A stretch of 64,000 nucleotides of DNA from an uncultured Bacteroidales bacterium (GTDB lineage: Bacteria > Bacteroidota > Bacteroidia > Bacteroidales > Bacteroidaceae). Location: the NCBI GenBank assembly GCA_945833885.1, contig CAMAFY010000002.1:62001-126000 (forward strand), given 5' to 3'. The position numbers and the translations under genes are program-made. A model generated the notes under the pieces. The model worked only from the letters and a program-made list of their open reading frames with translations. It ran no database searches and was not told where the DNA came from. Below, one piece after another: positions 1 to 64,000 of the stretch (positions are counted from its first letter, which is position 1; each line of letters opens with the position of its first letter).

Positions 1-1
1 T

Positions 2-223
2 CCTATCCTCATCATGGGAGTTGTCGGCCGCTTGCGCCTCAAACTCAACTATTTTACCCTGATGGGTCTCATCGCTGGTTCGAACACCGACCCCCCAGCA
101 TTGGCATTTGCCAACGCTACTGCCGGCAACAATGCTCCTGCCGTCGGATATTCCACCGTCTATCCCCTCTCCATGTTCCTCCGTATCCTTATGGCACAAC
201 TCGTACTCATCTTCTTTATGTAA
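2..223 (+). CDS. C-terminal end of a YidE/AspT-type putative membrane transporter (5' truncated)
   Basis: The reading frame is open from base 2, so the gene begins to the left of the window and only about 73 residues are seen. The visible part contains the motif [17 protein letters not shown], followed by a hydrophobic C-terminal helix ending in LVLIFFM. As I recall the family, this G-x-x-A-G-x-x-x-x-P-P-A-L-A-F-A pattern is characteristic of the last transmembrane repeat of the aspartate:alanine exchanger (AspT/YidE/YbjL) family of inner-membrane transporters, which are about 550 residues long. The substrate cannot be deduced. The stop TAA is at 221-223. The internal ATG at 14 is not the true start, because homology continues upstream of it. 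Confidence 0.75.
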
Positions 224-250
224 GGTGAACGATTGGGAGAGGTCTTTATA

Positions 251-513
251 AGGCGGGGTCCGCAAAACCGGATCTGCCGGAAAACGGCTCTCTTACCGTG
301 AAGAAATTTTCTGAGAATCGATGTCCTGGCTGAGCGGAAGCAAGGGAAACCTTTCTTGTGCCGGGCGCGAAAAACGTCGGGCAGCGTGCTATATGGCGTG
401 CCAGATGTCAGGACATTCAGGGATTTCCAACCGGAAAGAGTCCGGAAAACGGCAAAACATAACCTAAGACAAGGCGACAGAACGTTGCGCTTGTAATGGG
501 TAAAACCCGCCTG
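251..513 (+). ncRNA. Candidate structured leader RNA L1, related to the nadB leader
   Basis: This gene-free stretch shares features with the leader at 6594-6830. The 5' block AGGCGGG (251-257) can pair with CCCGCCT (506-512), and CGCAA (261-265) can pair with TTGCG (485-489), giving a closing helix. Near the 3' side the block GGGATTTCCAACCGGAAA begins at 420 and continues through AGTCCGGAAAACGGC. The nadB leader has the same block with a few substitutions. A strong terminator follows at 530-580, then the CotH-like gene. The arrangement resembles a riboswitch or attenuator, but no known class was recognised and no clear promoter lies just upstream. Confidence 0.35.
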
Positions 514-529
514 AAAACCGCATCATACC

Positions 530-580
530 AGTCCCATGCCTTGCAATCTCACCGTTGCGGCATGGGACTTTTTCTCTTTT
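530..580 (+). terminator. Strong intrinsic terminator upstream of the CotH-like gene
   Basis: The arm AGTCCCATGCC (530-540) pairs perfectly with GGCATGGGACT (559-569). Inside it, GCAA and TTGC can extend the stem past a two-base bulge. The hairpin is followed by TTTTCTCTTTT. It lies about 300 bp after the transporter gene and immediately before the CotH-like gene, so it could either end the transporter transcript or act as an attenuator at the end of leader L1. Its position argues against the upstream ATG codons at 496 and 562 as starts of the next gene. Confidence 0.8.
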
Positions 581-609
581 CCCCCGTTGCTAACATCCTC
601 CAACATCCT

Positions 610-2436
610 GTGAAACGTCTGCTTTTCCCCCTCCTTTTCCTTCTTCCCCTGCGCGTTCTCGCCCTCGTAGTGCCGGAAGGCCACTATTTTTTCGAGAATG
701 CCGTGACGCGATATTCCCAGGTGAAGTTCCTCTATGGCGCATCTTCTGACGGCGTTACCCACATCATCAGCCTTACGCCACAGGGCGGCACGCTGTGGAG
801 TTTCGACATCCGTGCCACCGCCGACGAACAGACGCACTATTTCTTCGCGGACACCACGCTCCCCGACGGCGAATATCCCGAGAGCATCGCCACATTGAAG
901 GACCGCATTGCCGGCGAACGCGGGGAACGACGTACGCAGACTTTCAAGGACGTCGACAACCTTCCCATGGTTCCCGGCGCCACTTTCGTGCCCGCCTCCG
1001 CCGACCTTTACACCACAGGTTATTGGATGGCGCCCGCCGAAACTCTGGTCAGCGGAACCTTGCCCACGCTGGTCATCACCACGGAAGGCGGAAAGGCCGT
1101 CACCTCAAAGACGGAGTATGTCGGCGCCACCGCCTACCTTCTGCCACCGGTTTCCGGCGAGGGGGCCGCTGACGAGGGCTTTTGTGCCGCCACAACCATG
1201 GGCGACGGGGAGCATCCTGTGGAACTTCTTATCCGCGGACGCGGCAACTACACGTGGACAGGCTTTGAAAAGAAACCCTATCGCTTGAAGTTCACGGAGA
1301 AACAGCGGATTTTCGGTATGCCGGCATCGAAGCATTTCGCCCTCATGGCCGGAGCCGACGACGACCTCGGACAACTCCGCAACCCCCTGGGATTTGAAAT
1401 CGCCCGCCATCTGGTACACGGTTGGACACCCCGCATGCACCCTCTTGAAGTGGTGCTGAACGGACGTTATATCGGACTTTACTTCCTTTCCGAGACCATC
1501 CGCATTGATGATGACCGCGTGAACATCGCCCAGCAGCCCGACAATCTTGCCGAAGGCGACGTCACCGGAGGCTGGCTTGTGGAGGTCGATAACTACAACA
1601 CCTCGCCGCATATCTCCGTCAGTCTGCCCGACAAGTCGCAGTCGCTTTGGGTCACTTATCACAGTCCCGAGGTGCTTTCGTCCGTGCAGAGCGACTATTT
1701 GCAGCGGCAGTTCACCCTTATTCGCGACGCCCTTTACAAGCCGTCCACCGCCTCCGCGACCTGGGATGAACTGATAGATGCGCGCACGATGGCGGAGGTT
1801 TATGTCACAAGGGAACTGCTTCAGGACGAGGAAGGCTTCCATGGCAGTTTCTATCTCTACAAGGATTGCGGCGAGGACTCCCGATGGATGGCAGGTCCAG
1901 TGTGGGACTTCGGCAACGCTTACCGCAATTCTCTCAACGATTTCACGTGGGATGCACCCAATTTCGAGTGCTTCCTCATCGACCGCCTCTACGCATTCCC
2001 GGAATTCCAGACGGCAGTCCGCGAGGCGTTCGGCCGCTATTACCATACGGTTCAGCCCACCGTCGTGCAGTATATCGACAGCCTTTCCACCGCCATCGGC
2101 AGTGCTGCCGCCTGCGATTTCCGCACCTGGCCCTCCTATGGTACCGACCGCATGAGCGAGAAGTCGGCGGAAATCTTGCGGAAGTTGCAGCAGAAGACCG
2201 AGTGGCTGGCGGCACAATGGGGCACGGAGTGGGACGGCATCGAGGCCCTTGTTGCCGATGACGGCGATGTCAGGGTGGAGTATTACGACCTCCACGGACG
2301 GCATGTCCTCACGTCTTCCTCCGTCTCTGCCGCCAAGATGTCCCCTGTTTTGCCGTCCGGAGTCTATGTCCGCCGGCTAGTCCGTCACGGCATTACGCTT
2401 TCCACGCAGCGCATCGTGCTGTCCGATGTGCGCTGA
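610..2436 (+). CDS. Secreted CotH-like protein kinase family protein
   Basis: The protein resembles CotH kinases, known from Bacillus spore-coat protein phosphorylation and common as secreted proteins in Bacteroidetes. Visible features are the motif RGRGNYTW followed by KKPYRLKF, the segment FALMAGADDD..LRNPLGFEIAR, the block VVLNGRYIGLYFLSETIR, and PVWDFGNAY, whose Asp probably corresponds to the metal-binding Asp. The C-terminal 60 residues (YYDLHGRHV...LPSGVYVRR) resemble the short tail found on many exported Bacteroidales proteins. I prefer GTG 610 as start because it gives VKRLLFPLLFLLPLRVLA, a clean signal peptide. ATG 562 and ATG 496 are in frame but lie within or before the terminator hairpin. 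The substrate is unknown and the gene appears monocistronic. Confidence 0.75.
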   Translation: MKRLLFPLLFLLPLRVLALVVPEGHYFFENAVTRYSQVKFLYGASSDGVTHIISLTPQGGTLWSFDIRATADEQTHYFFADTTLPDGEYPESIATLKDRIAGERGERRTQTFKDVDNLPMVPGATFVPASADLYTTGYWMAPAETLVSGTLPTLVITTEGGKAVTSKTEYVGATAYLLPPVSGEGAADEGFCAATTMGDGEHPVELLIRGRGNYTWTGFEKKPYRLKFTEKQRIFGMPASKHFALMAGADDDLGQLRNPLGFEIARHLVHGWTPRMHPLEVVLNGRYIGLYFLSETIRIDDDRVNIAQQPDNLAEGDVTGGWLVEVDNYNTSPHISVSLPDKSQSLWVTYHSPEVLSSVQSDYLQRQFTLIRDALYKPSTASATWDELIDARTMAEVYVTRELLQDEEGFHGSFYLYKDCGEDSRWMAGPVWDFGNAYRNSLNDFTWDAPNFECFLIDRLYAFPEFQTAVREAFGRYYHTVQPTVVQYIDSLSTAIGSAAACDFRTWPSYGTDRMSEKSAEILRKLQQKTEWLAAQWGTEWDGIEALVADDGDVRVEYYDLHGRHVLTSSSVSAAKMSPVLPSGVYVRRLVRHGITLSTQRIVLSDVR

Positions 2437-2735
2437 TTTCCTTCCTTTTCCTTCCATCTCCTCCCTCCTTTTTCTCGAAATCCTTTCTTTATTTCTTCCA
2501 TCTCTTCTCTCCCATCCCCCGAAATCTTCCCCTTCCTTCTTTAACTTCTCCTCCCCTTTTCCACGACCATCTCCCCACACTTCCTTTAATTCTCTCTCCC
2601 CCGTCCCCTCAAAATTCCCCCTTTTCTCCTTTAATTCCTCTTCTCATCTACTTCGATTATCTCCCCATACATCCTTGATGTTTTTCTCCCCGTTCCCTCG
2701 TTTTTCCATCGGTCTGCCCCCGTCATTCCTCACAT
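2437..2735. repeat. Pyrimidine-rich intergenic tract with about 22-, 45- and 90-bp internal periodicity
   Basis: Nearly 300 bp consist almost only of C and T on the + strand. Related blocks recur: CGACCATCTCCCCACAC at 2564 returns as CGATTATCTCCCCATAC at 2654 (90 bp), and a CGAAATC block at 2475 returns at 2520 (45 bp). Splitting the tract into units of 22-23 bp aligns CTCCC at many unit ends. No convincing coding sequence is present. It lies directly after the CotH-like gene and could also form a triplex or act as an R-loop-prone tract. Confidence 0.5.
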
Positions 2736-2882
2736 CATTTGTCTTTAGCAAAAATGAAAAATGCGTAATTTGCTGTAAACCAGCAAGATAATGGGTGAAA
2801 AACACTCGGAAATGAACGAAAAACTACAAAAAATGAATCAAATTGCATTTTGCAAAATCGTGACGTTTTTCGACCCTTAAAA

Positions 2883-3184
2883 CGCTGACTTCCAACATTT
2901 TGACTCTTTATTACAAAATGGTTTTTTGCCGTTTTTCGGGCGAAAAACTGGCATTTTCCCGCAATTTTGGGCCATTTTTGAGACAAAAATTGAAAAATGA
3001 TGAAAAGTCTTTCTCCTCGTTTCCGCGCACTTTTCCGCGAAAATGCAGATCTATCCTACACGCCTACACCCATCTTACACGCCATCCTACACGCAAAAAT
3101 CATCAATGTAGACTGACTATTTCCCCCAAAAGTGTAGGATGTGTAGGAAAAAATCGCAAAAAAAATATCTGGGAGAGGAGATGT
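2883..3184. repeat. Dispersed TCCTACAC/GTGTAGGA element, copy 1
   Basis: This copy starts near CTTCCAACATT (2889-2899) and ends after an A-rich tail with GGGAGAGGAGATG. It contains TCCTACAC-type octamers around 3053-3095 and, about 40 bp later, the opposed motif GTGTAGGATGTGTAGGA (3133-3149), so the halves could pair. The spacer has the pattern CAAAAATCATCAATG...GACTATTTCC, which is conserved in the other copies at 22625 and 62611. No protein is encoded. The element may be a miniature mobile element or a conserved RNA; I cannot assign it to a known family. Confidence 0.6.
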
Positions 3185-3240
3185 TATTTTTCTTTTCATC
3201 TTTTCCCCCCTCATACAACCTCTGATAATCGCGTGGTAAA

Positions 3241-3328
3241 GTTCCGATGATTACACCATAAAGTGCCGAACTTTGCAATAGAAAGTTCCGATGATAGGGA
3301 TGGAATGTTCCGATACATTGATTTGGTC
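3241..3328 (+). repeat. 22-bp degenerate tandem array (4 units)
   Basis: Units begin at 3241, 3263, 3285 and 3307, exactly 22 bp apart. Each starts GTTCCGAT or GTGCCGAA, and the first three end in AAA or AAT before the next unit. This is the same unit type as in the arrays at 6233 and 41618. The array sits upstream of the SusC-like pseudogene and has no plausible reading frame. Confidence 0.7.
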
Positions 3329-3703
3329 GAAACGTCATAGACAGGGCAAAGGATAAATCATAACAGGTTGAAGAACTTGTAAAACCTGAAAGAAAACCTG
3401 CCGTTTCCTGGCGGAAGAAGAGCCATTCAGAAGTCTTTTTTCCGAGGGAAGCGGCAGGCTTTTTCTGCCTTTTGGTGACTTTTTTGTTGATAAATATTCA
3501 AAATTTCGCAAAAAATGTTCGAAATTTGTCGCTTTTTCATGAAAAATTATTTACATTATGCTGACCATAACGTGCCGGGGATGATGATGAAAGCATGAGA
3601 TGCGATGCGGCACAATTACCGATTTTGGGAGAAGAGTCTTCTGAAATCAGTAATTTTTTTTCAGAATAAATTACATCTTTCCTCCACAAAAACTGCGAAT
3701 ATT

Positions 3704-5951
3704 ATGAGAAAGAGAATGCTTATGTCCCTGGCCCTGCTTGCGGCGACAACAAGCATTTATGGCCAGAAGCGCAGCGTCAGCGGCATTGTCACCGATGAGT
3801 CGGGGGCAGTGTTGTCAGGAGCAACGGTGCGCGTAAAGGGCGGTAACGGCGGTACACATACCGATGAAAACGGACGTTTTGTCCTCTCGGGTGTCAGCGA
3901 TACCGACCGTCTTATCATCAGTTACATAGGAATGAAGCCCCAAACCCTCGAGCCTCAGGCAAAGATGACCGTGGTTCTGGTCACCGACGACCAGAATCTC
4001 GACGAAGCCATCGTGGTGGCGTTTGGCGAACAGAAGAAGTCTTCGTTCACAGGTTCCGCAGGTGTCATCAGCAGCAAGGCACTTGAGCAGCTACTACGTA
4101 CGCCCATATCTGTCGCAGTCAAACGGCATTACCGATGCCTCGCTCAATGCGAATCATGTGGAAAGCACCACGTTCAGCATCAACGGTAACGCCGATTTCA
4201 GGATTATGGAGGGGCTCACCGCCACCCTTTCCGCAAATGTCTATACCAGCAAGTACAACACCACTTTCACCTATAATCCGTTCTACGGTTTCGGCTTCGC
4301 CACCTATCCTGGCGGATATGTCTATCGTGACAGTTTCGATGAGTACACCTATAACCTCCAGCAGTTGGTGAGATACTCCAAGATGTTCGGACTTCACAAC
4401 CTCAATCTCCTTGCCGGACACGAGAGTTACCGCTATCATAGCAACGACATCTACGGCGACCGCAAGAACATGTTCTCGTATTTCGGCAACCGCGAACTGG
4501 ATGGTGCCACCACGCTTCTCAGCAATGGCTCGTACGCCATCGGGTACAATACCGAGGGATGGCTCTTCCGTGGCCTCTACGATTACGATGGTCGTTACTT
4601 CGCACAACTGTCCTATCGCCGCGATGCCTCAAGCCGTTTCCATCCCGACCACCGCTGGGGCAACTTCTATAGTTTCGGAGGAGCGTGGATGATTACCCGT
4701 GAATCCTTCATGAACAACTGCCACTGGCTGCAGATGCTCAAGTTAAAGTTCTCCTTTGGCCAGAACGGCAACGACAATATCAGCGACTTCCTTTATACCG
4801 ACACCTATACAATCTCCAAGGGCGAGGGCAATGAAATCGGTCTGTTCCTCAGCAATATCGGTAACGAACACATCACCTGGGAGACGGCAACCACGCCTGC
4901 CGTTGAGCCGTTGGACGAACCTCTTCCCGCCGTTGTGGCGGAAGGTTCCACGGTAACCGTCACGTGGCCTGCCGTGGAGCACGCGGCAGCCTATGCCTAT
5001 ACCCTCGTGAAGGACGGCGGGAACATCGCCTCGGCCACCGTCACGGAGCCCTGTGCCGTATTCCGTTCCCTTGAACCCGGCACCTACGACCTCAGCATCA
5101 CCGCCCTCAGCGACGACGAGAATTACAGCGATTCCGAGCCTGTCAGCCTCTCGTTCACCGTAGAGCGCCAGCGCCAGGTGTTGTGGTCGGTATGCGGCAC
5201 CTACGCATCCGGTGTCACCGGTGGCGAGACATCCGCCACGCTCACAGCCTACGACGATGGATCGTTCTCCCTTGAAGCACCCTACGGAAGCCAGACTACC
5301 GAACTGCAATTCCTTGTCAATGAGAGCGGAAGCATCAGCGTCACCAACCATGCGCTTGAATATTACGGCTACTACTACCTCTATCTCGACAACGGTGACC
5401 AGTGGGGCATCTATGGCGGAGAGGGATTTTCCATGTTCGAGGGCAATGAGGAGGCTGGCGAAGTATGGTTCTATTCTGTCCTCTACGACGCCCAGAACAA
5501 CCTGATCGGCGAGGAGTATGACGTCTTTACGTGGGCACCCGAGGAGGATCCCACCCAGCAGTTCATCGACAACCTTTGCGGCACCTACACCGAGACCACG
5601 ACCTGCTACGAGGCATTCTCCGGAAGTTGGGTCTACGTCGACGGACTCCAGTCGCAGGTGACCATAGCCCAGACCGGTGAAAACAGCGTGTCCATCACCA
5701 ACTTCTACGGATGGGAAGACACATTCACTGCCACCGTGGATGCCGAAGCGCGGACGTTGACCATCGACATCAAGGAGGATTGGGGCGGCTATTACACCTT
5801 TGCCGACGTTACGGACCCCACCGTCAATGTGGTGGCTACCGTGGATGAGGAGGGAACCATCACCCTCAGCAACTGGTCGGCTTGGTACATCCCCTATTCC
5901 GCTGCCTACATCTACGATGGCGCCGTCAGCGTTCTCGTACGCAATCCTTAG
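3704..5951 (+). pseudogene. Composite SusC/TonB-dependent receptor remnant fused to the end of a second surface protein
   Basis: The first part (ATG 3704 to about 4090) encodes a signal peptide, a carboxypeptidase-like regulatory domain (SVSGIVTDESGAVLSGATV) and the TonB-box region (DEAIVVAFGEQKKSSFTG) of a SusC-type outer-membrane receptor. Near 4090 the sequence jumps into another frame, in the middle of a SusC barrel (SYYVRPYLSQSNGITDASLN to NEHITWETATT), so the plug and several strands are missing. Near 4893 it continues in frame into a different protein: a fibronectin-III-like domain (TVTVTWPAVEHAAAYAYT) and two beta-rich repeats ending at 5951. Each piece is typical of Bacteroidales surface proteins, but the whole cannot be a working receptor. 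Both junctions look like deletions, real or assembly-made. No SusD partner is present. Confidence 0.75.
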
Positions 5952-6029
5952 CCTTTCCGCCGGATAGGTTCCGGCCGTTCCATCATTATCCTTGCCGGGG
6001 TTTCATGCCGAAGCCCCGGCTTTTCTTGT

Positions 6030-6470
6030 CTTCTTCCCCCGATTTTCCATGCGCTTTCTTCGGCCTCCTCGTGGTGTTTCTCCGCTTCTCCCACGCTGTT
6101 TCCCCAACTTTCCCATCGCCTTTCCCCGACATCCCTGCAGTCATTTGCGGGGGTGTTTGATGCTTTGGACTTCGTTCTTCGCGCCGCCTTTCGGAAGTCT
6201 GGAATCCCCCCTGTCGGAGACCTTCGGAAAAAGTGCCGCGTTTCCCGTCGGAAAGTGCCGCATTTTCCACCGGAAAGTTCCGATGTTTTCCACGCGAAGT
6301 TCCGATGTTTCCGCCAGCCTTTTCCGGGGGCGGCGTTCCGCGGCTCCTTCCCTCCAGCCTTCGCGTTCCCGCCCTTCGGGTTGCCACCGTCCGTTCCCGT
6401 CATGTCCTCAAGCGGGGCTTCCGGTGCCGTTCCCGCGCCCTTTCCCTGCGCCGTTTCCGCCCTCTGCGTA
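6030..6470 (+). repeat. 22-bp degenerate tandem array between the SusC remnant and nadB
   Basis: The clearest units start at 6233, 6255, 6277 and 6299: two of the type GTGCCGC...CGGAAA followed by two of the type GTTCCGATGTTT. Looser units can be followed in the same 22-bp phase downstream to about 6470 and upstream to about 6030 (for example two consecutive 22-mers beginning TTTCTCCG and TTTCCCCA). The order of unit types is identical to the array at 41618. Apparent reading frames in this region are by-products of the repeat. Confidence 0.65.
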
Positions 6471-6555
6471 AGCCTTGTAAAGGCTCTGTATCATCAACTT
6501 GTAGTGTCAGTTTTGCCGCGTGGCGGGGCTGGTGGGGCAATATTGCAGGGCAAAA

Positions 6556-6587
6556 TTTGCGGTGTTACGGAATAATGTATAAATTTG
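6556..6587 (+). promoter_or_regulatory. Bacteroidetes-type promoter of the nadB leader
   Basis: TTTG at 6556-6559 is followed after 20 bp by TAAATTTG at 6580-6587, matching the Bacteroidetes TTTG / TAnnTTTG promoter pattern. The expected start at about 6594 lies five bases before the first base of the conserved leader helix, which supports both calls. Confidence 0.65.
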
Positions 6588-6593
6588 CGCGGA

Positions 6594-6830
6594 ATTACAG
6601 GCGGGTTCTGTCAATGCCCTTTGCCGGATTCCGGCTCTGTTTTTCGCGATGGAAACTCATGTGATTGAAGGAAACCGCAGGCTATGCGGACCGGACGTGC
6701 GGGATTCCCAGACGGAAAAAGGGCGGAAGACGGCAGGAAACAGCCTACAAGCCAACGGTGAAAATCCACGCTGCCGATTGCCAGCCCCCGCCTACACTAT
6801 GTGGAGAACGAAAGTCTCCACCCCCATGTT
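6594..6830 (+). ncRNA. Candidate structured 5' leader L2 of nadB
   Basis: The leader runs from the predicted transcription start to the nadB start codon. AGGCGGG (6599-6605) can pair with CCCGCCT (6787-6793) and TCAAT (6611-6615) with ATTG (6777-6780), closing the structure. It contains GGGATTCCCAGACGGAAA (from 6701), continuing AAGGGCGGAAGACGGC, which aligns base by base with leader L1 at 420-455. A second hairpin (GTGGAG 6801-6806 / CTCCAC 6816-6821) sits just ahead of the start codon. I compared it by eye with cobalamin, FMN and TPP riboswitches and found no convincing match. Confidence 0.4.
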
Positions 6831-8417
6831 ATGATAAGAAAATTCGATTTCCTCGTAATTGGTTCCGGAGTAGCCGGAATGAGTTACGCCCTCCAGGCCG
6901 CCGCCTCGGGTAAAGGCAAGGTGGCACTCATCTGTAAGACCACCATCGACGAGGCCAATACGGCGAAAGCCCAGGGCGGAGTGTCGAGTGTCACCAACTT
7001 CGAGGTCGACACATTTGAGAAACATATCGAAGACACCATGATAGCGGGCGACTACATTTCCGACCCCGCTGCCGTGGAACAGGTGGTAAAGGGCGGCCCC
7101 GACGGCATCCGACGCCTGGTGGAGTGGGGCGTGAACTTCGACAAACGCCCCGACGGAACCTTTGACCTCCACCGCGAAGGCGGACATTCGGAGTTCAGAA
7201 TCCTGCATCACGCAGACGATACGGGCTTCGAGATACAGCGAGGCCTCATTGAAGCCTGCCGGAGGTGCCGGAATATCAAGATCATGGAGAACCATTATGC
7301 CGTGGAAGTCATCACGCAACACCATCTGGGTGTGGAGGTTAATCGCCGGACTCCCGACATCGAGTGCTACGGAGCCTACGTCCTCGACCCCGATACGGGG
7401 AAGATCGACACCTATCTCTCGCGTGTCACCGTCCTCGCCACCGGAGGTTGCGGCGCCGTCTACAGTACCACCTCCAACCCGAACATCGCCACCGGCGACG
7501 GCATTGCCATGGCTTACCGCGCCAAAGCCACCGTCAAGGACATGGAATTCATCCAGTTTCATCCCACGGTGCTCTATAATCCCCATGAGACGCATCCCGC
7601 CTTCCTCATCACCGAGGCCATGCGCGGATACGGAGGCATCCTCAGATTGCCCAACGGACAGGAGTTCATGCAGAAGTATGACAAGCGTCTCTCCCTCGCA
7701 CCCCGCGACATTGTGGCACGAGCCATTGACCGCGAGATGAAAATCAACGGCATCGACCACGTCTGTCTCGACGTTACACACAAGGACCCCGAGGAGACGC
7801 GCCGCCACTTTCCGAACATCTACGCCAAATGTCTGAGCATCGGCATCGACATCACGCAGCAATACATCCCCGTAGCCCCCGCCGCCCACTATCTTTGCGG
7901 AGGTGTGCTCGTCGACCTCAACTCCGAGAGTTCCATTCATCGGCTTTATGCCATCGGTGAATGCTCGTGTACGGGGTTGCACGGCGGCAACCGTCTGGCG
8001 TCGAACAGCCTGATTGAGGCCGTCGTCTACGCCGAAAAGGCGGCGCAGCACAGCATCGCGCACATCGACGACTACGGTTTCAACGACAATGTGCCGGAGT
8101 GGAACGATGCCGGAACCATGACGAACGAGGAAAAGATTCTCATTGCCCAGGACGCACGCGAGGTTTGCCAGATCATGTCCAACTATGTCGGCATCGTACG
8201 TTCCGACCTTCGCCTACACCGTGCCTGGAACCGTCTCGACCTTCTCTACGAGGAGACGGAGGAACTCTTCAAACGTGTGAAGGCAACCCCCGACATTTGC
8301 GAACTCCGCAACATGATAAACGTGGGTTATCTCATCACACGTCAGGCCCTCGAGCGCAAGGAAAGCCGCGGACTTCACTACACCATCGACTATCCCAAGC
8401 ACGCACTCGACATCTGA
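6831..8417 (+). CDS. nadB: L-aspartate oxidase
   Basis: NadB oxidises L-aspartate to iminoaspartate with FAD, the first step of NAD biosynthesis from aspartate; in anaerobes fumarate can be the electron acceptor. The 528 residues show an N-terminal FAD-binding Rossmann motif (FLVIGSGVAGMSYAL), the AQGGVSSV segment, HREGGHSEFRILH, the second FAD contact ATGGCGAVYSTTSNP, the substrate-region QFHPT motif and the family signature CGGVLVD near residue 365. Length is normal for NadB. ATG 6831 gives the usual start MIRKFDFLVIG; an in-frame ATG at 6801 would lie inside the leader hairpin. No nadA or nadC is adjacent. The gene is preceded by a promoter and a structured leader and is followed after 136 bp by mmdA on the same strand. 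Confidence 0.93.
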   Translation: MIRKFDFLVIGSGVAGMSYALQAAASGKGKVALICKTTIDEANTAKAQGGVSSVTNFEVDTFEKHIEDTMIAGDYISDPAAVEQVVKGGPDGIRRLVEWGVNFDKRPDGTFDLHREGGHSEFRILHHADDTGFEIQRGLIEACRRCRNIKIMENHYAVEVITQHHLGVEVNRRTPDIECYGAYVLDPDTGKIDTYLSRVTVLATGGCGAVYSTTSNPNIATGDGIAMAYRAKATVKDMEFIQFHPTVLYNPHETHPAFLITEAMRGYGGILRLPNGQEFMQKYDKRLSLAPRDIVARAIDREMKINGIDHVCLDVTHKDPEETRRHFPNIYAKCLSIGIDITQQYIPVAPAAHYLCGGVLVDLNSESSIHRLYAIGECSCTGLHGGNRLASNSLIEAVVYAEKAAQHSIAHIDDYGFNDNVPEWNDAGTMTNEEKILIAQDAREVCQIMSNYVGIVRSDLRLHRAWNRLDLLYEETEELFKRVKATPDICELRNMINVGYLITRQALERKESRGLHYTIDYPKHALDI

Positions 8418-8553
8418 GGACACGGCATTCTCCGTCGGCTTTCGCGGATGTCCACGATAGAGAAACAAATACACACATACAAAAGAATTCAGTACATAGG
8501 CACAACTGCACGGCACTTTCCGGTGCAGAATGCCGATAACACACCACAAACGT

Positions 8554-10107
8554 ATGTCCGTACAACAGAAAAAAATCAAGGAATTAGTAGAAAAACGCGC
8601 CATTGCCCGCCTCGGAGGCGGCGAAGTAGCCATCGACAAGCAGCATGCCAAAGGCAAGGCTACAGCGCGTGAACGCATCGCACTCCTCGTAGATGAAGGC
8701 TCATTTGAGGAGATGGACATGTTCAAACTCCACCGTTGCCACGACTTCGGTATGGAGAAGAAGAAGTTCTTCGGCGACGGCATCGTCTGCGGAAGCGCGA
8801 CCATCAACGGCCGTCTTACCTATGTCTACGCACAGGACTTCACCGTGAACGGTGGTAGTCTTTCCGAGACCATGGCGGAGAAAATCTGCAAGGTGCAGGA
8901 TCTCGCCCTCAAGATGGGAGCCCCCATCATTGGTCTTAACGACTCCGGAGGCGCACGTATCCAGGAGGGCGTCAACAGTCTTGCCGGATTCGCCAACATT
9001 TTCCAGCGCAACATCGAGGCTTCCGGTGTCATTCCTCAAATCAGCGGCATCTGCGGTCCCTGTGCCGGAGGTAGCGTCTACAGCCCCGCCCTCACCGACT
9101 TCATCGTTATGCTCGAGAATGTCAGTTACATGTTCCTCACCGGTCCGAAGGTTGTGAAGACCGTTACCGGAGAGGATGTCAGCCAAGAGGAACTCGGCGG
9201 TGCGTCCGTACACGCAAAGAAGAGCGGTGTATGCCACTTTACCGCACAGACAGAAGAGGAGTTTGCCGCACTGCTCCGCCAACTTCTCACCTATATCCCC
9301 CAGAACAACCGTGAGCGTACGCCGCGCGTGGAGTGCAAGGACCCCATCGACCGTCGCGAGGACAGCCTCAACGACATCATCCCCGACAATCCTAACCAGG
9401 CCTATGATATGTATGAGGTCATCGGAGCCATTGTCGATAACGGAGAGTTCATGGAGGTTCAGCGCGAGTTCGCCCGCAACATCATCATCGGCTTCGCACG
9501 CTTCAACGGCCAGAGTGTCGGAATCGTCGCCAACCAGCCCAAGGTTTTCGCCGGCGTCCTCGACTGCAACGCTTCGCGCAAGGCGGCACGTTTCGTACGT
9601 TTCTGCGATGCCTTCAACATTCCCATCGTAAGTCTCGTCGACGTTCCCGGATTCCTTCCCGGAACAGGTCAGGAATATAACGCCGTCATCAGCCATGGTG
9701 CCAAACTCCTTTACGCCTATGGCGAGGCTACGGTGCCCAAGGTCACCGTCACACTTCGCAAGAGTTACGGCGGAAGCCACATCGTGATGGGTAGCAAACA
9801 ACTGAAGGCCGACATGAACTACGCATGGCCCTCGGCGGAAATCGCCGTGATGGGTGCCAGCGGTGCCGTTGCCGTCCTCCAGGCAAAGGCGGCGAAGGCG
9901 GCGGAAGATCCCAAGGCTTTCCTTGCAGAGAAGGAGAAGGAGTACAACGACCTCTTCACCAATCCCTACAAGGCTGCGGAATATGGTTACGTCGACGACG
10001 TCATCGAGCCCCGCAACACCCGTCTCCGCATCTGCCGTGCTTTGGCACAACTTGAGACGAAGAGCGAGACCCGCCCCACCAAGAAGCATGGTAACCTCCC
10101 CCTCTAA
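8554..10107 (+). CDS. mmdA: Methylmalonyl-CoA decarboxylase alpha / acyl-CoA carboxylase carboxyltransferase subunit
   Basis: This is a 517-residue carboxyltransferase of the biotin-dependent acyl-CoA family. It would transfer the carboxyl group of (S)-methylmalonyl-CoA to biotin, giving propionyl-CoA in the succinate-to-propionate route of Bacteroidetes. Family features seen are ARERIALLVDEGSFEE, the oxyanion segments NDSGGARIQEGV and CGPCAGGSVYSPALTDF, and the C-terminal half with VDVPGFLPGTGQEY and KSYGGSHIVMG. ATG 8554 (MSVQQKKIKELV) is the expected start rather than ATG 8530. Two small genes follow at 30-bp spacings, the last a biotin carrier. No biotin carboxylase is nearby, which favours decarboxylase over carboxylase. 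Confidence 0.88.
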   Translation: MSVQQKKIKELVEKRAIARLGGGEVAIDKQHAKGKATARERIALLVDEGSFEEMDMFKLHRCHDFGMEKKKFFGDGIVCGSATINGRLTYVYAQDFTVNGGSLSETMAEKICKVQDLALKMGAPIIGLNDSGGARIQEGVNSLAGFANIFQRNIEASGVIPQISGICGPCAGGSVYSPALTDFIVMLENVSYMFLTGPKVVKTVTGEDVSQEELGGASVHAKKSGVCHFTAQTEEEFAALLRQLLTYIPQNNRERTPRVECKDPIDRREDSLNDIIPDNPNQAYDMYEVIGAIVDNGEFMEVQREFARNIIIGFARFNGQSVGIVANQPKVFAGVLDCNASRKAARFVRFCDAFNIPIVSLVDVPGFLPGTGQEYNAVISHGAKLLYAYGEATVPKVTVTLRKSYGGSHIVMGSKQLKADMNYAWPSAEIAVMGASGAVAVLQAKAAKAAEDPKAFLAEKEKEYNDLFTNPYKAAEYGYVDDVIEPRNTRLRICRALAQLETKSETRPTKKHGNLPL

Positions 10108-10137
10108 CCCTTCCGAAAGACAAAACATCCAAGGAAA

Positions 10138-10401
10138 ATGAAGCAAATCAAATACAATATCGGGGGCAAGGAGGTGTGCATCTCCATTTCCAATGCCGGA
10201 AATGTCGCCGCTGTCACCGCAGATGGCATGGAACTTGAGCCCACTTCCGAGGAAATGGCTGTGTATGCAGGAGTCATCGCCCTTGCACTTGCCCAGTACG
10301 AGGTCGAGGAAGTCCACGACGATGAGCCCGTAGGCATCACCTTGCAGCGCAAGCGTACGGCGTGGAACGACCCTTCAAGACAGTTCAATCATACCAACTA
10401 A
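10138..10401 (+). CDS. Small conserved protein of the methylmalonyl-CoA decarboxylase operon
   Basis: An 87-residue protein encoded 30 bp after mmdA and 30 bp before the biotin carrier gene. The first 40 residues form a short beta-rich segment (MKQIKYNIGGKEVCISISN). A hydrophobic alanine-rich stretch follows (MAVYAGVIALALAQYEVEE), then the acidic and polar end VHDDEPVGITLQRKRTAWN. The position equals that of the small gamma-type subunit in sodium-pump decarboxylase operons, and the C-terminal HDDE...W pattern is something I associate with such small subunits, but the hydrophobic stretch is too short and charged to be a clear membrane anchor. A role in assembly of the complex is inferred from position only. 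Confidence 0.6.
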   Translation: MKQIKYNIGGKEVCISISNAGNVAAVTADGMELEPTSEEMAVYAGVIALALAQYEVEEVHDDEPVGITLQRKRTAWNDPSRQFNHTN

Positions 10402-10431
10402 CCCCTTCCAAAAATCAGAAGATTTTCATCA

Positions 10432-10896
10432 ATGAGAACATACAGTTATAACGTCAATGGCGCACAATACGACGTGACCATTGAAAGCATTCAGGGCCAG
10501 ATAGCGAAACTCAACGTCAATGGCGTGGCCTTCGACGTGGAAATGCTGGGTGCCCCCATCGCTGAGGGCGACCTTCCCGCCGCCGAGGCCGCTGTTACCG
10601 CCGCCGCACCCGCGGCTGCCGCAGCAGCATCTGCCGCGCCTGCTCCCGCCGCTGCCGCACCTGCAAAGGGCGAGGCCGGAGCCGGAACACCCGTCAAGGC
10701 GCCGCTTCCCGGTGTTGTCACCAAGGTGCTCGTGGCAAATGGCCAAAGCGTAAAGAAGGGCGACACCGTGGTTGTGCTCGAAGCCATGAAGATGGAGAAC
10801 AACATCACCGCGGAGTCTGACGGTACCGTTTCCGGAGTTTGCTGCGCCGTAGGCGACAGTGTCATGGAGGGTACTACGCTCGTCACCATCGCCTGA
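10432..10896 (+). CDS. Biotin carboxyl carrier protein of methylmalonyl-CoA decarboxylase
   Basis: A 154-residue biotin-attachment protein. It has an N-terminal beta domain (MRTYSYNVNGAQYDVTIES), a long Ala/Pro linker at about residues 50-80, and a biotinyl domain with the attachment motif EAMKMEN, whose lysine receives biotin. This domain moves the carboxyl group from the carboxyltransferase to the next subunit. The genes before it are mmdA and a small conserved protein, so the three make the soluble part of a methylmalonyl-CoA decarboxylase. In many Bacteroidetes the membrane beta-subunit gene follows here; in this window a terminator and an unrelated gene follow instead. Confidence 0.9.
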   Translation: MRTYSYNVNGAQYDVTIESIQGQIAKLNVNGVAFDVEMLGAPIAEGDLPAAEAAVTAAAPAAAAAASAAPAPAAAAPAKGEAGAGTPVKAPLPGVVTKVLVANGQSVKKGDTVVVLEAMKMENNITAESDGTVSGVCCAVGDSVMEGTTLVTIA

Positions 10897-10919
10897 TAGG
10901 AAATTCCTGCCGAAATATG

Positions 10920-10954
10920 CCTTCTGCGCCCATCTTATTGTGCGCAGAAGGTTT
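10920..10954 (+). terminator. Intrinsic terminator after the biotin carrier gene
   Basis: CCTTCTGCGC (10920-10929) pairs perfectly with GCGCAGAAGG (10942-10951), followed by only three T. It closes the mmdA operon. Confidence 0.65.
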
Positions 10955-11060
10955 AGCATATTATGTCAGCAAGAGCGTGACAACGTTCGGAGTTTCCGGA
11001 AAAGAATGCCGCAGAATGCTGCAAAAACGTAGGCACAATCAAAAACATTTTCAAATATAA

Positions 11061-14000
11061 ATGAAGCGTTTCCGTCTTATTAACAATGCAGTAGGATGGC
11101 TGGTCTTTGCCATTGCTGCCGTAACCTATTGCCTCACCGTGGAACCTTCGGCACCCTTTTGGGACTGTCCTGAGTTCACAACCACGGCGGCGCGTCTCGA
11201 AGTAGGCCATCCGCCAGGCGCACCTTTCTTCATGCTCACAGGCAATTTCTTCAGTCATTTTGCCGCTGACAACACGCAAATCGCGCTCATGGTCAACATC
11301 ATGTCGGCCATTCTTTCCGCCTTTTGCATCCTTTTCCTCTTCTGGAGCGTCACACATCTTGTGCGCCGGCTCATCATCGACGACAGTGCCACAGAGATTT
11401 CTCCGAAGGACACCCTCGTAATCATGGCAAGCGGCGTCGCTGCCGCACTGGTTTACGCCTGGAGTGACACGTTCTGGTTCTCGGCAGTCGAGAGTGAGGT
11501 GTATGCTTACAGTTCAATGTTCACCGCATTGGTGTTCTGGTTGATACTGAAATGGGAGGAATGTGCCGACGAGCCCCGCTCTGACCGCTGGCTGGTGCTG
11601 ATTTTCTACCTCACGGGTCTGAGCATCGGCGTGCATCTTCTGAATCTCCTCTGCCTTCCCGCCATTGTCCTGGTGTATTATTACCGCCGTTATCCCGATG
11701 CCAACCTGAAAGGTTCGCTCTTCGCGTTGGCGGTTTCCTTCGTTCTTGTGGCAGCCGTCCTCTACGGTGTTGTGCCCGGTATCGTAAAGGTCGGAGGATG
11801 GTTCGAATTGGCCTTCGTCAACACGCTCGGAATGCCGTTCAATTCGGGAATGGTGGTGTACATCTTCGTCCTTGTTGCCGTGGTTCTCAGTGCAATATGG
11901 GCGACGACGAAGAAAAACCGCGCGCTTATCAACGCATTGTACGTCGCTTCCGTGGCGTTGCTCGGTATTCCTTTCTACGGAAACGGTTATTTGCAGCAGA
12001 TTTCTCTGGGAATCCTTCTCCTCGCAGTGCTTGCTTTTGTGCTGACCCTCAAGGACAAGCGTGGAGAGTACCTTCTCCGCAAGCGCGTGCTCAACACATC
12101 GCTCCTCTGCATGCTGATGTTGATGATCGGTTACTCCACGTACGCCGTCATTGTCATCCGTTCCACGCAGAATACTCCCATGGATCAGAACTCTCCGGAG
12201 GACATTTTCTCCCTCGGAACCTACCTGAATCGTGAGCAATACGGCTCCCGTCCCCTCCTTTACGGCGAGGCTTACACCTCACGTCCCGTAGATATTGAGA
12301 AGGAAGAGCGCATCCAGCGTCACGAAAACAGCGAAGAGGAGCGGAAAGAGGGGAAGAAAGACTGCTACGACATCGTCGAAACGCAGGGAAACTACGTGTT
12401 CCCCACCGGGATGAAGATGCTCTTCCCCCGCATGTACAGTTCAAAACATGCGCAGGCTTACAATGATTGGCTCGGAGGAGTCAGCACCCACGAGGTGAAG
12501 TTCAGTTTCGAACGTGACGGAGAGCGGTATGACGACGTCCCCGGTGAGATGCCCTCGCAGTGGGACAACCTTCGTTTCTTCCTCTCGTATCAGGTGAATT
12601 TCATGTACTGGCGCTACTTTATGTGGAATTTTGCCGGACGCCAGAACGACATCCAGGGTCATGGCGAATATGAGCACGGAAACTGGATTACGGGATTCCC
12701 GTTCATTGACAACGCCATGTACGGCAGTCAGGAGAAACTCCCCAGGATTCTCCGCGAGAACAAGGGACACAATGTCTTCTATTGCCTCCCCCTTCTGCTC
12801 GGACTTCTCGGACTTCTCTGGCAGGCATACCGTGGAAGACGCGGTATCCAGCAGTTCTGGATTGTCTTCTTCCTGTTCTTCATGACGGGTTTGGCGATTG
12901 TCCTCTACCTGAACCAGACGCCCATGCAGCCCCGTGAGCGCGACTATGCCTATGCAGGTTCATTCTATGCCTTCGCCATGTGGGTAGGTTTCGGTGTCGC
13001 CGCTTTGGCGGAATTGCCCCGGATAATCGCCGAGGCGTGCAAGAAGACCTGGAACCGGAAGTACGACATCCCGGCGGTGGCCTTCGCAACGCTGGTGGCG
13101 GTGGCGGTTCCTTTGCAGATGGTCAGCCAGACTTGGGACGATCATGACCGTTCCGGCCGTACCACCTGCCGCGATTTCGGATCCAACTACCTGAACACCC
13201 TCGATGAGAAGGGCAATCCCATCATCTTCACCAACGGCGACAACGACACTTTCCCCCTCTGGTACGCACAAGACACCGAAGGAATCCGCACGGATGCCCG
13301 CGTCTGCAACCTATCTTACCTCCAAACCGACTGGTATACCGACCAGATGTGCCGTCCGGCTTGGAACAGTCCTGCGTTGCCCATCACCTGGAATCGCTAC
13401 GAATACGTCGACAACCAGGGACATGATGTCTTCTACGTCTACGATTCCAAGGAGAGTCTCAACAAGTTAAAGGAGAAAATTCAGAAGGATTCTGTCTATA
13501 GTATGCTCTATGTCTATGACGATCCCTACGATCTCCGCTTCATCATCGACTATTTCGTCCGCAATCCCGAGTACCAGTTCATTCCCACCGACTCCATTGT
13601 CGTCCACATCGACCGCGATGCCGTCATCGCTTCAGGCATGATGCTCCCCAACGGTCCCGACAGCATCCCCGAAACCTTCAATATTTCCCTCAAGGGAAAG
13701 AAGATGCTCACGAAGTCGGAGATGATGGTTTATGAGATGCTTGCCCGTCATAATTGGGTACGTCCCATGTACATGAGCGTCACGCTCGGCCCGGAAAACT
13801 ACGCTGGACTCGACCAACACCTCGTGCTTGAAGGTCTTGCCTCGCGCGTTACGCCGTTCTCCTTCCCCACCGAGGCGGTGGACACCGAGAAGATGTACCG
13901 CAACCTTATGGAGAAGTTCCGCTATGGCGGCTTGGAGAACGATGGTATCTACCTCGATCAGACGATTATGCGCATGTGTCATACGCATCGTTCGATGTTT

Positions 14001-14516
14001 GTGCAACTCATCGGTGCCCTGCTTGCTGAGGGTAAGACCGAGAAGGCCCTCAAAGCCCTTGAATATTGCAAGAAGGTGATACCGGCGAAGAACGTGCCTT
14101 ACGAGATTCTTTCCGTAGGTTACGACTACGACCGCGGCATTTTCAAACTTCCTGACTACTGGCATCAGGTCGGACGCGACAAGGAAGCGGAGCGGATATT
14201 GGACTATCTGGCCCAGAGTGCCCTCGAATACCTCGAATGGTACAATGCCCTCGGCGAGAAACGTATGGCCACTTATGGCAATTCCGCCGAGCGCCAGTTC
14301 CTCTATCTCCAAGCGGCTATCGAAGGTCTTTCGATGTGCAAGAGCAAGAAGCACGATTATTACAACAAGGCGATGGAAAATCTCTATGAGAAGTCTGCCG
14401 TAGGAAAACTCGTCCTTTACCGTGCCCAGCAGCGCTATCTGCAACAGATGCAGCAGATGGGTGGTGAGGAATATGCTGATGGATATGCTGATACTGAGGA
14501 AGAATACGAAGAATAA
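11061..14516 (+). CDS. DUF2723 family multi-spanning membrane protein (GT117-like)
   Basis: An 1151-residue protein. The start (MKRFRLINNAVGWLVFAIAAVTYCLTVEPSAPFWDCPEF) followed by the GHPPGAPFF region is the hallmark of DUF2723, which has been grouped with lipid-linked-sugar glycosyltransferases (GT117) and is common in Bacteroidetes. Residues 1-360 hold about ten membrane segments with conserved acidic residues in the first loop (WDCPEF), a GT-C-like layout. A soluble insertion follows, then more membrane segments around 570-710, then a long soluble C-terminal part with helical, TPR-like character ending in an acidic tail. A role in protein O-glycosylation at the periplasmic face is an inference from family reports. 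It is monocistronic between two terminators. Confidence 0.82.
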   Translation: MKRFRLINNAVGWLVFAIAAVTYCLTVEPSAPFWDCPEFTTTAARLEVGHPPGAPFFMLTGNFFSHFAADNTQIALMVNIMSAILSAFCILFLFWSVTHLVRRLIIDDSATEISPKDTLVIMASGVAAALVYAWSDTFWFSAVESEVYAYSSMFTALVFWLILKWEECADEPRSDRWLVLIFYLTGLSIGVHLLNLLCLPAIVLVYYYRRYPDANLKGSLFALAVSFVLVAAVLYGVVPGIVKVGGWFELAFVNTLGMPFNSGMVVYIFVLVAVVLSAIWATTKKNRALINALYVASVALLGIPFYGNGYLQQISLGILLLAVLAFVLTLKDKRGEYLLRKRVLNTSLLCMLMLMIGYSTYAVIVIRSTQNTPMDQNSPEDIFSLGTYLNREQYGSRPLLYGEAYTSRPVDIEKEERIQRHENSEEERKEGKKDCYDIVETQGNYVFPTGMKMLFPRMYSSKHAQAYNDWLGGVSTHEVKFSFERDGERYDDVPGEMPSQWDNLRFFLSYQVNFMYWRYFMWNFAGRQNDIQGHGEYEHGNWITGFPFIDNAMYGSQEKLPRILRENKGHNVFYCLPLLLGLLGLLWQAYRGRRGIQQFWIVFFLFFMTGLAIVLYLNQTPMQPRERDYAYAGSFYAFAMWVGFGVAALAELPRIIAEACKKTWNRKYDIPAVAFATLVAVAVPLQMVSQTWDDHDRSGRTTCRDFGSNYLNTLDEKGNPIIFTNGDNDTFPLWYAQDTEGIRTDARVCNLSYLQTDWYTDQMCRPAWNSPALPITWNRYEYVDNQGHDVFYVYDSKESLNKLKEKIQKDSVYSMLYVYDDPYDLRFIIDYFVRNPEYQFIPTDSIVVHIDRDAVIASGMMLPNGPDSIPETFNISLKGKKMLTKSEMMVYEMLARHNWVRPMYMSVTLGPENYAGLDQHLVLEGLASRVTPFSFPTEAVDTEKMYRNLMEKFRYGGLENDGIYLDQTIMRMCHTHRSMFVQLIGALLAEGKTEKALKALEYCKKVIPAKNVPYEILSVGYDYDRGIFKLPDYWHQVGRDKEAERILDYLAQSALEYLEWYNALGEKRMATYGNSAERQFLYLQAAIEGLSMCKSKKHDYYNKAMENLYEKSAVGKLVLYRAQQRYLQQMQQMGGEEYADGYADTEEEYEE

Positions 14517-14619
14517 TCGGATATGATTCCTTGAAGGGTAGGTGCCACATCCCGCCGACGCGGCCTCCGGTTCGCTGCGGAAGGGTGTGGTGTCTACCCT
14601 TGTCATGTCCGGATTTTTC
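14515..14619 (+). terminator. Long terminator hairpin after the DUF2723 gene
   Basis: The outer arm AATCGGATATG (14515-14525) pairs with CATGTCCGGATT (14604-14615), and the inner arm AAGGGTAG (14534-14541) pairs with CTACCCTT (14594-14601). Five T follow at 14614-14618. The inner region can fold further (CCACATCCC against GGGTGTGG). Confidence 0.65.
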
Positions 14620-14646
14620 TGCCCTTTTCCCATCGTTCCCCCTATC

Positions 14647-14777
14647 GTCTGTCAGCGTTTCCCTTTGGTCCGCCGCCGTTTCCCTTGACGTCTGTCAGCG
14701 TTTTCCCTTTGGTCCGCCGACTTTTTCCTTGACGTCTGTCAGCGGAAGGGTGGTGCGTTGCCGCCGGGTATGACGGG
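14647..14777 (+). repeat. 22-bp array with 43/44-bp higher-order unit
   Basis: Two alternating 22-bp subunits, GTCTGTCAGCGTTTTCCC and GTCCGCCGACTTTTTCC, repeat so that GTCTGTCAGCG returns at 14647, 14690 and 14734. Subunits start at 14647, 14668, 14690, 14712, 14734 and 14756 (21 or 22 bp apart). The array follows the DUF2723 terminator. Confidence 0.7.
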
Positions 14778-14867
14778 GTTGATGGATTTCCCTACCTTGG
14801 ATTTTGTCCTGAATTTCCGCAGGAACAATTTTGGTCCGCTTGCTTTGGTCGTAGCATCCGCCTTATG

Positions 14868-14934
14868 CCAAGACGCAACCTGCAGAACAATAATAATATA
14901 TATGTGGTGGAAGTTTATGGCATCCACCTTATAT
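14868..14934 (+). repeat. Dispersed GTGGTGG...CCACC hairpin element, copy A
   Basis: This copy reads CAACCTGCAGAACAATAATA followed by TATGTGGTGGAAG...GGCATCCACCTTA, forming a hairpin. It is a diverged relative of copies at 18605 and 34902. It lies about 130 bp upstream of the secreted protein gene at 15073. Nothing else was recognised between it and that gene. Confidence 0.45.
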
Positions 14935-15072
14935 GTCTCTGCGGAATACGGAATATTGACTACCTTAAACAGGTTTCAGTATTTGGTCATCACAGACATC
15001 ACAAGCCCTTATCCACATAATCCAAATATCAACTACAAGTCTTTTTATATGATATCATAGAAACTCACTACA

Positions 15073-17691
15073 TTGCTGGCGGGTCTTGCTATCGGCATTG
15101 CCGGCCATGCCCAAAGTGCGTTGCCGTACAGCCAGACCTTCGACAGCGTGGAATCGTTTACGGATTTTTTCGTTGCCGATGCCAATGACGACAACTTCAC
15201 ATGGAAATACGATGATTTCGGTGCCGAGGCTGTCTGCGAACGCGATATGTATGCCGATGCCGACGACTGGCTTTTCACGCCGCTTTTCACCCTTACCGCC
15301 GGAACGGTCTACACCGTTTCCTTCGATGCCCATACCCAATATGGCGGTAACGACGAGGTCTTCGATGTCTTCCTCGGCGACGATGTCCGGGTCTCCGCTA
15401 TGGTGCAGGCCGTCATGGAGAACAAAAGCGTCAGCGAAACCTATCCCCTTGTTCACTTCGAACAGACCTTCACCGTTGCGGCGGACGGCAACTATTGCCT
15501 ATCCTTTCACCACAAGACCACCGGTGAAACCTACGGAAACGCCCTCCTGCTCGACAACCTTACGTTGACGGCTGAGGCTCTTGCCGTTGACGATCCCCGC
15601 CCAGCACCCGTCTCCAACCTGGTGTTCACCTACGACTACGACAGCCAGAGCGTCAAGTTGAAGTGGAAAGCCCCCGAGACGACCGTTGACGGTACGCCGA
15701 TTGATGCCTCCACACTCACCTATACCGTCACCCGTCTTGGCAGTTCCACCCCTGTGGTCACCGATTATCCCGGCACCACCTACCGCGAAGAGTTGCGGTT
15801 GACCGACCTCGACGGGAGCAATGTCTTCTTCGATCAGGGTCTTGCCCGCTACATTGTCGTCGCAAAGGACGCCAAGGGACAGGTCAGCGACAAGGCCTAT
15901 TCCAACTATAAGGTCATCGGTTCACCCTACGACATCCCCTACGAGGAGTCGTTCGTCGAGGGAAATATCGCCTCCTTCTGGGGAGAAAGCCACGAGGGCA
16001 TCGGACGTTGGATGCCCATTCAGGCGTCAAACAAGTTTGTGAAGGACGATGATGGCGGCATGTACAGTTTCACTTCCGTCAAGGAGGGCGATACCGGCAT
16101 AGGATTTTCCGGACTCATCGATCTCGGTGAAGCCGTGAATCCCGTCCTTTCCTTCTGGTATTTCTGTACCGAGATGGCGAGCGATGAACTGCAACTTATG
16201 ATATCTTCCGACGGTGGAGACTTTGAAAAGGTGAAGGACCTCGATGTTTCCTCGGAGTCCACCTTCCGTACCTGGACCCAGGTGACCGTTCCTCTCACCG
16301 CCTACGCCGGCAGCCGTTTCGTGCAGATAGCCTTCTATAACCGCAGCATTTCCGGCACCAGCCTCGTCTATGTCGACGATGTCTGCATCTTCAACCAGGT
16401 GGAGCGCGACCTTGCCGTTGAGGTCCTTGAACTGCCTGTCAATCTCCGTCCCGACGAGTCCCGCAGCGCCACGGTCCGTGTCCGCAACAACGGCATGCTG
16501 ACCTGCGATGCCGCCGCTTGCCGTGTGGAGTTTGTCGCATCGGGTGTCACCATCGGCAGTGCCTCCGCTGCGGAGGATGTCACCATGGGTGGCGAGGTTG
16601 ACCTCACCATTCCTCTGTTTGTGCCCCTTACCCTCGAAGGCGACAGCGTCGAAGTCTTCGTCCGCGTGTCTGACGATGGCGATGAAAACCTTTCGAACAA
16701 CGCCACTTCCCCCGTCAGCGTCCGTCTTCTCCTCCCGTTGTTCCCCAGTCCTGACGCACTTTGCGGCGAATCCACCGACGGAGGCGTGCTTCTCACCTGG
16801 CAGGAGCCGGCTGCTCCGCGTGCCGAGGGGCATGCTGTCACCGACAGTTTTGAGGATGCCCCCGATTTCACCATCGACAACTGGGGCGATTGGCTGCTTT
16901 ACGATGCCACACGCTGCAATGTCTATGGCGTGGAGCAGTACGAATTTCCCAATATGGGCAAGCCTCAGGCCTTCACAGTGCTGAATCCCGATGCCGCAGG
17001 CATGAGTTCCGGATGGGCAGCCCATACAGGTTCCAAACTGCTTGCCGCATTCGCTTCCGGAATCAGCGTCATCGACCACTGGCTTATCTCGCCCGAACTC
17101 TCGCGTGCCGGGCAGACCATCAGTTTCTTCGCCAAGGCCTATTCGCAGAATTACCCCGAATCCTTCGAAGTCCTCAGTTCTTCCGAGAGCATCGATACGA
17201 ACACCTTCACCCGTCTGGCCGCATATACCACCCCGAAGGGCAACAACGAGTGGCAGGAATACAGTGTCCAACTTCCCGAAGGCTCGAAGTATTTTGCCAT
17301 CCGTGCCGTTTCCGACGACACTTTCGCCCTGCTTCTCGACGATATCACCTTTGTTCCCGACACGTGTGGCGTGCAAAATATCCGTCTCATCGGCTATAAT
17401 GTCTATCGCGACGGCATAAGGCTCAACGAAGTACCGGTTCTCGACACATCATATACCGACAAGACCTGCGACGGCACACGTGTCTATCGTGTTTCCGCCG
17501 TCTATGACGCCGGTGAATCCGTATATTCGGCACCCGTCTCCCTCGTTGTCGACGGCATTTCCGCCGTTGAGGCCGACTCTTCAGCCGACGCTCCGCTTTA
17601 CGACCTCCAGGGCCGTCGCGTCTCCAACCCCGCTTCCGGCATCTTCGTCCGCGGAGGCCGCAAGGTCCTCAAGGTGGCATCCCAGCGGTAA
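15073..17691 (+). CDS. Secreted multidomain adhesin-like protein (cleaved-adhesin/choice-of-anchor J, CARDB-like) with damaged start
   Basis: The 872-residue frame encodes a surface protein: a first beta-jelly-roll domain (ALPYSQTFDSVESF...DDWLFTPLF), an Fn3-like region, a second jelly roll (IPYEESFVEGNIASFW), a CARDB-like domain (EVLELPVNLRPDESRSATV), a third jelly roll (DNWGDWLLYDATRC), another Fn3-like domain and the tail LYDLQGRRVSNPASGIFV. The natural signal peptide would be MKLTTLLAGLAIGIAGHAQS. However, the expected ATGAAACTC reads ATAGAAACTC at 15057-15066, one extra A, which puts a TAG in frame just upstream. The remaining candidate start is TTG 15073, giving a shortened signal sequence. 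Either translation begins there, or the copy is damaged, or this is a sequencing error. No catalytic domain was seen; the ligand is unknown. Confidence 0.75.
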   Translation: MLAGLAIGIAGHAQSALPYSQTFDSVESFTDFFVADANDDNFTWKYDDFGAEAVCERDMYADADDWLFTPLFTLTAGTVYTVSFDAHTQYGGNDEVFDVFLGDDVRVSAMVQAVMENKSVSETYPLVHFEQTFTVAADGNYCLSFHHKTTGETYGNALLLDNLTLTAEALAVDDPRPAPVSNLVFTYDYDSQSVKLKWKAPETTVDGTPIDASTLTYTVTRLGSSTPVVTDYPGTTYREELRLTDLDGSNVFFDQGLARYIVVAKDAKGQVSDKAYSNYKVIGSPYDIPYEESFVEGNIASFWGESHEGIGRWMPIQASNKFVKDDDGGMYSFTSVKEGDTGIGFSGLIDLGEAVNPVLSFWYFCTEMASDELQLMISSDGGDFEKVKDLDVSSESTFRTWTQVTVPLTAYAGSRFVQIAFYNRSISGTSLVYVDDVCIFNQVERDLAVEVLELPVNLRPDESRSATVRVRNNGMLTCDAAACRVEFVASGVTIGSASAAEDVTMGGEVDLTIPLFVPLTLEGDSVEVFVRVSDDGDENLSNNATSPVSVRLLLPLFPSPDALCGESTDGGVLLTWQEPAAPRAEGHAVTDSFEDAPDFTIDNWGDWLLYDATRCNVYGVEQYEFPNMGKPQAFTVLNPDAAGMSSGWAAHTGSKLLAAFASGISVIDHWLISPELSRAGQTISFFAKAYSQNYPESFEVLSSSESIDTNTFTRLAAYTTPKGNNEWQEYSVQLPEGSKYFAIRAVSDDTFALLLDDITFVPDTCGVQNIRLIGYNVYRDGIRLNEVPVLDTSYTDKTCDGTRVYRVSAVYDAGESVYSAPVSLVVDGISAVEADSSADAPLYDLQGRRVSNPASGIFVRGGRKVLKVASQR

Positions 17692-17709
17692 CACCTCCCT
17701 TTTTCCGGA

Positions 17710-17758
17710 GCGGCATCCCGGATGTTCCTCCCGATGCCGCCCCGCTTCTCCCTTTTTC
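17710..17758 (+). terminator. Possible terminator after the adhesin-like gene
   Basis: GCGGCATC (17710-17717) pairs with GATGCCGC (17733-17740). The T run comes only 12 bases later (17753-17757), so termination is plausible but not certain. Confidence 0.4.
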
Positions 17759-17795
17759 ATCTCAAATCAGAAATCCCCGTCTACGGACATTCCCT

Positions 17796-18452
17796 ATGCT
17801 GATAGAACAACCTCCCCGTCTGCTACGCTGGCTTTATCCGCGCGCGATATGGCGCATGGACCCTTCGGAGCGCGTGGTTTACCTCACCTTCGACGATGGT
17901 CCCATTCCCGAGGTGACGCCTTGGGTGCTTGATACCCTCGACCGCTACGGCGTGAAGGCCACCTTCTTCATGGTGGGTGACAACATCCGCAAGCATCCCG
18001 ACGAGTTCCGGCAGGTGGTTTCCGCCGGACATTCCGTGGGAAACCACACGTTTCACCACATTTCGGGACACATCCATGGTGACTTCCACTTCACGACGGA
18101 TGTGGAGGAATGTCAGCACATCATCGATACGGGCATCCGCCGTGTATTCCCCGGCTTCCGTCGTCCGGAAGGCTGTCTTCCGCTTTTCCGCCCGCCCCAC
18201 GGCTGGATGAAGGCGGAGCAGTACCGTTATGTGGCGCAGCGTTACCGCGTCGTGATGTGGGATCTTGTGACCCGCGACTATTCCAGACGCCTGGATGCCG
18301 ACGATGTGATGGCGAATATCCGCCGCTATGCCCGCAACGGCAGCATCATCACCTTCCACGATTCCCTGAAAAGCATCGGGAAAATCCGTACCGCCCTCCC
18401 TGCCGCCATCGAATGGCTCCGTGCGGAAGGCTACGGGTTCCGTGCGCTTTGA
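17796..18452 (+). CDS. Polysaccharide deacetylase family protein (NodB homology domain)
   Basis: A 218-residue single-domain CE4-type deacetylase. Motif 1 is YLTFDDGPIPE, with the catalytic-base and metal-binding Asp pair, and motif 2 is GNHTFHH, supplying the two metal-binding histidines. The segment LPLFRPPHGW fits motif 3, VMWDLVTRDY motif 4, and IITFHDS motif 5 with the catalytic His. The family removes N-acetyl groups from peptidoglycan or other N-acetylated sugars using a divalent metal. There is no signal peptide: the first residues MLIEQPPRLLRWLYPRAIWR are amphipathic, so the cell location is uncertain. The gene stands alone, about 100 bp after the adhesin-like gene. Confidence 0.88.
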   Translation: MLIEQPPRLLRWLYPRAIWRMDPSERVVYLTFDDGPIPEVTPWVLDTLDRYGVKATFFMVGDNIRKHPDEFRQVVSAGHSVGNHTFHHISGHIHGDFHFTTDVEECQHIIDTGIRRVFPGFRRPEGCLPLFRPPHGWMKAEQYRYVAQRYRVVMWDLVTRDYSRRLDADDVMANIRRYARNGSIITFHDSLKSIGKIRTALPAAIEWLRAEGYGFRAL

Positions 18453-18534
18453 GCGATGGATTTTGTTATTGGTGGGTACTATAATTTAGATTCGACGGAT
18501 TTCGAGTTGCTTTTCGAGATGAAAATTTCTGTGA

Positions 18535-18597
18535 ACGTTTTCGTTAAGCCAAATGAGCAGAGCGGAAGCAGTTGAAAACTGTTTGCGCTATGCCATG
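18535..18597 (+). repeat. Dispersed GAGCAGAGCGGAAGC element, copy 1
   Basis: The stretch ACGTTTTCGTTAAGCC, AATGAGCAGAGCGGAAGC and a short AGTT/AACT hairpin followed by GCTATGCCATG recurs with few changes at 62453-62517. No gene is present here; the region lies between the deacetylase and sigma-factor genes. Confidence 0.55.
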
Positions 18598-18604
18598 ACT
18601 ACAA

Positions 18605-18668
18605 AATGCGACCCATTATACAGCAAATGTATTGTGTATGGTGGTAATTTATAGAACCACCTATACTT
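18605..18668 (+). repeat. Dispersed GTGGTGG...CCACC hairpin element, copy B
   Basis: The stretch CCCATTATACAGCAAATG followed by TATTGTGTATGGTGG and TAGAACCACCTAT matches copy C at 34902 closely and copy A more loosely. The two halves form a GGTGGT/ACCACC hairpin. It lies upstream of the terminator at 18696 and the ECF sigma gene. Confidence 0.55.
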
Positions 18669-18695
18669 CCGGCCCTTTCGCCGTTTGCTTTCCTC

Positions 18696-18738
18696 CCGCA
18701 TTTCTGCATTTTTTTTTGCAGAAAATGCGGTTTTTTTT
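18696..18738 (+). terminator. Very strong intrinsic terminator ahead of the sigma-factor operon
   Basis: CCGCATTTCTGCA (18696-18708) pairs with TGCAGAAAATGCGG (18717-18730), followed by eight T. It lies only about 40 bp before the sigma-factor start codon, so it either ends an upstream transcript or regulates the operon by attenuation. Confidence 0.75.
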
Positions 18739-18776
18739 GTCACAACCCCGCAGGCTTGTGCGTTAAACAGGTAGAT

Positions 18777-19283
18777 ATGAGCAAAGATTCACTGATACGT
18801 TCCTTCACTTCGGGACGTTTGCGCCTGCGTTCCATGGCGCGCCGGCTGCTGGCCGACTCCGATGAAGCGGAGGATGCCTTGCAAGATGCCTTCGTCCGTT
18901 TGTGGACGCAGGCAGAGACGCTCGACATCGGTGACGATGCCGACCCGCTCGCCGCAACCGCTGTCAGGAATCTCTGCATCGACAGGTTGCGACACCGTGC
19001 CTCCAACGTTGACCTCGATGAGGCGGCGGATTGCAGCGGCGACGATCTTTTGGAGGCAACGGCACAGCAAAGCAGGGTTGAACTTGTGCAACGCATCGTA
19101 AAAAAACGCCTCACACCCTTGCAGCAGCGCATCTTCCAGGCGCACGACATTGAGGAATGTTCCTACGCCGACATTGCACGCACCGAGGATATGACCGAGC
19201 AGGCGTTGCGTCAGCAACTCTCGAGAGCGCGGAAAACCATCAGAGAATGCTATAGAAAAATTGAGAATGATGACGAATTTTGA
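18777..19283 (+). CDS. RNA polymerase sigma factor, ECF (sigma-70) family
   Basis: A 168-residue ECF sigma factor. Region 2 is visible around residues 10-60 (ADSDEAEDALQDAFVRLW), followed by NLCIDRLRHR. Region 4 has the helix-turn-helix YADIARTEDMTEQALRQQ within residues 110-160, preceded by LTPLQQRIFQAHDIEE. Start ATG 18777 gives MSKDSLIRSFTSGRLRLR, a typical N-terminus; earlier in-frame codons lack support. The stop overlaps the next gene, a membrane protein with anti-sigma features, so the pair is probably co-translated and co-regulated. Two exported proteins follow on the same strand. The likely theme is cell-envelope signalling; the signal and regulon are unknown. Confidence 0.9.
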   Translation: MSKDSLIRSFTSGRLRLRSMARRLLADSDEAEDALQDAFVRLWTQAETLDIGDDADPLAATAVRNLCIDRLRHRASNVDLDEAADCSGDDLLEATAQQSRVELVQRIVKKRLTPLQQRIFQAHDIEECSYADIARTEDMTEQALRQQLSRARKTIRECYRKIENDDEF

Positions 19284-19740
19284 CAAAAATACCAAGGAAT
19301 ACTGGCTCGAATTGACCGAACGTTATTTCGATGCCTCAACTACTGATGCCGAGGAGCGCCTGCTTCGTGCCTTCGCCGCCCAGACCAGCGACCCCGATTT
19401 CCGCGAACTCCGTGCTGTCATGGGCTATGTCAGTGCTGTCCGCCGCAGTCAGAATGTCGCTGCGGTGCGCCATCATTCCGCATCGTTGTCCCAACATCGG
19501 AGCCTGCGGATGCTATGGCGCTGTGCCGCCGCTGCCGTCCTCATCGCCGCCATGGTATGGCCTTACGCCATGCGCTCTTCCGACGAAAACATCGCCGTCG
19601 CCTACATCCGGGGAGAGAAAGTTACGGACCCCAGAATCGTGGAAAGCGTCGCGCGGCGCACAATCGACAACATGCGTACCGAGAATATGGCGGAGAAACA
19701 ACTCATGCAGATGTTCCAGGACATAGAAGAATTACCATAA
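19267..19740 (+). CDS. Membrane-anchored anti-sigma-like protein
   Basis: A 157-residue protein whose start overlaps the end of the sigma-factor gene by 17 bases. The first 65 residues are cytoplasmic and acidic (TKEYWLELTERYFDASTTDAEERLLRAF), a pattern seen in Bacteroidetes anti-sigma proteins. A single membrane segment (AAAAVLIAAMVWPYA, about residues 85-100) precedes a short periplasmic tail (IAVAYIRGEKVTDPRIVESV). I cannot name the domain. The role as partner of the upstream sigma factor is inferred from overlap and topology. The next gene begins 13 bp downstream. Confidence 0.7.
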   Translation: MMTNFDKNTKEYWLELTERYFDASTTDAEERLLRAFAAQTSDPDFRELRAVMGYVSAVRRSQNVAAVRHHSASLSQHRSLRMLWRCAAAAVLIAAMVWPYAMRSSDENIAVAYIRGEKVTDPRIVESVARRTIDNMRTENMAEKQLMQMFQDIEELP

Positions 19741-19753
19741 ATCCCGTATAGAC

Positions 19754-20200
19754 ATGAAACATTATATCCTGCTTTTGCTTGCAGCCCTGTGTTTCCCCAT
19801 CGCACTTGCGGCACAAGAATTACGCATTGACAAGGTGCTTGACGGACGTTACCGCAAGAATGTCCACACCACCGATGTGATTTATACAGGAGAACATCTT
19901 TCCGGCATGCCGATTTCCTATTATCACAGTCTGACTGTGGAGGACGACGAGCAAATCATGGAGGCCGTTGCACGCGCTGTTGCTGCCGATGAAAAGTATG
20001 CCTTGGAAAAGGAGATAACGAGGGTGGGACAGCACATCTTCTTTTGTTTCTTCCGTATCAACAACTATGGAATGGGCTCTCGTTACATCGTTTTCAAGGA
20101 TATGCGCTATGCTTCTTCCGGCAAGAAGCAACAACAGACGCTCATTTATATGGAGAGCACGAAAAATCCTGAAGATGTCCGCAAGATGTTCAAGAAATAA
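19754..20200 (+). CDS. Small exported protein in the sigma-factor operon (possibly DUF6108)
   Basis: A 148-residue protein with a clear signal peptide (MKHYILLLLAALCFPIALAA, cut before QELRIDK). The mature part begins ELRIDKVLDGRYRKN and ends in the basic NPEDVRKMFKK. I recall a Bacteroidetes family, DUF6108, of similar size and position beside sigma/anti-sigma pairs, but cannot confirm membership. No cysteines suitable for lipidation are present at the cleavage site, so it is probably periplasmic. Its 3' end is imperfectly repeated 58 bp further on, before the next gene. Confidence 0.65.
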   Translation: MKHYILLLLAALCFPIALAAQELRIDKVLDGRYRKNVHTTDVIYTGEHLSGMPISYYHSLTVEDDEQIMEAVARAVAADEKYALEKEITRVGQHIFFCFFRINNYGMGSRYIVFKDMRYASSGKKQQQTLIYMESTKNPEDVRKMFKK

Positions 20201-20273
20201 ATCACAGAAATAGACCTATAAAAACATACCTGAAGATGCAGGTAAAATGTTTAAGAAATAAAAGACAAACGAT

Positions 20274-21215
20274 ATGAAAAACCGCATCCTTTTAATCTTT
20301 TTCTCGCTGTTCGTCGTCTCAAGTGCCTGTGCACAGCAGGATTCTTTGGCCGAGCAGTGTGCCGTTGTCCCCGACACCATTGTTTTCTGCCGTCCCGATT
20401 CCGTACTCATCGTGCATTCCGACAGCATTCTTTCCATCGTTGTCAACGGTAATCAAGGTAATCCCGGATACGTATACGAAAGAAGTCTCGCCATAGCCGA
20501 TACTTCCAGCACGACGATGAAGAGCGAGTCCATCAAACAATCCAATATTTTCAGTTTTGGTTACGATGGTGGTCTTTTCGATTTCGGAAAAGTGAGCCGA
20601 AAAAAAGGCGCGGCAATAAATTTTTCGTTGTTACAATCGCTTGAAATGGGGCTTACTGTTCCGTTTTCATGCCCGAGCGGTATGCAGACAAGACTTTTCC
20701 GCTCCAATGAAGTGCGTCTTAATTGTCTCACGCTCTCTGTCTGGCCATATAAAAAGAAATGGGGAGTGAGTATCGATTGTGGAGTATCATACAACAGGTA
20801 TTTCATGAAGAAGAACGCTTTTACGTGTGACGCGAATCACTTTGTGTCCATCACATCGATGCCCGAAGGTGTTAAAGAGGCTGAGAGTTGTATGGGATTC
20901 CTTCGTGCCGATTTGAAGGTCCTTTACCATTATACTGTGCACAGGGAAGTTGATTTGGCGGGTGGCATCATGTTATCCTGGTGTGCTGACAAATTCGGCA
21001 ACACTACAAGCACCGTTTGGCGCGATGCCGATGGGAAAGAGCAGTCCGAACTTTTCAAAATCAACCCGGAACGGGTCATGACGTCCTTCCGTTTGGAGTG
21101 TTTGTTATGCGAAGTTTTCAGGATTTACGCCAATGTCTCCCCAAAATCGCCATTCAAGTTGGGGACGGGTCCGCAGTTCGGCACAGTTTCCTTGGGTATA
21201 GGCTTTCGTTTATAA
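20274..21215 (+). CDS. Exported beta-rich protein of unknown function, probably outer-membrane
   Basis: A 313-residue protein with signal peptide MKNRILLIFFSLFVVSSACAQ. The mature N-terminus has a polar low-complexity region (about 22-85). The rest consists of alternating short strands (GLFDFGKVSRKKGAAINFSL, GGIMLSWCADKFGNTTSTV) and ends in FGTVSLGIGFRL, with a terminal hydrophobic/aromatic pattern like an outer-membrane barrel end. No family was recognised. It is the last gene of the sigma-factor run and may be the operon's output, which is an inference from position. Confidence 0.65.
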   Translation: MKNRILLIFFSLFVVSSACAQQDSLAEQCAVVPDTIVFCRPDSVLIVHSDSILSIVVNGNQGNPGYVYERSLAIADTSSTTMKSESIKQSNIFSFGYDGGLFDFGKVSRKKGAAINFSLLQSLEMGLTVPFSCPSGMQTRLFRSNEVRLNCLTLSVWPYKKKWGVSIDCGVSYNRYFMKKNAFTCDANHFVSITSMPEGVKEAESCMGFLRADLKVLYHYTVHREVDLAGGIMLSWCADKFGNTTSTVWRDADGKEQSELFKINPERVMTSFRLECLLCEVFRIYANVSPKSPFKLGTGPQFGTVSLGIGFRL

Positions 21216-21234
21216 GAGGATTTAATTAACTTTG
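21205..21234 (+). promoter_or_regulatory. Possible promoter of queG
   Basis: TAACTTTG at 21227-21234 matches the TAnnTTTG element, and the start codon follows 40 bp later. The upstream TTG element is not clear (TTCG at 21205-21208), so the call is weak. Confidence 0.35.
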
Positions 21235-21274
21235 CAGGGCAATCCAAAAGCGGTTGCCCTCATTTTGTTTTCTT

Positions 21275-22396
21275 ATGCCCCAGTCTTTTACATCTCCCCT
21301 CAGTTCGCAGCAGGTGAAGTCTGCCGCCTTATCCGCCGGTTTTGCCGTCTGCGGCATCGCCCCCGCCGGACTTTTGAGCGCGGAGCGTGCCGGACAGCGT
21401 GAGACGATGTTGCGCCGGGGCTTCCATGCCGGCATGGATTATCTGGAGCGCAACGAGGAAAAGCGCCTCGATCCCCGCCTGCTCATCCCTGGGGCACGCA
21501 CGGTCATCAGCGTGGCGTGGCCCTATCCTCCGCGTCCGGCACAGGGGGCTCCCATCGCCGCCTACGCTTTCGGACGCGACTATCACCAGGTGGTGAAGGC
21601 CGCTCTCCGCGATTTCGCCGGTCGTCTGGGCCTCGCCGAGCCCGATGTGTGCCGTTGTTTTGTCGACACCGCCCCCATCGACGAGCGCTATTGGGCGTGG
21701 CGTGCCGGCGTAGGATTCATTGGTCGTAGCGGCATGCTCATCGTTCCGCGCCTCGGGTCGCGGTTTTTCCTCGGCGAAATCGTCACGGTCCTTCCCGCCG
21801 ACACCTACGATGTCCCCCTCACCCCCGACATCGCCTCGCACCGCCTCTGCGGGGTTTGTCGCCGTTGCCTCGATGCTTGCCCCGGCGGAGCGCTGACCTC
21901 CGACGGTCTCGATGCCCGCCGTTGCCTGTCGTATCTCACCATCGAACATCGGGGTCCCCTGCCTCCCGCCGCCTCACGGTGGATGCACGCCGCTCCCGGG
22001 ACGCCACTTTTCTACGGCTGCGACCGCTGCACCGAGGTATGTCCCTACAATGCCGCGTGTCCGGTTGCCGAAGCCGCCCCTGCGGAGGGCAAGGTGCCGT
22101 CGGTGCTTGCCCCGTCGTTTCTGGCGGAAAATTCCGGTGATGCCGCGTTTTGGACGCACCTCAGCGTGGAGGACTACCGCGCGCTCTTCAAGGACTCCGC
22201 CGTGAAGCGTGCCAAATACGAGGGACTGATGCGCAACATCGCGGCATTCTACGCCCCCGCTGACGACGTCGCCGCGCCATCAGCCACCGCCGATGCCTCC
22301 GCCATTCTTGGCGAAGCCTCTCCCGCAGCCCCTTCCGTTGCGTCTGCCACTACCGATAAAACCTCCGCCGAAGGGCAAGACCTGCTCCCCCGATAG
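21275..22396 (+). CDS. queG: Epoxyqueuosine reductase
   Basis: QueG reduces epoxyqueuosine to queuosine in tRNA, the last step of queuosine synthesis, using cobalamin and two 4Fe-4S clusters. Both ferredoxin-like motifs are visible: CGVCRRCLDACP and CDRCTEVCPYN. The N-terminal part holds GIAPAGLLSAER, DYLERNEEKRLDP, YAFGRDYH and WRAGVGFIGRSGMLI, all typical of the family. The segment FKDSAVKRAKYEGLMRNIA marks the end of the conserved domain. The last 45 residues are a low-complexity Ala/Ser-rich extension not expected in QueG. Start ATG 21275 gives a short N-terminus before the conserved region; ATG 21254 is possible. It stands alone. Confidence 0.93.
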   Translation: MPQSFTSPLSSQQVKSAALSAGFAVCGIAPAGLLSAERAGQRETMLRRGFHAGMDYLERNEEKRLDPRLLIPGARTVISVAWPYPPRPAQGAPIAAYAFGRDYHQVVKAALRDFAGRLGLAEPDVCRCFVDTAPIDERYWAWRAGVGFIGRSGMLIVPRLGSRFFLGEIVTVLPADTYDVPLTPDIASHRLCGVCRRCLDACPGGALTSDGLDARRCLSYLTIEHRGPLPPAASRWMHAAPGTPLFYGCDRCTEVCPYNAACPVAEAAPAEGKVPSVLAPSFLAENSGDAAFWTHLSVEDYRALFKDSAVKRAKYEGLMRNIAAFYAPADDVAAPSATADASAILGEASPAAPSVASATTDKTSAEGQDLLPR

Positions 22397-22624
22397 TGGT
22401 GATAAGGCGGAAGGGCGGTGGTTTGCAACCCCCGATTTTATGGAGGCGGACGAAAAAAACGATGTGACATTCAAGGTGAAGTCAGAGCGTATTTCCTACA
22501 CATCGAGCAGGTTCTTTCCTGCGATTTGCCGTCTCTTAAAGTCAAATATTTTACCTTTTGATGTGTCATTTGGTAAAAAAATGCATTTTCATCTCGGAAT
22601 CCTACCGGATGCAGGAGCGTTTTT

Positions 22625-22795
22625 CACCTCATTTTGCCGCTCTTTTTCCTCAAAATGTAGGTTCATCCTACACGGGTGTAGGATTTTTCAGGTCATCCTA
22701 CACACAAAAACCTCCAATACAGATTGATGTTTTCTCCAAAAAGTGTAGGATGTGTAGGAGAAAATAGAGAAAAATATTCTTGGAGAAGAGTGCAA
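22625..22795. repeat. Dispersed TCCTACAC/GTGTAGGA element, copy 2
   Basis: This copy contains two TCCTACAC octamers (22664 onward and 22695 onward), the conserved spacer with CAAAAACCTCCAATAC, and the opposed GTGTAGGATGTGTAGGA (22743-22759), then the tail AAATATTCTTGGAGAAGAG. It is shorter at its left end than copies 1 and 3. It lies between queG and the degenerate nuclease region; no gene is present. Confidence 0.6.
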
Positions 22796-22826
22796 ACATA
22801 CCCTTCCGTAACATTTCATACCCAAA

Positions 22827-22914
22827 ACTGCGGCATTTTCAGGTCAAAAGTGCGGAACTTTTCCCTCGGAAATGCCGCATTTCCATCCTGTTTCATCCGC
22901 ATCTTTTCATCATT
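22827..22914 (+). repeat. 22-bp degenerate tandem array (4 units)
   Basis: Units start at 22827, 22849, 22871 and 22893, exactly 22 bp apart, with cores CTGCGGCA, GTGCGGAA, ATGCCGCA and CATCCGCA. The array directly follows dispersed element copy 2 and directly precedes the first nuclease remnant. Confidence 0.6.
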
Positions 22915-22916
22915 TT

Positions 22917-23111
22917 GGTCGTAGAATAAATACGGAAGTACTCAATAATCAGCGAACTGAATATGGAAAAAGAATTGTCGCATCAGTGACACGACAATTA
23001 CAGGATGAGTATGGGAAAAAGGGATTTGAGGAAAGAACCATAAGAAGAATGATGCAATTTGCCCAAATGTTTCCAGATTTTGAAATTGTGTCACCGCAGG
23101 TGTCAAAATAA
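22917..23111 (+). pseudogene. Fragment of a DUF1016 (YhcG-type) PDDEXK nuclease, N-terminal half
   Basis: The frame reads GRRINTEVLNNQRTEYGK and then IVASVTRQLQDEYGKKGFEE and RRMMQFAQMFPDFEIV, which is the conserved N-terminal region of DUF1016 proteins. It then stops at 23109-23111, where homologues continue with a region like the LSWSHF segment. Bases after the stop (CCTTGGTCTCATTTTCTGA) still encode WSHF-like residues, so a frameshift or small deletion is likely. The start of the gene is missing; the preceding bases belong to a 22-bp repeat array. DUF1016 proteins are often found next to type I restriction genes. Confidence 0.65.
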
Positions 23112-23135
23112 CCTTGGTCTCATTTTCTGATAGTT

Positions 23136-23210
23136 ATGACATTGAAAGACACACTTCTCCCGAAGCTGATGTCAGGAGAACTAATAATTAACGCGACTAA
23201 AGCATTATAG
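23136..23210 (+). pseudogene. C-terminal tail of a type I restriction specificity subunit (HsdS)
   Basis: The 24-residue frame MTLKDTLLPKLMSGELIINA followed by TKAL and a stop matches the typical last residues of HsdS, where (R)DTLLPKLMSGEL is common. In an intact HsdS it would be preceded by about 380 residues; here only this tail remains, between two DUF1016 fragments. It suggests a type I restriction locus was once here and has been deleted. Confidence 0.55.
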
Positions 23211-23216
23211 ATTACG

Positions 23217-24046
23217 ATGAACAAGTCAATAAACATACTTGATAATGAATATCTGCAATGGGTGAAAGACCTTTGCGGTCGCTATCGTCAAAGCCAAATA
23301 AAGGCAGCGTTGAAAGTAAATGTGGAATATTTGAAGTTCCATGGAGACACCATTGCTTGATAATGGATAAGGTGAAAGATGATATAGACAAAGCTCTGTT
23401 CTATGTACGTCAGACAGTAGAGAACGACTGGAGTCGTAGTATGCTGCTCAATTTCATTAGCACCAACCTTTATGAGCGGCAGGGCAAGGTATTGACTAAC
23501 TTTACAAAAACATTGCCCGATGCAATGAGCGACCTTGCACAGGAGTTGACCAAAGACCCCTACAATTTTGCTTTCACGGGTATAACTGGGCGTTACAATG
23601 AACGCTTGTTCAAAGATGCTCTACTGAATAACATTACCCGATTCCTGATTGAGTTAGGTACAGGGTTTGCTTATGTTGGCAAAGAATATCGTTTGGAAAT
23701 AGGCGAAACGGAAATCTTCATCGACTTGCTCTTTTATAGTCTTTCGCTTTCCTGCTATGTGGTGGTAGAAGTAAAGATTGGTAAATTTGCTTTTGCCGAC
23801 ATCGGTCAATTAGGTGGATACGTGGTGGCTTGCAATCATTTGCTGCGTAAGGAAGGACGGGATAACCCAACCATCGACTTACTGATTTGCAAAGAGAAAG
23901 ACCGCATACAAGCCCAGTATGCTTTGGAGTCAAGCAGCCAACCTTTGGGTATTTCCGAATATGATCTTGAGAAGTTCTATCCCGAAAAAGTGGAAGGCAC
24001 AATGCCTACCATTGAAGAGATAGAAGCAAAATTAAAAGATAGCTAA
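23217..24046 (+). pseudogene. DUF1016 PDDEXK nuclease, internally deleted and frameshifted
   Basis: ATG 23217 opens MNKSINILDNEYLQWVKDL then CGRYRQSQIKAALKVNVEYL, the normal DUF1016 start, but this frame ends at 23360. The C-terminal nuclease part continues in a second frame from about 23355 (DDIDKALFYVRQTVENDWSR) to 24046. It contains the PDDEXK-like core IFIDLLFYSLSLSCYVVVEV followed by KIG, and NPTIDLLICKEKDR. About 120 residues between the two parts are missing. The C-terminal part could still be made as a separate protein of about 230 residues, but the N-terminal region is lost. Its base composition is more AT-rich than the flanking housekeeping genes, consistent with acquisition by transfer. 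Confidence 0.7.
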
Positions 24047-24084
24047 CAATAAAATTAACGATTTAGACCGCTAAATTCTCATTT

Positions 24085-24583
24085 ATGGGAGAAGTAAATA
24101 AAACAGCATAAGAAATCCATCCGGTTCTTCAACAACCGTGAAGTGCGTGCCGTGTGGGACGATGAGAATAATTGTTGGTGGTTCTCTGTTACAGATGTTG
24201 TGCGGGCCATAAACGATGAGCCAGACTGTACCAAGGCAGGATACTATTGGCGGTGGCTGAAGCGTATGTTGAAACAGGAGGGCATTCAGTTCGTGGGTGG
24301 CACTCACAAACTGAAAATTATTGTTGCCGACGGGAAACGGTACAACAATGACGCATTATCGGCAGACGACATTATGCTTATTGCCAAGCATTATCCCAAC
24401 AATCGTGCAGGCGAGTTCCTTGATTGGTTTGTATATAGTGGTACTACGCTGGACGGGCAAAGCCGTAAGAAGGCATACCAATTGTATGGGAGCGGTTTGC
24501 TACACCGTCTTGAGCCGGGTAGTCTGAAATGTCTGCATTTTCCACGAGAAATACGCCAAAGACAAGCAGGAAAAGGAGACTGA
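24085..24583 (+). pseudogene. BRO-N / phage-antirepressor-like protein, frameshifted
   Basis: The expected start MGEVNKQHKKSIRFFNNREV is broken by one extra A in the AAAA run at about 24100, so the ATG frame ends after eight codons. Homology continues in the next frame with VRAVWDDENNCWWFSVTDVV, the BRO-N DNA-binding domain seen in phage antirepressors, and then YYWRWLKRMLKQEGIQF and DIMLIAKHYPNNRAGEFLDW. After KKAYQLYGSGLL the sequence loses its frame again (about 24500), and a remnant resembling KYAKDKQEKETDFSA is read in another frame. The intact protein probably had a second C-terminal domain. With the DUF1016 and HsdS remnants it marks a decayed mobile region. Confidence 0.65.
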
Positions 24584-24946
24584 TTTCTCTGCCGTTTTTT
24601 GAGGATAACGTTTTGCCCTCTTTCGAACAGGATAGCAAAATGGTGGGGAATATAGGCAAAAAAATAGGCATTTTTTAACATAAAGTTACCTTATTTAGGA
24701 GAAAAATGCAGTAATTTGATAGGTTTCTGGTGATTTGTTGGTTATACTCGTTCAGAAGTGATAAATTTGTGGCATTCAAAACGTTTCCGTTAATCCGTGG
24801 GAGGGCATGGCTTATTGCATGAAGCCTTTCAAGCCCCTATAGTACCTTTTGTTGCGGACTTAACGGTTTGTAGCGGACTTGACTATTCAGGATAAAAGAC
24901 GAAAAAGAACTAAATATGTCGTAAAACGGCATAAAGACACAAAGAC
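24584..24946. other. Intergenic region before gltB: no gene seen
   Basis: This AT-rich stretch holds the promoter candidate at 24738-24769 and, at about 24780-24830, sequence (AAAACGTTTCCGTTAATCC, GGCATGGCTTATTGCATG) loosely like the GAGCAGAGCGGAAGC repeat family. No reading frame is convincing. Confidence 0.5.
24738..24769 (+). promoter_or_regulatory. Promoter candidate for gltB
   Basis: TTG at 24738-24740 is followed after 21 bp by TAAATTTG at 24762-24769, a good Bacteroidetes-type match. The predicted transcript would have a leader of about 170 bases before the gltB start codon. Confidence 0.5.
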
Positions 24947-25861
24947 ATGACTAAACATACAGAGAACCGAAGAGGATTGTACAATCCCGAGAATGAGCAT
25001 GACGCTTGTGGCGTAGGCATGGTGGTAAACATCCATGGAAATAAAAGCCACGAATTGGTGGACAATGCCCTCAAGGTGCTTGAAAACATGCGGCACAGAG
25101 GAGCGGAGGGAGCCGATGGAAAGACGGGTGATGGCGCTGGCATCCTGTTGCAGATTCCACACGAGTTTATTTTGTTGCAAGGTATACCCGTTCCGGAAAA
25201 GGGACATTATGGTACAGGTCTTGTGTTCTTGCCCAAGGATGCCCGGCGGCAGCAGGACATACTGTCCATTGTGATAGAGGAGGTCGAGCGCGAAGGCTTG
25301 AACCTGATGCGCATGAGAGCCGTTCCCACGTGTCCCGATTGTTTGAGCGAGAGTGCAAGGGAGGTTGAGCCGGACATCAAGCAAATCTTCGTCACCGGTG
25401 TGACCGACGAAGCCTATCCACGTTTTGAGCGTACGCTTTATCTGATAAGGAAGCGGATAGAGAAGCGTGTGAGCAATCCGGATTTCTATATTGTCAGTCT
25501 GTCAAGTAAGAACATCATTTACAAGGGAATGCTGTCGAGCACTCAGGTCAGGGCATATTTCCCCGATCTGAGCAACACGTATTTTACGAGCGGACTGGCT
25601 TTGGTCCACTCGCGTTTCAGTACCAACACGTTTCCCACATGGTCCCTTGCCCAGCCTTTCCGTCTGCTGGCCCACAACGGAGAGATCAACACCATACGTG
25701 GCAACCGTTCGTGGATGAAGGCACGCGAGAGTGTGCTTGATAGTGCCGAACTGGGTCATGTAAAGGACATCAGTCCCATCATACAACCCAACATGAGCGA
25801 CTCCGCCAGTCTGGACAACGTGTTTGAATTCTTTGTCATGAGTGGCCTGTCCCTTCCGTAG
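24947..25861 (+). CDS. gltB: Glutamate synthase large subunit, N-terminal glutaminase part (split by in-frame TAG)
   Basis: GltB transfers the amide of glutamine to 2-oxoglutarate with GltD. This frame carries the class II glutamine amidotransferase domain: the catalytic cysteine is in HDACGVGMVVNIHGNKSH, and further features are MRHRGAEGADGKTGDGAGIL, HSRFSTNTFPTWSLAQPFR and HNGEINTIRGN. Residue 305 is followed by TAG at 25859-25861, where relatives have His in SGLSLPHAMA. The same frame continues directly after it for 1192 codons. Because TAG ends other intact genes here (for example the GH31 gene), recoding of TAG is unlikely. Read-through, a separate N-terminal protein, a damaged gene or a sequencing error remain possible. 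Free N-terminal Cys processing before CGVG is expected in intact GltB. Confidence 0.8.
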   Translation: MTKHTENRRGLYNPENEHDACGVGMVVNIHGNKSHELVDNALKVLENMRHRGAEGADGKTGDGAGILLQIPHEFILLQGIPVPEKGHYGTGLVFLPKDARRQQDILSIVIEEVEREGLNLMRMRAVPTCPDCLSESAREVEPDIKQIFVTGVTDEAYPRFERTLYLIRKRIEKRVSNPDFYIVSLSSKNIIYKGMLSSTQVRAYFPDLSNTYFTSGLALVHSRFSTNTFPTWSLAQPFRLLAHNGEINTIRGNRSWMKARESVLDSAELGHVKDISPIIQPNMSDSASLDNVFEFFVMSGLSLP

Positions 25862-25864
25862 GCA

Positions 25865-28800
25865 ATGGCGGTTCTGGTGCCCGAAAGTTTCAACGACAAG
25901 AATCCCATCTCCGATGATCTCAAAGCCTTTTATGAATACTATTCCATCCTGATGGAGCCCTGGGACGGACCCGCAGCCCTGCTATTCAGTGATGGCAGGT
26001 ATGCTGGTGGAATGCTTGACCGCAACGGATTGCGTCCAAGCCGGTATACGATTACCAATAAAGGCCTGATGGTTGTTGCAAGTGAGGTGGGTGTTATGGA
26101 TTTCGAACCCGGGGAGATTGCTGAGAAAGGCCGTTTGCAACCCGGAAAAATCCTGTTGGTCGACACACAGGAAGGCAAGATCTATTACGATGGTGAAATC
26201 AAAGAGCGTCTGGCCAAGGCACATCCCTACAAGGACTGGTTGCGGATGAACCGCATCCAGTTGGAGAATCTCAAAAGCGGTCGTCACGTAAGGAATGATG
26301 TGGAGAATCTGGAGCGGAAGTTGCTGACTTTCGGTTTTGGAGAAGAGGATATCGAAAAGACCATCATACCCATGTGTGTCAACGGTTCGGAACCAGTGGC
26401 CGCCATGGGTAACGACACTCCGCTCGCCGTTGCGAGCGACCGTCCTCAGATCTTCTTCAACTACTTCCGGCAGCAGTTCGCTCAGGTCACCAATCCCGCC
26501 ATCGACCCGATACGTGAGGAACTCGTCATGTCCCTTACGGAATATATCGGAACTGTGGGTAAGGGTATCCTGAATCCCGACGAATCAAACTGCAAGATGG
26601 TGCGTCTGCCCCATCCTGTCCTCAACAATACCCAACTGGACATTCTATGCAATATCCGGTACAAGGGATTCAACACCACCAAACTTCCCATCCTCTTCCC
26701 GGTAGAGGGAGGAGAGAGCGGACTCCGCAACGCACTTGAAAATCTCTGCCGCGAGGCTGAGGAGTGTGTGGACAAAGGCATCAGTTACATTATCCTCTCT
26801 GATCGTGGAATCGACGCCGAACATGCGGCCATTCCCTCCCTGTTGGCTGTCAGCGCGGTGCATCATCACCTGATAAACGTCGGAAAGCGTGTGCAGACAG
26901 CATTGATTGTTGAGAGCGGTGAAATCCGTGAAGTGATGCACGCCGCCCTTCTTCTCGGTTACGGGGCAAGTGCCATCTGCCCTTATCTCACCTTTTCCGT
27001 ATTGGATGATCTGGTGAAAAGGGGTGAGATACAGGTGAACTACGAGACGGCGGAGAAGAATTATATAAAGGCTGTCTGCAAAGGACTCTTCAAGACCATG
27101 TCGAAGATGGGCATCAGCACCATCCGCTCGTATCGGGGAGCCAAGATATTCGAGAGTGTCGGACTGAGTGAGGCCCTTCTGAGAAAATACTTCGGTACGG
27201 AGATGAGCACCATCGGAGGTGTCGGATTGGCGCATATCGCCGCGGATGCCATCCGCCTGCACAAAGAAGGTTTCATGGCCGAGAAGGAGCCGGAATTCCT
27301 TCCCAACAACGGACAGTTCAACTATCGTCGGGATGGAATCCAGCATGCCTGGAACCCCGAGACCATCAGTACCCTGCAACTTGCCACACGTTTGGGAAGT
27401 TACAAGAAGTTTAAGGAGTTCACACGTTTGGTGGACGAGAAGGAGAAGCCCATCTTCATCCGCGATTTCTTCGATATCCGCATGGCGGAAAAGCCCGTTC
27501 CTCTGGACGAGGTGGAGCCTGTGGAGAGCATCGTACGCCGTTTCGTCACGGGAGCCATGTCGTTCGGAGCCATCAGTATCGAGGCGCATGAGGCCCTTGC
27601 TCTGGCGATGAACAAACTGGGCACGCGAAGCAACACTGGCGAGGGTGGCGAGGATAACGCCAGATACAGCAGCACATTTGAAGGGATATCCTTGAGCAGC
27701 AAGACCAAGCAGGTGGCAAGCGGACGATTCGGAGTCACTGCCGAATATCTGGTGAACGCCGAGGAGATACAGATTAAAGTGGCACAAGGTGCCAAGCCTG
27801 GCGAAGGTGGGCAGTTGCCGGGATTCAAGGTGAACGAGATCATTGCAAAAACCCGAAACAGCATTCCCGGCATCAGCCTCATCTCGCCCCCGCCTCACCA
27901 TGATATTTATAGTATTGAGGACCTGGCACAGTTGATATTCGACTTGAAGAACGTCAACCCCACGGCCGCCGTCAGCGTGAAATTGGTGGCGGAAAGTGGC
28001 GTGGGAACCATTGCGGCAGGTGTGGCCAAGGCAAATGCCGACCTGATTGTCATCAGCGGTTCGGAAGGTGGCACGGGTGCGTCTCCCGCCAGTTCGATGA
28101 GGTTCGCGGGCATCAGTCCTGAGATAGGGTTGAGCGAAGCCCAGCAGACCCTGATGCTCAACGGGCTGCGGCAGCAGGTACGTCTTCAGACCGACGGTCA
28201 GTTGAAGACCGGACGCGACGTCATTGCCATGGCGCTTTTGGGTGCCGACGAGTTTGCCTTCGGCACATTGCCCTTGATTGTGCTCGGATGTGTGATGATG
28301 CGCAAATGCAACACCAACACCTGTCCTGTGGGTGTGGCCACGCAGAATCCGGAACTTAGGGAGAAGTTCCGCGGACATTATCAGTACGTGGTCAACTATT
28401 TCACATTCCTTGCTCAGGAGGTGCGCGAATATCTGTCGGTCATGGGATTCCGTTCGCTCGACGAAATTATTGGCCGTACCGACCTGCTTGGAATGAAGCC
28501 CCAGCAACCGGGCAGCAAATCGTCGAAACTTGATTTCTCACGTCTGCTCCATTCCGAGGGACAGCCCCAACATTGGGATGGGCGCACCTTCACAAAGGTG
28601 GAGGGAGTGAAGGATTTCGATATCCTCACCGATGCAAAGGCCTCTGTGGAGACCGGCAGGGAGGTCCATCTCGACTATACAATCAAGAATACCGACCGCG
28701 CCACATGCACCATGCTTTCGGGATTGATAGCCCGCACATACGGTGAGAAGGGATTGCCCGACAGCACCATCAACATCACGTTCAAAGGTTCCGCAGGTCA

Positions 28801-29443
28801 GAGTTTCGGAGCATTCCTTACCAAAGGCGTGAATGTCAAACTTGAAGGTGAGGCAAACGACTATTTCGGAAAGGGACTTTCGGGCGGACGCATCAGCATC
28901 TTCCCGCCCGTCCGGTCAGGCGAGGATTTTGTGGCAGCGGACAACATCATAGCCGGAAATACAGGCCTCTACGGTGCCACCTCCGGTGAACTCTACGTCA
29001 ACGGACAGGTGGGCGAGCGCTTTGCCGTGAGAAATTCCGGCGCCATAGCCGTGGTGGAAGGTGCCGGCGACCATTGTTGCGAATACATGACCGGCGGACG
29101 CGTTGTGGTATTGGGTCGTACGGGGCGCAATTTTGCCGCCGGTATGTCGGGTGGCGTTGCCTATGTATGGAATAAGGATGGCAATTTCGACTACTTCTGT
29201 AATATGGATATGGTCGAACTCTCGCTTTTGGAGGAAAGCAGTTACCGCAAGGAGTTGCACGAACTCATCCGTCAGCACTGGCTTTACACGGGTTCGCGTC
29301 TGGCCAGACTCATTCTGGACGATTGGAACCATTATGTGGAGCAGTTTATCCAGGTGGTGCCCATCGAGTACAAGCGTGTGCTGCAAGAAGAGCAGATGAG
29401 GAAATTGCAGCAAAAGATTGCCGATATAGCACGCGACTATTAA
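25865..29443 (+). CDS. gltB: Glutamate synthase large subunit, central and synthase domains (downstream of in-frame TAG)
   Basis: This is the continuation of gltB in the same frame after the TAG at 25859. It encodes the rest of the glutaminase domain (MAVLVPESFNDKNPISDD, NGLRPSRYTITN), the central domain, and the FMN-binding synthase barrel with GEGGEDNARYS, QGAKPGEGGQLPG, SPPPHHDIYSIEDLAQLI and GGTGASPASSMRFAG. The iron-sulphur cysteines lie in CVMMRKCNTNTCPVGVATQ. The C-terminal beta-helix follows (GEANDYFGKGLSGG, EYMTGGRVVVLG). Together with the upstream part the length is about 1498 residues, normal for GltB. ATG 25868 could start a truncated protein, but this would lack the catalytic cysteine and work only with ammonia, if at all. 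Confidence 0.85.
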   Translation: MAVLVPESFNDKNPISDDLKAFYEYYSILMEPWDGPAALLFSDGRYAGGMLDRNGLRPSRYTITNKGLMVVASEVGVMDFEPGEIAEKGRLQPGKILLVDTQEGKIYYDGEIKERLAKAHPYKDWLRMNRIQLENLKSGRHVRNDVENLERKLLTFGFGEEDIEKTIIPMCVNGSEPVAAMGNDTPLAVASDRPQIFFNYFRQQFAQVTNPAIDPIREELVMSLTEYIGTVGKGILNPDESNCKMVRLPHPVLNNTQLDILCNIRYKGFNTTKLPILFPVEGGESGLRNALENLCREAEECVDKGISYIILSDRGIDAEHAAIPSLLAVSAVHHHLINVGKRVQTALIVESGEIREVMHAALLLGYGASAICPYLTFSVLDDLVKRGEIQVNYETAEKNYIKAVCKGLFKTMSKMGISTIRSYRGAKIFESVGLSEALLRKYFGTEMSTIGGVGLAHIAADAIRLHKEGFMAEKEPEFLPNNGQFNYRRDGIQHAWNPETISTLQLATRLGSYKKFKEFTRLVDEKEKPIFIRDFFDIRMAEKPVPLDEVEPVESIVRRFVTGAMSFGAISIEAHEALALAMNKLGTRSNTGEGGEDNARYSSTFEGISLSSKTKQVASGRFGVTAEYLVNAEEIQIKVAQGAKPGEGGQLPGFKVNEIIAKTRNSIPGISLISPPPHHDIYSIEDLAQLIFDLKNVNPTAAVSVKLVAESGVGTIAAGVAKANADLIVISGSEGGTGASPASSMRFAGISPEIGLSEAQQTLMLNGLRQQVRLQTDGQLKTGRDVIAMALLGADEFAFGTLPLIVLGCVMMRKCNTNTCPVGVATQNPELREKFRGHYQYVVNYFTFLAQEVREYLSVMGFRSLDEIIGRTDLLGMKPQQPGSKSSKLDFSRLLHSEGQPQHWDGRTFTKVEGVKDFDILTDAKASVETGREVHLDYTIKNTDRATCTMLSGLIARTYGEKGLPDSTINITFKGSAGQSFGAFLTKGVNVKLEGEANDYFGKGLSGGRISIFPPVRSGEDFVAADNIIAGNTGLYGATSGELYVNGQVGERFAVRNSGAIAVVEGAGDHCCEYMTGGRVVVLGRTGRNFAAGMSGGVAYVWNKDGNFDYFCNMDMVELSLLEESSYRKELHELIRQHWLYTGSRLARLILDDWNHYVEQFIQVVPIEYKRVLQEEQMRKLQQKIADIARDY

Positions 29444-29507
29444 GCATACGTTCTCTACAGTCTCCACCCTTACCGATGGGGATGCAGGGCAATATCAATA
29501 ATAAACT

Positions 29508-29560
29508 TCTCAGGCGGGTTCTATAAAATGAGAGTTGTCGGATTTCGAAAAAGACGAAAG
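29508..29560 (+). other. Partial match to the L1/L2 leader element between gltB and gltD
   Basis: CAGGCGGGTTCT is identical to the start of the nadB leader, and CGGATTTCG and GACGGCAAAA resemble its conserved block, but the closing CCCGCC arm is missing. The gltB-gltD gap (29444-29671) contains no gene and no obvious terminator. Confidence 0.25.
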
Positions 29561-29671
29561 ACGGCAAAATGTGCTCTTGAATATTATATATAATGTACCC
29601 CTAAAATCGATATTAAGTATTTAGGCCGGTAACTGAAAGAACCCACCTTCATTATAGAAAATATCAATGAT

Positions 29672-31051
29672 ATGGGAGATCCAAAAGCATTTCTGAGCAT
29701 ACATCGTAAAGAGGCCGGATACAGGCCTGTAAGTGAACGCGTGTACGACTTCAGCGAGGTGGAACAGACCCTCAACACGCACGACCGCCGCGAGCAAGCC
29801 AGCCGTTGCATGGACTGCGGTGTTCCCTTCTGCCATTGGGCATGTCCGTTGGGAAACAAATGCCCGGAGTGGAACGATGCCCTCTACAAAGGCAAATGGA
29901 AACTGGCGTACAAGATACTCACATCCACCAACCCTTTCCCCGAATTTACCGGACGCATCTGTCCAGCACTTTGCGAGAAGAGTTGCGTGCTCCAACTTAC
30001 CATGCACGAACCTACCACCAACCGTGAGGACGAATGCGCCATTATGGAGCGTGCCTGGCAGGAAAGTTACATCGTTCCCTGTCCGCCGGACAAGCGTACA
30101 GGGCAGAGCGTGGCTGTCATTGGCGCGGGTCCGTCAGGATTGAGCGCCGCTTGGTATCTCAATAAACAGGGAGTTTCTGTGGACGTCTACGACGCCAACC
30201 CCAAGGCCGGCGGTCTGCTCCGTTACGGTATTCCCAATTTCAAGTTGCAGAAAGAGGTCATCGAGCGTCGCATCAAACTCATGAAAGCCGAGGGAATAGC
30301 GTTCCATTTCGGAGTCCATGTGGACCTGAAACAGGATTCCTTCTGTATGGAAAGCCTGGAAAAGGCCATCGGTAAGTACGATGCCTATATCATCGCCACA
30401 GGAACCCCCATGGCGCGTGACCTCAACATCCCGGGACGTGACCTCAAAGGCGTCCATCTGGCTCTCGAACTCTTGTCCCAGCAAAACCGCATACTTGATG
30501 GAGAGACGCCGGATGCCGGAAGTCTGGTCAACGCAAAGGGGAAGCGCGTCCTGGTCATTGGCGGAGGCGACACCGGTTCGGACTGTATCGGAACGGCCCA
30601 TAGACAGGGTTGTACGAGTGTGACCCAGATAGAAATCATGCCCCAACCTCCTGTGGGCGACAATCCCTCCACCCCTTGGCCCTCGTGGCCTGTGGTGATG
30701 AAGACCACCAGCAGCCATGAGGAAGGATGCGAAAGACGTTGGTTGCTCAACACCAATCAGTTCGTCGGAGAGGACGGAAAACTTGTGGGAGCCGAGGTGG
30801 AAGGCGTGGTTTGGGAGCAGAACCCCGATGGTGGCCGTCCCATCATGAAGTTGGACGGCCATAAGGAAATCATACCCTGTGATATGGTACTTTTGGCCAT
30901 GGGTTTCCTTAAACCCCAGCATCCCGAGTATCCCGCGAATGTTTTTGTGACAGGTGATGCCGCTTCGGGAGCAAGTCTTGTGGTGCGTGCCATCGCCGCC
31001 GGAAAGAATACGTCGCAGCAAGTGGGAGAATACCTCGGAAATCTCCAATGA
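29672..31051 (+). CDS. gltD: Glutamate synthase small subunit
   Basis: GltD supplies electrons from NAD(P)H through FAD and iron-sulphur clusters to the large subunit. The 459-residue protein has the N-terminal cluster-binding cysteines (CMDCGVPFCHWACPLGNKC and CPALCEKSCVL), an FAD-binding motif VAVIGAGPSGLSAAWYL near residue 150, and the NADPH-binding motif VLVIGGGDTGSDCIG near residue 290. The final FAD contact is FVTGDAASGASLVV. It lies 228 bp after gltB on the same strand. In many Bacteroidales asnB follows these genes; here asnB is 11 kb away on the other strand. A terminator closes the gene. Confidence 0.95.
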   Translation: MGDPKAFLSIHRKEAGYRPVSERVYDFSEVEQTLNTHDRREQASRCMDCGVPFCHWACPLGNKCPEWNDALYKGKWKLAYKILTSTNPFPEFTGRICPALCEKSCVLQLTMHEPTTNREDECAIMERAWQESYIVPCPPDKRTGQSVAVIGAGPSGLSAAWYLNKQGVSVDVYDANPKAGGLLRYGIPNFKLQKEVIERRIKLMKAEGIAFHFGVHVDLKQDSFCMESLEKAIGKYDAYIIATGTPMARDLNIPGRDLKGVHLALELLSQQNRILDGETPDAGSLVNAKGKRVLVIGGGDTGSDCIGTAHRQGCTSVTQIEIMPQPPVGDNPSTPWPSWPVVMKTTSSHEEGCERRWLLNTNQFVGEDGKLVGAEVEGVVWEQNPDGGRPIMKLDGHKEIIPCDMVLLAMGFLKPQHPEYPANVFVTGDAASGASLVVRAIAAGKNTSQQVGEYLGNLQ

Positions 31052-31099
31052 TGAAGTGATAAATGGACGCAAAATCCGGCGTCAAGAACGAAGAACAGC

Positions 31100-31146
31100 A
31101 ACAGTATGGCTTCTGCACGTTGGCGGAAGTCATACTGTTTTTTCAT
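31100..31146 (+). terminator. Intrinsic terminator after gltD
   Basis: AACAGTATGGCTTC (31100-31113) pairs with GAAGTCATACTGTT (31126-31139) with one mismatch, followed by a T run through 31143. Confidence 0.75.
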
Positions 31147-31266
31147 GGCGTCTCCGGCAAAGGGTTTGCGTTTCTTGCCCGATGTTTTGCAGTTTGGAGA
31201 AGGTGGCATCCGCATGTGTCCGGTGTTTTGTAGGGTATTTGTAATTTTGCGGCAGAAAAACATTTG

Positions 31267-31341
31267 AGGTGGTATGCCGGATCAACTTATCTATGGCTTA
31301 AAGACTACAAGCAGTTGATTGAAATCAGGGAACAACAGTAA
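31267..31341 (+). other. Possible short coding remnant ahead of the GH31 gene
   Basis: A frame reading RWYAGSTYLWLKDYKQLIEI followed by REQQ and TAA ends just before the terminator at 31356. It looks protein-like but has no start codon of its own and I do not recognise it. The rest of the gap 31052-31422 holds only two terminators and a lone TAATTTTG element at 31242-31249. Confidence 0.25.
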
Positions 31342-31355
31342 AGCATAAACCTCAA

Positions 31356-31386
31356 AATCCATTCTTTTTTCTGATGGATTTTTTTT
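31356..31386 (+). terminator. Terminator just upstream of the GH31 gene
   Basis: AATCCAT (31356-31362) pairs with ATGGATT (31374-31380), followed by eight T in total. It lies 37 bp before the GH31 start codon. Confidence 0.55.
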
Positions 31387-31422
31387 AGAATCCATCCAAA
31401 CAACATCCCTTTCATCATTGCT

Positions 31423-34365
31423 ATGAACCCTACAAAGAAAATCCTTTCTTTATTCCTTGGCCTGGCATTTCCTGCGCTTTTCGCTCATGCCGATTATGAG
31501 CGCAGCGGTAATTTCGTCACCATTCATCCCACGTCGGGTGCTTCGCGTACCATTCGTCTGCAGGTCATCAACGACCATATCATCCGCGTAGAGCAGACCC
31601 CTGATGCTGAAATCCCCAAGAAAAAGACCAGTCTGGTAGTGCTGCCGCAGCACGGAAGCCCCAAATTCAGTGTGCAGGAAGACGGGCAGTATTTGCAGAT
31701 TCTTGCCGCAGGCATAAGTGCCAAAGTCTCGAAATCCGATGGAAAAGTGGCGTTCTTCGATGCCCAGGGGAAGCCTCTGCTGGCGGAGAAGCACAAGTCG
31801 TTCCAGCCCTATCTCAGTCCTCAGACCCAACTTCCTGAAACATACCGACCCTCCTCGCCCGAGGAAATCGGATGGGGAAAGACCGAGGATGCCCATATCC
31901 TGAGCCTTGAAGACCGTAGCGGTTATTCGTGGAATGTCCGCTTCGACTCCCCCGAGGATGAGGCCATCTACGGATTGGGACAGCACCAAAGCGAGGAGAT
32001 GAACTATAAGGGACGCAACGAGGAACTCTTCCAGTACAACACCAAAGTGAGCGTTCCCTTTGTGGTCAGCACCGCCGGTTACGGACTCCTTTGGGACAGT
32101 TACAGTTACGGCCGTTGGGGAAATCCCGAGAATTACCGCCAGTTGGGTGGCGTTTTCCGCCTCTATGACCGCGACGGCCAGTGCGGAAACCTCACAGGAA
32201 CGTACACGGAGGCCGGAGGCCGGCAGATTGTCCGCGGCGAGGACTCCCTCTATTACGAAAATTCCCGCGAGATTCCGCGCCTTCCACAGGGATTTGCCCT
32301 CAATGGCAGCCATGTCGTCTACGAAGGTTTTCTTGAGGCTCCCGCGTCCGATGTCTTCCATTTCATCCTCTATTACGCCGGATACGTCAAGGTTTATCTC
32401 GACGGACACCTTGTTGTTCCCGAAAGATGGCGCACGGCGTGGAACCCCAATGCGTATAAATTCCAGGCCTCTCTGCTGAAAGGCCGCCGAACTCCCATAC
32501 GCATCGAGTGGAAGCCCGATGGCGACGTCAGTTACTGCGGACTTCGTGTGGCGCCATTGCAGAGTGCTGAGGCGCAGCGCGATGTAAGCATCTGGGCAGA
32601 GATGGACCGCGACATGGATTATTATGTCATTGCCGGCGACAACATCGACCATATCATCAGCGGATACCGCACGCTTACCGGAAAATCGCAGGTGATGCCC
32701 AAATGGAGTCTGGGATTCTGGCAGAGCCGCGAGCGCTACAAGACCCAGGAAGAACTGACCTCCACCCTTGCCGAACTGCGTCGCCGCCGCATACCTGTGG
32801 ACGTTATGGTGCAGGACTGGAACTATTGGCGCGACGACCAGTGGGGAAGCCACGAGTTCGACCCCGCACGTTTCCCCAATCCGCAGGCGATGTTCGACAG
32901 TGTGCACGATGCCGGAGCGCGGATTATGGTCAGTTGTTGGCCAAAGTTCTATTGCAACACCGGGCATTACCGCGAACTCGATGAGAACGGATGGATTTAT
33001 CGCCAGGCCGTCACCGACAGCATCTACGATTGGATTGGATATATGGGCTCGTTCTACGACGCTTACTCACAGGGCGCCCGGAAGATGTTCTGGCGCCAGA
33101 TGGACGAACACCTCTATACCCCCTTCGGAAAGAGCATGGATGCCTGGTGGATGGATGCCAGCGAACCGAATGTCCGCGACTGCACGCCGCTGAATTACCG
33201 TAAACTCCTGTGCGGACCGACGGCTTTGGGCACGAGTGACGAGTATTTCAACGCCTATTCCATCGTCAATGCCGACGCCATTTACAACGGACAGCGCGGT
33301 GTGAACCCCGACCGTCGCGTCTTCCTCCTCACACGTTCCGGATTTGCCGGCGAGCAGCGTTATGGTACCGCCACGTGGAGCGGAGACATCGCTACACGTT
33401 GGGAGGACATGAGGGCACAGGCATCGGCAGGGCTGAACTTTTCCATGGCAGGAATTCCCTTCTGGGGCATGGATATCGGTGGATTCTGCGTAGAAAACCG
33501 TTACATGAAGGCGCAGGGCGACTACGAGAGTACGGGAGTCGAGAGTGACGACCTTGCGGAATGGCGCGAACTTCAGGCACGTTGGCACCAGATGGGCTGC
33601 TTCGTCCCCCTCTTCCGCACGCATGGTCAGTGGCCGTTGCGCGAGGTCTGGAACATCGCTCCCGAGGGACATCCCGCTTATGACGCCATTGTCAGTTACG
33701 ATCGTCTGCGTTACCGCCTGATGCCATACCTTTACAGCATGGCAGGTTGGGTGCATTTCAACGATTACACCATGCTTCGCGCCCTGCCGATGGACTTCCC
33801 CGGACAACCTCACCTGTACAATATCTCCAATCAATGGATGTTCGGACCCTCCATCATGGCATGCCCCGTCATGGAGTACAAGGTCCGCAGCCGCGAAGTC
33901 ACCTTCCCCGAGGGCGTATGCTGGTACAATCTCCACACCGGCGACGCCGTTCCCGCCGTGCGGACCTTGCAGGTGGATGCCCCTTATGGGCGTATTCCCC
34001 TCTTCGCCCCCGCAGGTGCCATCATCCCCACAGGGCCCCAGTTGCAGTACGCCACCGAGCATCCTGCCGACGTTGTCCGCTTTTATGTCTACGCAGGTCG
34101 CGACGGGCAGTTCTCGCTCTACGAGGATGAGGGCGACGGTTATGGCTATGAACGGGGGAAATATGCCACCATCGACGTCCGCTACGACGATGCGAAACGC
34201 ACGCTGACATGGGGGAAACGTCAGGGAAAATTCCCCGGAATGCTCCGCAACCGCCGTTTCGAGGTGGTCTACATCACGCCCGACGCCCCGAAACCCTTCG
34301 ACCCCGATGCCCCCGCAGCCCATAGTGTCGAATACAAAGGCGATGCCCTCACCGTGCAGTTGTAG
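31423..34365 (+). CDS. Secreted glycoside hydrolase family 31, probably alpha-xylosidase
   Basis: A 980-residue GH31 enzyme with signal peptide MNPTKKILSLFLGLAFPALF (cut after AHA). Domains in order are an N-terminal beta-sandwich (about 30-230), a PA14-like insertion (about 275-385: GFALNGSHVVYEGFLEAPAS, YYAGYVKVYLDGHLV), the catalytic barrel (about 415-760) and C-terminal beta domains. The catalytic nucleophile is the Asp in WWMDASEPN, and the acid/base is the Asp in GTATWSGDI. As I recall, a PA14 insert at this position is known from Bacteroides alpha-xylosidases acting on xyloglucan, so this specificity is favoured; alpha-glucosidase activity cannot be excluded. There is no neighbouring SusCD pair, so it is not part of a visible polysaccharide utilisation locus. 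Confidence 0.85.
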   Translation: MNPTKKILSLFLGLAFPALFAHADYERSGNFVTIHPTSGASRTIRLQVINDHIIRVEQTPDAEIPKKKTSLVVLPQHGSPKFSVQEDGQYLQILAAGISAKVSKSDGKVAFFDAQGKPLLAEKHKSFQPYLSPQTQLPETYRPSSPEEIGWGKTEDAHILSLEDRSGYSWNVRFDSPEDEAIYGLGQHQSEEMNYKGRNEELFQYNTKVSVPFVVSTAGYGLLWDSYSYGRWGNPENYRQLGGVFRLYDRDGQCGNLTGTYTEAGGRQIVRGEDSLYYENSREIPRLPQGFALNGSHVVYEGFLEAPASDVFHFILYYAGYVKVYLDGHLVVPERWRTAWNPNAYKFQASLLKGRRTPIRIEWKPDGDVSYCGLRVAPLQSAEAQRDVSIWAEMDRDMDYYVIAGDNIDHIISGYRTLTGKSQVMPKWSLGFWQSRERYKTQEELTSTLAELRRRRIPVDVMVQDWNYWRDDQWGSHEFDPARFPNPQAMFDSVHDAGARIMVSCWPKFYCNTGHYRELDENGWIYRQAVTDSIYDWIGYMGSFYDAYSQGARKMFWRQMDEHLYTPFGKSMDAWWMDASEPNVRDCTPLNYRKLLCGPTALGTSDEYFNAYSIVNADAIYNGQRGVNPDRRVFLLTRSGFAGEQRYGTATWSGDIATRWEDMRAQASAGLNFSMAGIPFWGMDIGGFCVENRYMKAQGDYESTGVESDDLAEWRELQARWHQMGCFVPLFRTHGQWPLREVWNIAPEGHPAYDAIVSYDRLRYRLMPYLYSMAGWVHFNDYTMLRALPMDFPGQPHLYNISNQWMFGPSIMACPVMEYKVRSREVTFPEGVCWYNLHTGDAVPAVRTLQVDAPYGRIPLFAPAGAIIPTGPQLQYATEHPADVVRFYVYAGRDGQFSLYEDEGDGYGYERGKYATIDVRYDDAKRTLTWGKRQGKFPGMLRNRRFEVVYITPDAPKPFDPDAPAAHSVEYKGDALTVQL

Positions 34366-34476
34366 AATTTCCGCATGCGGACGACAACCCCTTCCCCCTA
34401 TGTTGATCATCATCTTCCGCACGCTTTCAAGGTAATGTCATAATTTTTCTTCCGAATCCCTTTCGGCATCTTTTTT

Positions 34477-34532
34477 CAGACCCTGCATGCCCGTTCTTCC
34501 CACGAAGACGTATGCAGGGTCTGTCCTTTTTT
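34477..34532 (+). terminator. Intrinsic terminator after the GH31 gene
   Basis: CAGACCCTGCAT (34477-34488) pairs perfectly with ATGCAGGGTCTG (34512-34523), followed by TCCTTTTTT. A T run also precedes the left arm. Confidence 0.75.
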
Positions 34533-34608
34533 GCGTTTTCTGCAAATTCTTTCCGAATCCCCTGCCCTGCCCTTCGGCCTGTGTATGGTGTGCCGCATGA
34601 TGCTGTTT

Positions 34609-34662
34609 GGGGGGGGGAACCATTTTCCCAGCGCCGGGAAAATGGTCGTGTATGGGGGGGGG
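34609..34662 (+). other. Perfect hairpin between two runs of nine G
   Basis: Runs of nine G at 34609-34617 and 34654-34662 flank a perfect 11-bp hairpin: ACCATTTTCCC (34619-34629) with GGGAAAATGGT (34636-34646) around a six-base loop. Further G4 runs follow. The block is intergenic, between the GH31 terminator and the peptidase gene. Confidence 0.6.
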
Positions 34663-34848
34663 AGGGGAAGGAACCGTGCTGCCACCAAGGATGGAGAACC
34701 GGAAGTGCGAACCTTTCTCCCCCCCGATTGAACGATGAAGAGTGGCAAAAAAACGGAGGTTTACTATAAGAATGCAGGTTTTTGTAGAGATTTCTGCCGT
34801 TTTCTTTCAGCAAATCAGTACTTTTGTACGGTTATAATGCGAGCGTTT

Positions 34849-34870
34849 CCTTACCGCAAATGCGGTAAGG
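34849..34870. promoter_or_regulatory. Perfect 22-bp palindrome, possible operator
   Basis: CCTTACCGCA (34849-34858), two A, then TGCGGTAAGG (34861-34870) form a perfect inverted repeat with a two-base centre. It lies about 300 bp upstream of the peptidase gene and 23 bp after a TACTTTTG promoter-like element (34819-34826), a position typical of an operator or a short leader hairpin. Confidence 0.4.
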
Positions 34871-34901
34871 TTCTGCAAAAAGCCTTACTGACGACCTTAA
34901 A

Positions 34902-34968
34902 GCGACAAAGCACAACCCACTATACAACTAATAATTGTGTGGTGGTAGTTGTAGAAACTACCTTAAAT
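34902..34968 (+). repeat. Dispersed GTGGTGG...CCACC hairpin element, copy C
   Basis: CCCACTATACAACTAATAAT, TGTGTGGTGGTAG and TAGAAACTACCTTAA match copy B at 18605 closely. It lies about 200 bp upstream of the peptidase gene; the stretch from here to 35171 shows no further feature. Confidence 0.55.
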
Positions 34969-35171
34969 TTATCCTACCATAGGACGTATGACCTCTGGCA
35001 ATCCTGTTTTTCCTGACGGATTGCACCATTTCCGATGCCGGGGAATCCGTTGGAAATCCTTTTTGTCATCCTGTCTTTTCGCACCGGATTTTCTTGCATT
35101 TATCCGGTTCTTCCTGCCATTGTTTTGAACTCGTCATCCCGAATGATTGAAAAACCATAAACCATCATATC

Positions 35172-38100
35172 ATGAAAAAAACATTGTTATCCCTTCTGCT
35201 GCTCCCGATGTCCGCAGTCGTCGGCGTCGCCCAGCCGCTGGCGGAGGGTTATGTTCCTGTTGACCGGACGAAATTCCCCGACTATCGTACCGGCAACTTC
35301 AATCCCGACCCTATCGCATCGCGCTTTGTCGCCCGCTATGAGGCCGCTGCCGCTGCCGGACGTCGCGGTGCCGCCGCCACAGGACGTCCCGACCATGTCA
35401 ACAATGCTGCCACGCGTTATTTCCCGCCGGTCTTCAATCAGAGTTCCGGTTCGTGCGGTTCGGCATCGCGAATTGCCTATATGTTCAGCCACGAACAGAA
35501 CTCTTATCTCGACCGTGACGGCATGAAGCCCGAGAATTACTTCCCTACCCATTTCGTATGGTTGCTGACCTACGGCAACTCGGGTAAGGATGAATTCATC
35601 ACAAACATCGGTGTCCCCTCTGCCAAAACCTACGGCGGACAGACCTATTCCAGCCTGTTTGGCTACAACGAATGGGACGATGAGGATGCCGGATGGATGA
35701 CCGGTTACGAAAAATGGTTCGAGGCTTTCCACTACCGTTGCACCTCTCCGACCTCGAATGTGGCGAGTGTCGGCACGGAGGCCGGTGCGGAATTTGCCAA
35801 AAACTGGCTTTGGAACCACTGCGGTGATACGGATTTCCATGCCGGAGGACTCATCGGTCTTGGCGTGGCATCCGGTGGTAAGTGGAAAACCATCCCCAAG
35901 ACTGCCGCCAACGACGAGGCCGGTGTCACCGGTATGTATTATGTCAGCCAATGGGGTACCAGTGTCGACCATGCGCTGACGATGGTAGGCTATGACGACC
36001 GCATCGAATTTGACCTCGATGGCGACGGTATATATGGCGAAAAAGATGAAAAGGGTGCCTGGATAATCGTCAATTCCTGGGGAGCATGGTGCAACGGTGG
36101 ATTCATCTATTGCCCCTATGCCTATGCCGGCTCTGCGTTTACCACCGACGGCAAGTTCAACGGCGACTTCTGGTGGGGCGAGTTCTATCATGTCAGAAAG
36201 GACTATCGTCCGCTGCGGACCATCCGTCTGAAGATGGATTACAGCCACCGTTCGGAACTCCTGTTGCAGGCAGGTGTCAGCACCGACCTCAACGCTACGA
36301 TGCCCGAAAGCATGATTTCCATGGACCATTTCAAGTATGCCGGCGACGGACATAACGGTGAACTCTCACCGGCTCCCGCCGTTCCTATGCTTGGACGTTG
36401 GGCCGATGGCAAACTGCATACGGAACCCATGGAGTTCGGCTACGACCTTACCGACCTCTCTTCGGGCTTCGACCGCAACCAACCTTTGAAGTATTTCTTC
36501 ATCATCACCCGCAAGGCGGAGAACAATGCCGGTAGCGGACACATCTATGAGGCGGGCATCATCGATTACGAGCACGACCTTGAAGGTGTGGAGACGCCTT
36601 TCGACCTCGGTGAAGACGGCGTTTTCGACATCACGCAGCAGGGAACGCGCACCATCATCTCCACCGTTGTCTACGGTGCGGGCTACAACAGCGTCAACAG
36701 TCTCAGCATTGCCGACGGCGTTCTCCGCTGGGAGGCCCCCACGAAGTCGGCACATCAGTTGAACGGATACCGCGTTTATGCCGAAGACGAACTGGTGGCG
36801 GAGTATGACGAAACCACGCTTTCCTACACCATCGGTGAGAGGGCAGTCACCTCTTATGCCGTCACCGCCGTTTACGACGACGGACAGGAGAGTACCCGCC
36901 AACAGGTTGTGGCACCCGTAACCCTCCCCGAAAAGAACCAGATCTTCACTTTCAGCAAGGCAGGATTCACCATCCCCGATATCTTCAAGACGGCTTATGA
37001 GAAGGCAACCATCGAATTCTGGATGCGTCCTACCGCACGTGCCGACTGGAACAATGCCGCGGGTCCCGGCTGGGGAACGTGGTATCAACACTGCGACAGC
37101 CAGGGAAAATTCTATTGTGGTTGGAACACTTCCGCACGATTGATATCAAACACGTCGCTTCCCCTCGACAAATGGTCGCACATCGCCATCGTTGTCGACA
37201 AGAACCGCCTGTATCTCTATGTCAATGGTAAGAGCGAGGGCATGCTGACATCGACGAATTACAGCGGAATCGGCGGATTCGGCGACTACGTGTTCAGCAG
37301 TTCCGCCTCCTCAAACGCATATCAGCAGTGCCGTTACGATGAAATCCGCATCTGGAACTGCGTACGAAGCGAGGAGCAGATAGCGGCAGGCTACAACGAG
37401 AGCACGCGATGCGAGTTCTACGGCGACGTGCTTCCCCAGGGCCTTGTGGCGTACTTCAAGGGCAATTCCTTCCAGGATGCCGACGGAATCTGGCGCATGA
37501 CGGACTGCGTAGGCGGCCACCATGCCAAGGTTACCACGACGAATTCACGCTCCTACAACTCCAGTACCCCCGCGTTTGTCGTACCTTCCGCTGCCGGAAG
37601 TGTGGCCATTGACGAGGTGCCTGCCGTTTCCGCCGGACAGCCTCTCACACTTACCGCCACGCGCAACGACTATGTGAACCATCTGGAGTGGACCATTCCT
37701 ACCGAAAGTGGCGAGAAGTTTACGACAACTGCCGAGGAACCCACCGTATGTTTTGTAAATCCCGGACAATATGAGGTGAAACTCGTCGGAACCGACTATA
37801 GCGGCAACACCTCCACCTCGACCGTTACCGTCAATGTCGGGGAGGCTGTCGCTCCGAATGCCGCATTCACCGCCTCGAAGACGGCTGTCAGTGCCGGCGA
37901 GCGCATCAGTTTCCGTCCCGAAACCTGTGTCAATGGTTGCAGTTATGTGTGGTCGATGCCCGGAGCAGTAGTAGAAGAGGTCCGCAGTGTCAGTGCCGGC
38001 GCAACGTATGAGGCCTTCGGCACCTACGAAGTGACGCTGACCGTGACGGATGCCATGGGAAATTCCGCGTCAACTACGGAAAAAGTCAGCGTAGAAGAGG

Positions 38101-39683
38101 TGGCTCCCGTCGCAGACTTCGACATTGACCTGCCCGTTGTTCAGAAAGGCAATTACGTCCTCCTCACGGACCGCAGCAAATATGCCCCCAACAAGTGGCA
38201 GTGGCAACTGAACGGTACGCCCGGAACCGTCTTCATCAACGGTCAGAACACAGCATTCCTGGCCGAGAAGTCCGGTGTCTACGACCTCACACTCGTGGCT
38301 TCCAACGGTGCAGGCGTCAGTCGTTCTACCCGCGAGCGCGCCATTGTTGTCGTCAATGCCGACTCCAAGAATGGTCTTTCCTTCTCCCAGCAGGGTGCGA
38401 CCGTGAGCACTTCCGAACTGCCTCTCCCCGAAGGCCAGCGCAATTACACCATCAGTTGGTGGATGAATCCCAACAAACTCGCCGACTACTGCGAGGGTCT
38501 CGGCGCCACCGACGCCACTTTCCAGATAAAGACCTCGGCCGACGGATGCCTGTGCCTGAGCAATAAGGGCAAACTTGTGAAGACGGCGTCGGGAATTGTG
38601 GAGAGTGGAGCATGGCATCACTATGCTGTCACCGTCAGTGGCGTCACCGTCACCTTCTACAAGGACGGTATTAAGGTCGGAAGCGGGTCGACCACATCCG
38701 GATTGTCGGCAATGCCGGCCTTCAACATCGGAACTTCCGCCGCCGACTGGAACGGTTCCATCGACGAACTCCGCATCTATGACCGCACACTTACGGCTGA
38801 CGAACTCTTTGCGAGCGTCAACGCACCGCTCGAAAACCCGACGGCCGACGAGAATCTTGTCCTCTATTACGACTTCAACCAGAACGGTGGCGACGTACAG
38901 GACCGCGCTTCCCGTATGAACAATGGCGTGCGTTCGGGCTTCGGTCCCGACGGTGACGCATGGGGACTCTCGCTCGGCGTGTTCTCAATGGCGGAGGGCG
39001 GTAGCGAGAAGACCGACGTTACGGCAGAGTATCTGACCAACTATAAGCGCTCCTTTGCCCGCAGCACGAAACTCGTGAACACGTCCACTGCCAGCCGTTT
39101 CTACGAAATCACCGACTGGACGCTCGAGAACACTGTCACCAGCGGTTCCACCGTTACCGGCGTACACGTCGATGCCCAGAAGAGTTATGACTTCACCTGT
39201 ACGACAGGATGGGACGGATTCGGTGACCTGAACAACCATAAGGCTTACCAAAGCATCGAACTCCCCGAGGGTATTTACACCCTTGATGTCGAATTCGGAA
39301 TGCACGGTGCCGACGACGATTCTTACCTTGTTGCGGCAACGGGTTCCACACTTCCCGACGGTGAAGACCTTGAAACCGACGCCCTCTCCTATGCTCCGCT
39401 GTCCGATGCTACGGTGACGTTCGTCGTAACAGAGCCGCAGACGGTGAATTTGGGCGTGCTTGTGGCATCCATGAGCGGCAAGAGCATCTTCACCATCCAG
39501 AAGTTCCAACTCTGGAAGGCGCCGCTCGACATCCGCGAGGCCGACATTCCCGTAGGCGTTGACAGCGTGCCCCTCTCCACGGCTTCCGACAATGCCTTCT
39601 ACGACCTTAACGGACGCCGTGTGCTCCATCCCGCTCCCGGACAGATTTACATCACCAACGGACGCACCGTCATCGCACGTTGA
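35172..39683 (+). CDS. Large secreted papain-family (C1) peptidase with LamG and PKD-like domains
   Basis: A 1503-residue protein with signal peptide MKKTLLSLLLLPMSAVVGVA. Residues 75-350 form a C1A-type peptidase domain: the catalytic Cys in NQSSGSCGSASRIAYMFS, His in VDHALTMVGYDDR and Asn in IVNSWGAWCNGGF. An Fn3-like domain follows (about 515-590), then a LamG/concanavalin-like domain (about 595-740, KATIEFWMRPTARADW), three PKD-like domains (about 800-1060), a second LamG domain (about 1070-1230, NYTISWWMNPNKLADY), and a final beta domain with the tail FYDLNGRRVLHPAPGQIYI. It is likely exported and surface-attached or released, degrading protein; substrate unknown. A terminator follows. 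The gene is not in an operon. Confidence 0.85.
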   Translation: MKKTLLSLLLLPMSAVVGVAQPLAEGYVPVDRTKFPDYRTGNFNPDPIASRFVARYEAAAAAGRRGAAATGRPDHVNNAATRYFPPVFNQSSGSCGSASRIAYMFSHEQNSYLDRDGMKPENYFPTHFVWLLTYGNSGKDEFITNIGVPSAKTYGGQTYSSLFGYNEWDDEDAGWMTGYEKWFEAFHYRCTSPTSNVASVGTEAGAEFAKNWLWNHCGDTDFHAGGLIGLGVASGGKWKTIPKTAANDEAGVTGMYYVSQWGTSVDHALTMVGYDDRIEFDLDGDGIYGEKDEKGAWIIVNSWGAWCNGGFIYCPYAYAGSAFTTDGKFNGDFWWGEFYHVRKDYRPLRTIRLKMDYSHRSELLLQAGVSTDLNATMPESMISMDHFKYAGDGHNGELSPAPAVPMLGRWADGKLHTEPMEFGYDLTDLSSGFDRNQPLKYFFIITRKAENNAGSGHIYEAGIIDYEHDLEGVETPFDLGEDGVFDITQQGTRTIISTVVYGAGYNSVNSLSIADGVLRWEAPTKSAHQLNGYRVYAEDELVAEYDETTLSYTIGERAVTSYAVTAVYDDGQESTRQQVVAPVTLPEKNQIFTFSKAGFTIPDIFKTAYEKATIEFWMRPTARADWNNAAGPGWGTWYQHCDSQGKFYCGWNTSARLISNTSLPLDKWSHIAIVVDKNRLYLYVNGKSEGMLTSTNYSGIGGFGDYVFSSSASSNAYQQCRYDEIRIWNCVRSEEQIAAGYNESTRCEFYGDVLPQGLVAYFKGNSFQDADGIWRMTDCVGGHHAKVTTTNSRSYNSSTPAFVVPSAAGSVAIDEVPAVSAGQPLTLTATRNDYVNHLEWTIPTESGEKFTTTAEEPTVCFVNPGQYEVKLVGTDYSGNTSTSTVTVNVGEAVAPNAAFTASKTAVSAGERISFRPETCVNGCSYVWSMPGAVVEEVRSVSAGATYEAFGTYEVTLTVTDAMGNSASTTEKVSVEEVAPVADFDIDLPVVQKGNYVLLTDRSKYAPNKWQWQLNGTPGTVFINGQNTAFLAEKSGVYDLTLVASNGAGVSRSTRERAIVVVNADSKNGLSFSQQGATVSTSELPLPEGQRNYTISWWMNPNKLADYCEGLGATDATFQIKTSADGCLCLSNKGKLVKTASGIVESGAWHHYAVTVSGVTVTFYKDGIKVGSGSTTSGLSAMPAFNIGTSAADWNGSIDELRIYDRTLTADELFASVNAPLENPTADENLVLYYDFNQNGGDVQDRASRMNNGVRSGFGPDGDAWGLSLGVFSMAEGGSEKTDVTAEYLTNYKRSFARSTKLVNTSTASRFYEITDWTLENTVTSGSTVTGVHVDAQKSYDFTCTTGWDGFGDLNNHKAYQSIELPEGIYTLDVEFGMHGADDDSYLVAATGSTLPDGEDLETDALSYAPLSDATVTFVVTEPQTVNLGVLVASMSGKSIFTIQKFQLWKAPLDIREADIPVGVDSVPLSTASDNAFYDLNGRRVLHPAPGQIYITNGRTVIAR

Positions 39684-39747
39684 GCCTTCCCGGCAGCGTC
39701 GTGATCCGGCACGGTAGCACCGCTTTACCACGCTGACCGCCATACTG

Positions 39748-39807
39748 CATGCAGCCTTTCCCGCATTCCTCATAAGGGGATTTCCGGAAAAGGCTGCATG
39801 TCTTTTT
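39748..39807 (+). terminator. Intrinsic terminator after the C1 peptidase gene
   Basis: CATGCAGCCTTT (39748-39759) pairs with AAAGGCTGCATG (39789-39800), followed by TCTTTTT. The remaining gap to 40114 holds a TATATTTG element at 39863-39870 and GC-rich inverted repeats (GGCGCC twice near 39892-39906), probably the promoter and leader of the next gene. Confidence 0.75.
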
Positions 39808-40114
39808 GTAAAAGATATGAAAAAAACATCCGGAAAATGCCGCAGATACGGACATTTATGGTTATATTTGCCGTGAACTCTGTAACAGATGGCGCCCGGT
39901 TTTGGCGCCGCTTCCCGCTCCGGACAGCGCAAAGGTGGGGAAAACGCCCCCACAAAGGGCGGTGAAACCTTATGGCGCTGACTTATGGAACACATCCGAA
40001 CGTTTGTGTCTTCTTCCGCCCCCCTCGGAAAGTCATGACGGAAAAGTCCGGGAAGGTTCGCCGTGACGTGCTGACCGTGACGGCAGAGAATACTCATCCT
40101 TAATCATTGATGAC

Positions 40115-41470
40115 ATGTACAGTTTCATTGTTGAATACATGGTTCTTGCCTCAATCGTCGCAAATCTTATGTGCGCCGTCATGCTGGCGGTGCTGATGGT
40201 TTTTGTGCCCGCTATCGGCGAAAGGCGTCTTTACGGCAAGTACACTTGGGTCATTTTCGGGCTGGTGTCGGTCCTTTTCTTCTCACCCCTGTTTTTTGAG
40301 TGCAACCGTTCGGCGCTCGTTCTCTACAATTCCCTCATCATGATGTGGGTGGTGCCGTTCCAGGCGCTGATGGGAGCGAGGAATTTCAGGCACCATTACG
40401 GCAGTTTCAGACAGTTCCTCAATGATGCCTGGCCGGAGGCGCTGTTCCTCGTCTTCATGATTTCCGCATCCACGCTGCTGCTCCGCGGAACATGGTTCGA
40501 AACGTACGGACTGCAGATAAAGATTGTCACGATGCTGTTCTTCTCCATCTTCACGTTTTCCCTGTTGGTGAGCCTTGTCAGGATATATCAGGGATTGAGG
40601 AGAATCGTGGAAACTTCGGTAGAGGAGCCCAAGGAGATTTGGGGATTCCGTGGCGCCCACGACTTTAAGATGCTTCTCAACGTGGTGTTTTTCGGGGATT
40701 GCGTGGTGTTGGTCATCACCATCGTCAATTTCCTTTTCCTCACCGAGGAGACTTTCCTGATGCTTGTGATGGGAATCAGCATAAATAATGTGGCACTTGC
40801 CTTCCTGATTCTCGTGAGCGACATCACGGGAAGCGACATCATCTCGGTGAACAGTACGTTCCAGAGTTACATAAAACAGGAGATTGCCTCCCGCGACGCC
40901 TACTATTCCAGGGAGTATAACACCCTTGCGGAGCGTCTGAGCATCCTTGAAAAGAATGTGGAACTGTGCGCCGCCAGGGAAAAGAAAACGAAGGAACGGC
41001 AGAAGAATGCCGTGGAAGGGGCATCCGAAAGCGCGTCGGCGGACAAGAATGTTCAGAACTCCTTGCCCGAGGAGGTGGACTCGCTCATCTGTGCCGCGCT
41101 GAACATCTGGATTCAGAACCGTGGTTACTGTAAGCACGACGTCAATCTTGACCGCCTTGCCGTGCTCATCGGCACCAACCGTTCCTATCTTTCGCGCTGC
41201 ATCAACGACCATTGGGGCGTAGGCTTCTCCATTTTCCTGGCGCGACTGCGGGTAGACGAGGCTTGCAGGCTGATGTCCGAGCAGAAATACATGTCGTTGA
41301 TGTCGGTAGCCTACGCCTGTGGCTACAACGACAGTTCGTCCTTCACACGCTGTTTCAAGCAAATCCTGAAGGTGTCACCCACGGCTTGGAAAAAGGCGCA
41401 GGGACGTCAGCAGCAGAATCCTGAGGAGACGGAAACGGAAAGCGCGGAAGCATCTTCCGAAATCTCCTGA
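40115..41470 (+). CDS. Membrane-bound AraC-family transcriptional regulator
   Basis: A 451-residue protein. The first 240 residues contain about seven hydrophobic membrane segments (such as MVLASIVANLMCAVMLAVLM, WVIFGLVSVLFFSPLFF and LNVVFFGDCVVLVITIV). A coiled-coil linker follows (about 255-310), then a C-terminal AraC-type DNA-binding domain of about 100 residues. Its two helix-turn-helix parts are NLDRLAVLIGTNRSYLSRCI and MSLMSVAYACGYNDSSSFTR, ending in FKQILKVSPTAWKK. Such membrane-AraC fusions occur in Bacteroidetes and presumably sense an envelope signal. The target genes are unknown; neighbours are a peptidase gene upstream and convergent asnB downstream. A polar tail of about 25 residues closes the protein. 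Confidence 0.85.
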   Translation: MYSFIVEYMVLASIVANLMCAVMLAVLMVFVPAIGERRLYGKYTWVIFGLVSVLFFSPLFFECNRSALVLYNSLIMMWVVPFQALMGARNFRHHYGSFRQFLNDAWPEALFLVFMISASTLLLRGTWFETYGLQIKIVTMLFFSIFTFSLLVSLVRIYQGLRRIVETSVEEPKEIWGFRGAHDFKMLLNVVFFGDCVVLVITIVNFLFLTEETFLMLVMGISINNVALAFLILVSDITGSDIISVNSTFQSYIKQEIASRDAYYSREYNTLAERLSILEKNVELCAAREKKTKERQKNAVEGASESASADKNVQNSLPEEVDSLICAALNIWIQNRGYCKHDVNLDRLAVLIGTNRSYLSRCINDHWGVGFSIFLARLRVDEACRLMSEQKYMSLMSVAYACGYNDSSSFTRCFKQILKVSPTAWKKAQGRQQQNPEETETESAEASSEIS

Positions 41471-41617
41471 GGTTTTCAAGGCGCCGTACGGGCGACGTGA
41501 ACCGCGGAGGCGGAGAGAAAAGGTCTGGAAATCCGAAGTCCTTGATAGCAGAGGGCGGCATCGGGTTTCCGGACCTTTTGCATGTTGGCGGAACGGCTCC
41601 GGGATGCCGATGGGAAA

Positions 41618-41727
41618 GTGCCGCATTTCGCACCGGAAAGTGCCGCACTTTCATCGGTAAAGTTCCGATGTTTTCACGGCAAAGTTCCGATGTTTTCACG
41701 GTGATGTTTTGAGGGGGTGGGGAATTT
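41618..41727 (+). repeat. 22-bp degenerate tandem array, same unit order as at 6233
   Basis: Units start at 41618, 41640, 41662, 41684 and 41706. The first two have the type GTGCCGCA...CGG.AAA and the next two are almost identical to each other (GTTCCGATGTTTTCACGG). The order, two GTGCCGC units then two GTTCCGATGTTTTC units, is the same as in the array at 6233. The array lies downstream of the AraC-type gene. The rest of the gap 41471-42178 shows no gene. Confidence 0.7.
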
Positions 41728-41918
41728 TCCGCGATGAGGATTCGGAGAATGCCCTTCCACACTTGGGAAGGCATTGTGGCGGGAACCCGCGAAGCCCGCC
41801 GGAACACCCCGTCCGTTCGGCCTCTTCGTCCGCCCTTTCCCTTTATCCGCAGGGATTTGAATCCGGGAAAAGCAGGCGGAATCCGGCAATGCGGGTGTTC
41901 AGAATCCGCCAGAAACGC

Positions 41919-41956
41919 AGTACGGCTCACGCAAAGAGGATTGCGCGAGCCGTACT
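41919..41956. terminator. Hairpin between convergent araC-type gene and asnB
   Basis: AGTACGGCTCACGCAA (41919-41934) pairs with TTGCGCGAGCCGTACT (41941-41956) with one mismatch, giving a 16-bp stem with a six-base loop. No long T run follows on either side, but the position between convergent genes suggests a shared terminator. Confidence 0.45.
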
Positions 41957-42178
41957 TCCTTACTGCATTACAAAAACCTTTTGCGGTAGAGGTTTGTGGA
42001 ATCTACCTGAAAATTCAGCGATGCTCTTCTGTTTTGCCTGCCGTGGCAGGTGGAGGGGGTGGAGTGGCCTTTAAGTGACCGCCGTGATGGATTATGTGTT
42101 CTTCCGGACTGTTGCCGACATGGCGGGAAGAATCGTGCGTCCCCCTTTTGGAAAAGGTGTGGGGAACGCCGGAGAATC

Positions 42179-43888
42179 TTATGCCTCCTTTTCGTAAGCC
42201 TGTTCGTGAACCCCGGCAACGGCGCGTCCGCTGGGGTCGTTCAGATGGCGGAAAGACTCGTCCCAGGCAAGGGCTTCTGCGGTGGAGCACGCCACACTCG
42301 GCACACTCGGCACGCAGCGTGCGGCACTTTCCGAGGGGAAATGCTCGGCAAAGATGCAGCGATAGTAGTACTCCTCCTTGTTTTGGGGCGGATTGATGGG
42401 GAAGCGTTCCGCGGCATGCGCCATCTCCTCGTCGCTGACTGCGGCGGCTGTGATGGCTTTCAGGGTGTCGATCCACGAATATCCTACGCCGTCGCTGAAC
42501 TGTTCTTTCTGGCGCCACGCCACTTCTTCGGGGAGCATGTCGGCAAATGCCTCGCGGACGATGCGCTTTTCCATCGTGTTTCCCGGACACATCTTCGCCT
42601 GAGGATTGGTGCGCATGGCGATATCAAGGAACTCCGTGTCGAGAAACGGGACACGTCCCTCCACGCCCCACGCGGAAAGACTCTTGTTGGCACGGAGACA
42701 ATCGTAGAGATGTAACTTGGAAAGTTTGCGGACTGTCTCCTCATGGAAGGCCTGAGCATTGGGGGCTTTGTGGAAATAGAGGTAACCTCCGAAGATTTCG
42801 TCCGCACCTTCGCCCGAAAGCACCATCTTTATGCCCATGCTTTTGATGACACGTGCGAGGAGATACATTGGCGTGCTGGCACGGACTGTCGTCACATCGT
42901 AGGTCTCGATGTAGTAGATGACGTCGCGGATGGCGTCCAGTCCTTCCTGGATAGTATAGTTGATTTCGTGGTGAACCGTGCCGATATGGTCTGCCACCAT
43001 CCGTGCTTTCGCCAGGTCGGGGGCGCCTTTCAGGCCGACGGCAAAGGAATGCAGACGCGGCCACCACGCCACTGTCTGTGAGTCTTCTTCGATGCGGCGG
43101 GCGGCAAACTTCCCGGCAATGGCGGAAATGACCGATGAATCGAGGCCGCCGGAGAGAAGGACACCATAGGGAACGTCGCTCATCAGTTGGCGGCGCACGG
43201 CATCTTCAAGACCTTTCCGGATGGCTTCGGTGCTTGCGGAATTGTCCTTCACGGGGTCATATTCAAACCATTCGCGGGTGTAATACCGCGTCATGCCCGG
43301 TGTTCGACTCCAATAGTAGTGTCCGGGAAGGAAAGGTTCGTAGTCCGCACATTGGCCTTCGAGGGCTTTGAGTTCGCTCGCCACCATGACCATTCCGTCG
43401 GCGCTGCGGCCGATGTACAGGGGAATGACGCCGATAGGGTCGCGTGCGATGAGGAAAGCGTCGCGTTCCACATCGTAGAGCGCAAAGGCGAAGATGCCGT
43501 TGAGTTGCTCTATCATGGCGGTGATGTCGGCATGCGAGGGGGTAGGATGCTGCTCCAGCATCTCGCGATAGAGGGCCAAAATGACCTCACAGTCGCTGCC
43601 TGTCTGGAATGCATACCGCTCTCCGAGGCGCTGACGCAGGAGTTTGTGGTTGTATATTTCGCCGTTTACCGCCAAAACCTGCTTGCCATCGGGGGCATAG
43701 AGCGGCTGTCGGCCGGACTCAGGGTCGACGATGCTCAGGCGTTCGTGGGCAAGCACGGCGGAACCTTCGCTGTAAATGCCGCTCCAGTCCGGACCACGGT
43801 GACGGATTTTCTGGCTCATCTTCAGGGCCTGTTGACGGATTTCTGGGCTTTGTTGACGGATGTTGAAGAGGGAGACTATTCCACACAT
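42179..43888 (-). CDS. asnB: Asparagine synthase B (glutamine-hydrolysing)
   Basis: AsnB makes asparagine from aspartate, glutamine and ATP. The start is fixed at 43888 because the catalytic Cys must be residue 2 (MCGIVSLFNI). The glutaminase domain shows SQKIRHRGPDWSG, HERLSIVDPESGRQPL and LAVNGEIYNH. The synthetase domain has the pyrophosphate loop LLSGGLDSSVIS and further motifs LSGEGADEIFGGYLYF and GVEGRVPFLDTEFLD. At 569 residues the length is normal. It is monocistronic on the minus strand, with a TAnnTTTG element (TACTTTTG, 44002-43995) about 110 bp upstream. In many relatives asnB sits beside gltBD, but here it is separate. Confidence 0.93.
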   Translation of the reverse strand: MCGIVSLFNIRQQSPEIRQQALKMSQKIRHRGPDWSGIYSEGSAVLAHERLSIVDPESGRQPLYAPDGKQVLAVNGEIYNHKLLRQRLGERYAFQTGSDCEVILALYREMLEQHPTPSHADITAMIEQLNGIFAFALYDVERDAFLIARDPIGVIPLYIGRSADGMVMVASELKALEGQCADYEPFLPGHYYWSRTPGMTRYYTREWFEYDPVKDNSASTEAIRKGLEDAVRRQLMSDVPYGVLLSGGLDSSVISAIAGKFAARRIEEDSQTVAWWPRLHSFAVGLKGAPDLAKARMVADHIGTVHHEINYTIQEGLDAIRDVIYYIETYDVTTVRASTPMYLLARVIKSMGIKMVLSGEGADEIFGGYLYFHKAPNAQAFHEETVRKLSKLHLYDCLRANKSLSAWGVEGRVPFLDTEFLDIAMRTNPQAKMCPGNTMEKRIVREAFADMLPEEVAWRQKEQFSDGVGYSWIDTLKAITAAAVSDEEMAHAAERFPINPPQNKEEYYYRCIFAEHFPSESAARCVPSVPSVACSTAEALAWDESFRHLNDPSGRAVAGVHEQAYEKEA

Positions 43889-44567
43889 AAGTATAAATAG
43901 GGGATAGATTTGAGGTTTTTGTGTTGTTTCGGGCTGCTTTTCTGCTGTAAATGGTGCTATGAAGGTCGGTGCTTCCTTTTTTCCGCAGCCGACGCAAAAG
44001 TAGGTTTTCCCCCGCATTCCCTCCCCATCTTTCCGTGGAAAAAGGTCGGGAAAACGGCATATTTTCAGAAAATGCGCAGTTCATGTGGCAAAAATGCAGG
44101 GTATTCCCGTTTGGAATGTCCTGAAAATCCGTATTGTCAAAACGAAAGTAAAAATCGTGAAAATCCGTGCAAAATGATAGTAAAACAAGGCGTATTGTGT
44201 ACAATGGTTAAAGGATTGTGGGGAATATGATGCATAATGATAGTTGGAGGCTGAGGCGTGTAACCTCTGGAAACGGCAGAAAAAGGGCCAATATACAAAA
44301 AAACAAAATAACAGTGTGGAAAACCAAAAAAAGTTTAGTCCGTAATGCTTTGGAAAAGAACGGCATAGGCCCCAAAGATGTCCGATATTCGCAACTCGAA
44401 GCCCAAAACAAGCGTTCGCGAAGAAAAATCGGTAATATAAAAAAATACCGTTATAAATCGTAAAATTTACGTTTTGAACACTCCTGTTTCGCCACAATTC
44501 CTTACATTTGCCATTGAAAAACAAAGATAGGCGAATGGTACTGACCTTTACTATTTGACTATCAACC
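43889..44567. other. Divergent AT-rich intergenic region
   Basis: The region separates asnB (minus) from the membrane coiled-coil gene (plus). It has a minus-strand TACTTTTG element at 43995-44002 and a plus-strand TACATTTG at 44503-44510. A short frame at 44218-44463 is rich in Lys, Arg and Asn, has no recognisable domain and is probably not a gene. Confidence 0.5.
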
Positions 44568-45179
44568 ATGACCAAAATACTTTATTATGTTACCATTCTA
44601 TGCGTGGTGGTAACGGCAATTACAGCCAATCGGCTCAAAAACGTCAATGAAGAGCGGCTCCGCCTCGAAAGAAACCAGCGGACATTGCTGAAGGATGCGG
44701 AGATTTACCGCACGGCAAACGGGCAATCTGCCGCAGCCTGCGAGGAATTGACGCTGAAAAACGAGGAATTGAAGGCCAACCGCCAGGACCTTTTGCAGGA
44801 AATCGCGGCGTTGCAGTTGAAAGTCAGGCGCCTGAAATCCGTCAGTCGCGTGGCAAGCGTCACGGAAACGCGGGTGACAGTTCCGCTGAACGACACCGTC
44901 CTTTCCGTTGAGCCTTCCGATATCTGCTCCGACTCATCTAATATTATTAGGGCGCGTGCGCTCGCGTGGAGCGATTCCTGGACCCGAATCGAGGGCGTTG
45001 TCACTGACGATTCCGCAACCATCAGCATCCAGTCCACCGACACTTTGATACAAGTGGTGCATAGAGTCCCGAAGAAATGGTGGTTCCTGAAATGGGGAAC
45101 CAAGGCCATCCGACAGGAAATCACCAGCAAAAATCCCCACAGCAGATTGGTGTATACCGAATACATCACCATAAAATGA
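44568..45179 (+). CDS. Membrane-anchored coiled-coil protein (DUF6549-like), phage-lysis-type
   Basis: A 203-residue protein with an N-terminal membrane anchor (ILYYVTILCVVVTAITA, residues 4-20), a long coiled coil (about 25-95, with NEERLRLERNQRTLLKDAE and LKANRQDLLQEIAALQLKV), and a beta-rich C-terminal domain ending RLVYTEYITIK. This layout resembles spanin-like or DUF6549 proteins found beside lysozymes in Bacteroidetes phages and phage-derived loci; the family name is from memory. The next gene downstream encodes a GH108 lysozyme, supporting a lysis-type module. It could act as a periplasm-spanning partner of that enzyme. Confidence 0.6.
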   Translation: MTKILYYVTILCVVVTAITANRLKNVNEERLRLERNQRTLLKDAEIYRTANGQSAAACEELTLKNEELKANRQDLLQEIAALQLKVRRLKSVSRVASVTETRVTVPLNDTVLSVEPSDICSDSSNIIRARALAWSDSWTRIEGVVTDDSATISIQSTDTLIQVVHRVPKKWWFLKWGTKAIRQEITSKNPHSRLVYTEYITIK

Positions 45180-45213
45180 CCGCCTTGCGACGGAAAAGCA
45201 GCATTCGCTCAGC

Positions 45214-45252
45214 GGTACTCCTCTATGAAATGATGGGTACTCCTCTATGAAA
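45214..45252 (+). repeat. Exact 17-bp direct repeat with 22-bp period
   Basis: GGTACTCCTCTATGAAA occurs at 45214-45230 and again at 45236-45252, exactly 22 bp apart. It lies in the gap between the coiled-coil gene and the lysozyme gene and shares the 22-bp spacing of the larger arrays. Confidence 0.7.
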
Positions 45253-45317
45253 ATACAATATTCTTAATAGGAAAAGCCTGAGGAATCATCATCAAACCAT
45301 TATTTACGAACCCAATA

Positions 45318-45378
45318 ACTTTGCGTTTTAAAAGGCTGAACATCAGTAATTTCAACAAAATTTTCCGCAGCCTTTTAG
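45318..45378 (+). promoter_or_regulatory. Promoter element and leader hairpin of the GH108 gene
   Basis: TAACTTTG at 45318-45325 matches the TAnnTTTG element; the expected start is about 45332. Exactly there begins AAAAGGCTG (45332-45340), which pairs with CAGCCTTTT (45370-45378), a leader hairpin ending 28 bp before the start codon. No clear upstream TTG element is visible. Confidence 0.4.
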
Positions 45379-45405
45379 GATTCTCACAAATAATCTCTAA
45401 TCAAT

Positions 45406-45975
45406 ATGGCACAGATTGAAGGAATTGTACGCCACATTCTGAAATGGGAGTGTGGAGCATCCCCAGCACAACTTAAGCAACATATCAATCCGGAAGCCCT
45501 CTTCAATGCGGTAAAGAAGACCACCAACAACCCCAATGACCCGGGAGGCTGGACCAATAGTGGCATCACTTTGGCCACATGGATCCAACGTGGCTTCGAC
45601 AATGACGGGGACGGCGACCGCGACCTTGCCGACCTCCGCGCCATGAACTTTGCACAATGGCTCAGCATCATGCGCAATGGATATTGGAAACGTGCGCTCG
45701 CTGACCAGATAAACAGCCAGAGTGTGGCGAATATGATTGTCGATTTCATGTTCACCAGCGGAGGTGCCGCCAAGTGTGTGCAGCGTCTCCTTGGAGTAGG
45801 TGCCGATGGTGTCTTCGGTCCGAAGACCATTACCGCCATCAATTCGCGCCCTGCCGAGGAACTTTTCTACACCATTCGCGACGCACGTATCAAATACTAC
45901 CGCAGCCTTTCGGCGTGGAAACACTTCGGAAAAGGCTGGACGAACCGCGTGATGGACCTTAAATTTGTGGGATAA
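45406..45975 (+). CDS. Glycoside hydrolase family 108 lysozyme-like protein
   Basis: A 189-residue muramidase-type enzyme expected to cut the glycan chain of peptidoglycan. The N-terminal GH108 domain has the catalytic Glu in IVRHILKWECG, followed by NNPNDPGGWTNSGITLATW, the family signature. The second half has the peptidoglycan-binding segment QRLLGVGADGVFGPKTITAI typical of the PG_binding_3 domain. There is no signal peptide, as in phage endolysins, so export would need a holin-like partner or another route. The gene upstream is a membrane coiled-coil protein and the one downstream a 1472-residue protein of unknown function. Confidence 0.88.
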   Translation: MAQIEGIVRHILKWECGASPAQLKQHINPEALFNAVKKTTNNPNDPGGWTNSGITLATWIQRGFDNDGDGDRDLADLRAMNFAQWLSIMRNGYWKRALADQINSQSVANMIVDFMFTSGGAAKCVQRLLGVGADGVFGPKTITAINSRPAEELFYTIRDARIKYYRSLSAWKHFGKGWTNRVMDLKFVG

Positions 45976-46088
45976 CACAACGGAACGGATAAGAACATTC
46001 CGTGATACGCCATAAGCACATCCGACACCTGACGGAAAAGTCTTGTGCATACAGCAACCTTTTTTCTAACATGTAAAATACTTGTGCA

Positions 46089-49000
46089 ATGGATACGAAG
46101 AAGAATGACTCCAAATTTATAGGAAGAAAAATTGTGAGAAAATTGAAAAATACCGCAGAAAAAGGCGGTGAAAGCGGCACAACAAAGGTGGTTGTGACGA
46201 AAGAGGAGAGACTGCAGGACGTTTTGGAAAAGCGTAAGTCCAACAAAGTCTCAACATCGTTGTTAGGCATTGTCGGTATAAGTGTGCGCCTGAACGCCAA
46301 ACTTGCGGCGCGTCGGATTTACGATGTCCCATCTCTGATGGCGGCATGTCGGAAACCTTCGCAGCGAACTGCCCTCGCCTCATACCTGCAAGTCGACGTG
46401 AAGTTGGTGAACTCCTGGGTAAAGCAGGCCGATTTGTGGCGTGTCCAGAGTATGACTCCCGATATGGCCTACCTCCTTGTCCTGTCAGGAGTACGCGGAG
46501 TGCACGACCTTTCGCGGCTGGATTTGGACAAAGCCTATCCGATAATCAAGGCTTTGGCGGCATCGCAGCCCGACTTCAAGGTTGAGGACCGCGTGACTTT
46601 GCAGGAAATGATACAGGCTGCAAGCGACCTCGACTTGTATTCTCCCCAGGGATTGGGCGACTTCCTCTTCGATGACGACAAACCTGATTACATCCTAAAT
46701 CAGAACAATGACGCCGGAAATGGCATGGATGAAATCCTCAATGCGGCGTGGAAGGACCTCTTTGAGTTTGATTGTACGTTGCCGTTGCCCCGCTTGGTCA
46801 GCGGAACTGTGCTGTACCGTACCATGGCTTTGCCGAACGAGAATCCCCAGCCTTTTGATGGTGTGAAGGTGGAAATCGAAGGAATTGTCAGCCCCGCCGA
46901 GGACAAGACAGAGGCACCTCAGAACCCTTCGTGCTATACTGACGCAGGAGGACACTTCATCATCACGCTTCCCGAGCGGTACAGTTTGAAGGAAACGATA
47001 AAGATTATCGTTTCCAATGCCTCCGGACGTCAGGAATTCGTCAAGAGCGCATCGGAATTCCTTGCTGCCGTCAGCGAGCAAAAACTGGTGGATGCCTTGC
47101 AGGAAATGCTCTCAAAGCGCGTGGAAATGCGCACACATTGGATAAAGAATCTCCTTTATACTGTCGGTACTGACGGGAATTATACCAAAGTTTCTCCCGC
47201 CCCAGCGCCGGACAAGGAAAAGAAGAATGCCTATGTCAAGAGTTTCGATGTCTTCAAAAAGTATGAGGAACAGTTGACGAAATCCGGCATAAAGGAGAAA
47301 CTTGAAGCGTTGAAGAGCGTGGAACTGACCGAAAACGACGATGTCTTCGACCACTATTTCTCGCAGATTTACGACGCCATTCTGAAGCATTCGGATTTCA
47401 GGGCGCGTCTTGAAGGTCAGAACCTCGACGATGACAATCCCGATGAAGGGTTCATTGTGGTAAAGGAAGTCTTCCAAGAGAAGACGGAAGAGGCGCAAAA
47501 GACCCTGCCAAGTGTGAAGTTGATGGGTGAGGGTGAGGGAAGTGTACGCCTGAAGACCGATACCGCACCTTCAAGAATGTTCTCTTACAGCATGTTCCAG
47601 CGCCTTGTTGAGCCCAAAATCGTCTATAACGTTGACAAAAACGTCCGGAGTTGCGAGCGGGAAGAGGTGACGAAACCGATAGATGTTTCCGCCATCGCCG
47701 ACGGAGCCGCTGACAATTACAGCAATCTTGCCAAAGCATCTTCGCTGGGAGTCGGATATGTGCTCAACATGCATCAGGCTTGGGTGCCCGACGGATTTGC
47801 ACTTGGCGACCTGCTTTACTCGCTCATCCTCGCTCCCGGTGAGGAACAACGGCTCGTCGTCCGCGAGACAAACCAGGCCTACTCGTTGACTGACGAGGCC
47901 AGCGGTACGGATGATGTGACCGAAACCACCACACGTCAGCAGAATGATGATGTGGAGGCGATATACGATTATGCCTTGGCACAGACCATGGCCGGCCGTT
48001 CGGGATACTCTGCAGAGTCGTCCACTTATGGTGGAAGTGCCGGATTTTCCGGCTTTGGATTTGGTGTTTCGGCATCGTATTCCAAGACAAAGAGCAAGGG
48101 TTCGTCCAATGCTTCGCAGGAAAACGGGCAGAACGAGACGTCAAGTGCCGCACAATCGTTCCAGCAAGCCCTGAAAACGGCATCAAACAGGCATGCTATG
48201 GCCAACCGTCTCAGCATTTCAAACGGGACAAGCAATGTAAACGAGTCGCTGGCTACCAAGATTGTTGCCAACCACAACCACATGCACACCATGACAGTGC
48301 AGTATTGGGAGGTGATGCGGCGGTATAAGGTCGAGACTTCTGTGGACAGTGTGAACCTGGCCCTCTTCGTTCCGGTGGACACGGTGCCGTTCTTGACGGC
48401 TGAGCAATCCGTAGACAGTCTTAATAAAACCCTGAGTAAGAAAGAATTCAATGATCGTTATTCGGAGGTTTTGAAGCACATCGATGTGCTTTCCTCCAAT
48501 GTTCCTTCCAAATTCCGCCAAGGTATGAACCTGATTCGCAAATATTCGGCGCTGGCGGATTGGTATATGGAGGACATTATGGCGGCGGAAACCCTTAGTT
48601 TCAACCTGAATGTGAAACTCCTTTCCTTCGATTTCTTGTCAGTTTATGCGTACATGAAGGACGGAAAGAAGGTTGCAGGATCGATAACATACGAACCAAC
48701 AGACCTGCCGACAGACCTGCCGACAAGTCTGGAACTTAAGGAATGGATCCGCAATTTCCGCAATCAGACATCGGGTCAAACGTCGAATGCTGCGTGTTTC
48801 ATTGCACTTCCTATGGGATCTACCTGTTATGACGTCAGCCATATTGTTGTGGAACACAGCATGATGACCACGTATTACATGCTCGATGCTGATGAAAGTT
48901 CGCTGACGAAGGCCGAAAAGAAGGCTCTGAAAAATCTGAAATCAAAGCAGTATGACCTTGCACAAGACAACAAGGGAAGCAAGGGCGACATAAAGGATAT

Positions 49001-50507
49001 CAACCATTACCTGTCGTTATTGCCCGAGGCTTTCCGCGACAATTTCGTGACATTGACACCGAATCTTCTGGCAGGATTGGGATATCCTATGGTCTGCAGC
49101 ATCACCATGGACGAAAGTGCCCGGAGCAAAGGCGGCGACAACACGGCCTCCGTTTACACGCTTACGATGTCCGACAACCGCTTGAAGGGGAAGACAGTCA
49201 TCAATTTGTCGAACAATGGTGTCATGCTTCGCCACAATGAGGTCCGCATGATGGAAGAGGCCTTCCGACATATCGTAAACAATGGTCTGCGCTATTCGCA
49301 GGTGATATGGAACTCTCTCTCGGTAAATGAGCGTGTTCTCCTCTTCGACCGTTACAGTGTCAAGATGGATTTCTCGAAACTCCGCGAGAACTCCACCTCA
49401 GTCAAGGATGAGGAAGAACTGAACAAAATACCGCTTCTCAACTGTATTAACGTGCATAATCTCCTGGGTATCTATGGCAACTGCATGATTTTCCCCTTCA
49501 CTTTCCCGCAGGAACTGGCGGAAATCCTCGGCCGTACGGCAAAGGATGTGCAGGACCAGATCTACCGTTACCACGCATCCTGCTTCCGCGCACCCACGAC
49601 TGTGATATCCGTTCCTACGAAGGGAATGATCGGAGAAGCCGTGCTTGGCGAGACAAACGTCAGCGAAGAGATTGACCTTACACGCTTCTGGAACTGGCAG
49701 GATTCCCCCATCGACAAGATGGATGTTACGGATGCCAGCGGCCTGAAAGGCACGGATTACCTTGCAGACAAGAAGACAAAGGACATCACATCACTGAATC
49801 TTCAGTCCGCAACCTTGCCAACTCCCGCCACTGCTCCCGACCTTATCTCCACGCTTGTTGGGAAGGCGACACCGCAATTCTCCGATATGACGGGCCAGAA
49901 CATGCTCAGCAATTTGGGACAGAAGACGATAGAATCTGCCACCACAACCCGCACGAACGAGGTGAATGCCGTGAAGGATATGGCAATAAAGTCGCTTGAA
50001 TCCATGCAGGAAATCCTGCTGCAGAAGATGAAAATGGGCGGCGGTTCGGGAAAGACTGACGAGGAATCCGACGAGGAGAAGGCCAAAAAGGCCGCAGGCG
50101 TCAAGGACAAGGTGAAGGCATATCTTGAAAGTGCCGCAAAGATTTCCAACAACGCCGATGGCTCGATAGCGTCGTTCACCAGCGATTTCGAGAAACTCCT
50201 TTCCGGTGATGTCAGCGGTGACGACCTTTTGAAGGGGCTTCAGACGCTGATGATCCAGGCGAATGTCTTCTCGGCACTCGAAGGTGACAGCAAGGTCAAG
50301 GACTTCTTCAAGCAGGTATCGTCGGAAATCTCCACCGTTTTTAGCGAATCTGCCAAGAAGGAAACGGATGCCAAAAAGCAGCAGACTGCTGACGGCGGAC
50401 CCTCAAAGGACGCTCCTTCTGACAAAAAGAATGCCCCCTCTGACAAGAAAGACGGGGACACTCCCAAACCGTCAGGCGGAGGCGATGGTAAAAAGCCGGC
50501 ACAATGA
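46089..50507 (+). CDS. Giant 1472-residue protein of unknown function with DUF4332-like helix-hairpin-helix domain
   Basis: I do not recognise the whole protein. It has no signal peptide. Residues about 60-155 (LLGIVGISVRLNAKLAARRI, DLWRVQSMTPDMAYLLVLSG) resemble DUF4332 paired helix-hairpin-helix motifs. Residues about 230-330 form a beta-sandwich like a CNA-B/carboxypeptidase regulatory domain (VSGTVLYRTMALPNENPQPF). A central region (about 535-870) contains GDLLYSLILAPGEEQRLVVR and a Ser/Gly-rich stretch (about 640-690), then helical parts. A beta domain (about 970-1140) precedes coiled-coil-prone helices (1270-1420) and a Lys/Pro/Gly-rich disordered tail. It follows a lysozyme gene by 113 bp and is followed by an 85-residue gene. 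The size and context suggest a structural or effector protein of a phage-derived or injection-type system, which is inference only. Confidence 0.8.
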   Translation: MDTKKNDSKFIGRKIVRKLKNTAEKGGESGTTKVVVTKEERLQDVLEKRKSNKVSTSLLGIVGISVRLNAKLAARRIYDVPSLMAACRKPSQRTALASYLQVDVKLVNSWVKQADLWRVQSMTPDMAYLLVLSGVRGVHDLSRLDLDKAYPIIKALAASQPDFKVEDRVTLQEMIQAASDLDLYSPQGLGDFLFDDDKPDYILNQNNDAGNGMDEILNAAWKDLFEFDCTLPLPRLVSGTVLYRTMALPNENPQPFDGVKVEIEGIVSPAEDKTEAPQNPSCYTDAGGHFIITLPERYSLKETIKIIVSNASGRQEFVKSASEFLAAVSEQKLVDALQEMLSKRVEMRTHWIKNLLYTVGTDGNYTKVSPAPAPDKEKKNAYVKSFDVFKKYEEQLTKSGIKEKLEALKSVELTENDDVFDHYFSQIYDAILKHSDFRARLEGQNLDDDNPDEGFIVVKEVFQEKTEEAQKTLPSVKLMGEGEGSVRLKTDTAPSRMFSYSMFQRLVEPKIVYNVDKNVRSCEREEVTKPIDVSAIADGAADNYSNLAKASSLGVGYVLNMHQAWVPDGFALGDLLYSLILAPGEEQRLVVRETNQAYSLTDEASGTDDVTETTTRQQNDDVEAIYDYALAQTMAGRSGYSAESSTYGGSAGFSGFGFGVSASYSKTKSKGSSNASQENGQNETSSAAQSFQQALKTASNRHAMANRLSISNGTSNVNESLATKIVANHNHMHTMTVQYWEVMRRYKVETSVDSVNLALFVPVDTVPFLTAEQSVDSLNKTLSKKEFNDRYSEVLKHIDVLSSNVPSKFRQGMNLIRKYSALADWYMEDIMAAETLSFNLNVKLLSFDFLSVYAYMKDGKKVAGSITYEPTDLPTDLPTSLELKEWIRNFRNQTSGQTSNAACFIALPMGSTCYDVSHIVVEHSMMTTYYMLDADESSLTKAEKKALKNLKSKQYDLAQDNKGSKGDIKDINHYLSLLPEAFRDNFVTLTPNLLAGLGYPMVCSITMDESARSKGGDNTASVYTLTMSDNRLKGKTVINLSNNGVMLRHNEVRMMEEAFRHIVNNGLRYSQVIWNSLSVNERVLLFDRYSVKMDFSKLRENSTSVKDEEELNKIPLLNCINVHNLLGIYGNCMIFPFTFPQELAEILGRTAKDVQDQIYRYHASCFRAPTTVISVPTKGMIGEAVLGETNVSEEIDLTRFWNWQDSPIDKMDVTDASGLKGTDYLADKKTKDITSLNLQSATLPTPATAPDLISTLVGKATPQFSDMTGQNMLSNLGQKTIESATTTRTNEVNAVKDMAIKSLESMQEILLQKMKMGGGSGKTDEESDEEKAKKAAGVKDKVKAYLESAAKISNNADGSIASFTSDFEKLLSGDVSGDDLLKGLQTLMIQANVFSALEGDSKVKDFFKQVSSEISTVFSESAKKETDAKKQQTADGGPSKDAPSDKKNAPSDKKDGDTPKPSGGGDGKKPAQ

Positions 50508-50573
50508 CGTTCGCACATAAAGGGTTTCCAGATAAGACAAACATCTCATTTCATCCAAAAAACAACACTAATT

Positions 50574-50831
50574 ATGGACGGATACGATGAAAAGGCGCTA
50601 ATGGAGCAATATCAGGCGCTGTTAGAAAAGATAACGCAGATGCAAGTGTCGGAAAGTGACCGCGCGGATGTCGTCAAACAGATTGCCGCACAGATGGTCC
50701 AGACCCGCATACCTGCGCCGAAAAACATCACCGAGTTGGGAGGTTATTACAATCTCCTTGCGAAGATAGAACGTAACCGTGAGGAGAATCTCATGAAATT
50801 CATCGCATCAGCATTGGGATTACCTTTGTAA
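50574..50831 (+). CDS. Small helical protein following the giant protein gene
   Basis: An 85-residue protein starting MDGYDEKALMEQYQALLEKI, almost entirely helical and charged, with ARIERNREENLMKF-like C-terminal helix (here AKIERNREENLMKFIASALG). It lacks a signal peptide and membrane segment. It begins 67 bp after the giant protein gene in the same direction, so it is probably its partner, for example a chaperone or assembly factor. No family was recognised. Confidence 0.6.
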   Translation: MDGYDEKALMEQYQALLEKITQMQVSESDRADVVKQIAAQMVQTRIPAPKNITELGGYYNLLAKIERNREENLMKFIASALGLPL

Positions 50832-52028
50832 AAGCCGAAATCGAGGGTGAAGCCGAAGATGCGGGGATATTGAAAAAGGATATGACTGTTTTTGCAGAGT
50901 GAAATTTGGAAGACGTACGTTTAATGGATTTTTTTCAGTTACTTTTTCCATTTAGTATTTCAGTAGAAAGGTTTATCATTGAATGTCTTTCCCCCATCTT
51001 GTTGCCCTTGTGGGTTTACTTTCGGTCTAATGTCTGTAAGGGTTGCCCTGCTTGTCGTGATATGGCGTGGGCCCGCATCCCCAGAAAGGATGTTGTCGGG
51101 GTTCGATTCCCCTGAATATCCTGTCGATACAGCACAAGGTTGTCCTTTACAGCCATGCCCGGAACAACATCTGGGAACAGACTGAATACAAAAAGCCTGA
51201 GGATATTTCAAGCATGTACATTTGTAGTAGTTTATGAAGTTGTCCGCGTTTCATCTTTTTGTTTCGCGTTTAACGGAAATGATATTACTGCCTTTGACTC
51301 CGCAATTTGCCTTGGTTGTCTGCGAGGAAAGCGGACGACTGAATGTTTTTCCTGCCAAAAGGTTTACTGATAGTGTTATGCATTTTGATCGTTTACAAGG
51401 CTTGGCCAGGATATCGGCGCGATGCTTCATAAGCGTCCGCCCTGCAGCGAGAGTTGTTTTTTTCCGCCGTTCCGTAACCTAATCGGAGGGTTTCCGTACA
51501 TGCCATTCATGCACAGACTGCAAGAAGAGTGGGCTTTGAAGCGGCCATCTTTGAAAGAGTGCGTAACAGCAATGCTTGCATAGCATCCCCTTCCTCGTCA
51601 TTTTTATGATACAAGGAGTGCTGCCCGACCTGGGGTAATCCCTGCTGATGCTTCTTATATTGGGACTCATGTTGCCGGAACAAAAGGCAATGTGGGTCCC
51701 TTTTTCTGTGGATTGGCCGGAAAGCATCCGGAATGATCTCCGGATTTTCCGATGCCTCCCCACGTGTTTTTCCGTCTTTCCCCCTTCCTTTTCCGTCGTC
51801 TGTTGTGTTCGCGGGCGCGCTTTTCTCATCCTTTTGGCCTATATGGGGAAAACTTCCACCAATATACATTTATGATACATCGCCTTTTTCCGCTTTTTTC
51901 CATTGTACCAAAATCGATGACAGGTGTATACATCGGCGGGTGATGCCGATATAAAAATGTTTGTCATATCGTCAATTTTATGAATTGTGCGGGTGTTTTT
52001 GCAGGTTTTGCCTTAATTTTGCGATGTC
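50832..52028. other. Gene-poor intergenic stretch after the giant-protein cassette
   Basis: No reading frame here is convincing: the short frames lack domains and overlap on both strands. Notable sites are the tRNA-like 3' half at 51076-51113, a TACATTTG element near 51218, and weak 22-bp spacing of TTCC cores at 51747, 51770 and 51791. The stretch may be a deletion scar. Confidence 0.5.
51076..51113 (+). other. tRNA-like 3' half (anticodon arm plus T arm), degenerate
   Basis: CATCC (51076-51080), a seven-base loop CCAGAAA and GGATG (51088-51092) form a perfect five-pair anticodon-type arm. After four bases, CGGGG TTCGATT CCCCT forms a T arm with the consensus GGTTCGATTCC loop and one mismatched pair. 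No D arm or pairing acceptor stem is present, and the base before the anticodon is C instead of U. It looks like the remains of a tRNA 3' half, a sequence typical of integration sites. Confidence 0.4.
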
Positions 52029-52233
52029 TATTTATAATTGTCAACGGTTTCGGGTGCGGAATCGGTTTGATGTAAGACATAAGTTTCCTGGCTTATCTGC
52101 GTTGCAATCCCATCAAAACATAAAATAGTCAATTCGTTGAAGTGTTGAAAAGATTCTGATACGGCCCGGTTTTATGTCTTTTTTTCTCTAATATCAATGG
52201 AGGGTGCTGCGGTTTTCTGCGGCACTTTTTTTG
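52029..52233 (+). ncRNA. Candidate small RNA between a TAATTTTG promoter element and a terminator
   Basis: TAATTTTG at 52015-52022 would start a transcript near 52029. Inside, GTTTGATG (52066-52073) pairs with CATCAAAAC (52112-52120), or alternatively AAGACATAA (52075-52083) pairs with TTATGTCTT (52173-52181), which is followed by a T run. A second terminator, GTGCTGC (52205-52211) with GCGGCAC (52220-52226) and seven T, lies just behind. No reading frame or known RNA family was recognised. The upstream TTG element is not at the usual spacing. Confidence 0.35.
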
Positions 52234-52446
52234 TGCCTTCCGCCGCGGTATGCTGTGAAATCACGTCCACGTTCCCCTGTTATGACATGTTGGGAGCGAC
52301 ATGCGCCTGTCTCCGCACCACCCGTATGCCTTACGGAGGCCACGCTTTTCCGTGCCTTTTCTTGGAAATCGTGTCCGTACTCTGTCGGAGCCTTCGGTCG
52401 GAAACGGAACCGTGTTTCGGCGGATGCCGTACATCCTCTGTCAATA

Positions 52447-52753
52447 GAGCAGGTGTTTCGGGTTCGTGCGGTGGATATCCCGAACACATACAGCGGATAT
52501 CCCGAAGTCGCACATCGATATCCCGAAGCCGTACTGCGGATGCTGCAAGTGCGAGCAGCGGGTGGCTTGAATTCGAACAGCGGGTGTGTCAAGTTGGAAT
52601 GGAGGTTGCACTATATTCGGAATTCGGATGTTTCGGGAGTAGACTGCGGAAGTTTTGGGGGCAAACATCGGAACTTTCAAGATTAAACATCGGAGGTTTC
52701 GGGCAAAAAGTACGGCACTTCTTGTGGCAATCTTCCGACGTTTCCGCCTGAAA
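52447..52753 (-). repeat. Long 22-bp degenerate tandem array (about 14 units)
   Basis: Unit starts can be followed at 52447, 52469, 52491, 52513, 52534, 52556, 52578, 52600, 52622, 52644, 52666, 52688, 52710 and 52732: every step is 22 bp except one of 21. Units carry a core such as CATCGGAACTTT, CAGCGGATATCC or CAGCGGGTG; read on the minus strand the last units contain AAAGTTCCGATG, the same core as the arrays at 3241, 6233 and 41618. The array lies downstream of metG, beyond its terminator. The stretch 52234-52446 before it has no recognised feature. Confidence 0.8.
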
Positions 52754-52845
52754 AGGTTGTGTCACGCGTTTCCGCTCTCCGTTTTCCCGCCTTCACCGCT
52801 CCGGAGAGTGAGGCCGTACGGTTTGTGACATACGTCCGGAAAGCA

Positions 52846-52882
52846 CAAAAAATCCCCCGGCAGTCTTGAGACTATCGGGGGA
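52846..52882 (-). terminator. Intrinsic terminator of metG
   Basis: TCCCCCG (52853-52859), an inner AGTCT/AGACT stem, and CGGGGGA (52876-52882) form a near-perfect hairpin; on the minus strand it is followed by TTTTTTG. Between it and metG, the 14-mer GCGATGAAACCGTG occurs twice about 100 bp apart (near 52935 and 53035). Confidence 0.75.
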
Positions 52883-53069
52883 AAATTCTTGTTATGCCAA
52901 CTCAAAAAGTAAGGACTGACTGATTGTTACCGGCGATGAAACCGTGTGAAACAATCGAGAGCATGGTTTTGAGGTGCTGTATGTCGTGTCGGAAACCATC
53001 GGTTCCGTTACATGTAAAAACGGTGTGTTTTTGCGATGAAACCGTGGTTTTCTGACGTTTCCGGCGGGA

Positions 53070-55133
53070 TTATCCCACTTCGCTTCCGGGCATCACCTCG
53101 CGGTCGACGGTGACAACGCTGAGGCGACCGTCGTAGTTGGCGGCGGAAAGAATCATGCCTTCGCTGACAAGTTCCTCCTTACCAATCTTGAAGGTACGTG
53201 CTGGGAGGTTGGCAATGAAGACAATCTGGCGGCCGATAAGGTCTTCCGGATCATATTCCGCGGCGATTCCGGAGAGAATCTGGCGATTCTCGAGTCCGTC
53301 TGCAATGGTAAAGCGGAGCAACTTCTTGTTTTTCTTCAGCCGTTCGCACTCAATGACCGTGCCGACACGGAGGTCGAGTTTGCCAAAGTCGTCGATGGTG
53401 ACGTCGGGACGCACATCGTTGGCACGATAGTTCGCACGTTCGTTCTCGCGTTTGATGTTTTCGAGACGGTCGAGTTGCTGTTGGATGGTCGCATCATCAA
53501 TCTTTTCGAACAGGAGATGGGGCTTTTGGAGTTGATGTCCGGCGGCGAGGATGTCGGTGCTGCCGAGTTGTTCCCAGTCGAGATGGTCGATGGCGAGCAT
53601 TTCGCGGAGGCTTGCGCTGGAGAAGGGGAGGAAAGGCTCGAAGACGATGGCGAGATTGGCGGTAAGTTGCAGTGCTATGTGCAGGATGGTCGCTACCCGC
53701 TCAGGGTCGGTGGCGTAGATTTTCCAGGGTTCAGCGTCGGCCAGATACTTGTTTCCAATGCGTGCGAGGTTCATTGCCTCTTTCTGTGCCTCGCGGAAGT
53801 GGAAAGTCTCGATAAGTTGCTCCACTTCGGCCTTCACACCACGGAACTCCTCGATGGTTGCGCGGTCAGTTTCGGTCAGTTCTCCGCAGGTGGGAACGAC
53901 ACCGTTGAAGTATTTCTGTGTGAGTTGCAGGGCACGGTTGACGAAATTGCCGTAGACGGCCACGAGTTCGTTGTTGGTGCGGGCCTGGAAGTCCGCCCAT
54001 GTGAAGTTGTTGTCCCTCGTTTCCGGCGCGTTTGCCGTAAGTACGTATCTCAGGACGTCCTGTTTCCCGGGGAAATCGTCGAGGTATTCGTGGAGCCATA
54101 CGGCCCAGTTGCGCGAAGTGCTGATCTTATCGTTCTCAAGGTTGAGGAATTCGTTGGCGGGAACGTTGTCGGGCATGATGTAACCGCCGTGCGCCTTCAT
54201 CATTGTGGGGAAGATGAGGCAGTGGAAAACGATGTTGTCCTTGCCGATGAAGTGGACAAGCCGTGTGGTTTCGTCCTGCCACCATGTCTGCCAATCGCCC
54301 CATCGTTCGGGATTTCCCTCGCAAAGGTCCTTGGTATTGCTGATGTATCCGATGGGCGCGTCAAACCAGACGTAGAGGACTTTCCCGTCGGCACCCTCCA
54401 CGGGTACGGGTATTCCCCAATCGAGGTCGCGCGTCATGGCACGGGGTTGCAGGTCCATGTCGAGCCACGACTTGCACTGTCCGTAGACGTTGGCGCGCCA
54501 TTCGGTGTGATCGGTGAGGATCCATTGGCGCAACCACTGCTGATACTCTCCGAGCGGCAGGTACCAGTTCTTCGTAGGCCGCTTTACGAGGCCATGACCG
54601 GGGTTGTTCTTGTTCGTAGGATTGATGAGTTCGTCGGGACTGAGCGTCGCTCCGCATTTTTCGCACTGGTCTCCGTATGCGCCTTGTGCGTGGCATCGCG
54701 GACATTCACCGACAATGTTGCGGTCGGTGAGGAACTCTCCCGTCACCTCGTCGCAATACTGTTCCTCGGTGATTTCCTGAAGTTTCTGGTTGTCGTAGAG
54801 ATGTCTGAAGAAGTCTGCTGCGAACTTGTGGTGTGTGGGACTTGTGGTTCGGCTGTAGATGTCGAAGGATATGCCGAAGCGCTCGAAGGAGTCGCGGATG
54901 ATGTTGTGGTATCTGTCGACGATTTCCTGCGTCGTCACACCTTCCTTGCGTGCCCTGATGGTGACGGGAACGCCGTGTTCGTCCGATCCGCAGACGAACA
55001 TCACGTTGCGTCCTTTCAGTCTGAGGTAGCGCACATAGATGTCGGCCGGCACATAGACTCCGGCAAGATGTCCGATGTGAACACCGCCGTTGGCATAGGG
55101 AAGTGCGGCGGTGACGAGAGTGCGGTTGTACAT
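53070..55133 (-). CDS. metG: Methionyl-tRNA synthetase
   Basis: MetG charges tRNA-Met with methionine. The 687-residue protein has the class I signature HIGH in [13 protein letters not shown] (about residues 16-28), a zinc-binding knuckle with CPRCHAQG and CEKCG (about 143-162), the KMSKS-like loop DKISTSRN (about 335-342), and a C-terminal EMAP/Trbp111-type tRNA-binding domain from about residue 580 ([20 protein letters not shown]). It starts at ATG 55133 ([17 protein letters not shown]). The gene is monocistronic on the minus strand. It is flanked on both sides by 22-bp arrays with different unit types. A TAACTTTG element on the minus strand at 55700-55693 could start a transcript with a 560-base leader that includes the upstream array. 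Confidence 0.96.
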
Positions 55134-55223
55134 GTTTGTCGTGATTATGTAGGTGTTCGTTTATTGTTTTTCTGTCTGTGTAGGTGCCGCATCGCGGGAC
55201 TTTGGCGCCTACTTATTATAAAA

Positions 55224-55486
55224 TATTGATGTTCCGTGGTAAAATATTGCTGTTTCCGTGGTGAAAAGATGTAGTATCCGTGGCGGAAAGTTGTAGTATC
55301 CGTGGTGGAAAGTTGCAGTTCTCCGGGACGAAACAGGCTTGTGTTCCTGATAAAACAAAGTTGTGTTTCGGAAAATACAATGTAGTTTCTGAGGTGAATT
55401 GCTGCTTTTTCCGTGAAGAATTGCTGCCGTTCTCATAAAGAAGCGATGCCGCTCTTCGGGATGGGGTGACGCTTTATCCGTGGGTT
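55224..55486 (+). repeat. 22-bp degenerate tandem array upstream of metG (about 12 units)
   Basis: Unit starts are 55224, 55246, 55268, 55290, 55312, 55334, 55356, 55378, 55399, 55421, 55443 and 55465: steps of 22 bp with one of 21. The best-conserved units read GTTGTAGTATCCGTGG and end GGAAA; others keep TTGCTG and TTCCGTG. The array lies between metG and the divergent secDF gene. Confidence 0.8.
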
Positions 55487-55764
55487 CCGAAAACGGGAAT
55501 TCGGCAGTTCCTGCCCCTGTTTCCAGGCCTTTTCCACCCCGGTTCCAATCTCCGCACCCCCGTTCGACGGGAGTATATGGGCGAAAAGTCCGAACCATTG
55601 GGCCACAGCACCCGCTTTTTACCATAAAAAATGCTTGACGGTAGCATCCATAATGCACTGAGTCTTTGCGGATAATCCCGGAAAGCATGGCGCAAAGTTA
55701 AGGATAAATTTACAGAAAACGGGTGTTATGGCGTAAAAAAGCCCCTTTTTACCCCTCCATCACC

Positions 55765-55793
55765 TTGTGTTTTGAAAATTATAACTATATTTG
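55765..55793 (+). promoter_or_regulatory. Promoter of secDF
   Basis: TTG at 55765-55767 is followed after 18 bp by TATATTTG at 55786-55793. The leader to the secDF start codon would be about 140 bases. Confidence 0.5.
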
Positions 55794-55938
55794 CACGCTC
55801 AAAAGAGTGCATTTTCGTCTGTATCTGTGTGGCATCAAGTGCTGTGCAGAGCCTTTTTGCGGCAATCGGACGGGAATTCCCGGCGTTTTTTACGGCGAAA
55901 GAAATCAAAATAATCACATAAAAACCAAGTTCAACCAA

Positions 55939-58900
55939 ATGCAAAACAAAGTATTTGTCAAAATCATTGCATTGCTTCTTGGCCTTATCTGTATTTTCTA
56001 TCTGAGTTTCAGTTTTGTGACCCGCCATTATGAGTCCAAGGCTGCAACGATGGGAGAGGTGGCAGGCAAGGCTTTCCTCGACTCCCTGCGTCAGGAAGAA
56101 GTGTACCTCGGCTACACTTACAAGCAATGTGAAGAACTGCAGATCGGTCTCGGACTTGACCTTAAGGGTGGTATGAACGTCATCCTCGAGGTCAGCGTGC
56201 CCGATGTAGTAAAGAATCTGGCCGGAACGAATGTCAGCGACCCAATGGTTCAGGCTGCCATTGCTGAGGCTACCGTAGAAGCAGAGCAGAGCAGCGAGGA
56301 TTTCCTCGATGTTTTCATCCGCAAGTATCAGGAAAAGGCCGGCAAGAACAAACTTGGCGGTGTCTTCGCCCTCAAACTTAAGGAGGCGAACATCACCCCC
56401 AACAGCAGCGATGCCCAGGTGCGCAGTGCCCTTGAAACCGAAATCAAGGCTGCCGTGAGCAACTCTTACCAGGTCGTTCAGAACCGTATCGACCGCTTCG
56501 GTGTGGCCCAACCTAACATCCAAATCCTTGAAGGACGCGGACAAATGGGACAGATCATGGTCGAAATGCCTGGTATCAAGGAGCCCGAACGCGTACGTAA
56601 CCTCCTTCAGGGTAGCGCAAACCTTGAATTTTGGGAGTGCTATACCGTCAGCGAAATCAATCCTGCCCTTCAGGCCCTCGACGCTCGTCTGGCACAATCT
56701 GCGAAGACCGAGCAGGCTGATACCGCTGTTACCGAGGCTCCTGCCAAGGAAGTGGCCGAGGTTGCTGAGAAAGCCGCCAAGGAAGATAACGTGGCTGAGG
56801 ATCTCAAGAACGCTGCCAAGATAGCAAAAGACGGCGGCGAAGAGGCTGCTCCTGCCCCCACCGCCGCTGACGAGAAGGCCATTGCCGCCGCACATGCCGC
56901 GCATCCTCTCCTCAGTCGTCTCATGCAAGGTATGAGCGGACAGAGTTTCATCAGCCCCACAAGTTGCGTTGTCGGATTTGTCAACAGCGCCGATACCGCT
57001 GCCGTTGGTGAACTCATCCGTAGCGCCGCTGCCCGTGAAGTGCTGCCTACCGACCTCGTTCTCGCATGGGGAGTTAAGGCCAGCGATATGTTCAAGGGCG
57101 GAAATATGTTCGAACTTTATGCCCTCCGTCGCACCAATGGAACGGCAGCCCTTGCCGGTGACGTCATTGAAAACGCCAAGGATGACTATGACCAGTATCA
57201 CCGTCCTGTGGTATCCATGACCATGAACACCGACGGTGCCCGTGACTGGGCCATGATTACCAAGAAGAATTTGAAGCGTCCTGTCGCCATTGTTCTCGAT
57301 GGTTTCGTATACAGCGCTCCTACCATCCAGAGTGAAATCACCGGTGGACAGAGCCAAATCAGCGGTAATTTCTCCTCTCAGGATACGCAAGACCTTGCGA
57401 ATGTCTTGAAGAGTGGTAAGATGCCTGCCCCCACAACCATCGTCCAGGAAGAGACAGTCGGCCCGAGCCTCGGTGCTGCTTCTGTCAAGGCCGGCTTCAT
57501 CAGTTGCGTCGTTGCCTTCGTCTTCCTCATGTTCTTCATGGTGCTTTACTACGGCATCATCCCCGGTATGGTTGCCAACTGCGCGCTGTTGCTCAACTTC
57601 TTCTTCACATTCGGAGTCCTCACTTCCTTCCAGGCGGCGCTCACAATGTCCGGAATTGCCGGTCTTGTCCTCTCGCTTGGTATGGCCGTCGACGCCAATG
57701 TGCTTATCTATGAGCGTACGAAAGAAGGTCTGCGTGCCGGAAAGAAGGTGAAGGAAGCCCTTGCCGACGGTTACGACAACGCCTTCAGCGCCATCTTCGA
57801 CTCGAACCTTACCTCCATCATCACCGCGGTTATCCTCTACAACGTCGGAACCGGTTCCATCCGAGGCTTTGCCATGACGCTCGGTATCGGTATTGTCGCC
57901 AGTTTCTTCACCGCAGTTTGGATTACCCGTATCGTATACGAGCATTTCCTCAACAAGGAAAAGTGGACCGGTATCACGTTCGTTACCGCCCTTTCCTCGC
58001 GTTTCGCTACCGACACCGAGTTCGCTTTCATGAAGATGGCCCGCAAGTCATTCGTCATTTTTGCCGTACTTATCGTCATCTGTGGTGCCAGCCTCGGCAT
58101 CCGTGGCTTGCAGCAGGGTATCGATTTCACCGGTGGTCGCAACTATGTTGTGGAATTTGAGCAGCCCGTTGAGCCCGAACAGGTGAAGGCTGCCGTGCAG
58201 GAGAAGGTAGGAACTGAGGGAACTGTAAGTTGCCTTGCCATCGTTACCACCTCGAACCCCGCCATCCGCATCTCCACATCTTATAAGATTGAGGAGAATG
58301 GTCAGGAAGTTGACCAGGAGGTTGAGAAACTCATTTGGAGCGCTCTCTCCGATGCTAAACTCATCAAGGCCGACTATGCCACCTTCAAAGATCGCGACAA
58401 CAAGACCGGAGGCTCCATCATCAGTGCCCAGAAGGTTGGTTCCAGCGTGGCTGCCGACATGACTCGCGGCGCCATCATCGCCACTTTCCTCTCGCTCTTC
58501 GCCATCTTCATCTACATCCTCGTGCGTTTCCGCAACGTCGCCTTCTCGCTCGGTGCCGTCGGTGCCCTTGCGGTCGACACCTTCCTCATCATCGGTCTCT
58601 ACTCCATTTGCTGGGGTTGGATGCCCTTCTCGCTTGAGGTTGACCAGACGTTCGTTGGCGCCATCCTTACCGCTATCGGTTACTCCATCAACGATAAGGT
58701 GGTAGTCTTCGACCGTATCCGCGAGAATATCGGTCTCTATCCTACGCGCGAGCCCGAGCGTCTCTTCAACGAATCGCTCAACAGCACGCTTACCCGTACC
58801 ATCATGACCTCACTTACCACCTTGCTGGTGCTCTTCTGCATCTTCTTCCTCGGTGGTGATGCTGTGCGTAGTTTCGCCTTCGCCATGATTCTTGGTGTCG

Positions 58901-58992
58901 TCTTTGGTACCTGTTCTTCTATCTTCCTTGCCGCTCCCATCGCCCTCAAGGTGATTGGAAAGCAGGCCAAGAAGGCTGCGGAAGTGGCTTGA
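55939..58992 (+). CDS. secDF: Protein translocase SecDF fusion
   Basis: SecD and SecF assist the Sec translocon in moving proteins across the inner membrane using the proton gradient. This 1017-residue protein is the fused form common in Bacteroidetes. The SecD half starts MQNKVFVKIIALLLGLICIF with LGLDLKGGMNVILEVSVPDV, a periplasmic domain containing a low-complexity Ala/Glu/Lys-rich insertion (about 250-330), and membrane helices with AGLVLSLGMAVDANVLIYER. The SecF half begins near residue 690 (FVIFAVLIVICGASLGIRGL, QGIDFTGGRNYVVEF) and contains ILTAIGYSINDKVVVFDRIR. Start ATG 55939 is chosen because earlier in-frame codons precede or overlap the promoter. A terminator follows. Confidence 0.96.
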   Translation: MQNKVFVKIIALLLGLICIFYLSFSFVTRHYESKAATMGEVAGKAFLDSLRQEEVYLGYTYKQCEELQIGLGLDLKGGMNVILEVSVPDVVKNLAGTNVSDPMVQAAIAEATVEAEQSSEDFLDVFIRKYQEKAGKNKLGGVFALKLKEANITPNSSDAQVRSALETEIKAAVSNSYQVVQNRIDRFGVAQPNIQILEGRGQMGQIMVEMPGIKEPERVRNLLQGSANLEFWECYTVSEINPALQALDARLAQSAKTEQADTAVTEAPAKEVAEVAEKAAKEDNVAEDLKNAAKIAKDGGEEAAPAPTAADEKAIAAAHAAHPLLSRLMQGMSGQSFISPTSCVVGFVNSADTAAVGELIRSAAAREVLPTDLVLAWGVKASDMFKGGNMFELYALRRTNGTAALAGDVIENAKDDYDQYHRPVVSMTMNTDGARDWAMITKKNLKRPVAIVLDGFVYSAPTIQSEITGGQSQISGNFSSQDTQDLANVLKSGKMPAPTTIVQEETVGPSLGAASVKAGFISCVVAFVFLMFFMVLYYGIIPGMVANCALLLNFFFTFGVLTSFQAALTMSGIAGLVLSLGMAVDANVLIYERTKEGLRAGKKVKEALADGYDNAFSAIFDSNLTSIITAVILYNVGTGSIRGFAMTLGIGIVASFFTAVWITRIVYEHFLNKEKWTGITFVTALSSRFATDTEFAFMKMARKSFVIFAVLIVICGASLGIRGLQQGIDFTGGRNYVVEFEQPVEPEQVKAAVQEKVGTEGTVSCLAIVTTSNPAIRISTSYKIEENGQEVDQEVEKLIWSALSDAKLIKADYATFKDRDNKTGGSIISAQKVGSSVAADMTRGAIIATFLSLFAIFIYILVRFRNVAFSLGAVGALAVDTFLIIGLYSICWGWMPFSLEVDQTFVGAILTAIGYSINDKVVVFDRIRENIGLYPTREPERLFNESLNSTLTRTIMTSLTTLLVLFCIFFLGGDAVRSFAFAMILGVVFGTCSSIFLAAPIALKVIGKQAKKAAEVA

Positions 58993-59034
58993 TTCCACGG
59001 CGGATGACGCTGTGAAAGCATGCCTTTCGCGTTG

Positions 59035-59082
59035 AAGGGTGTATCGGAAGCCGCAATCTTCCGATACACCTTTTTTCTTTTT
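59035..59082 (+). terminator. Intrinsic terminator after secDF
   Basis: AAGGGTGTATCGGAAG (59035-59050) pairs with CTTCCGATACACCTT (59058-59072), followed by TTTTCTTTTT. This is one of the strongest terminators in the window. Confidence 0.85.
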
Positions 59083-59288
59083 CGAAGGATTCCATTGAAT
59101 ATCCCCGTAAATCAATTCGCTTGTTTTAAGGATATACCCACCACCTTTATGCCGCCCCCCTGCTCTTAGGCACCGCGAATGCTGACGATTATGCTGCGAA
59201 AATCCGATGGCGCATAAAATAAAAGCCCGAAACCCGCGTTATAAAGTCAGTGAACACGGTGCAAAAGTGCCGGGGAATCCGCTCTGAA

Positions 59289-59597
59289 ATAAGGAAGATT
59301 CCGTATGGGAACATGAGATTGTCCGCATGGATGTATGGAAGATCCCGCCAGAATGTACGGAAGTTCCCGTAAAAAAGTACGGAGGATTCTTATCCGTGAA
59401 TGCGGAACTCTTCACTTGAGGACACGGAAGTCCCCGTAAAAAAGTACGGAGATTCCTGCAAAAAAACACGGAAGTTCCCATTCGTAAATGCGGAAGTTCC
59501 CATTCGTAAATGCGGAGTTTTCCGTCTGAAAGTGCGGAGGTCCGTGTTCCGTTCGGCGGAGGTGGCCGCATCCTGTTCCGAGGTCGGGGAGGAACAC
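59289..59597 (+). repeat. Long 22-bp degenerate tandem array (14 units)
   Basis: Unit starts are 59289, 59311, 59333, 59355, 59377, 59400, 59422, 59444, 59466, 59488, 59510, 59532, 59554 and 59576: steps of 22 bp with one of 23. The best units read ATGCGGAAGTTCCCATTCG, and most keep CGGA at the same place. The array lies between secDF and the WbsX-type gene. The remaining bases 59083-59288 and 59598-59721 show no feature. Confidence 0.8.
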
Positions 59598-59721
59598 TCC
59601 TTTCCCCCTTCCTCTATGTATAAATATTAATATTGAGTAGCACCGCCTTTTGTGGGCACGACCGGCCAACTTCGGTTGCATGCTCACGTCAGGTTTTACC
59701 AGCATCTACAATTCTCTCTGC

Positions 59722-60879
59722 ATGAAAGCACGTATCATTGCCCTATATTTGCCCCAGTTCCACCCCATTCCAGAGAACGACGAATGGTGGGGAAAAGGGT
59801 TCACGGAATGGATAAATGTGGCGAAAGCCCGTCCGATGTTCCGTGGACATCTTCAGCCCCGTATCCCTTCCGACCTTGGATTCTACGACCTTCGTCTGCC
59901 GGAAGTGCGGGAACAGCAGGCTGAACTTGCCCGCGAGGCAGGTATCGAAGGCTTCTGCTATTACCACTATTGGTTTGGCAACGGCAGGCAATTATTGGAG
60001 CGTCCCTTCAACGAAGTGTTGGAAAGCGGCAACCCCGACTTCCCTTTCTGCCTCTGTTGGGCCAACCATACGTGGAGCAATAAGACGTGGCAACGCAAGT
60101 CATCTGCCCAGCGCGAGACGCTGCTCATGGAACAAACCTATCCTGGACACGACGATGACGTGGCACATTTCCTGAATGTCCTTCCTGCATTCCGCGACAA
60201 ACGCTATATGACCATTGACGGTCGCCCGATATTCGTCATCTACGAGCCCTTCAACATTCCGCATATCAAGGAATTTCTCCAGACGTGGCGCGACCTTGCC
60301 GCCGAGCATGGGTTGCCGGGCATCTACTTCATTGGCATGACGCCCTCCACACTTACGTTCTACGTCGACGAGCATTTCCAGCGCCACCGCTGCATGCCCG
60401 ACCTCAAAAGTAGCGCGACCATTTACCAGCGCATCCTCGATATGGGTTTCGATGCTGTGAATTCCTATGGAAAACGTCGCGGAGAAATGCTCTACGAAGG
60501 CAAATATTGGAGCATCATAAAGCGGAAGTTGCGTCTGATGGGCATCCCTGTCGGCTCGAAGAACTTCGATTATTCCCGCACCGTCCGTCATTATTTCGCC
60601 CCTGAGGATGCTTGGGAAAACGTGTTCCCCACTATCATTCCCCAGTGGGACCGTACGCCACGGATGCCCGGAGCCGACGGCGTTTATACGGGCGTCACTC
60701 CCGAGAAATTCGAGAAACACATCCGACAGGCGATATCAATGATCGAGAACAAGCAGGACGAACATAAGGTCATCTTCCTCAAATCATGGAACGAATGGGG
60801 AGAAGGCAACTATGTCGAGCCCGACCAACACTTCGGTCACGGCCTGCTCGATGCCATCCGCAACAGTCTGAAGTCCTGA
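59722..60879 (+). CDS. WbsX-type (GH99-like) glycan biosynthesis protein
   Basis: A 385-residue protein starting MKARIIALYLPQFHPIPEND. The segments EWWGKGFTEWINVAKARPMF, GIEGFCYYHYWFGNGRQLL, FPFCLCWANHTWSNKTW and FLKSWNEWGEGNYVEPD are characteristic of the WbsX family, related to GH99 and encoded in polysaccharide gene clusters. It probably acts in the cytoplasm in making or trimming surface glycan precursors; the reaction is unknown. There is no signal peptide. ATG 59722 is the family-typical start; the frame extends to 59650 without support. The convergent gene downstream is a glycosyltransferase, so both may belong to a small surface-glycan locus. Confidence 0.85.
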   Translation: MKARIIALYLPQFHPIPENDEWWGKGFTEWINVAKARPMFRGHLQPRIPSDLGFYDLRLPEVREQQAELAREAGIEGFCYYHYWFGNGRQLLERPFNEVLESGNPDFPFCLCWANHTWSNKTWQRKSSAQRETLLMEQTYPGHDDDVAHFLNVLPAFRDKRYMTIDGRPIFVIYEPFNIPHIKEFLQTWRDLAAEHGLPGIYFIGMTPSTLTFYVDEHFQRHRCMPDLKSSATIYQRILDMGFDAVNSYGKRRGEMLYEGKYWSIIKRKLRLMGIPVGSKNFDYSRTVRHYFAPEDAWENVFPTIIPQWDRTPRMPGADGVYTGVTPEKFEKHIRQAISMIENKQDEHKVIFLKSWNEWGEGNYVEPDQHFGHGLLDAIRNSLKS

Positions 60880-60915
60880 GGCGTCACTGCCGCAGCACCG
60901 CAGTTTCCATAAAGA

Positions 60916-60976
60916 CACCGCGCTACAACATGGGAAAACGTTGAGTCTTCTAATGCTGTAGCGCGGTGATTTTTTT
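60916..60976 (+). terminator. Intrinsic terminator after the WbsX-type gene
   Basis: CACCGCGCTACA (60916-60927) pairs perfectly with TGTAGCGCGGTG (60957-60968), followed by ATTTTTTT. It separates the two convergent genes. Confidence 0.8.
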
Positions 60977-61021
60977 GCAATTTTCCGCGATTTCATCGTG
61001 GAAAATGCCACACTTTCTCCT

Positions 61022-62134
61022 TTATTTTCCGGAGGAAATCTGTGCGATGTATTCGATGAGAGGGCGCACGGCTGAGGACCATGTGGGGTCTTCGTCCGCA
61101 GTTTCCGCCGCTATGTTCCGCCGTTTCTCTTCTATTTCCCCGCGTTTGTCCCGCAGGATGCCGAGGATGCAGTTGCGGATGTCCTCGGTCGAGTAGCCAT
61201 CAACGGTATATCCTATCCCGTGTTGCCGCACCAGTTCGCCCAAATGCGTACCTTCGGCGAAGAATCCCGGCACTTGAAAGAAGAGCGACTCGTGGAATTT
61301 GTTGGAAATGGCGTTCCTTACGTTGATGTCTTTTGCGGGATATACCGCCCAAACGAGGTCGATTTGTTTATAGATTTCGGGGATATAACTGTACACGTAC
61401 GGCCCCATGAACCGCACATTCTGCAGTCCGCGGGCATAATCCTTGACGGCGTTGGCGTTTGCTTCGCATCCTCCGCCGAAAAGCACCACTTCCACGTTGT
61501 CCATACCCTTGACAGCCTCGAAAAGTTGCCTGAAAATCTCCGCGTAACGCAGACCTCCGGCAAAGCCGATGGTGAGTTTCGGGTCGTCAATCGCCTTGTG
61601 TTCGATGGCAGGTTCAAAGCCTTTGGGTATCTTGTTCTCCAGAATGATTTGTCTTCCTTTGAAAAATTCGTAATAAGGCTTGTAGAACCGCGATGCGAAC
61701 GTGATGGCGGCGCATTGCCTCAGCGCGCGGCGTTCGAGTAAGCGCAGCGTTTTGTAGAGCAAAGGTCTGCCTGTAGGCATGTCAAGGTTCTCGTATATCA
61801 GCGTTTGTGCCCCCCTTCGCAGCCCGGCGCACAGCAACAGCGAATCCCAATGTGAGGCAATGACGACCGTCGGGGCGTATTCCCGCAGCGTTTCTTTGAG
61901 GAATCGGCGGAAATGACCGAGTTTTTTGAGTTTGTCTACCCTGTTTCCCATCACCGAAGGCAGGTCCAGGATGTAATCCTGCGCGTCATCGGCCTTCACG
62001 GGCGTGCGGTTCCGGTTCCAGGTGGCGACTTTCACGTTGTCGTTGCCGAAGACCTCCCTCAGAGAGTCTACAATCCTTATGTTTCGGGTGTTGATGGGAT
62101 AGGCGGTATCAACGAGTAGAATGCGGTGTTCCAT
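61022..62134 (-). CDS. Glycosyltransferase, GT4-like
   Basis: A 370-residue protein on the minus strand starting MEHRILLVDTAYPINTRNI. It looks like a GT-B-fold glycosyltransferase: the N-terminal domain ends around LIYENLDMPTGRP, and the C-terminal domain begins LTIGFAGGLRYAEIFRQLFE, followed by NVEVVLFGGGCEANA, VRFMGPYVYSYIPEIYKQID and SNKFHESLFFQVPGF with the usual acidic residue near the nucleotide-sugar site. Acceptor and donor are unknown. ATG 62134 is chosen over the open frame to 62359 because conserved sequence starts there. It converges with the WbsX-type gene, with a shared gap of about 140 bp. Confidence 0.8.
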   Translation of the reverse strand: MEHRILLVDTAYPINTRNIRIVDSLREVFGNDNVKVATWNRNRTPVKADDAQDYILDLPSVMGNRVDKLKKLGHFRRFLKETLREYAPTVVIASHWDSLLLCAGLRRGAQTLIYENLDMPTGRPLLYKTLRLLERRALRQCAAITFASRFYKPYYEFFKGRQIILENKIPKGFEPAIEHKAIDDPKLTIGFAGGLRYAEIFRQLFEAVKGMDNVEVVLFGGGCEANANAVKDYARGLQNVRFMGPYVYSYIPEIYKQIDLVWAVYPAKDINVRNAISNKFHESLFFQVPGFFAEGTHLGELVRQHGIGYTVDGYSTEDIRNCILGILRDKRGEIEEKRRNIAAETADEDPTWSSAVRPLIEYIAQISSGK

Positions 62135-62420
62135 GTTGAAGAATTGGTTATGGATGGCAGAGCGTTCCCCTGCAAAGTACAATGAAAAGTGGCGGCTATG
62201 CCTTATGCCCCCACCTGTATTCAGGGCAATTCCGGTCCGGAGGAGCCGGTCGTGAGGGTGGTGCTGATGGCATTTCCCCCTCAGCGTTCCATAGGTTTCC
62301 GGGCCATCCGTCTGCAGAAGTGCCTGCAAAGATAGTTCTTTAATTTCAAATAACTGCAAACTGACGGATTAAAGGTGTGTCCTATAAATCAGATTTGTCG
62401 GAATTTGAGGATGTTTACGT

Positions 62421-62543
62421 TATGTCATGGCGGGAAACGAAGAACGAAGTCCAACGTTTCCGTCAAGCCAGATGAGCAGAGCGGAAGCAAGTGTAACGCA
62501 CTTATGGTATGCCATGGCGAGAAAACGAAGAACGATGTTCAAC
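62421..62543 (+). repeat. GAGCAGAGCGGAAGC element copy 2, flanked by 35-bp direct repeats
   Basis: The core at 62453-62517 matches 18535-18597 (GAGCAGAGCGGAAGC, a short AGTG/CACT hairpin, TATGCCATG). Here it is bracketed by two direct repeats about 87 bp apart: TATGTCATGGCGGGAAACGA at 62421 and TATGCCATGGCGAGAAAACG at 62508, each continuing with AGAACGA.GT.CAAC. No gene lies between 62135 and 63059. Confidence 0.55.
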
Positions 62544-62610
62544 AAATCTAATTTACGGAAGCCACCTAAAAATTAACCCTTTCAAGGCGTGTCAGCATGG
62601 GAGATTAAGA

Positions 62611-62912
62611 ATGCGGACTTCCAACATTAAAAAAAATCATCACAGCGTGTCTTTTCCTTTTTTTTGCGCCATAAAACGGCATGATTCTTCGTTAAGTATG
62701 TTTTTTAAGCGCGAAAAATGAAAAAAATTGAAGTTCCATTCCCTTCGTTTTACCGTACTTTTACGTGAAGGTGTAGGATTATCCTACACTCCAACAGCCA
62801 TCCTACACACCATCCTACACTCAAAAACTTTTAATAAAGACTGACGATTTCCTCCAGTAGTGTAGGAAGTGTAGGGAAAAATCGCAAAAAAAATCTGTGG
62901 AGAAGAGAATGC
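62611..62912. repeat. Dispersed TCCTACAC/GTGTAGGA element, copy 3
   Basis: It shares CTTCCAACATT near its left end with copy 1 and contains GGTGTAGGATTATCCTACAC, further TCCTACAC octamers, the spacer TCAAAAACTTTTAATAAAG and then GTGTAGGAAGTGTAGG (62861 onward). The tail AAATCGCAAAAAAAATCTG and GGAGAAGAGAATG closely matches copy 1. It lies downstream of the Rpn-type nuclease gene. Confidence 0.6.
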
Positions 62913-62993
62913 TGTTTCAGATGCTTGGCAGTACTCTGCAAATTCGTTTGGTCCAAACATGGCGAACTTATCTATGATGTACCTGTGCAAACC

Positions 62994-63029
62994 AAAAAAA
63001 TCCACCAGAAAGTCAGTCTCTCCAGTGGA
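62994..63029 (-). terminator. Intrinsic terminator of the Rpn-type gene
   Basis: On the minus strand TCCACTGGAGA (63029-63019) and its partner ending GTGGA (63005-63001) form a hairpin followed by seven T (63000-62994). Confidence 0.65.
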
Positions 63030-63059
63030 TTCTTATGGGTACATCGTATTTCGTTCTTT

Positions 63060-64000
63060 TCAGGATAATCCCAGAATCACCTCAAGTGGCTGTTTTGTGA
63101 TGGATGCCACTTGTTCTGCCGTCATGCCTGTGGCGATCAACTGTCTGGCAATGTCCAGTTTTTCCGCCTCGGCCTTGGCTCGCAACTGCCTGGCAATGTC
63201 CAGTTTCTCCGCTTCAGCCTTGGCTCGCTCTTCCGCCCTTCCTTCGGCCCTTCCTTCGGCCCTTCCTTCGGCTCTTCCTTCCATTTTGGCTGTATCCAGC
63301 ACATCGTTCTGCACCATCATGTCCTCCATGTGTGCATCGTAGGCACGGCGGTCTTTGTCGCTCATCGTCATGTACAGCAGTTTCGCGCGGGCCTCTTGCA
63401 GGCCGGGGGTCGAGGTGTCGTCCTTGATATGGTTGTTCTTCAGGTAGTCGAGCCACTCCTCAATGGGGGTTTTGGCAACATCGTTGAACTCGTTGACGCG
63501 GATGATGTAGTATTCGGGGAACACGTCCTCGGGTACGGTCATCCTTATCTCGTTGTCCTCCTTGGTGTTCACCTCCAGACGGTCGCCGGTGTGTACGCCG
63601 GTAAACACCGTCTTTCCGTGATAGAGGTAGTCGCTACCCTTGCCCAGGTCGAAATAGAGGATGTTGATGGAATACACCTTCTTCACCTGGTCGTACTTGT
63701 GTCCTATCTGTATGTGCTCGGTGATGGCTTTGGAAACACCATAGAGAATGCGTTGCAGATAGTAGAGTTGTCGGGTTAGTTGCACCTCCACGATGATGAT
63801 TTCTCCCTTGCTGTTCTTTGCCTTTATGTCAACGCGGTTGAACTTCGCTTCGCTCGATTCCTGGTTTCCCTCGCTCTCCAGCAGTTCGCAGATGGTGATT
63901 TTCTCGCCAAGGAGCACCGTTATCAGGCCTTCCAGCACGGCGAAGTTCGCCTTGTCGCGCAACATCCGCTTCACCGCCCAGTCAAATCGTATGTACTTGT
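63060..64000 (-). CDS. Rpn-type PDDEXK nuclease / putative transposase family protein (start beyond window)
   Basis: The minus-strand frame is open to the window edge; bases 63975-64000 encode KYIRFDWA, the usual start region, so only a few codons are missing. It continues KRMLRDKANFAVLEGL, then the PDDEXK core with Asp in FNRVDIKAKN and the IIIVEVQL segment, typical of Rpn recombination-promoting nucleases. The C-terminal part has four consecutive EGRA units encoded by a 12-bp repeat, then two nearly identical copies of KAEAEKLDIARQL encoded by a 39-45-bp repeat; repeat number probably varies between strains. The end TAEQVASITKQPLEVI is a short helical tail. Such genes are common, multi-copy and mobile in Bacteroidales. 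Confidence 0.85.
   Translation of the reverse strand, partial: KYIRFDWAVKRMLRDKANFAVLEGLITVLLGEKITICELLESEGNQESSEAKFNRVDIKAKNSKGEIIIVEVQLTRQLYYLQRILYGVSKAITEHIQIGHKYDQVKKVYSINILYFDLGKGSDYLYHGKTVFTGVHTGDRLEVNTKEDNEIRMTVPEDVFPEYYIIRVNEFNDVAKTPIEEWLDYLKNNHIKDDTSTPGLQEARAKLLYMTMSDKDRRAYDAHMEDMMVQNDVLDTAKMEGRAEGRAEGRAEGRAEERAKAEAEKLDIARQLRAKAEAEKLDIARQLIATGMTAEQVASITKQPLEVILGLS

Follow-up and report, generated by a model that had tools for sequence, protein, structure and literature searches.

The nearest described element to the arrays reported here is BrickBuilt of Porphyromonas gingivalis, which, according to its description (PMC4596501), forms species-limited intergenic tandem arrays with a period of about two helical turns in a member of the Bacteroidales, as is the case here. 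In that description 19 copies are given, most of them with a leader and/or a tail and some with terminal inverted repeats, and the mismatches within an element amount to 0 to 11%, whereas the arrays here have a much weaker identity. PINSR, a 188-bp intergenic repeat described in 177 and 184 copies in two strains of Prevotella intermedia (PMC4755523), is lineage-specific and without terminal inverted repeats. Compared by description alone, it resembles the arrays here in lineage restriction and copy number and differs from them in being described as one 188-bp unit and not as a 22-bp array. REP elements with their RAYT transposases are also short palindromic intergenic repeats in high copy, although a fixed 22-bp register does not form part of their description as consulted (PMC3733652). 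The iterons of theta plasmids (lactococcal repB), as described in PMC3138775, are tandem units of the same length, 22 bp, thought to be bound by the replication protein, and form one array of 3.5 units at the origin; here the corresponding Rep_3 family (PF01051) is found in none of 58 genomes of the genus, and a plasmid iteron or decoy was rejected as the identity of the arrays.

In terms of geometry the arrays match the sites of BvgA~P, which, even where its sites are weak, is reported to bind as head-to-head dimers with a centre-to-centre distance of 22 bp and one monomer for each turn (PMC7250471). Its arrays at the fha and ptx promoters consist, according to the same source, of degenerate inverted half-sites with 22-bp centres, with BvgA~P all on one face; inverted half-sites with a 22-bp centre spacing are also found in the arrays here, and by analogy an in-phase binding of dimers may be expected. 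However, BvgA~P is described from single promoters in Bordetella, whereas the arrays here occupy an estimated hundreds of gaps in every orientation. Spacings of 11 and 22 bp between elements are also described for ArcA sites (PMC3798270). No report of a 22-bp pattern in Bacteroidales was found in the open-licence literature of PMC, a scope that leaves subscription papers aside. The genome paper of P. gingivalis W83 reportedly mentions a 22-bp direct repeat.

Sequences and methods

The window, that is the whole stretch of 64,000 nucleotides analysed (G000:C2:62001-126000), belongs to a draft genome (G000) of 3.1 Mb in 89 contigs which is 87% complete and comes from an uncultured member of the Prevotella group. 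Its methionyl-tRNA synthetase is 91% identical to that of two uncultured Bacteroidales bins and 87% identical to that of Prevotellaceae UBA1746. Arrays were called with a local scan, a sliding 88-bp test with an identity of at least 50% at a given lag. The unselected sample consisted of 11 stretches of the same genome (L089-L099, 220 kb) taken at regular places and blind to repeats. The 20 own-genome stretches also include nine (L100-L108) whose positions were chosen for their proximity to known 14-mer matches, and for this reason the resulting total of 68 arrays in 400 kb and the 80 arrays overall are enriched for the core family. Genes were called by simple ORF scoring, which gave a called coding density of 74% in the sample. 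The core-family model was built from the very arrays that it scores. Moreover, a threshold on total identity makes the conservation of core and of linker trade off in a comparison of columns, which is avoided by pairs defined by their core (n=88).

Results

An earlier note on this DNA had described about 14 abutting units at 52447-52753, following each other at 22-bp steps with one step of 21, and this array is real. When 52447-52754 is laid out in rows of 22 it fills 14 rows, with a single 21-bp step near 52513, and a CGG-type core holds the same columns in most rows. The array is situated in the gap between two convergent neighbours, a called gene ending at 50831 and the methionyl-tRNA synthetase gene (53070-55133, minus strand). 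It is composite, the left part (GGATATCCCGAA units) having a low core-family score (1.00) and the right part a high one (2.21), and both parts share nearly one register despite the change of consensus. The arrays of the window are the following:

52447..52760, no strand assigned: main array, about 14 units of 22 bp with one step of 21
2419..2738, no strand assigned: pyrimidine-rich weak 22/44-bp array, 3' of a CotH-domain gene (496-2436)
3179..3360, no strand assigned: 22-bp array, on-family, score 1.61
5992..6515, no strand assigned: 22-bp arrays, on-family (6184-6360, score 1.93; 6005-6167, score 1.30)
14586..14805, no strand assigned: 22/44-bp array, family score 1.19; TRF period 44 with 92% matches at 14646-14744 (dimeric higher-order unit)
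41550..41775, no strand assigned: 22-bp array, on-family (1.78 and 1.45), AAAGTTCCGATGTTT units, convergent gap
55179..55502, no strand assigned: 22-bp array, family score 1.14, divergent gap between the methionyl-tRNA synthetase and SecDF genes
59288..59601, no strand assigned: 22-bp arrays, on-family, CGGAAGTTCCC units, scores 2.06 and 1.60

Comparable arrays had been announced for at least seven other gaps. At a threshold of 0.50 there are six (2436-4023, 5951-6801, 14516-15073, 41470-42179, 55133-55723 and 58992-59650), and since a seventh (45164-45455) reaches 0.48 only, the higher count is true only if weaker gaps are included. A higher-order 44-bp structure was found in none of 51 long segments, although TRF reports 44 bp at 14646-14744.

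The autocorrelation that had been suggested as a check was run and gave peaks in the intergenic sequence of the window at lags 22 (0.296), 44 (0.297) and 66 (0.291), all other lags from 10 to 79 lying between 0.244 and 0.282. The coding sequence of the window showed mainly the codon period, and no peak at lags 22, 44 or 66 apart from it. In the local scan of the window lag 22 gave 12 matches, lag 21 three and lags 20, 23, 25 and 26 none. Bases shuffled within 22-bp blocks in the own-genome sample gave 0 matches in each of three trials.

The same picture was obtained in the unselected 220 kb, where lag 22 gave 24 arrays at 50% and 14 at 60%, lags 19, 20, 23 and 25 gave none, and lag 21 gave eight at 50% and none at 60%. 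Seven of these eight lag-21 matches lie inside ORFs of at least 150 aa, against one of the 24 lag-22 arrays. By extrapolation from these stretches, in which arrays take up about 1.8% of the bases, there would be roughly 340 arrays per genome; a 100-kb control from E. coli had no lag-22 array. With regard to position, 69 of the 80 arrays lie in gaps between called genes, eight near stretch ends where one flanking gene is missing, and three overlap called genes. Among gaps of at least 200 bp an array is present in 35 of 98 codirectional, 12 of 24 convergent and nine of 19 divergent ones, and in codirectional gaps the centre base shows no clear preference for one strand (59 C against 42 G units; 13 against 9 gaps).

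The description of the pattern as genome-scale, intergenic and non-coding is upheld. An assembly error, which had been named as a possible refutation, is unlikely because the arrays lie inside long contigs and a separate assembly, that of the relative G064, also has 22-bp arrays; two of 20 contig starts examined carry an array, the figure for random 400-bp windows being 4.8%. It was also correct that this is not CRISPR: the units have a degenerate 15-bp core and 7-bp linkers that resemble those of the neighbour, with no constant repeat between unique spacers.

The consensus unit from 80 aligned arrays is GGAAcTTTnnnnnnnAAAgTnC. Read from its AAA, it consists of a 15-bp dyad-symmetric part, AAA-N3-C-S-G-N3-TTT, and seven free bases. 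Scores exceed the 95% level of column-permuted units in 61 of the 80 arrays and in 19 of the 24 from unselected stretches; the arrays had been said to differ in consensus, and this holds in part only, most of them being variants of one dyad core in either orientation.

The exact core, with its centre base free, occurs 186 times in 464 kb, of which 169 are intergenic, giving a 28-fold density between genes. Pairs of exact cores in these 464 kb are spaced by 22 bp in 88 cases, by 44 bp in 62 and by 66 bp in 37, and all the other lags from 8 to 79 total two (55 and 77). The 11 unselected stretches contain 77 exact cores, 72 of them intergenic, with spacings of 22, 44, 66 and 88 bp only. Wherever a next exact core is found within 36 bp it is exactly 22 bp off (88 of 88), and the linkers of these 88 core-defined neighbour pairs match at 0.461, with 36 of the 88 sharing at most two of the seven bases. 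It is chiefly from this, a linker free in sequence and fixed in length, that we infer selection on spacing, and the earlier view of a constraint on helix-face spacing is upheld as an appearance. When one mismatch is allowed, 157 of 179 next cores are at 22 bp, and eight control motifs gave at most nine pairs at 22 bp against the 157 of the core.

The three-base words GTG, GTT, CAT, GTA, CCT, ATG and CTT make up 246 of the 278 half-sites of arrayed cores. Within a unit the two words do not correspond (identical in 13 of 139 units, 22 expected). Within arrays the dyad arms agree above permutation at six of seven pairs (z 2.5 to 5.9), as a hairpin would predict likewise, and since the half-site words are unmatched beyond chance this agreement is concentrated in the AAA/TTT ends and is possibly a result of good and bad units. 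One dyad together with a 22-bp period implies another dyad at a distance of 11 bp, so the second dyad seen there adds no evidence. In addition, 27 of the 80 arrays score low against the core family (below 1.2) and still have period 22, three of the 27 being palindromic by test. The 22-bp period thus extends beyond the dyad core, and part of it could be due to a register that was inherited. By the column-permutation dyad test 30 of 80 arrays in G000 are palindromic. In relatives 26 of the 44 arrays with lag 22 pass it, as do 21 of the 52 with lag 21 and 14 to 47% of those with the eight remaining periods; with a pass rate of 14 to 47% for nine periods other than 22, the test is too lenient and the dyad is not universal.

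The comparison of units in 69 arrays gave for core columns an identity of 0.64 between neighbouring units and of 0.469 between arrays, and for linker columns 0.46 between neighbours, dropping to 0.29 at a distance of at least eight units, and 0.275 between arrays. The decay of linker likeness with unit distance indicates that arrays grow by local duplication, which supports the earlier proposal of a duplication process with 22-bp register. The other proposal made at the time, cooperative binding of a protein, finds support in a core and a spacing that are kept where the linker sequence is free. The two are not mutually exclusive, and overall the earlier interpretation is partly supported.

The nearest sampled relative, G064, has 29 lag-22 arrays in 515 kb at 50%, of which 23 score at least 1.5, a cut-off set without a computed null, against a main unit other than that of G000, namely AAAnTGAYCAnTTT and a G-rich linker. 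Its core AAAnTGnnCAnTTT, with at most two mismatches, is spaced by 22 bp in 49 cases and by 21 bp in 14 (mean of other lags 0.70), the unselected stretches of G064 giving 46 and 13 for the same core. At 50% lag 21 exceeds lag 22 in G064 (37 matches against 29), with 29 of the 37 inside ORFs of at least 150 aa against seven of the 29. In G000 as in G064 it is mainly the genome's own core that is spaced by 22 bp. As an exact pattern the G064 core pair has no match in 58 genus genomes, which can be explained by the degeneracy of that core, the spacing emerging with one or two mismatches. The exact two-unit pattern of G000 was matched 289 times in G000 (2 for the reversed control pattern) and one to six times in each of five others among the 58 genus genomes, G000 included; the reversed control was matched three times in G064 and nine times in G012. 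In G064 the G000 pair had six matches against these three, being clear in arrays L174 and L175, and the unselected stretches of G064 have no exact pair. The matches of the reversed control pattern in G012 (TTTNNNGNCNNNAAA, nine at 22-bp spacing) are possibly that genome's own array core.

The library model of eukaryotic satellites holds that species amplify different variants. This is also seen in these related species, the dominant cores of G000 and G064 being different.

All 11 syntenic gaps compared that contain an array in G000 are without one in G064, the mean gap being 707 bp in G000 and 345 bp in G064; the G064 counterpart of the gap with the 55179..55502 array is without one (557 against 212 bp). 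Single arrays are therefore not conserved. Eleven syntenic gaps of at least 100 bp without a G000 array have none in G064 either, and are longer in G064 (579 against 257 bp), driven by two gaps of 1631 and 2473 bp. We infer that arrays were gained in G000 rather than lost in G064.

In 400 kb of G004, which belongs to the same genus, there is no array at lag 22. One stretch from each of twenty other genomes of the genus (355 kb) gave four weak to strong matches at lag 22 against three at lag 20 and two at lag 23, which taken together is no excess. Twenty stretches from 16 other genomes of the order gave at 50% eight matches at lag 22 against ten at lag 20 and eight at lag 23, again no excess, and at 60% three at lag 22 against none. 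Two loci that are close in terms of synthetase identity, L010 (12.7 kb) and L011 (22 kb), are free of lag-22 matches. Among 80 loci of relatives, whose titles are nearly all Bacteroidales, 33 matches at 55% were obtained with lag 22, against 1, 2 and 3 at lags 19, 20 and 23. Lag 21 gave 33 as well; a sub-period of 7 or 14 bp is present in 13 of these, and 20 of them leave an open frame (1 and 14 at lag 22). The 22-bp units of these relatives vary from species to species and many are inverted repeats (GTAATCAG/CTGATTAC, TTACCAA/TTGGTAA, AATATG-GGC-CATATT). A cultured commensal relative, Palleniella muris NM73_A23, has 22-bp arrays at its locus L039. The same 22-bp geometry occurs in other Prevotellaceae around unrelated, often palindromic, cores.

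Arrays based on heptamers (CAACGTT-like, and GGTTATT/GTTTATT units) were seen in other Bacteroidales (L031:2252-2493; L080:6870-7073) and explain part of the excess at lags 14, 21 and 28. Arrays of 21 or 23 bp that seem not to be built of heptamers are also present in some relatives, in part with inverted-repeat units (L055:7496-7679; L141:17255-17394; L032:18660-18842), so 22 is the commonest and not the sole two-turn period.

Discussion

The explanation that we tentatively favour, and to which we would give a little less than an even chance, is that the arrays are satellites of binding sites, made by duplication, in which the core and the 22-bp spacing are kept by a putative dimeric DNA-binding protein on one face of the helix. 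Local tandem duplication would make the 22-bp units in intergenic gaps and partly homogenise them. A putative host protein, acting as a dimer, would recognise the dyad AAA-N3-C-S-G-N3-TTT with one monomer per helical turn, and the dimers would sit side by side on one helix face, probably in a cooperative manner. Dimers packed in this way would place the core and a centre spacing of exactly 22 bp under selection and leave the 7-bp linkers free to drift, and arrays would come and go quickly as each species amplifies its own core. The off-family arrays (27 of 80), the share of 21-bp steps in G064 and the array-free counterparts of all 11 syntenic gaps are points that count against this reading. 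If such a protein exists, the arrays most likely have a structural role, as a scaffold of the nucleoid or of domains or as insulation separating genes, and not the control of one regulon, since they are found in codirectional, convergent and divergent gaps alike and beside ordinary genes.

The main rival is plain satellite or minisatellite turnover without a binding protein, in which slippage or unequal exchange in whole units passes on the 22-bp register while the sequence drifts. It has to add dispersal by some other route, and an amplification of different variants in each species as in the library model. We regard it as a real possibility, if on balance a doubtful one. Turnover of this kind would account for the decay of linker identity from 0.46 to 0.29, for the unrelated and mostly non-palindromic units of the off-family arrays which keep 22 bp, and for a main array that switches consensus within nearly one register; the presence and absence of arrays in sister species also fit it. 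What it leaves unexplained is that linkers between exact cores vary in sequence and never in length (88 of 88), that arrays have the core in common and not the linkers, and that 22 bp stands out in the 80 loci of relatives with unrelated units.

Strings of RNA or single-strand DNA hairpins, REP-like and serving in termination, in mRNA stability or as transposase substrates, are in our view very unlikely. The centre of the core leaves a one-base loop, strand preference is not clear, the half-site words are unmatched beyond chance, and the window has no Rfam family match at gathering score (0), all of which weigh more than the facts that the units are inverted repeats whose arms agree at six of seven pairs and that on either strand array RNA is somewhat more stable when folded than dinucleotide-shuffled sequence (mean z -1.45 and -1.42, and below -2 in 28 and 23 of the 80 arrays). 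Moreover Y1 transposase is weak in the array genomes, with one partial match of 8.3e-10 in G000 and one sub-threshold match with a stop in G064, whereas G004, which has no arrays in 400 kb, has two good ones. Other genus genomes have at most five, and REP/RAYT was rejected as these counts do not follow the arrays.

Curvature directed by the sequence alone, through A and T tracts every 11 bp and with no specific protein, is still less probable. It is true that A+T oscillates at 11 bp in the family units (power 0.251 against 0.129 block-permuted), in G064 (0.243 against 0.125) and in off-family arrays (0.177 against 0.125), but the arrays in the 80 loci of relatives hardly show this oscillation (0.129 against 0.110) and for curvature a conserved C-S-G core is unnecessary.

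The arrays can hardly be what is left of a MITE that, like BrickBuilt, contained a minisatellite: BrickBuilt is described from the same bacterial order as intergenic, in many copies and of similar period (23 nt; PMC4596501), and a partial dyad symmetry is likewise present in its consensus (9 of 11 pairs, a value reached by 214 of 5000 shuffles), but the period here is 22 and not 23 (no array at lag 23 in 220 kb), the estimated copy number is far higher, the units are far more divergent, and no leader, tail or terminal inverted repeat was seen in the 150-bp flanks of 80 arrays compared all against all, a comparison with 20 cross-locus matches of which those listed (15) measure 18-58 bp and resemble further units past the called ends.

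To return to the proposed dimeric protein, none cognate to the arrays was found among the families searched. The number of HU-HIG paralogues was rejected as a correlate, as it does not follow the arrays: there are four in G000, four in G064 and three in G004, array-free in 400 kb, with one to 12 in other genus genomes and an outlier of 30 in G072. PDDEXK_2 is present in 19 of the 58 genomes, with two copies in G000 and four in G064, both array-rich, and none in G004, G042 and G045; yet G009, G012 and G015 have one each and no lag-22 array in a single 20-kb stretch of each. In G000 two PDDEXK_2 nuclease genes are neighbours (window 63060-63974 and G000:C2:126503-126913), the first containing tandem 45-bp and 12-bp repeats (63138-63281). 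These PDDEXK_2 nucleases are Rpn-like.

Two arrays had no match in plasmid records and one of them none in phages either, searches in which a low-complexity filter may hide repeats. A phage origin was rejected, the exact two-unit pattern having no match in viral contigs and a three-unit core pattern one. This lone viral match (L215:957-1158) is on a 14-kb contig with a terminase gene and consists of about four 22-bp units of the same core geometry at one end. A regulon was rejected as well: eight core places in G042, G045, G060 and G064 adjoin different genes, in a comparison by eye from first residues that covered these sites apart from one in G042 and those of G004, and no regulon is therefore seen.

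Conclusions

Little satellite DNA is known from bacterial genomes. If no protein is involved, the arrays would offer a clear example, in bacteria, of satellite turnover in which the register is inherited. Should their phase be maintained by a protein, they would represent a novel type of nucleoprotein scaffold extending over the genome, and an example of a DNA-binding specificity changing together with hundreds of its sites. They might even be, in a lineage of Bacteroidales, a counterpart of centromere-like satellites, in which the specificity of a nucleoid protein shifts in each species and hundreds of arrays are rebuilt with the two-turn geometry alone conserved; this is an attractive idea that we nonetheless consider rather unlikely.
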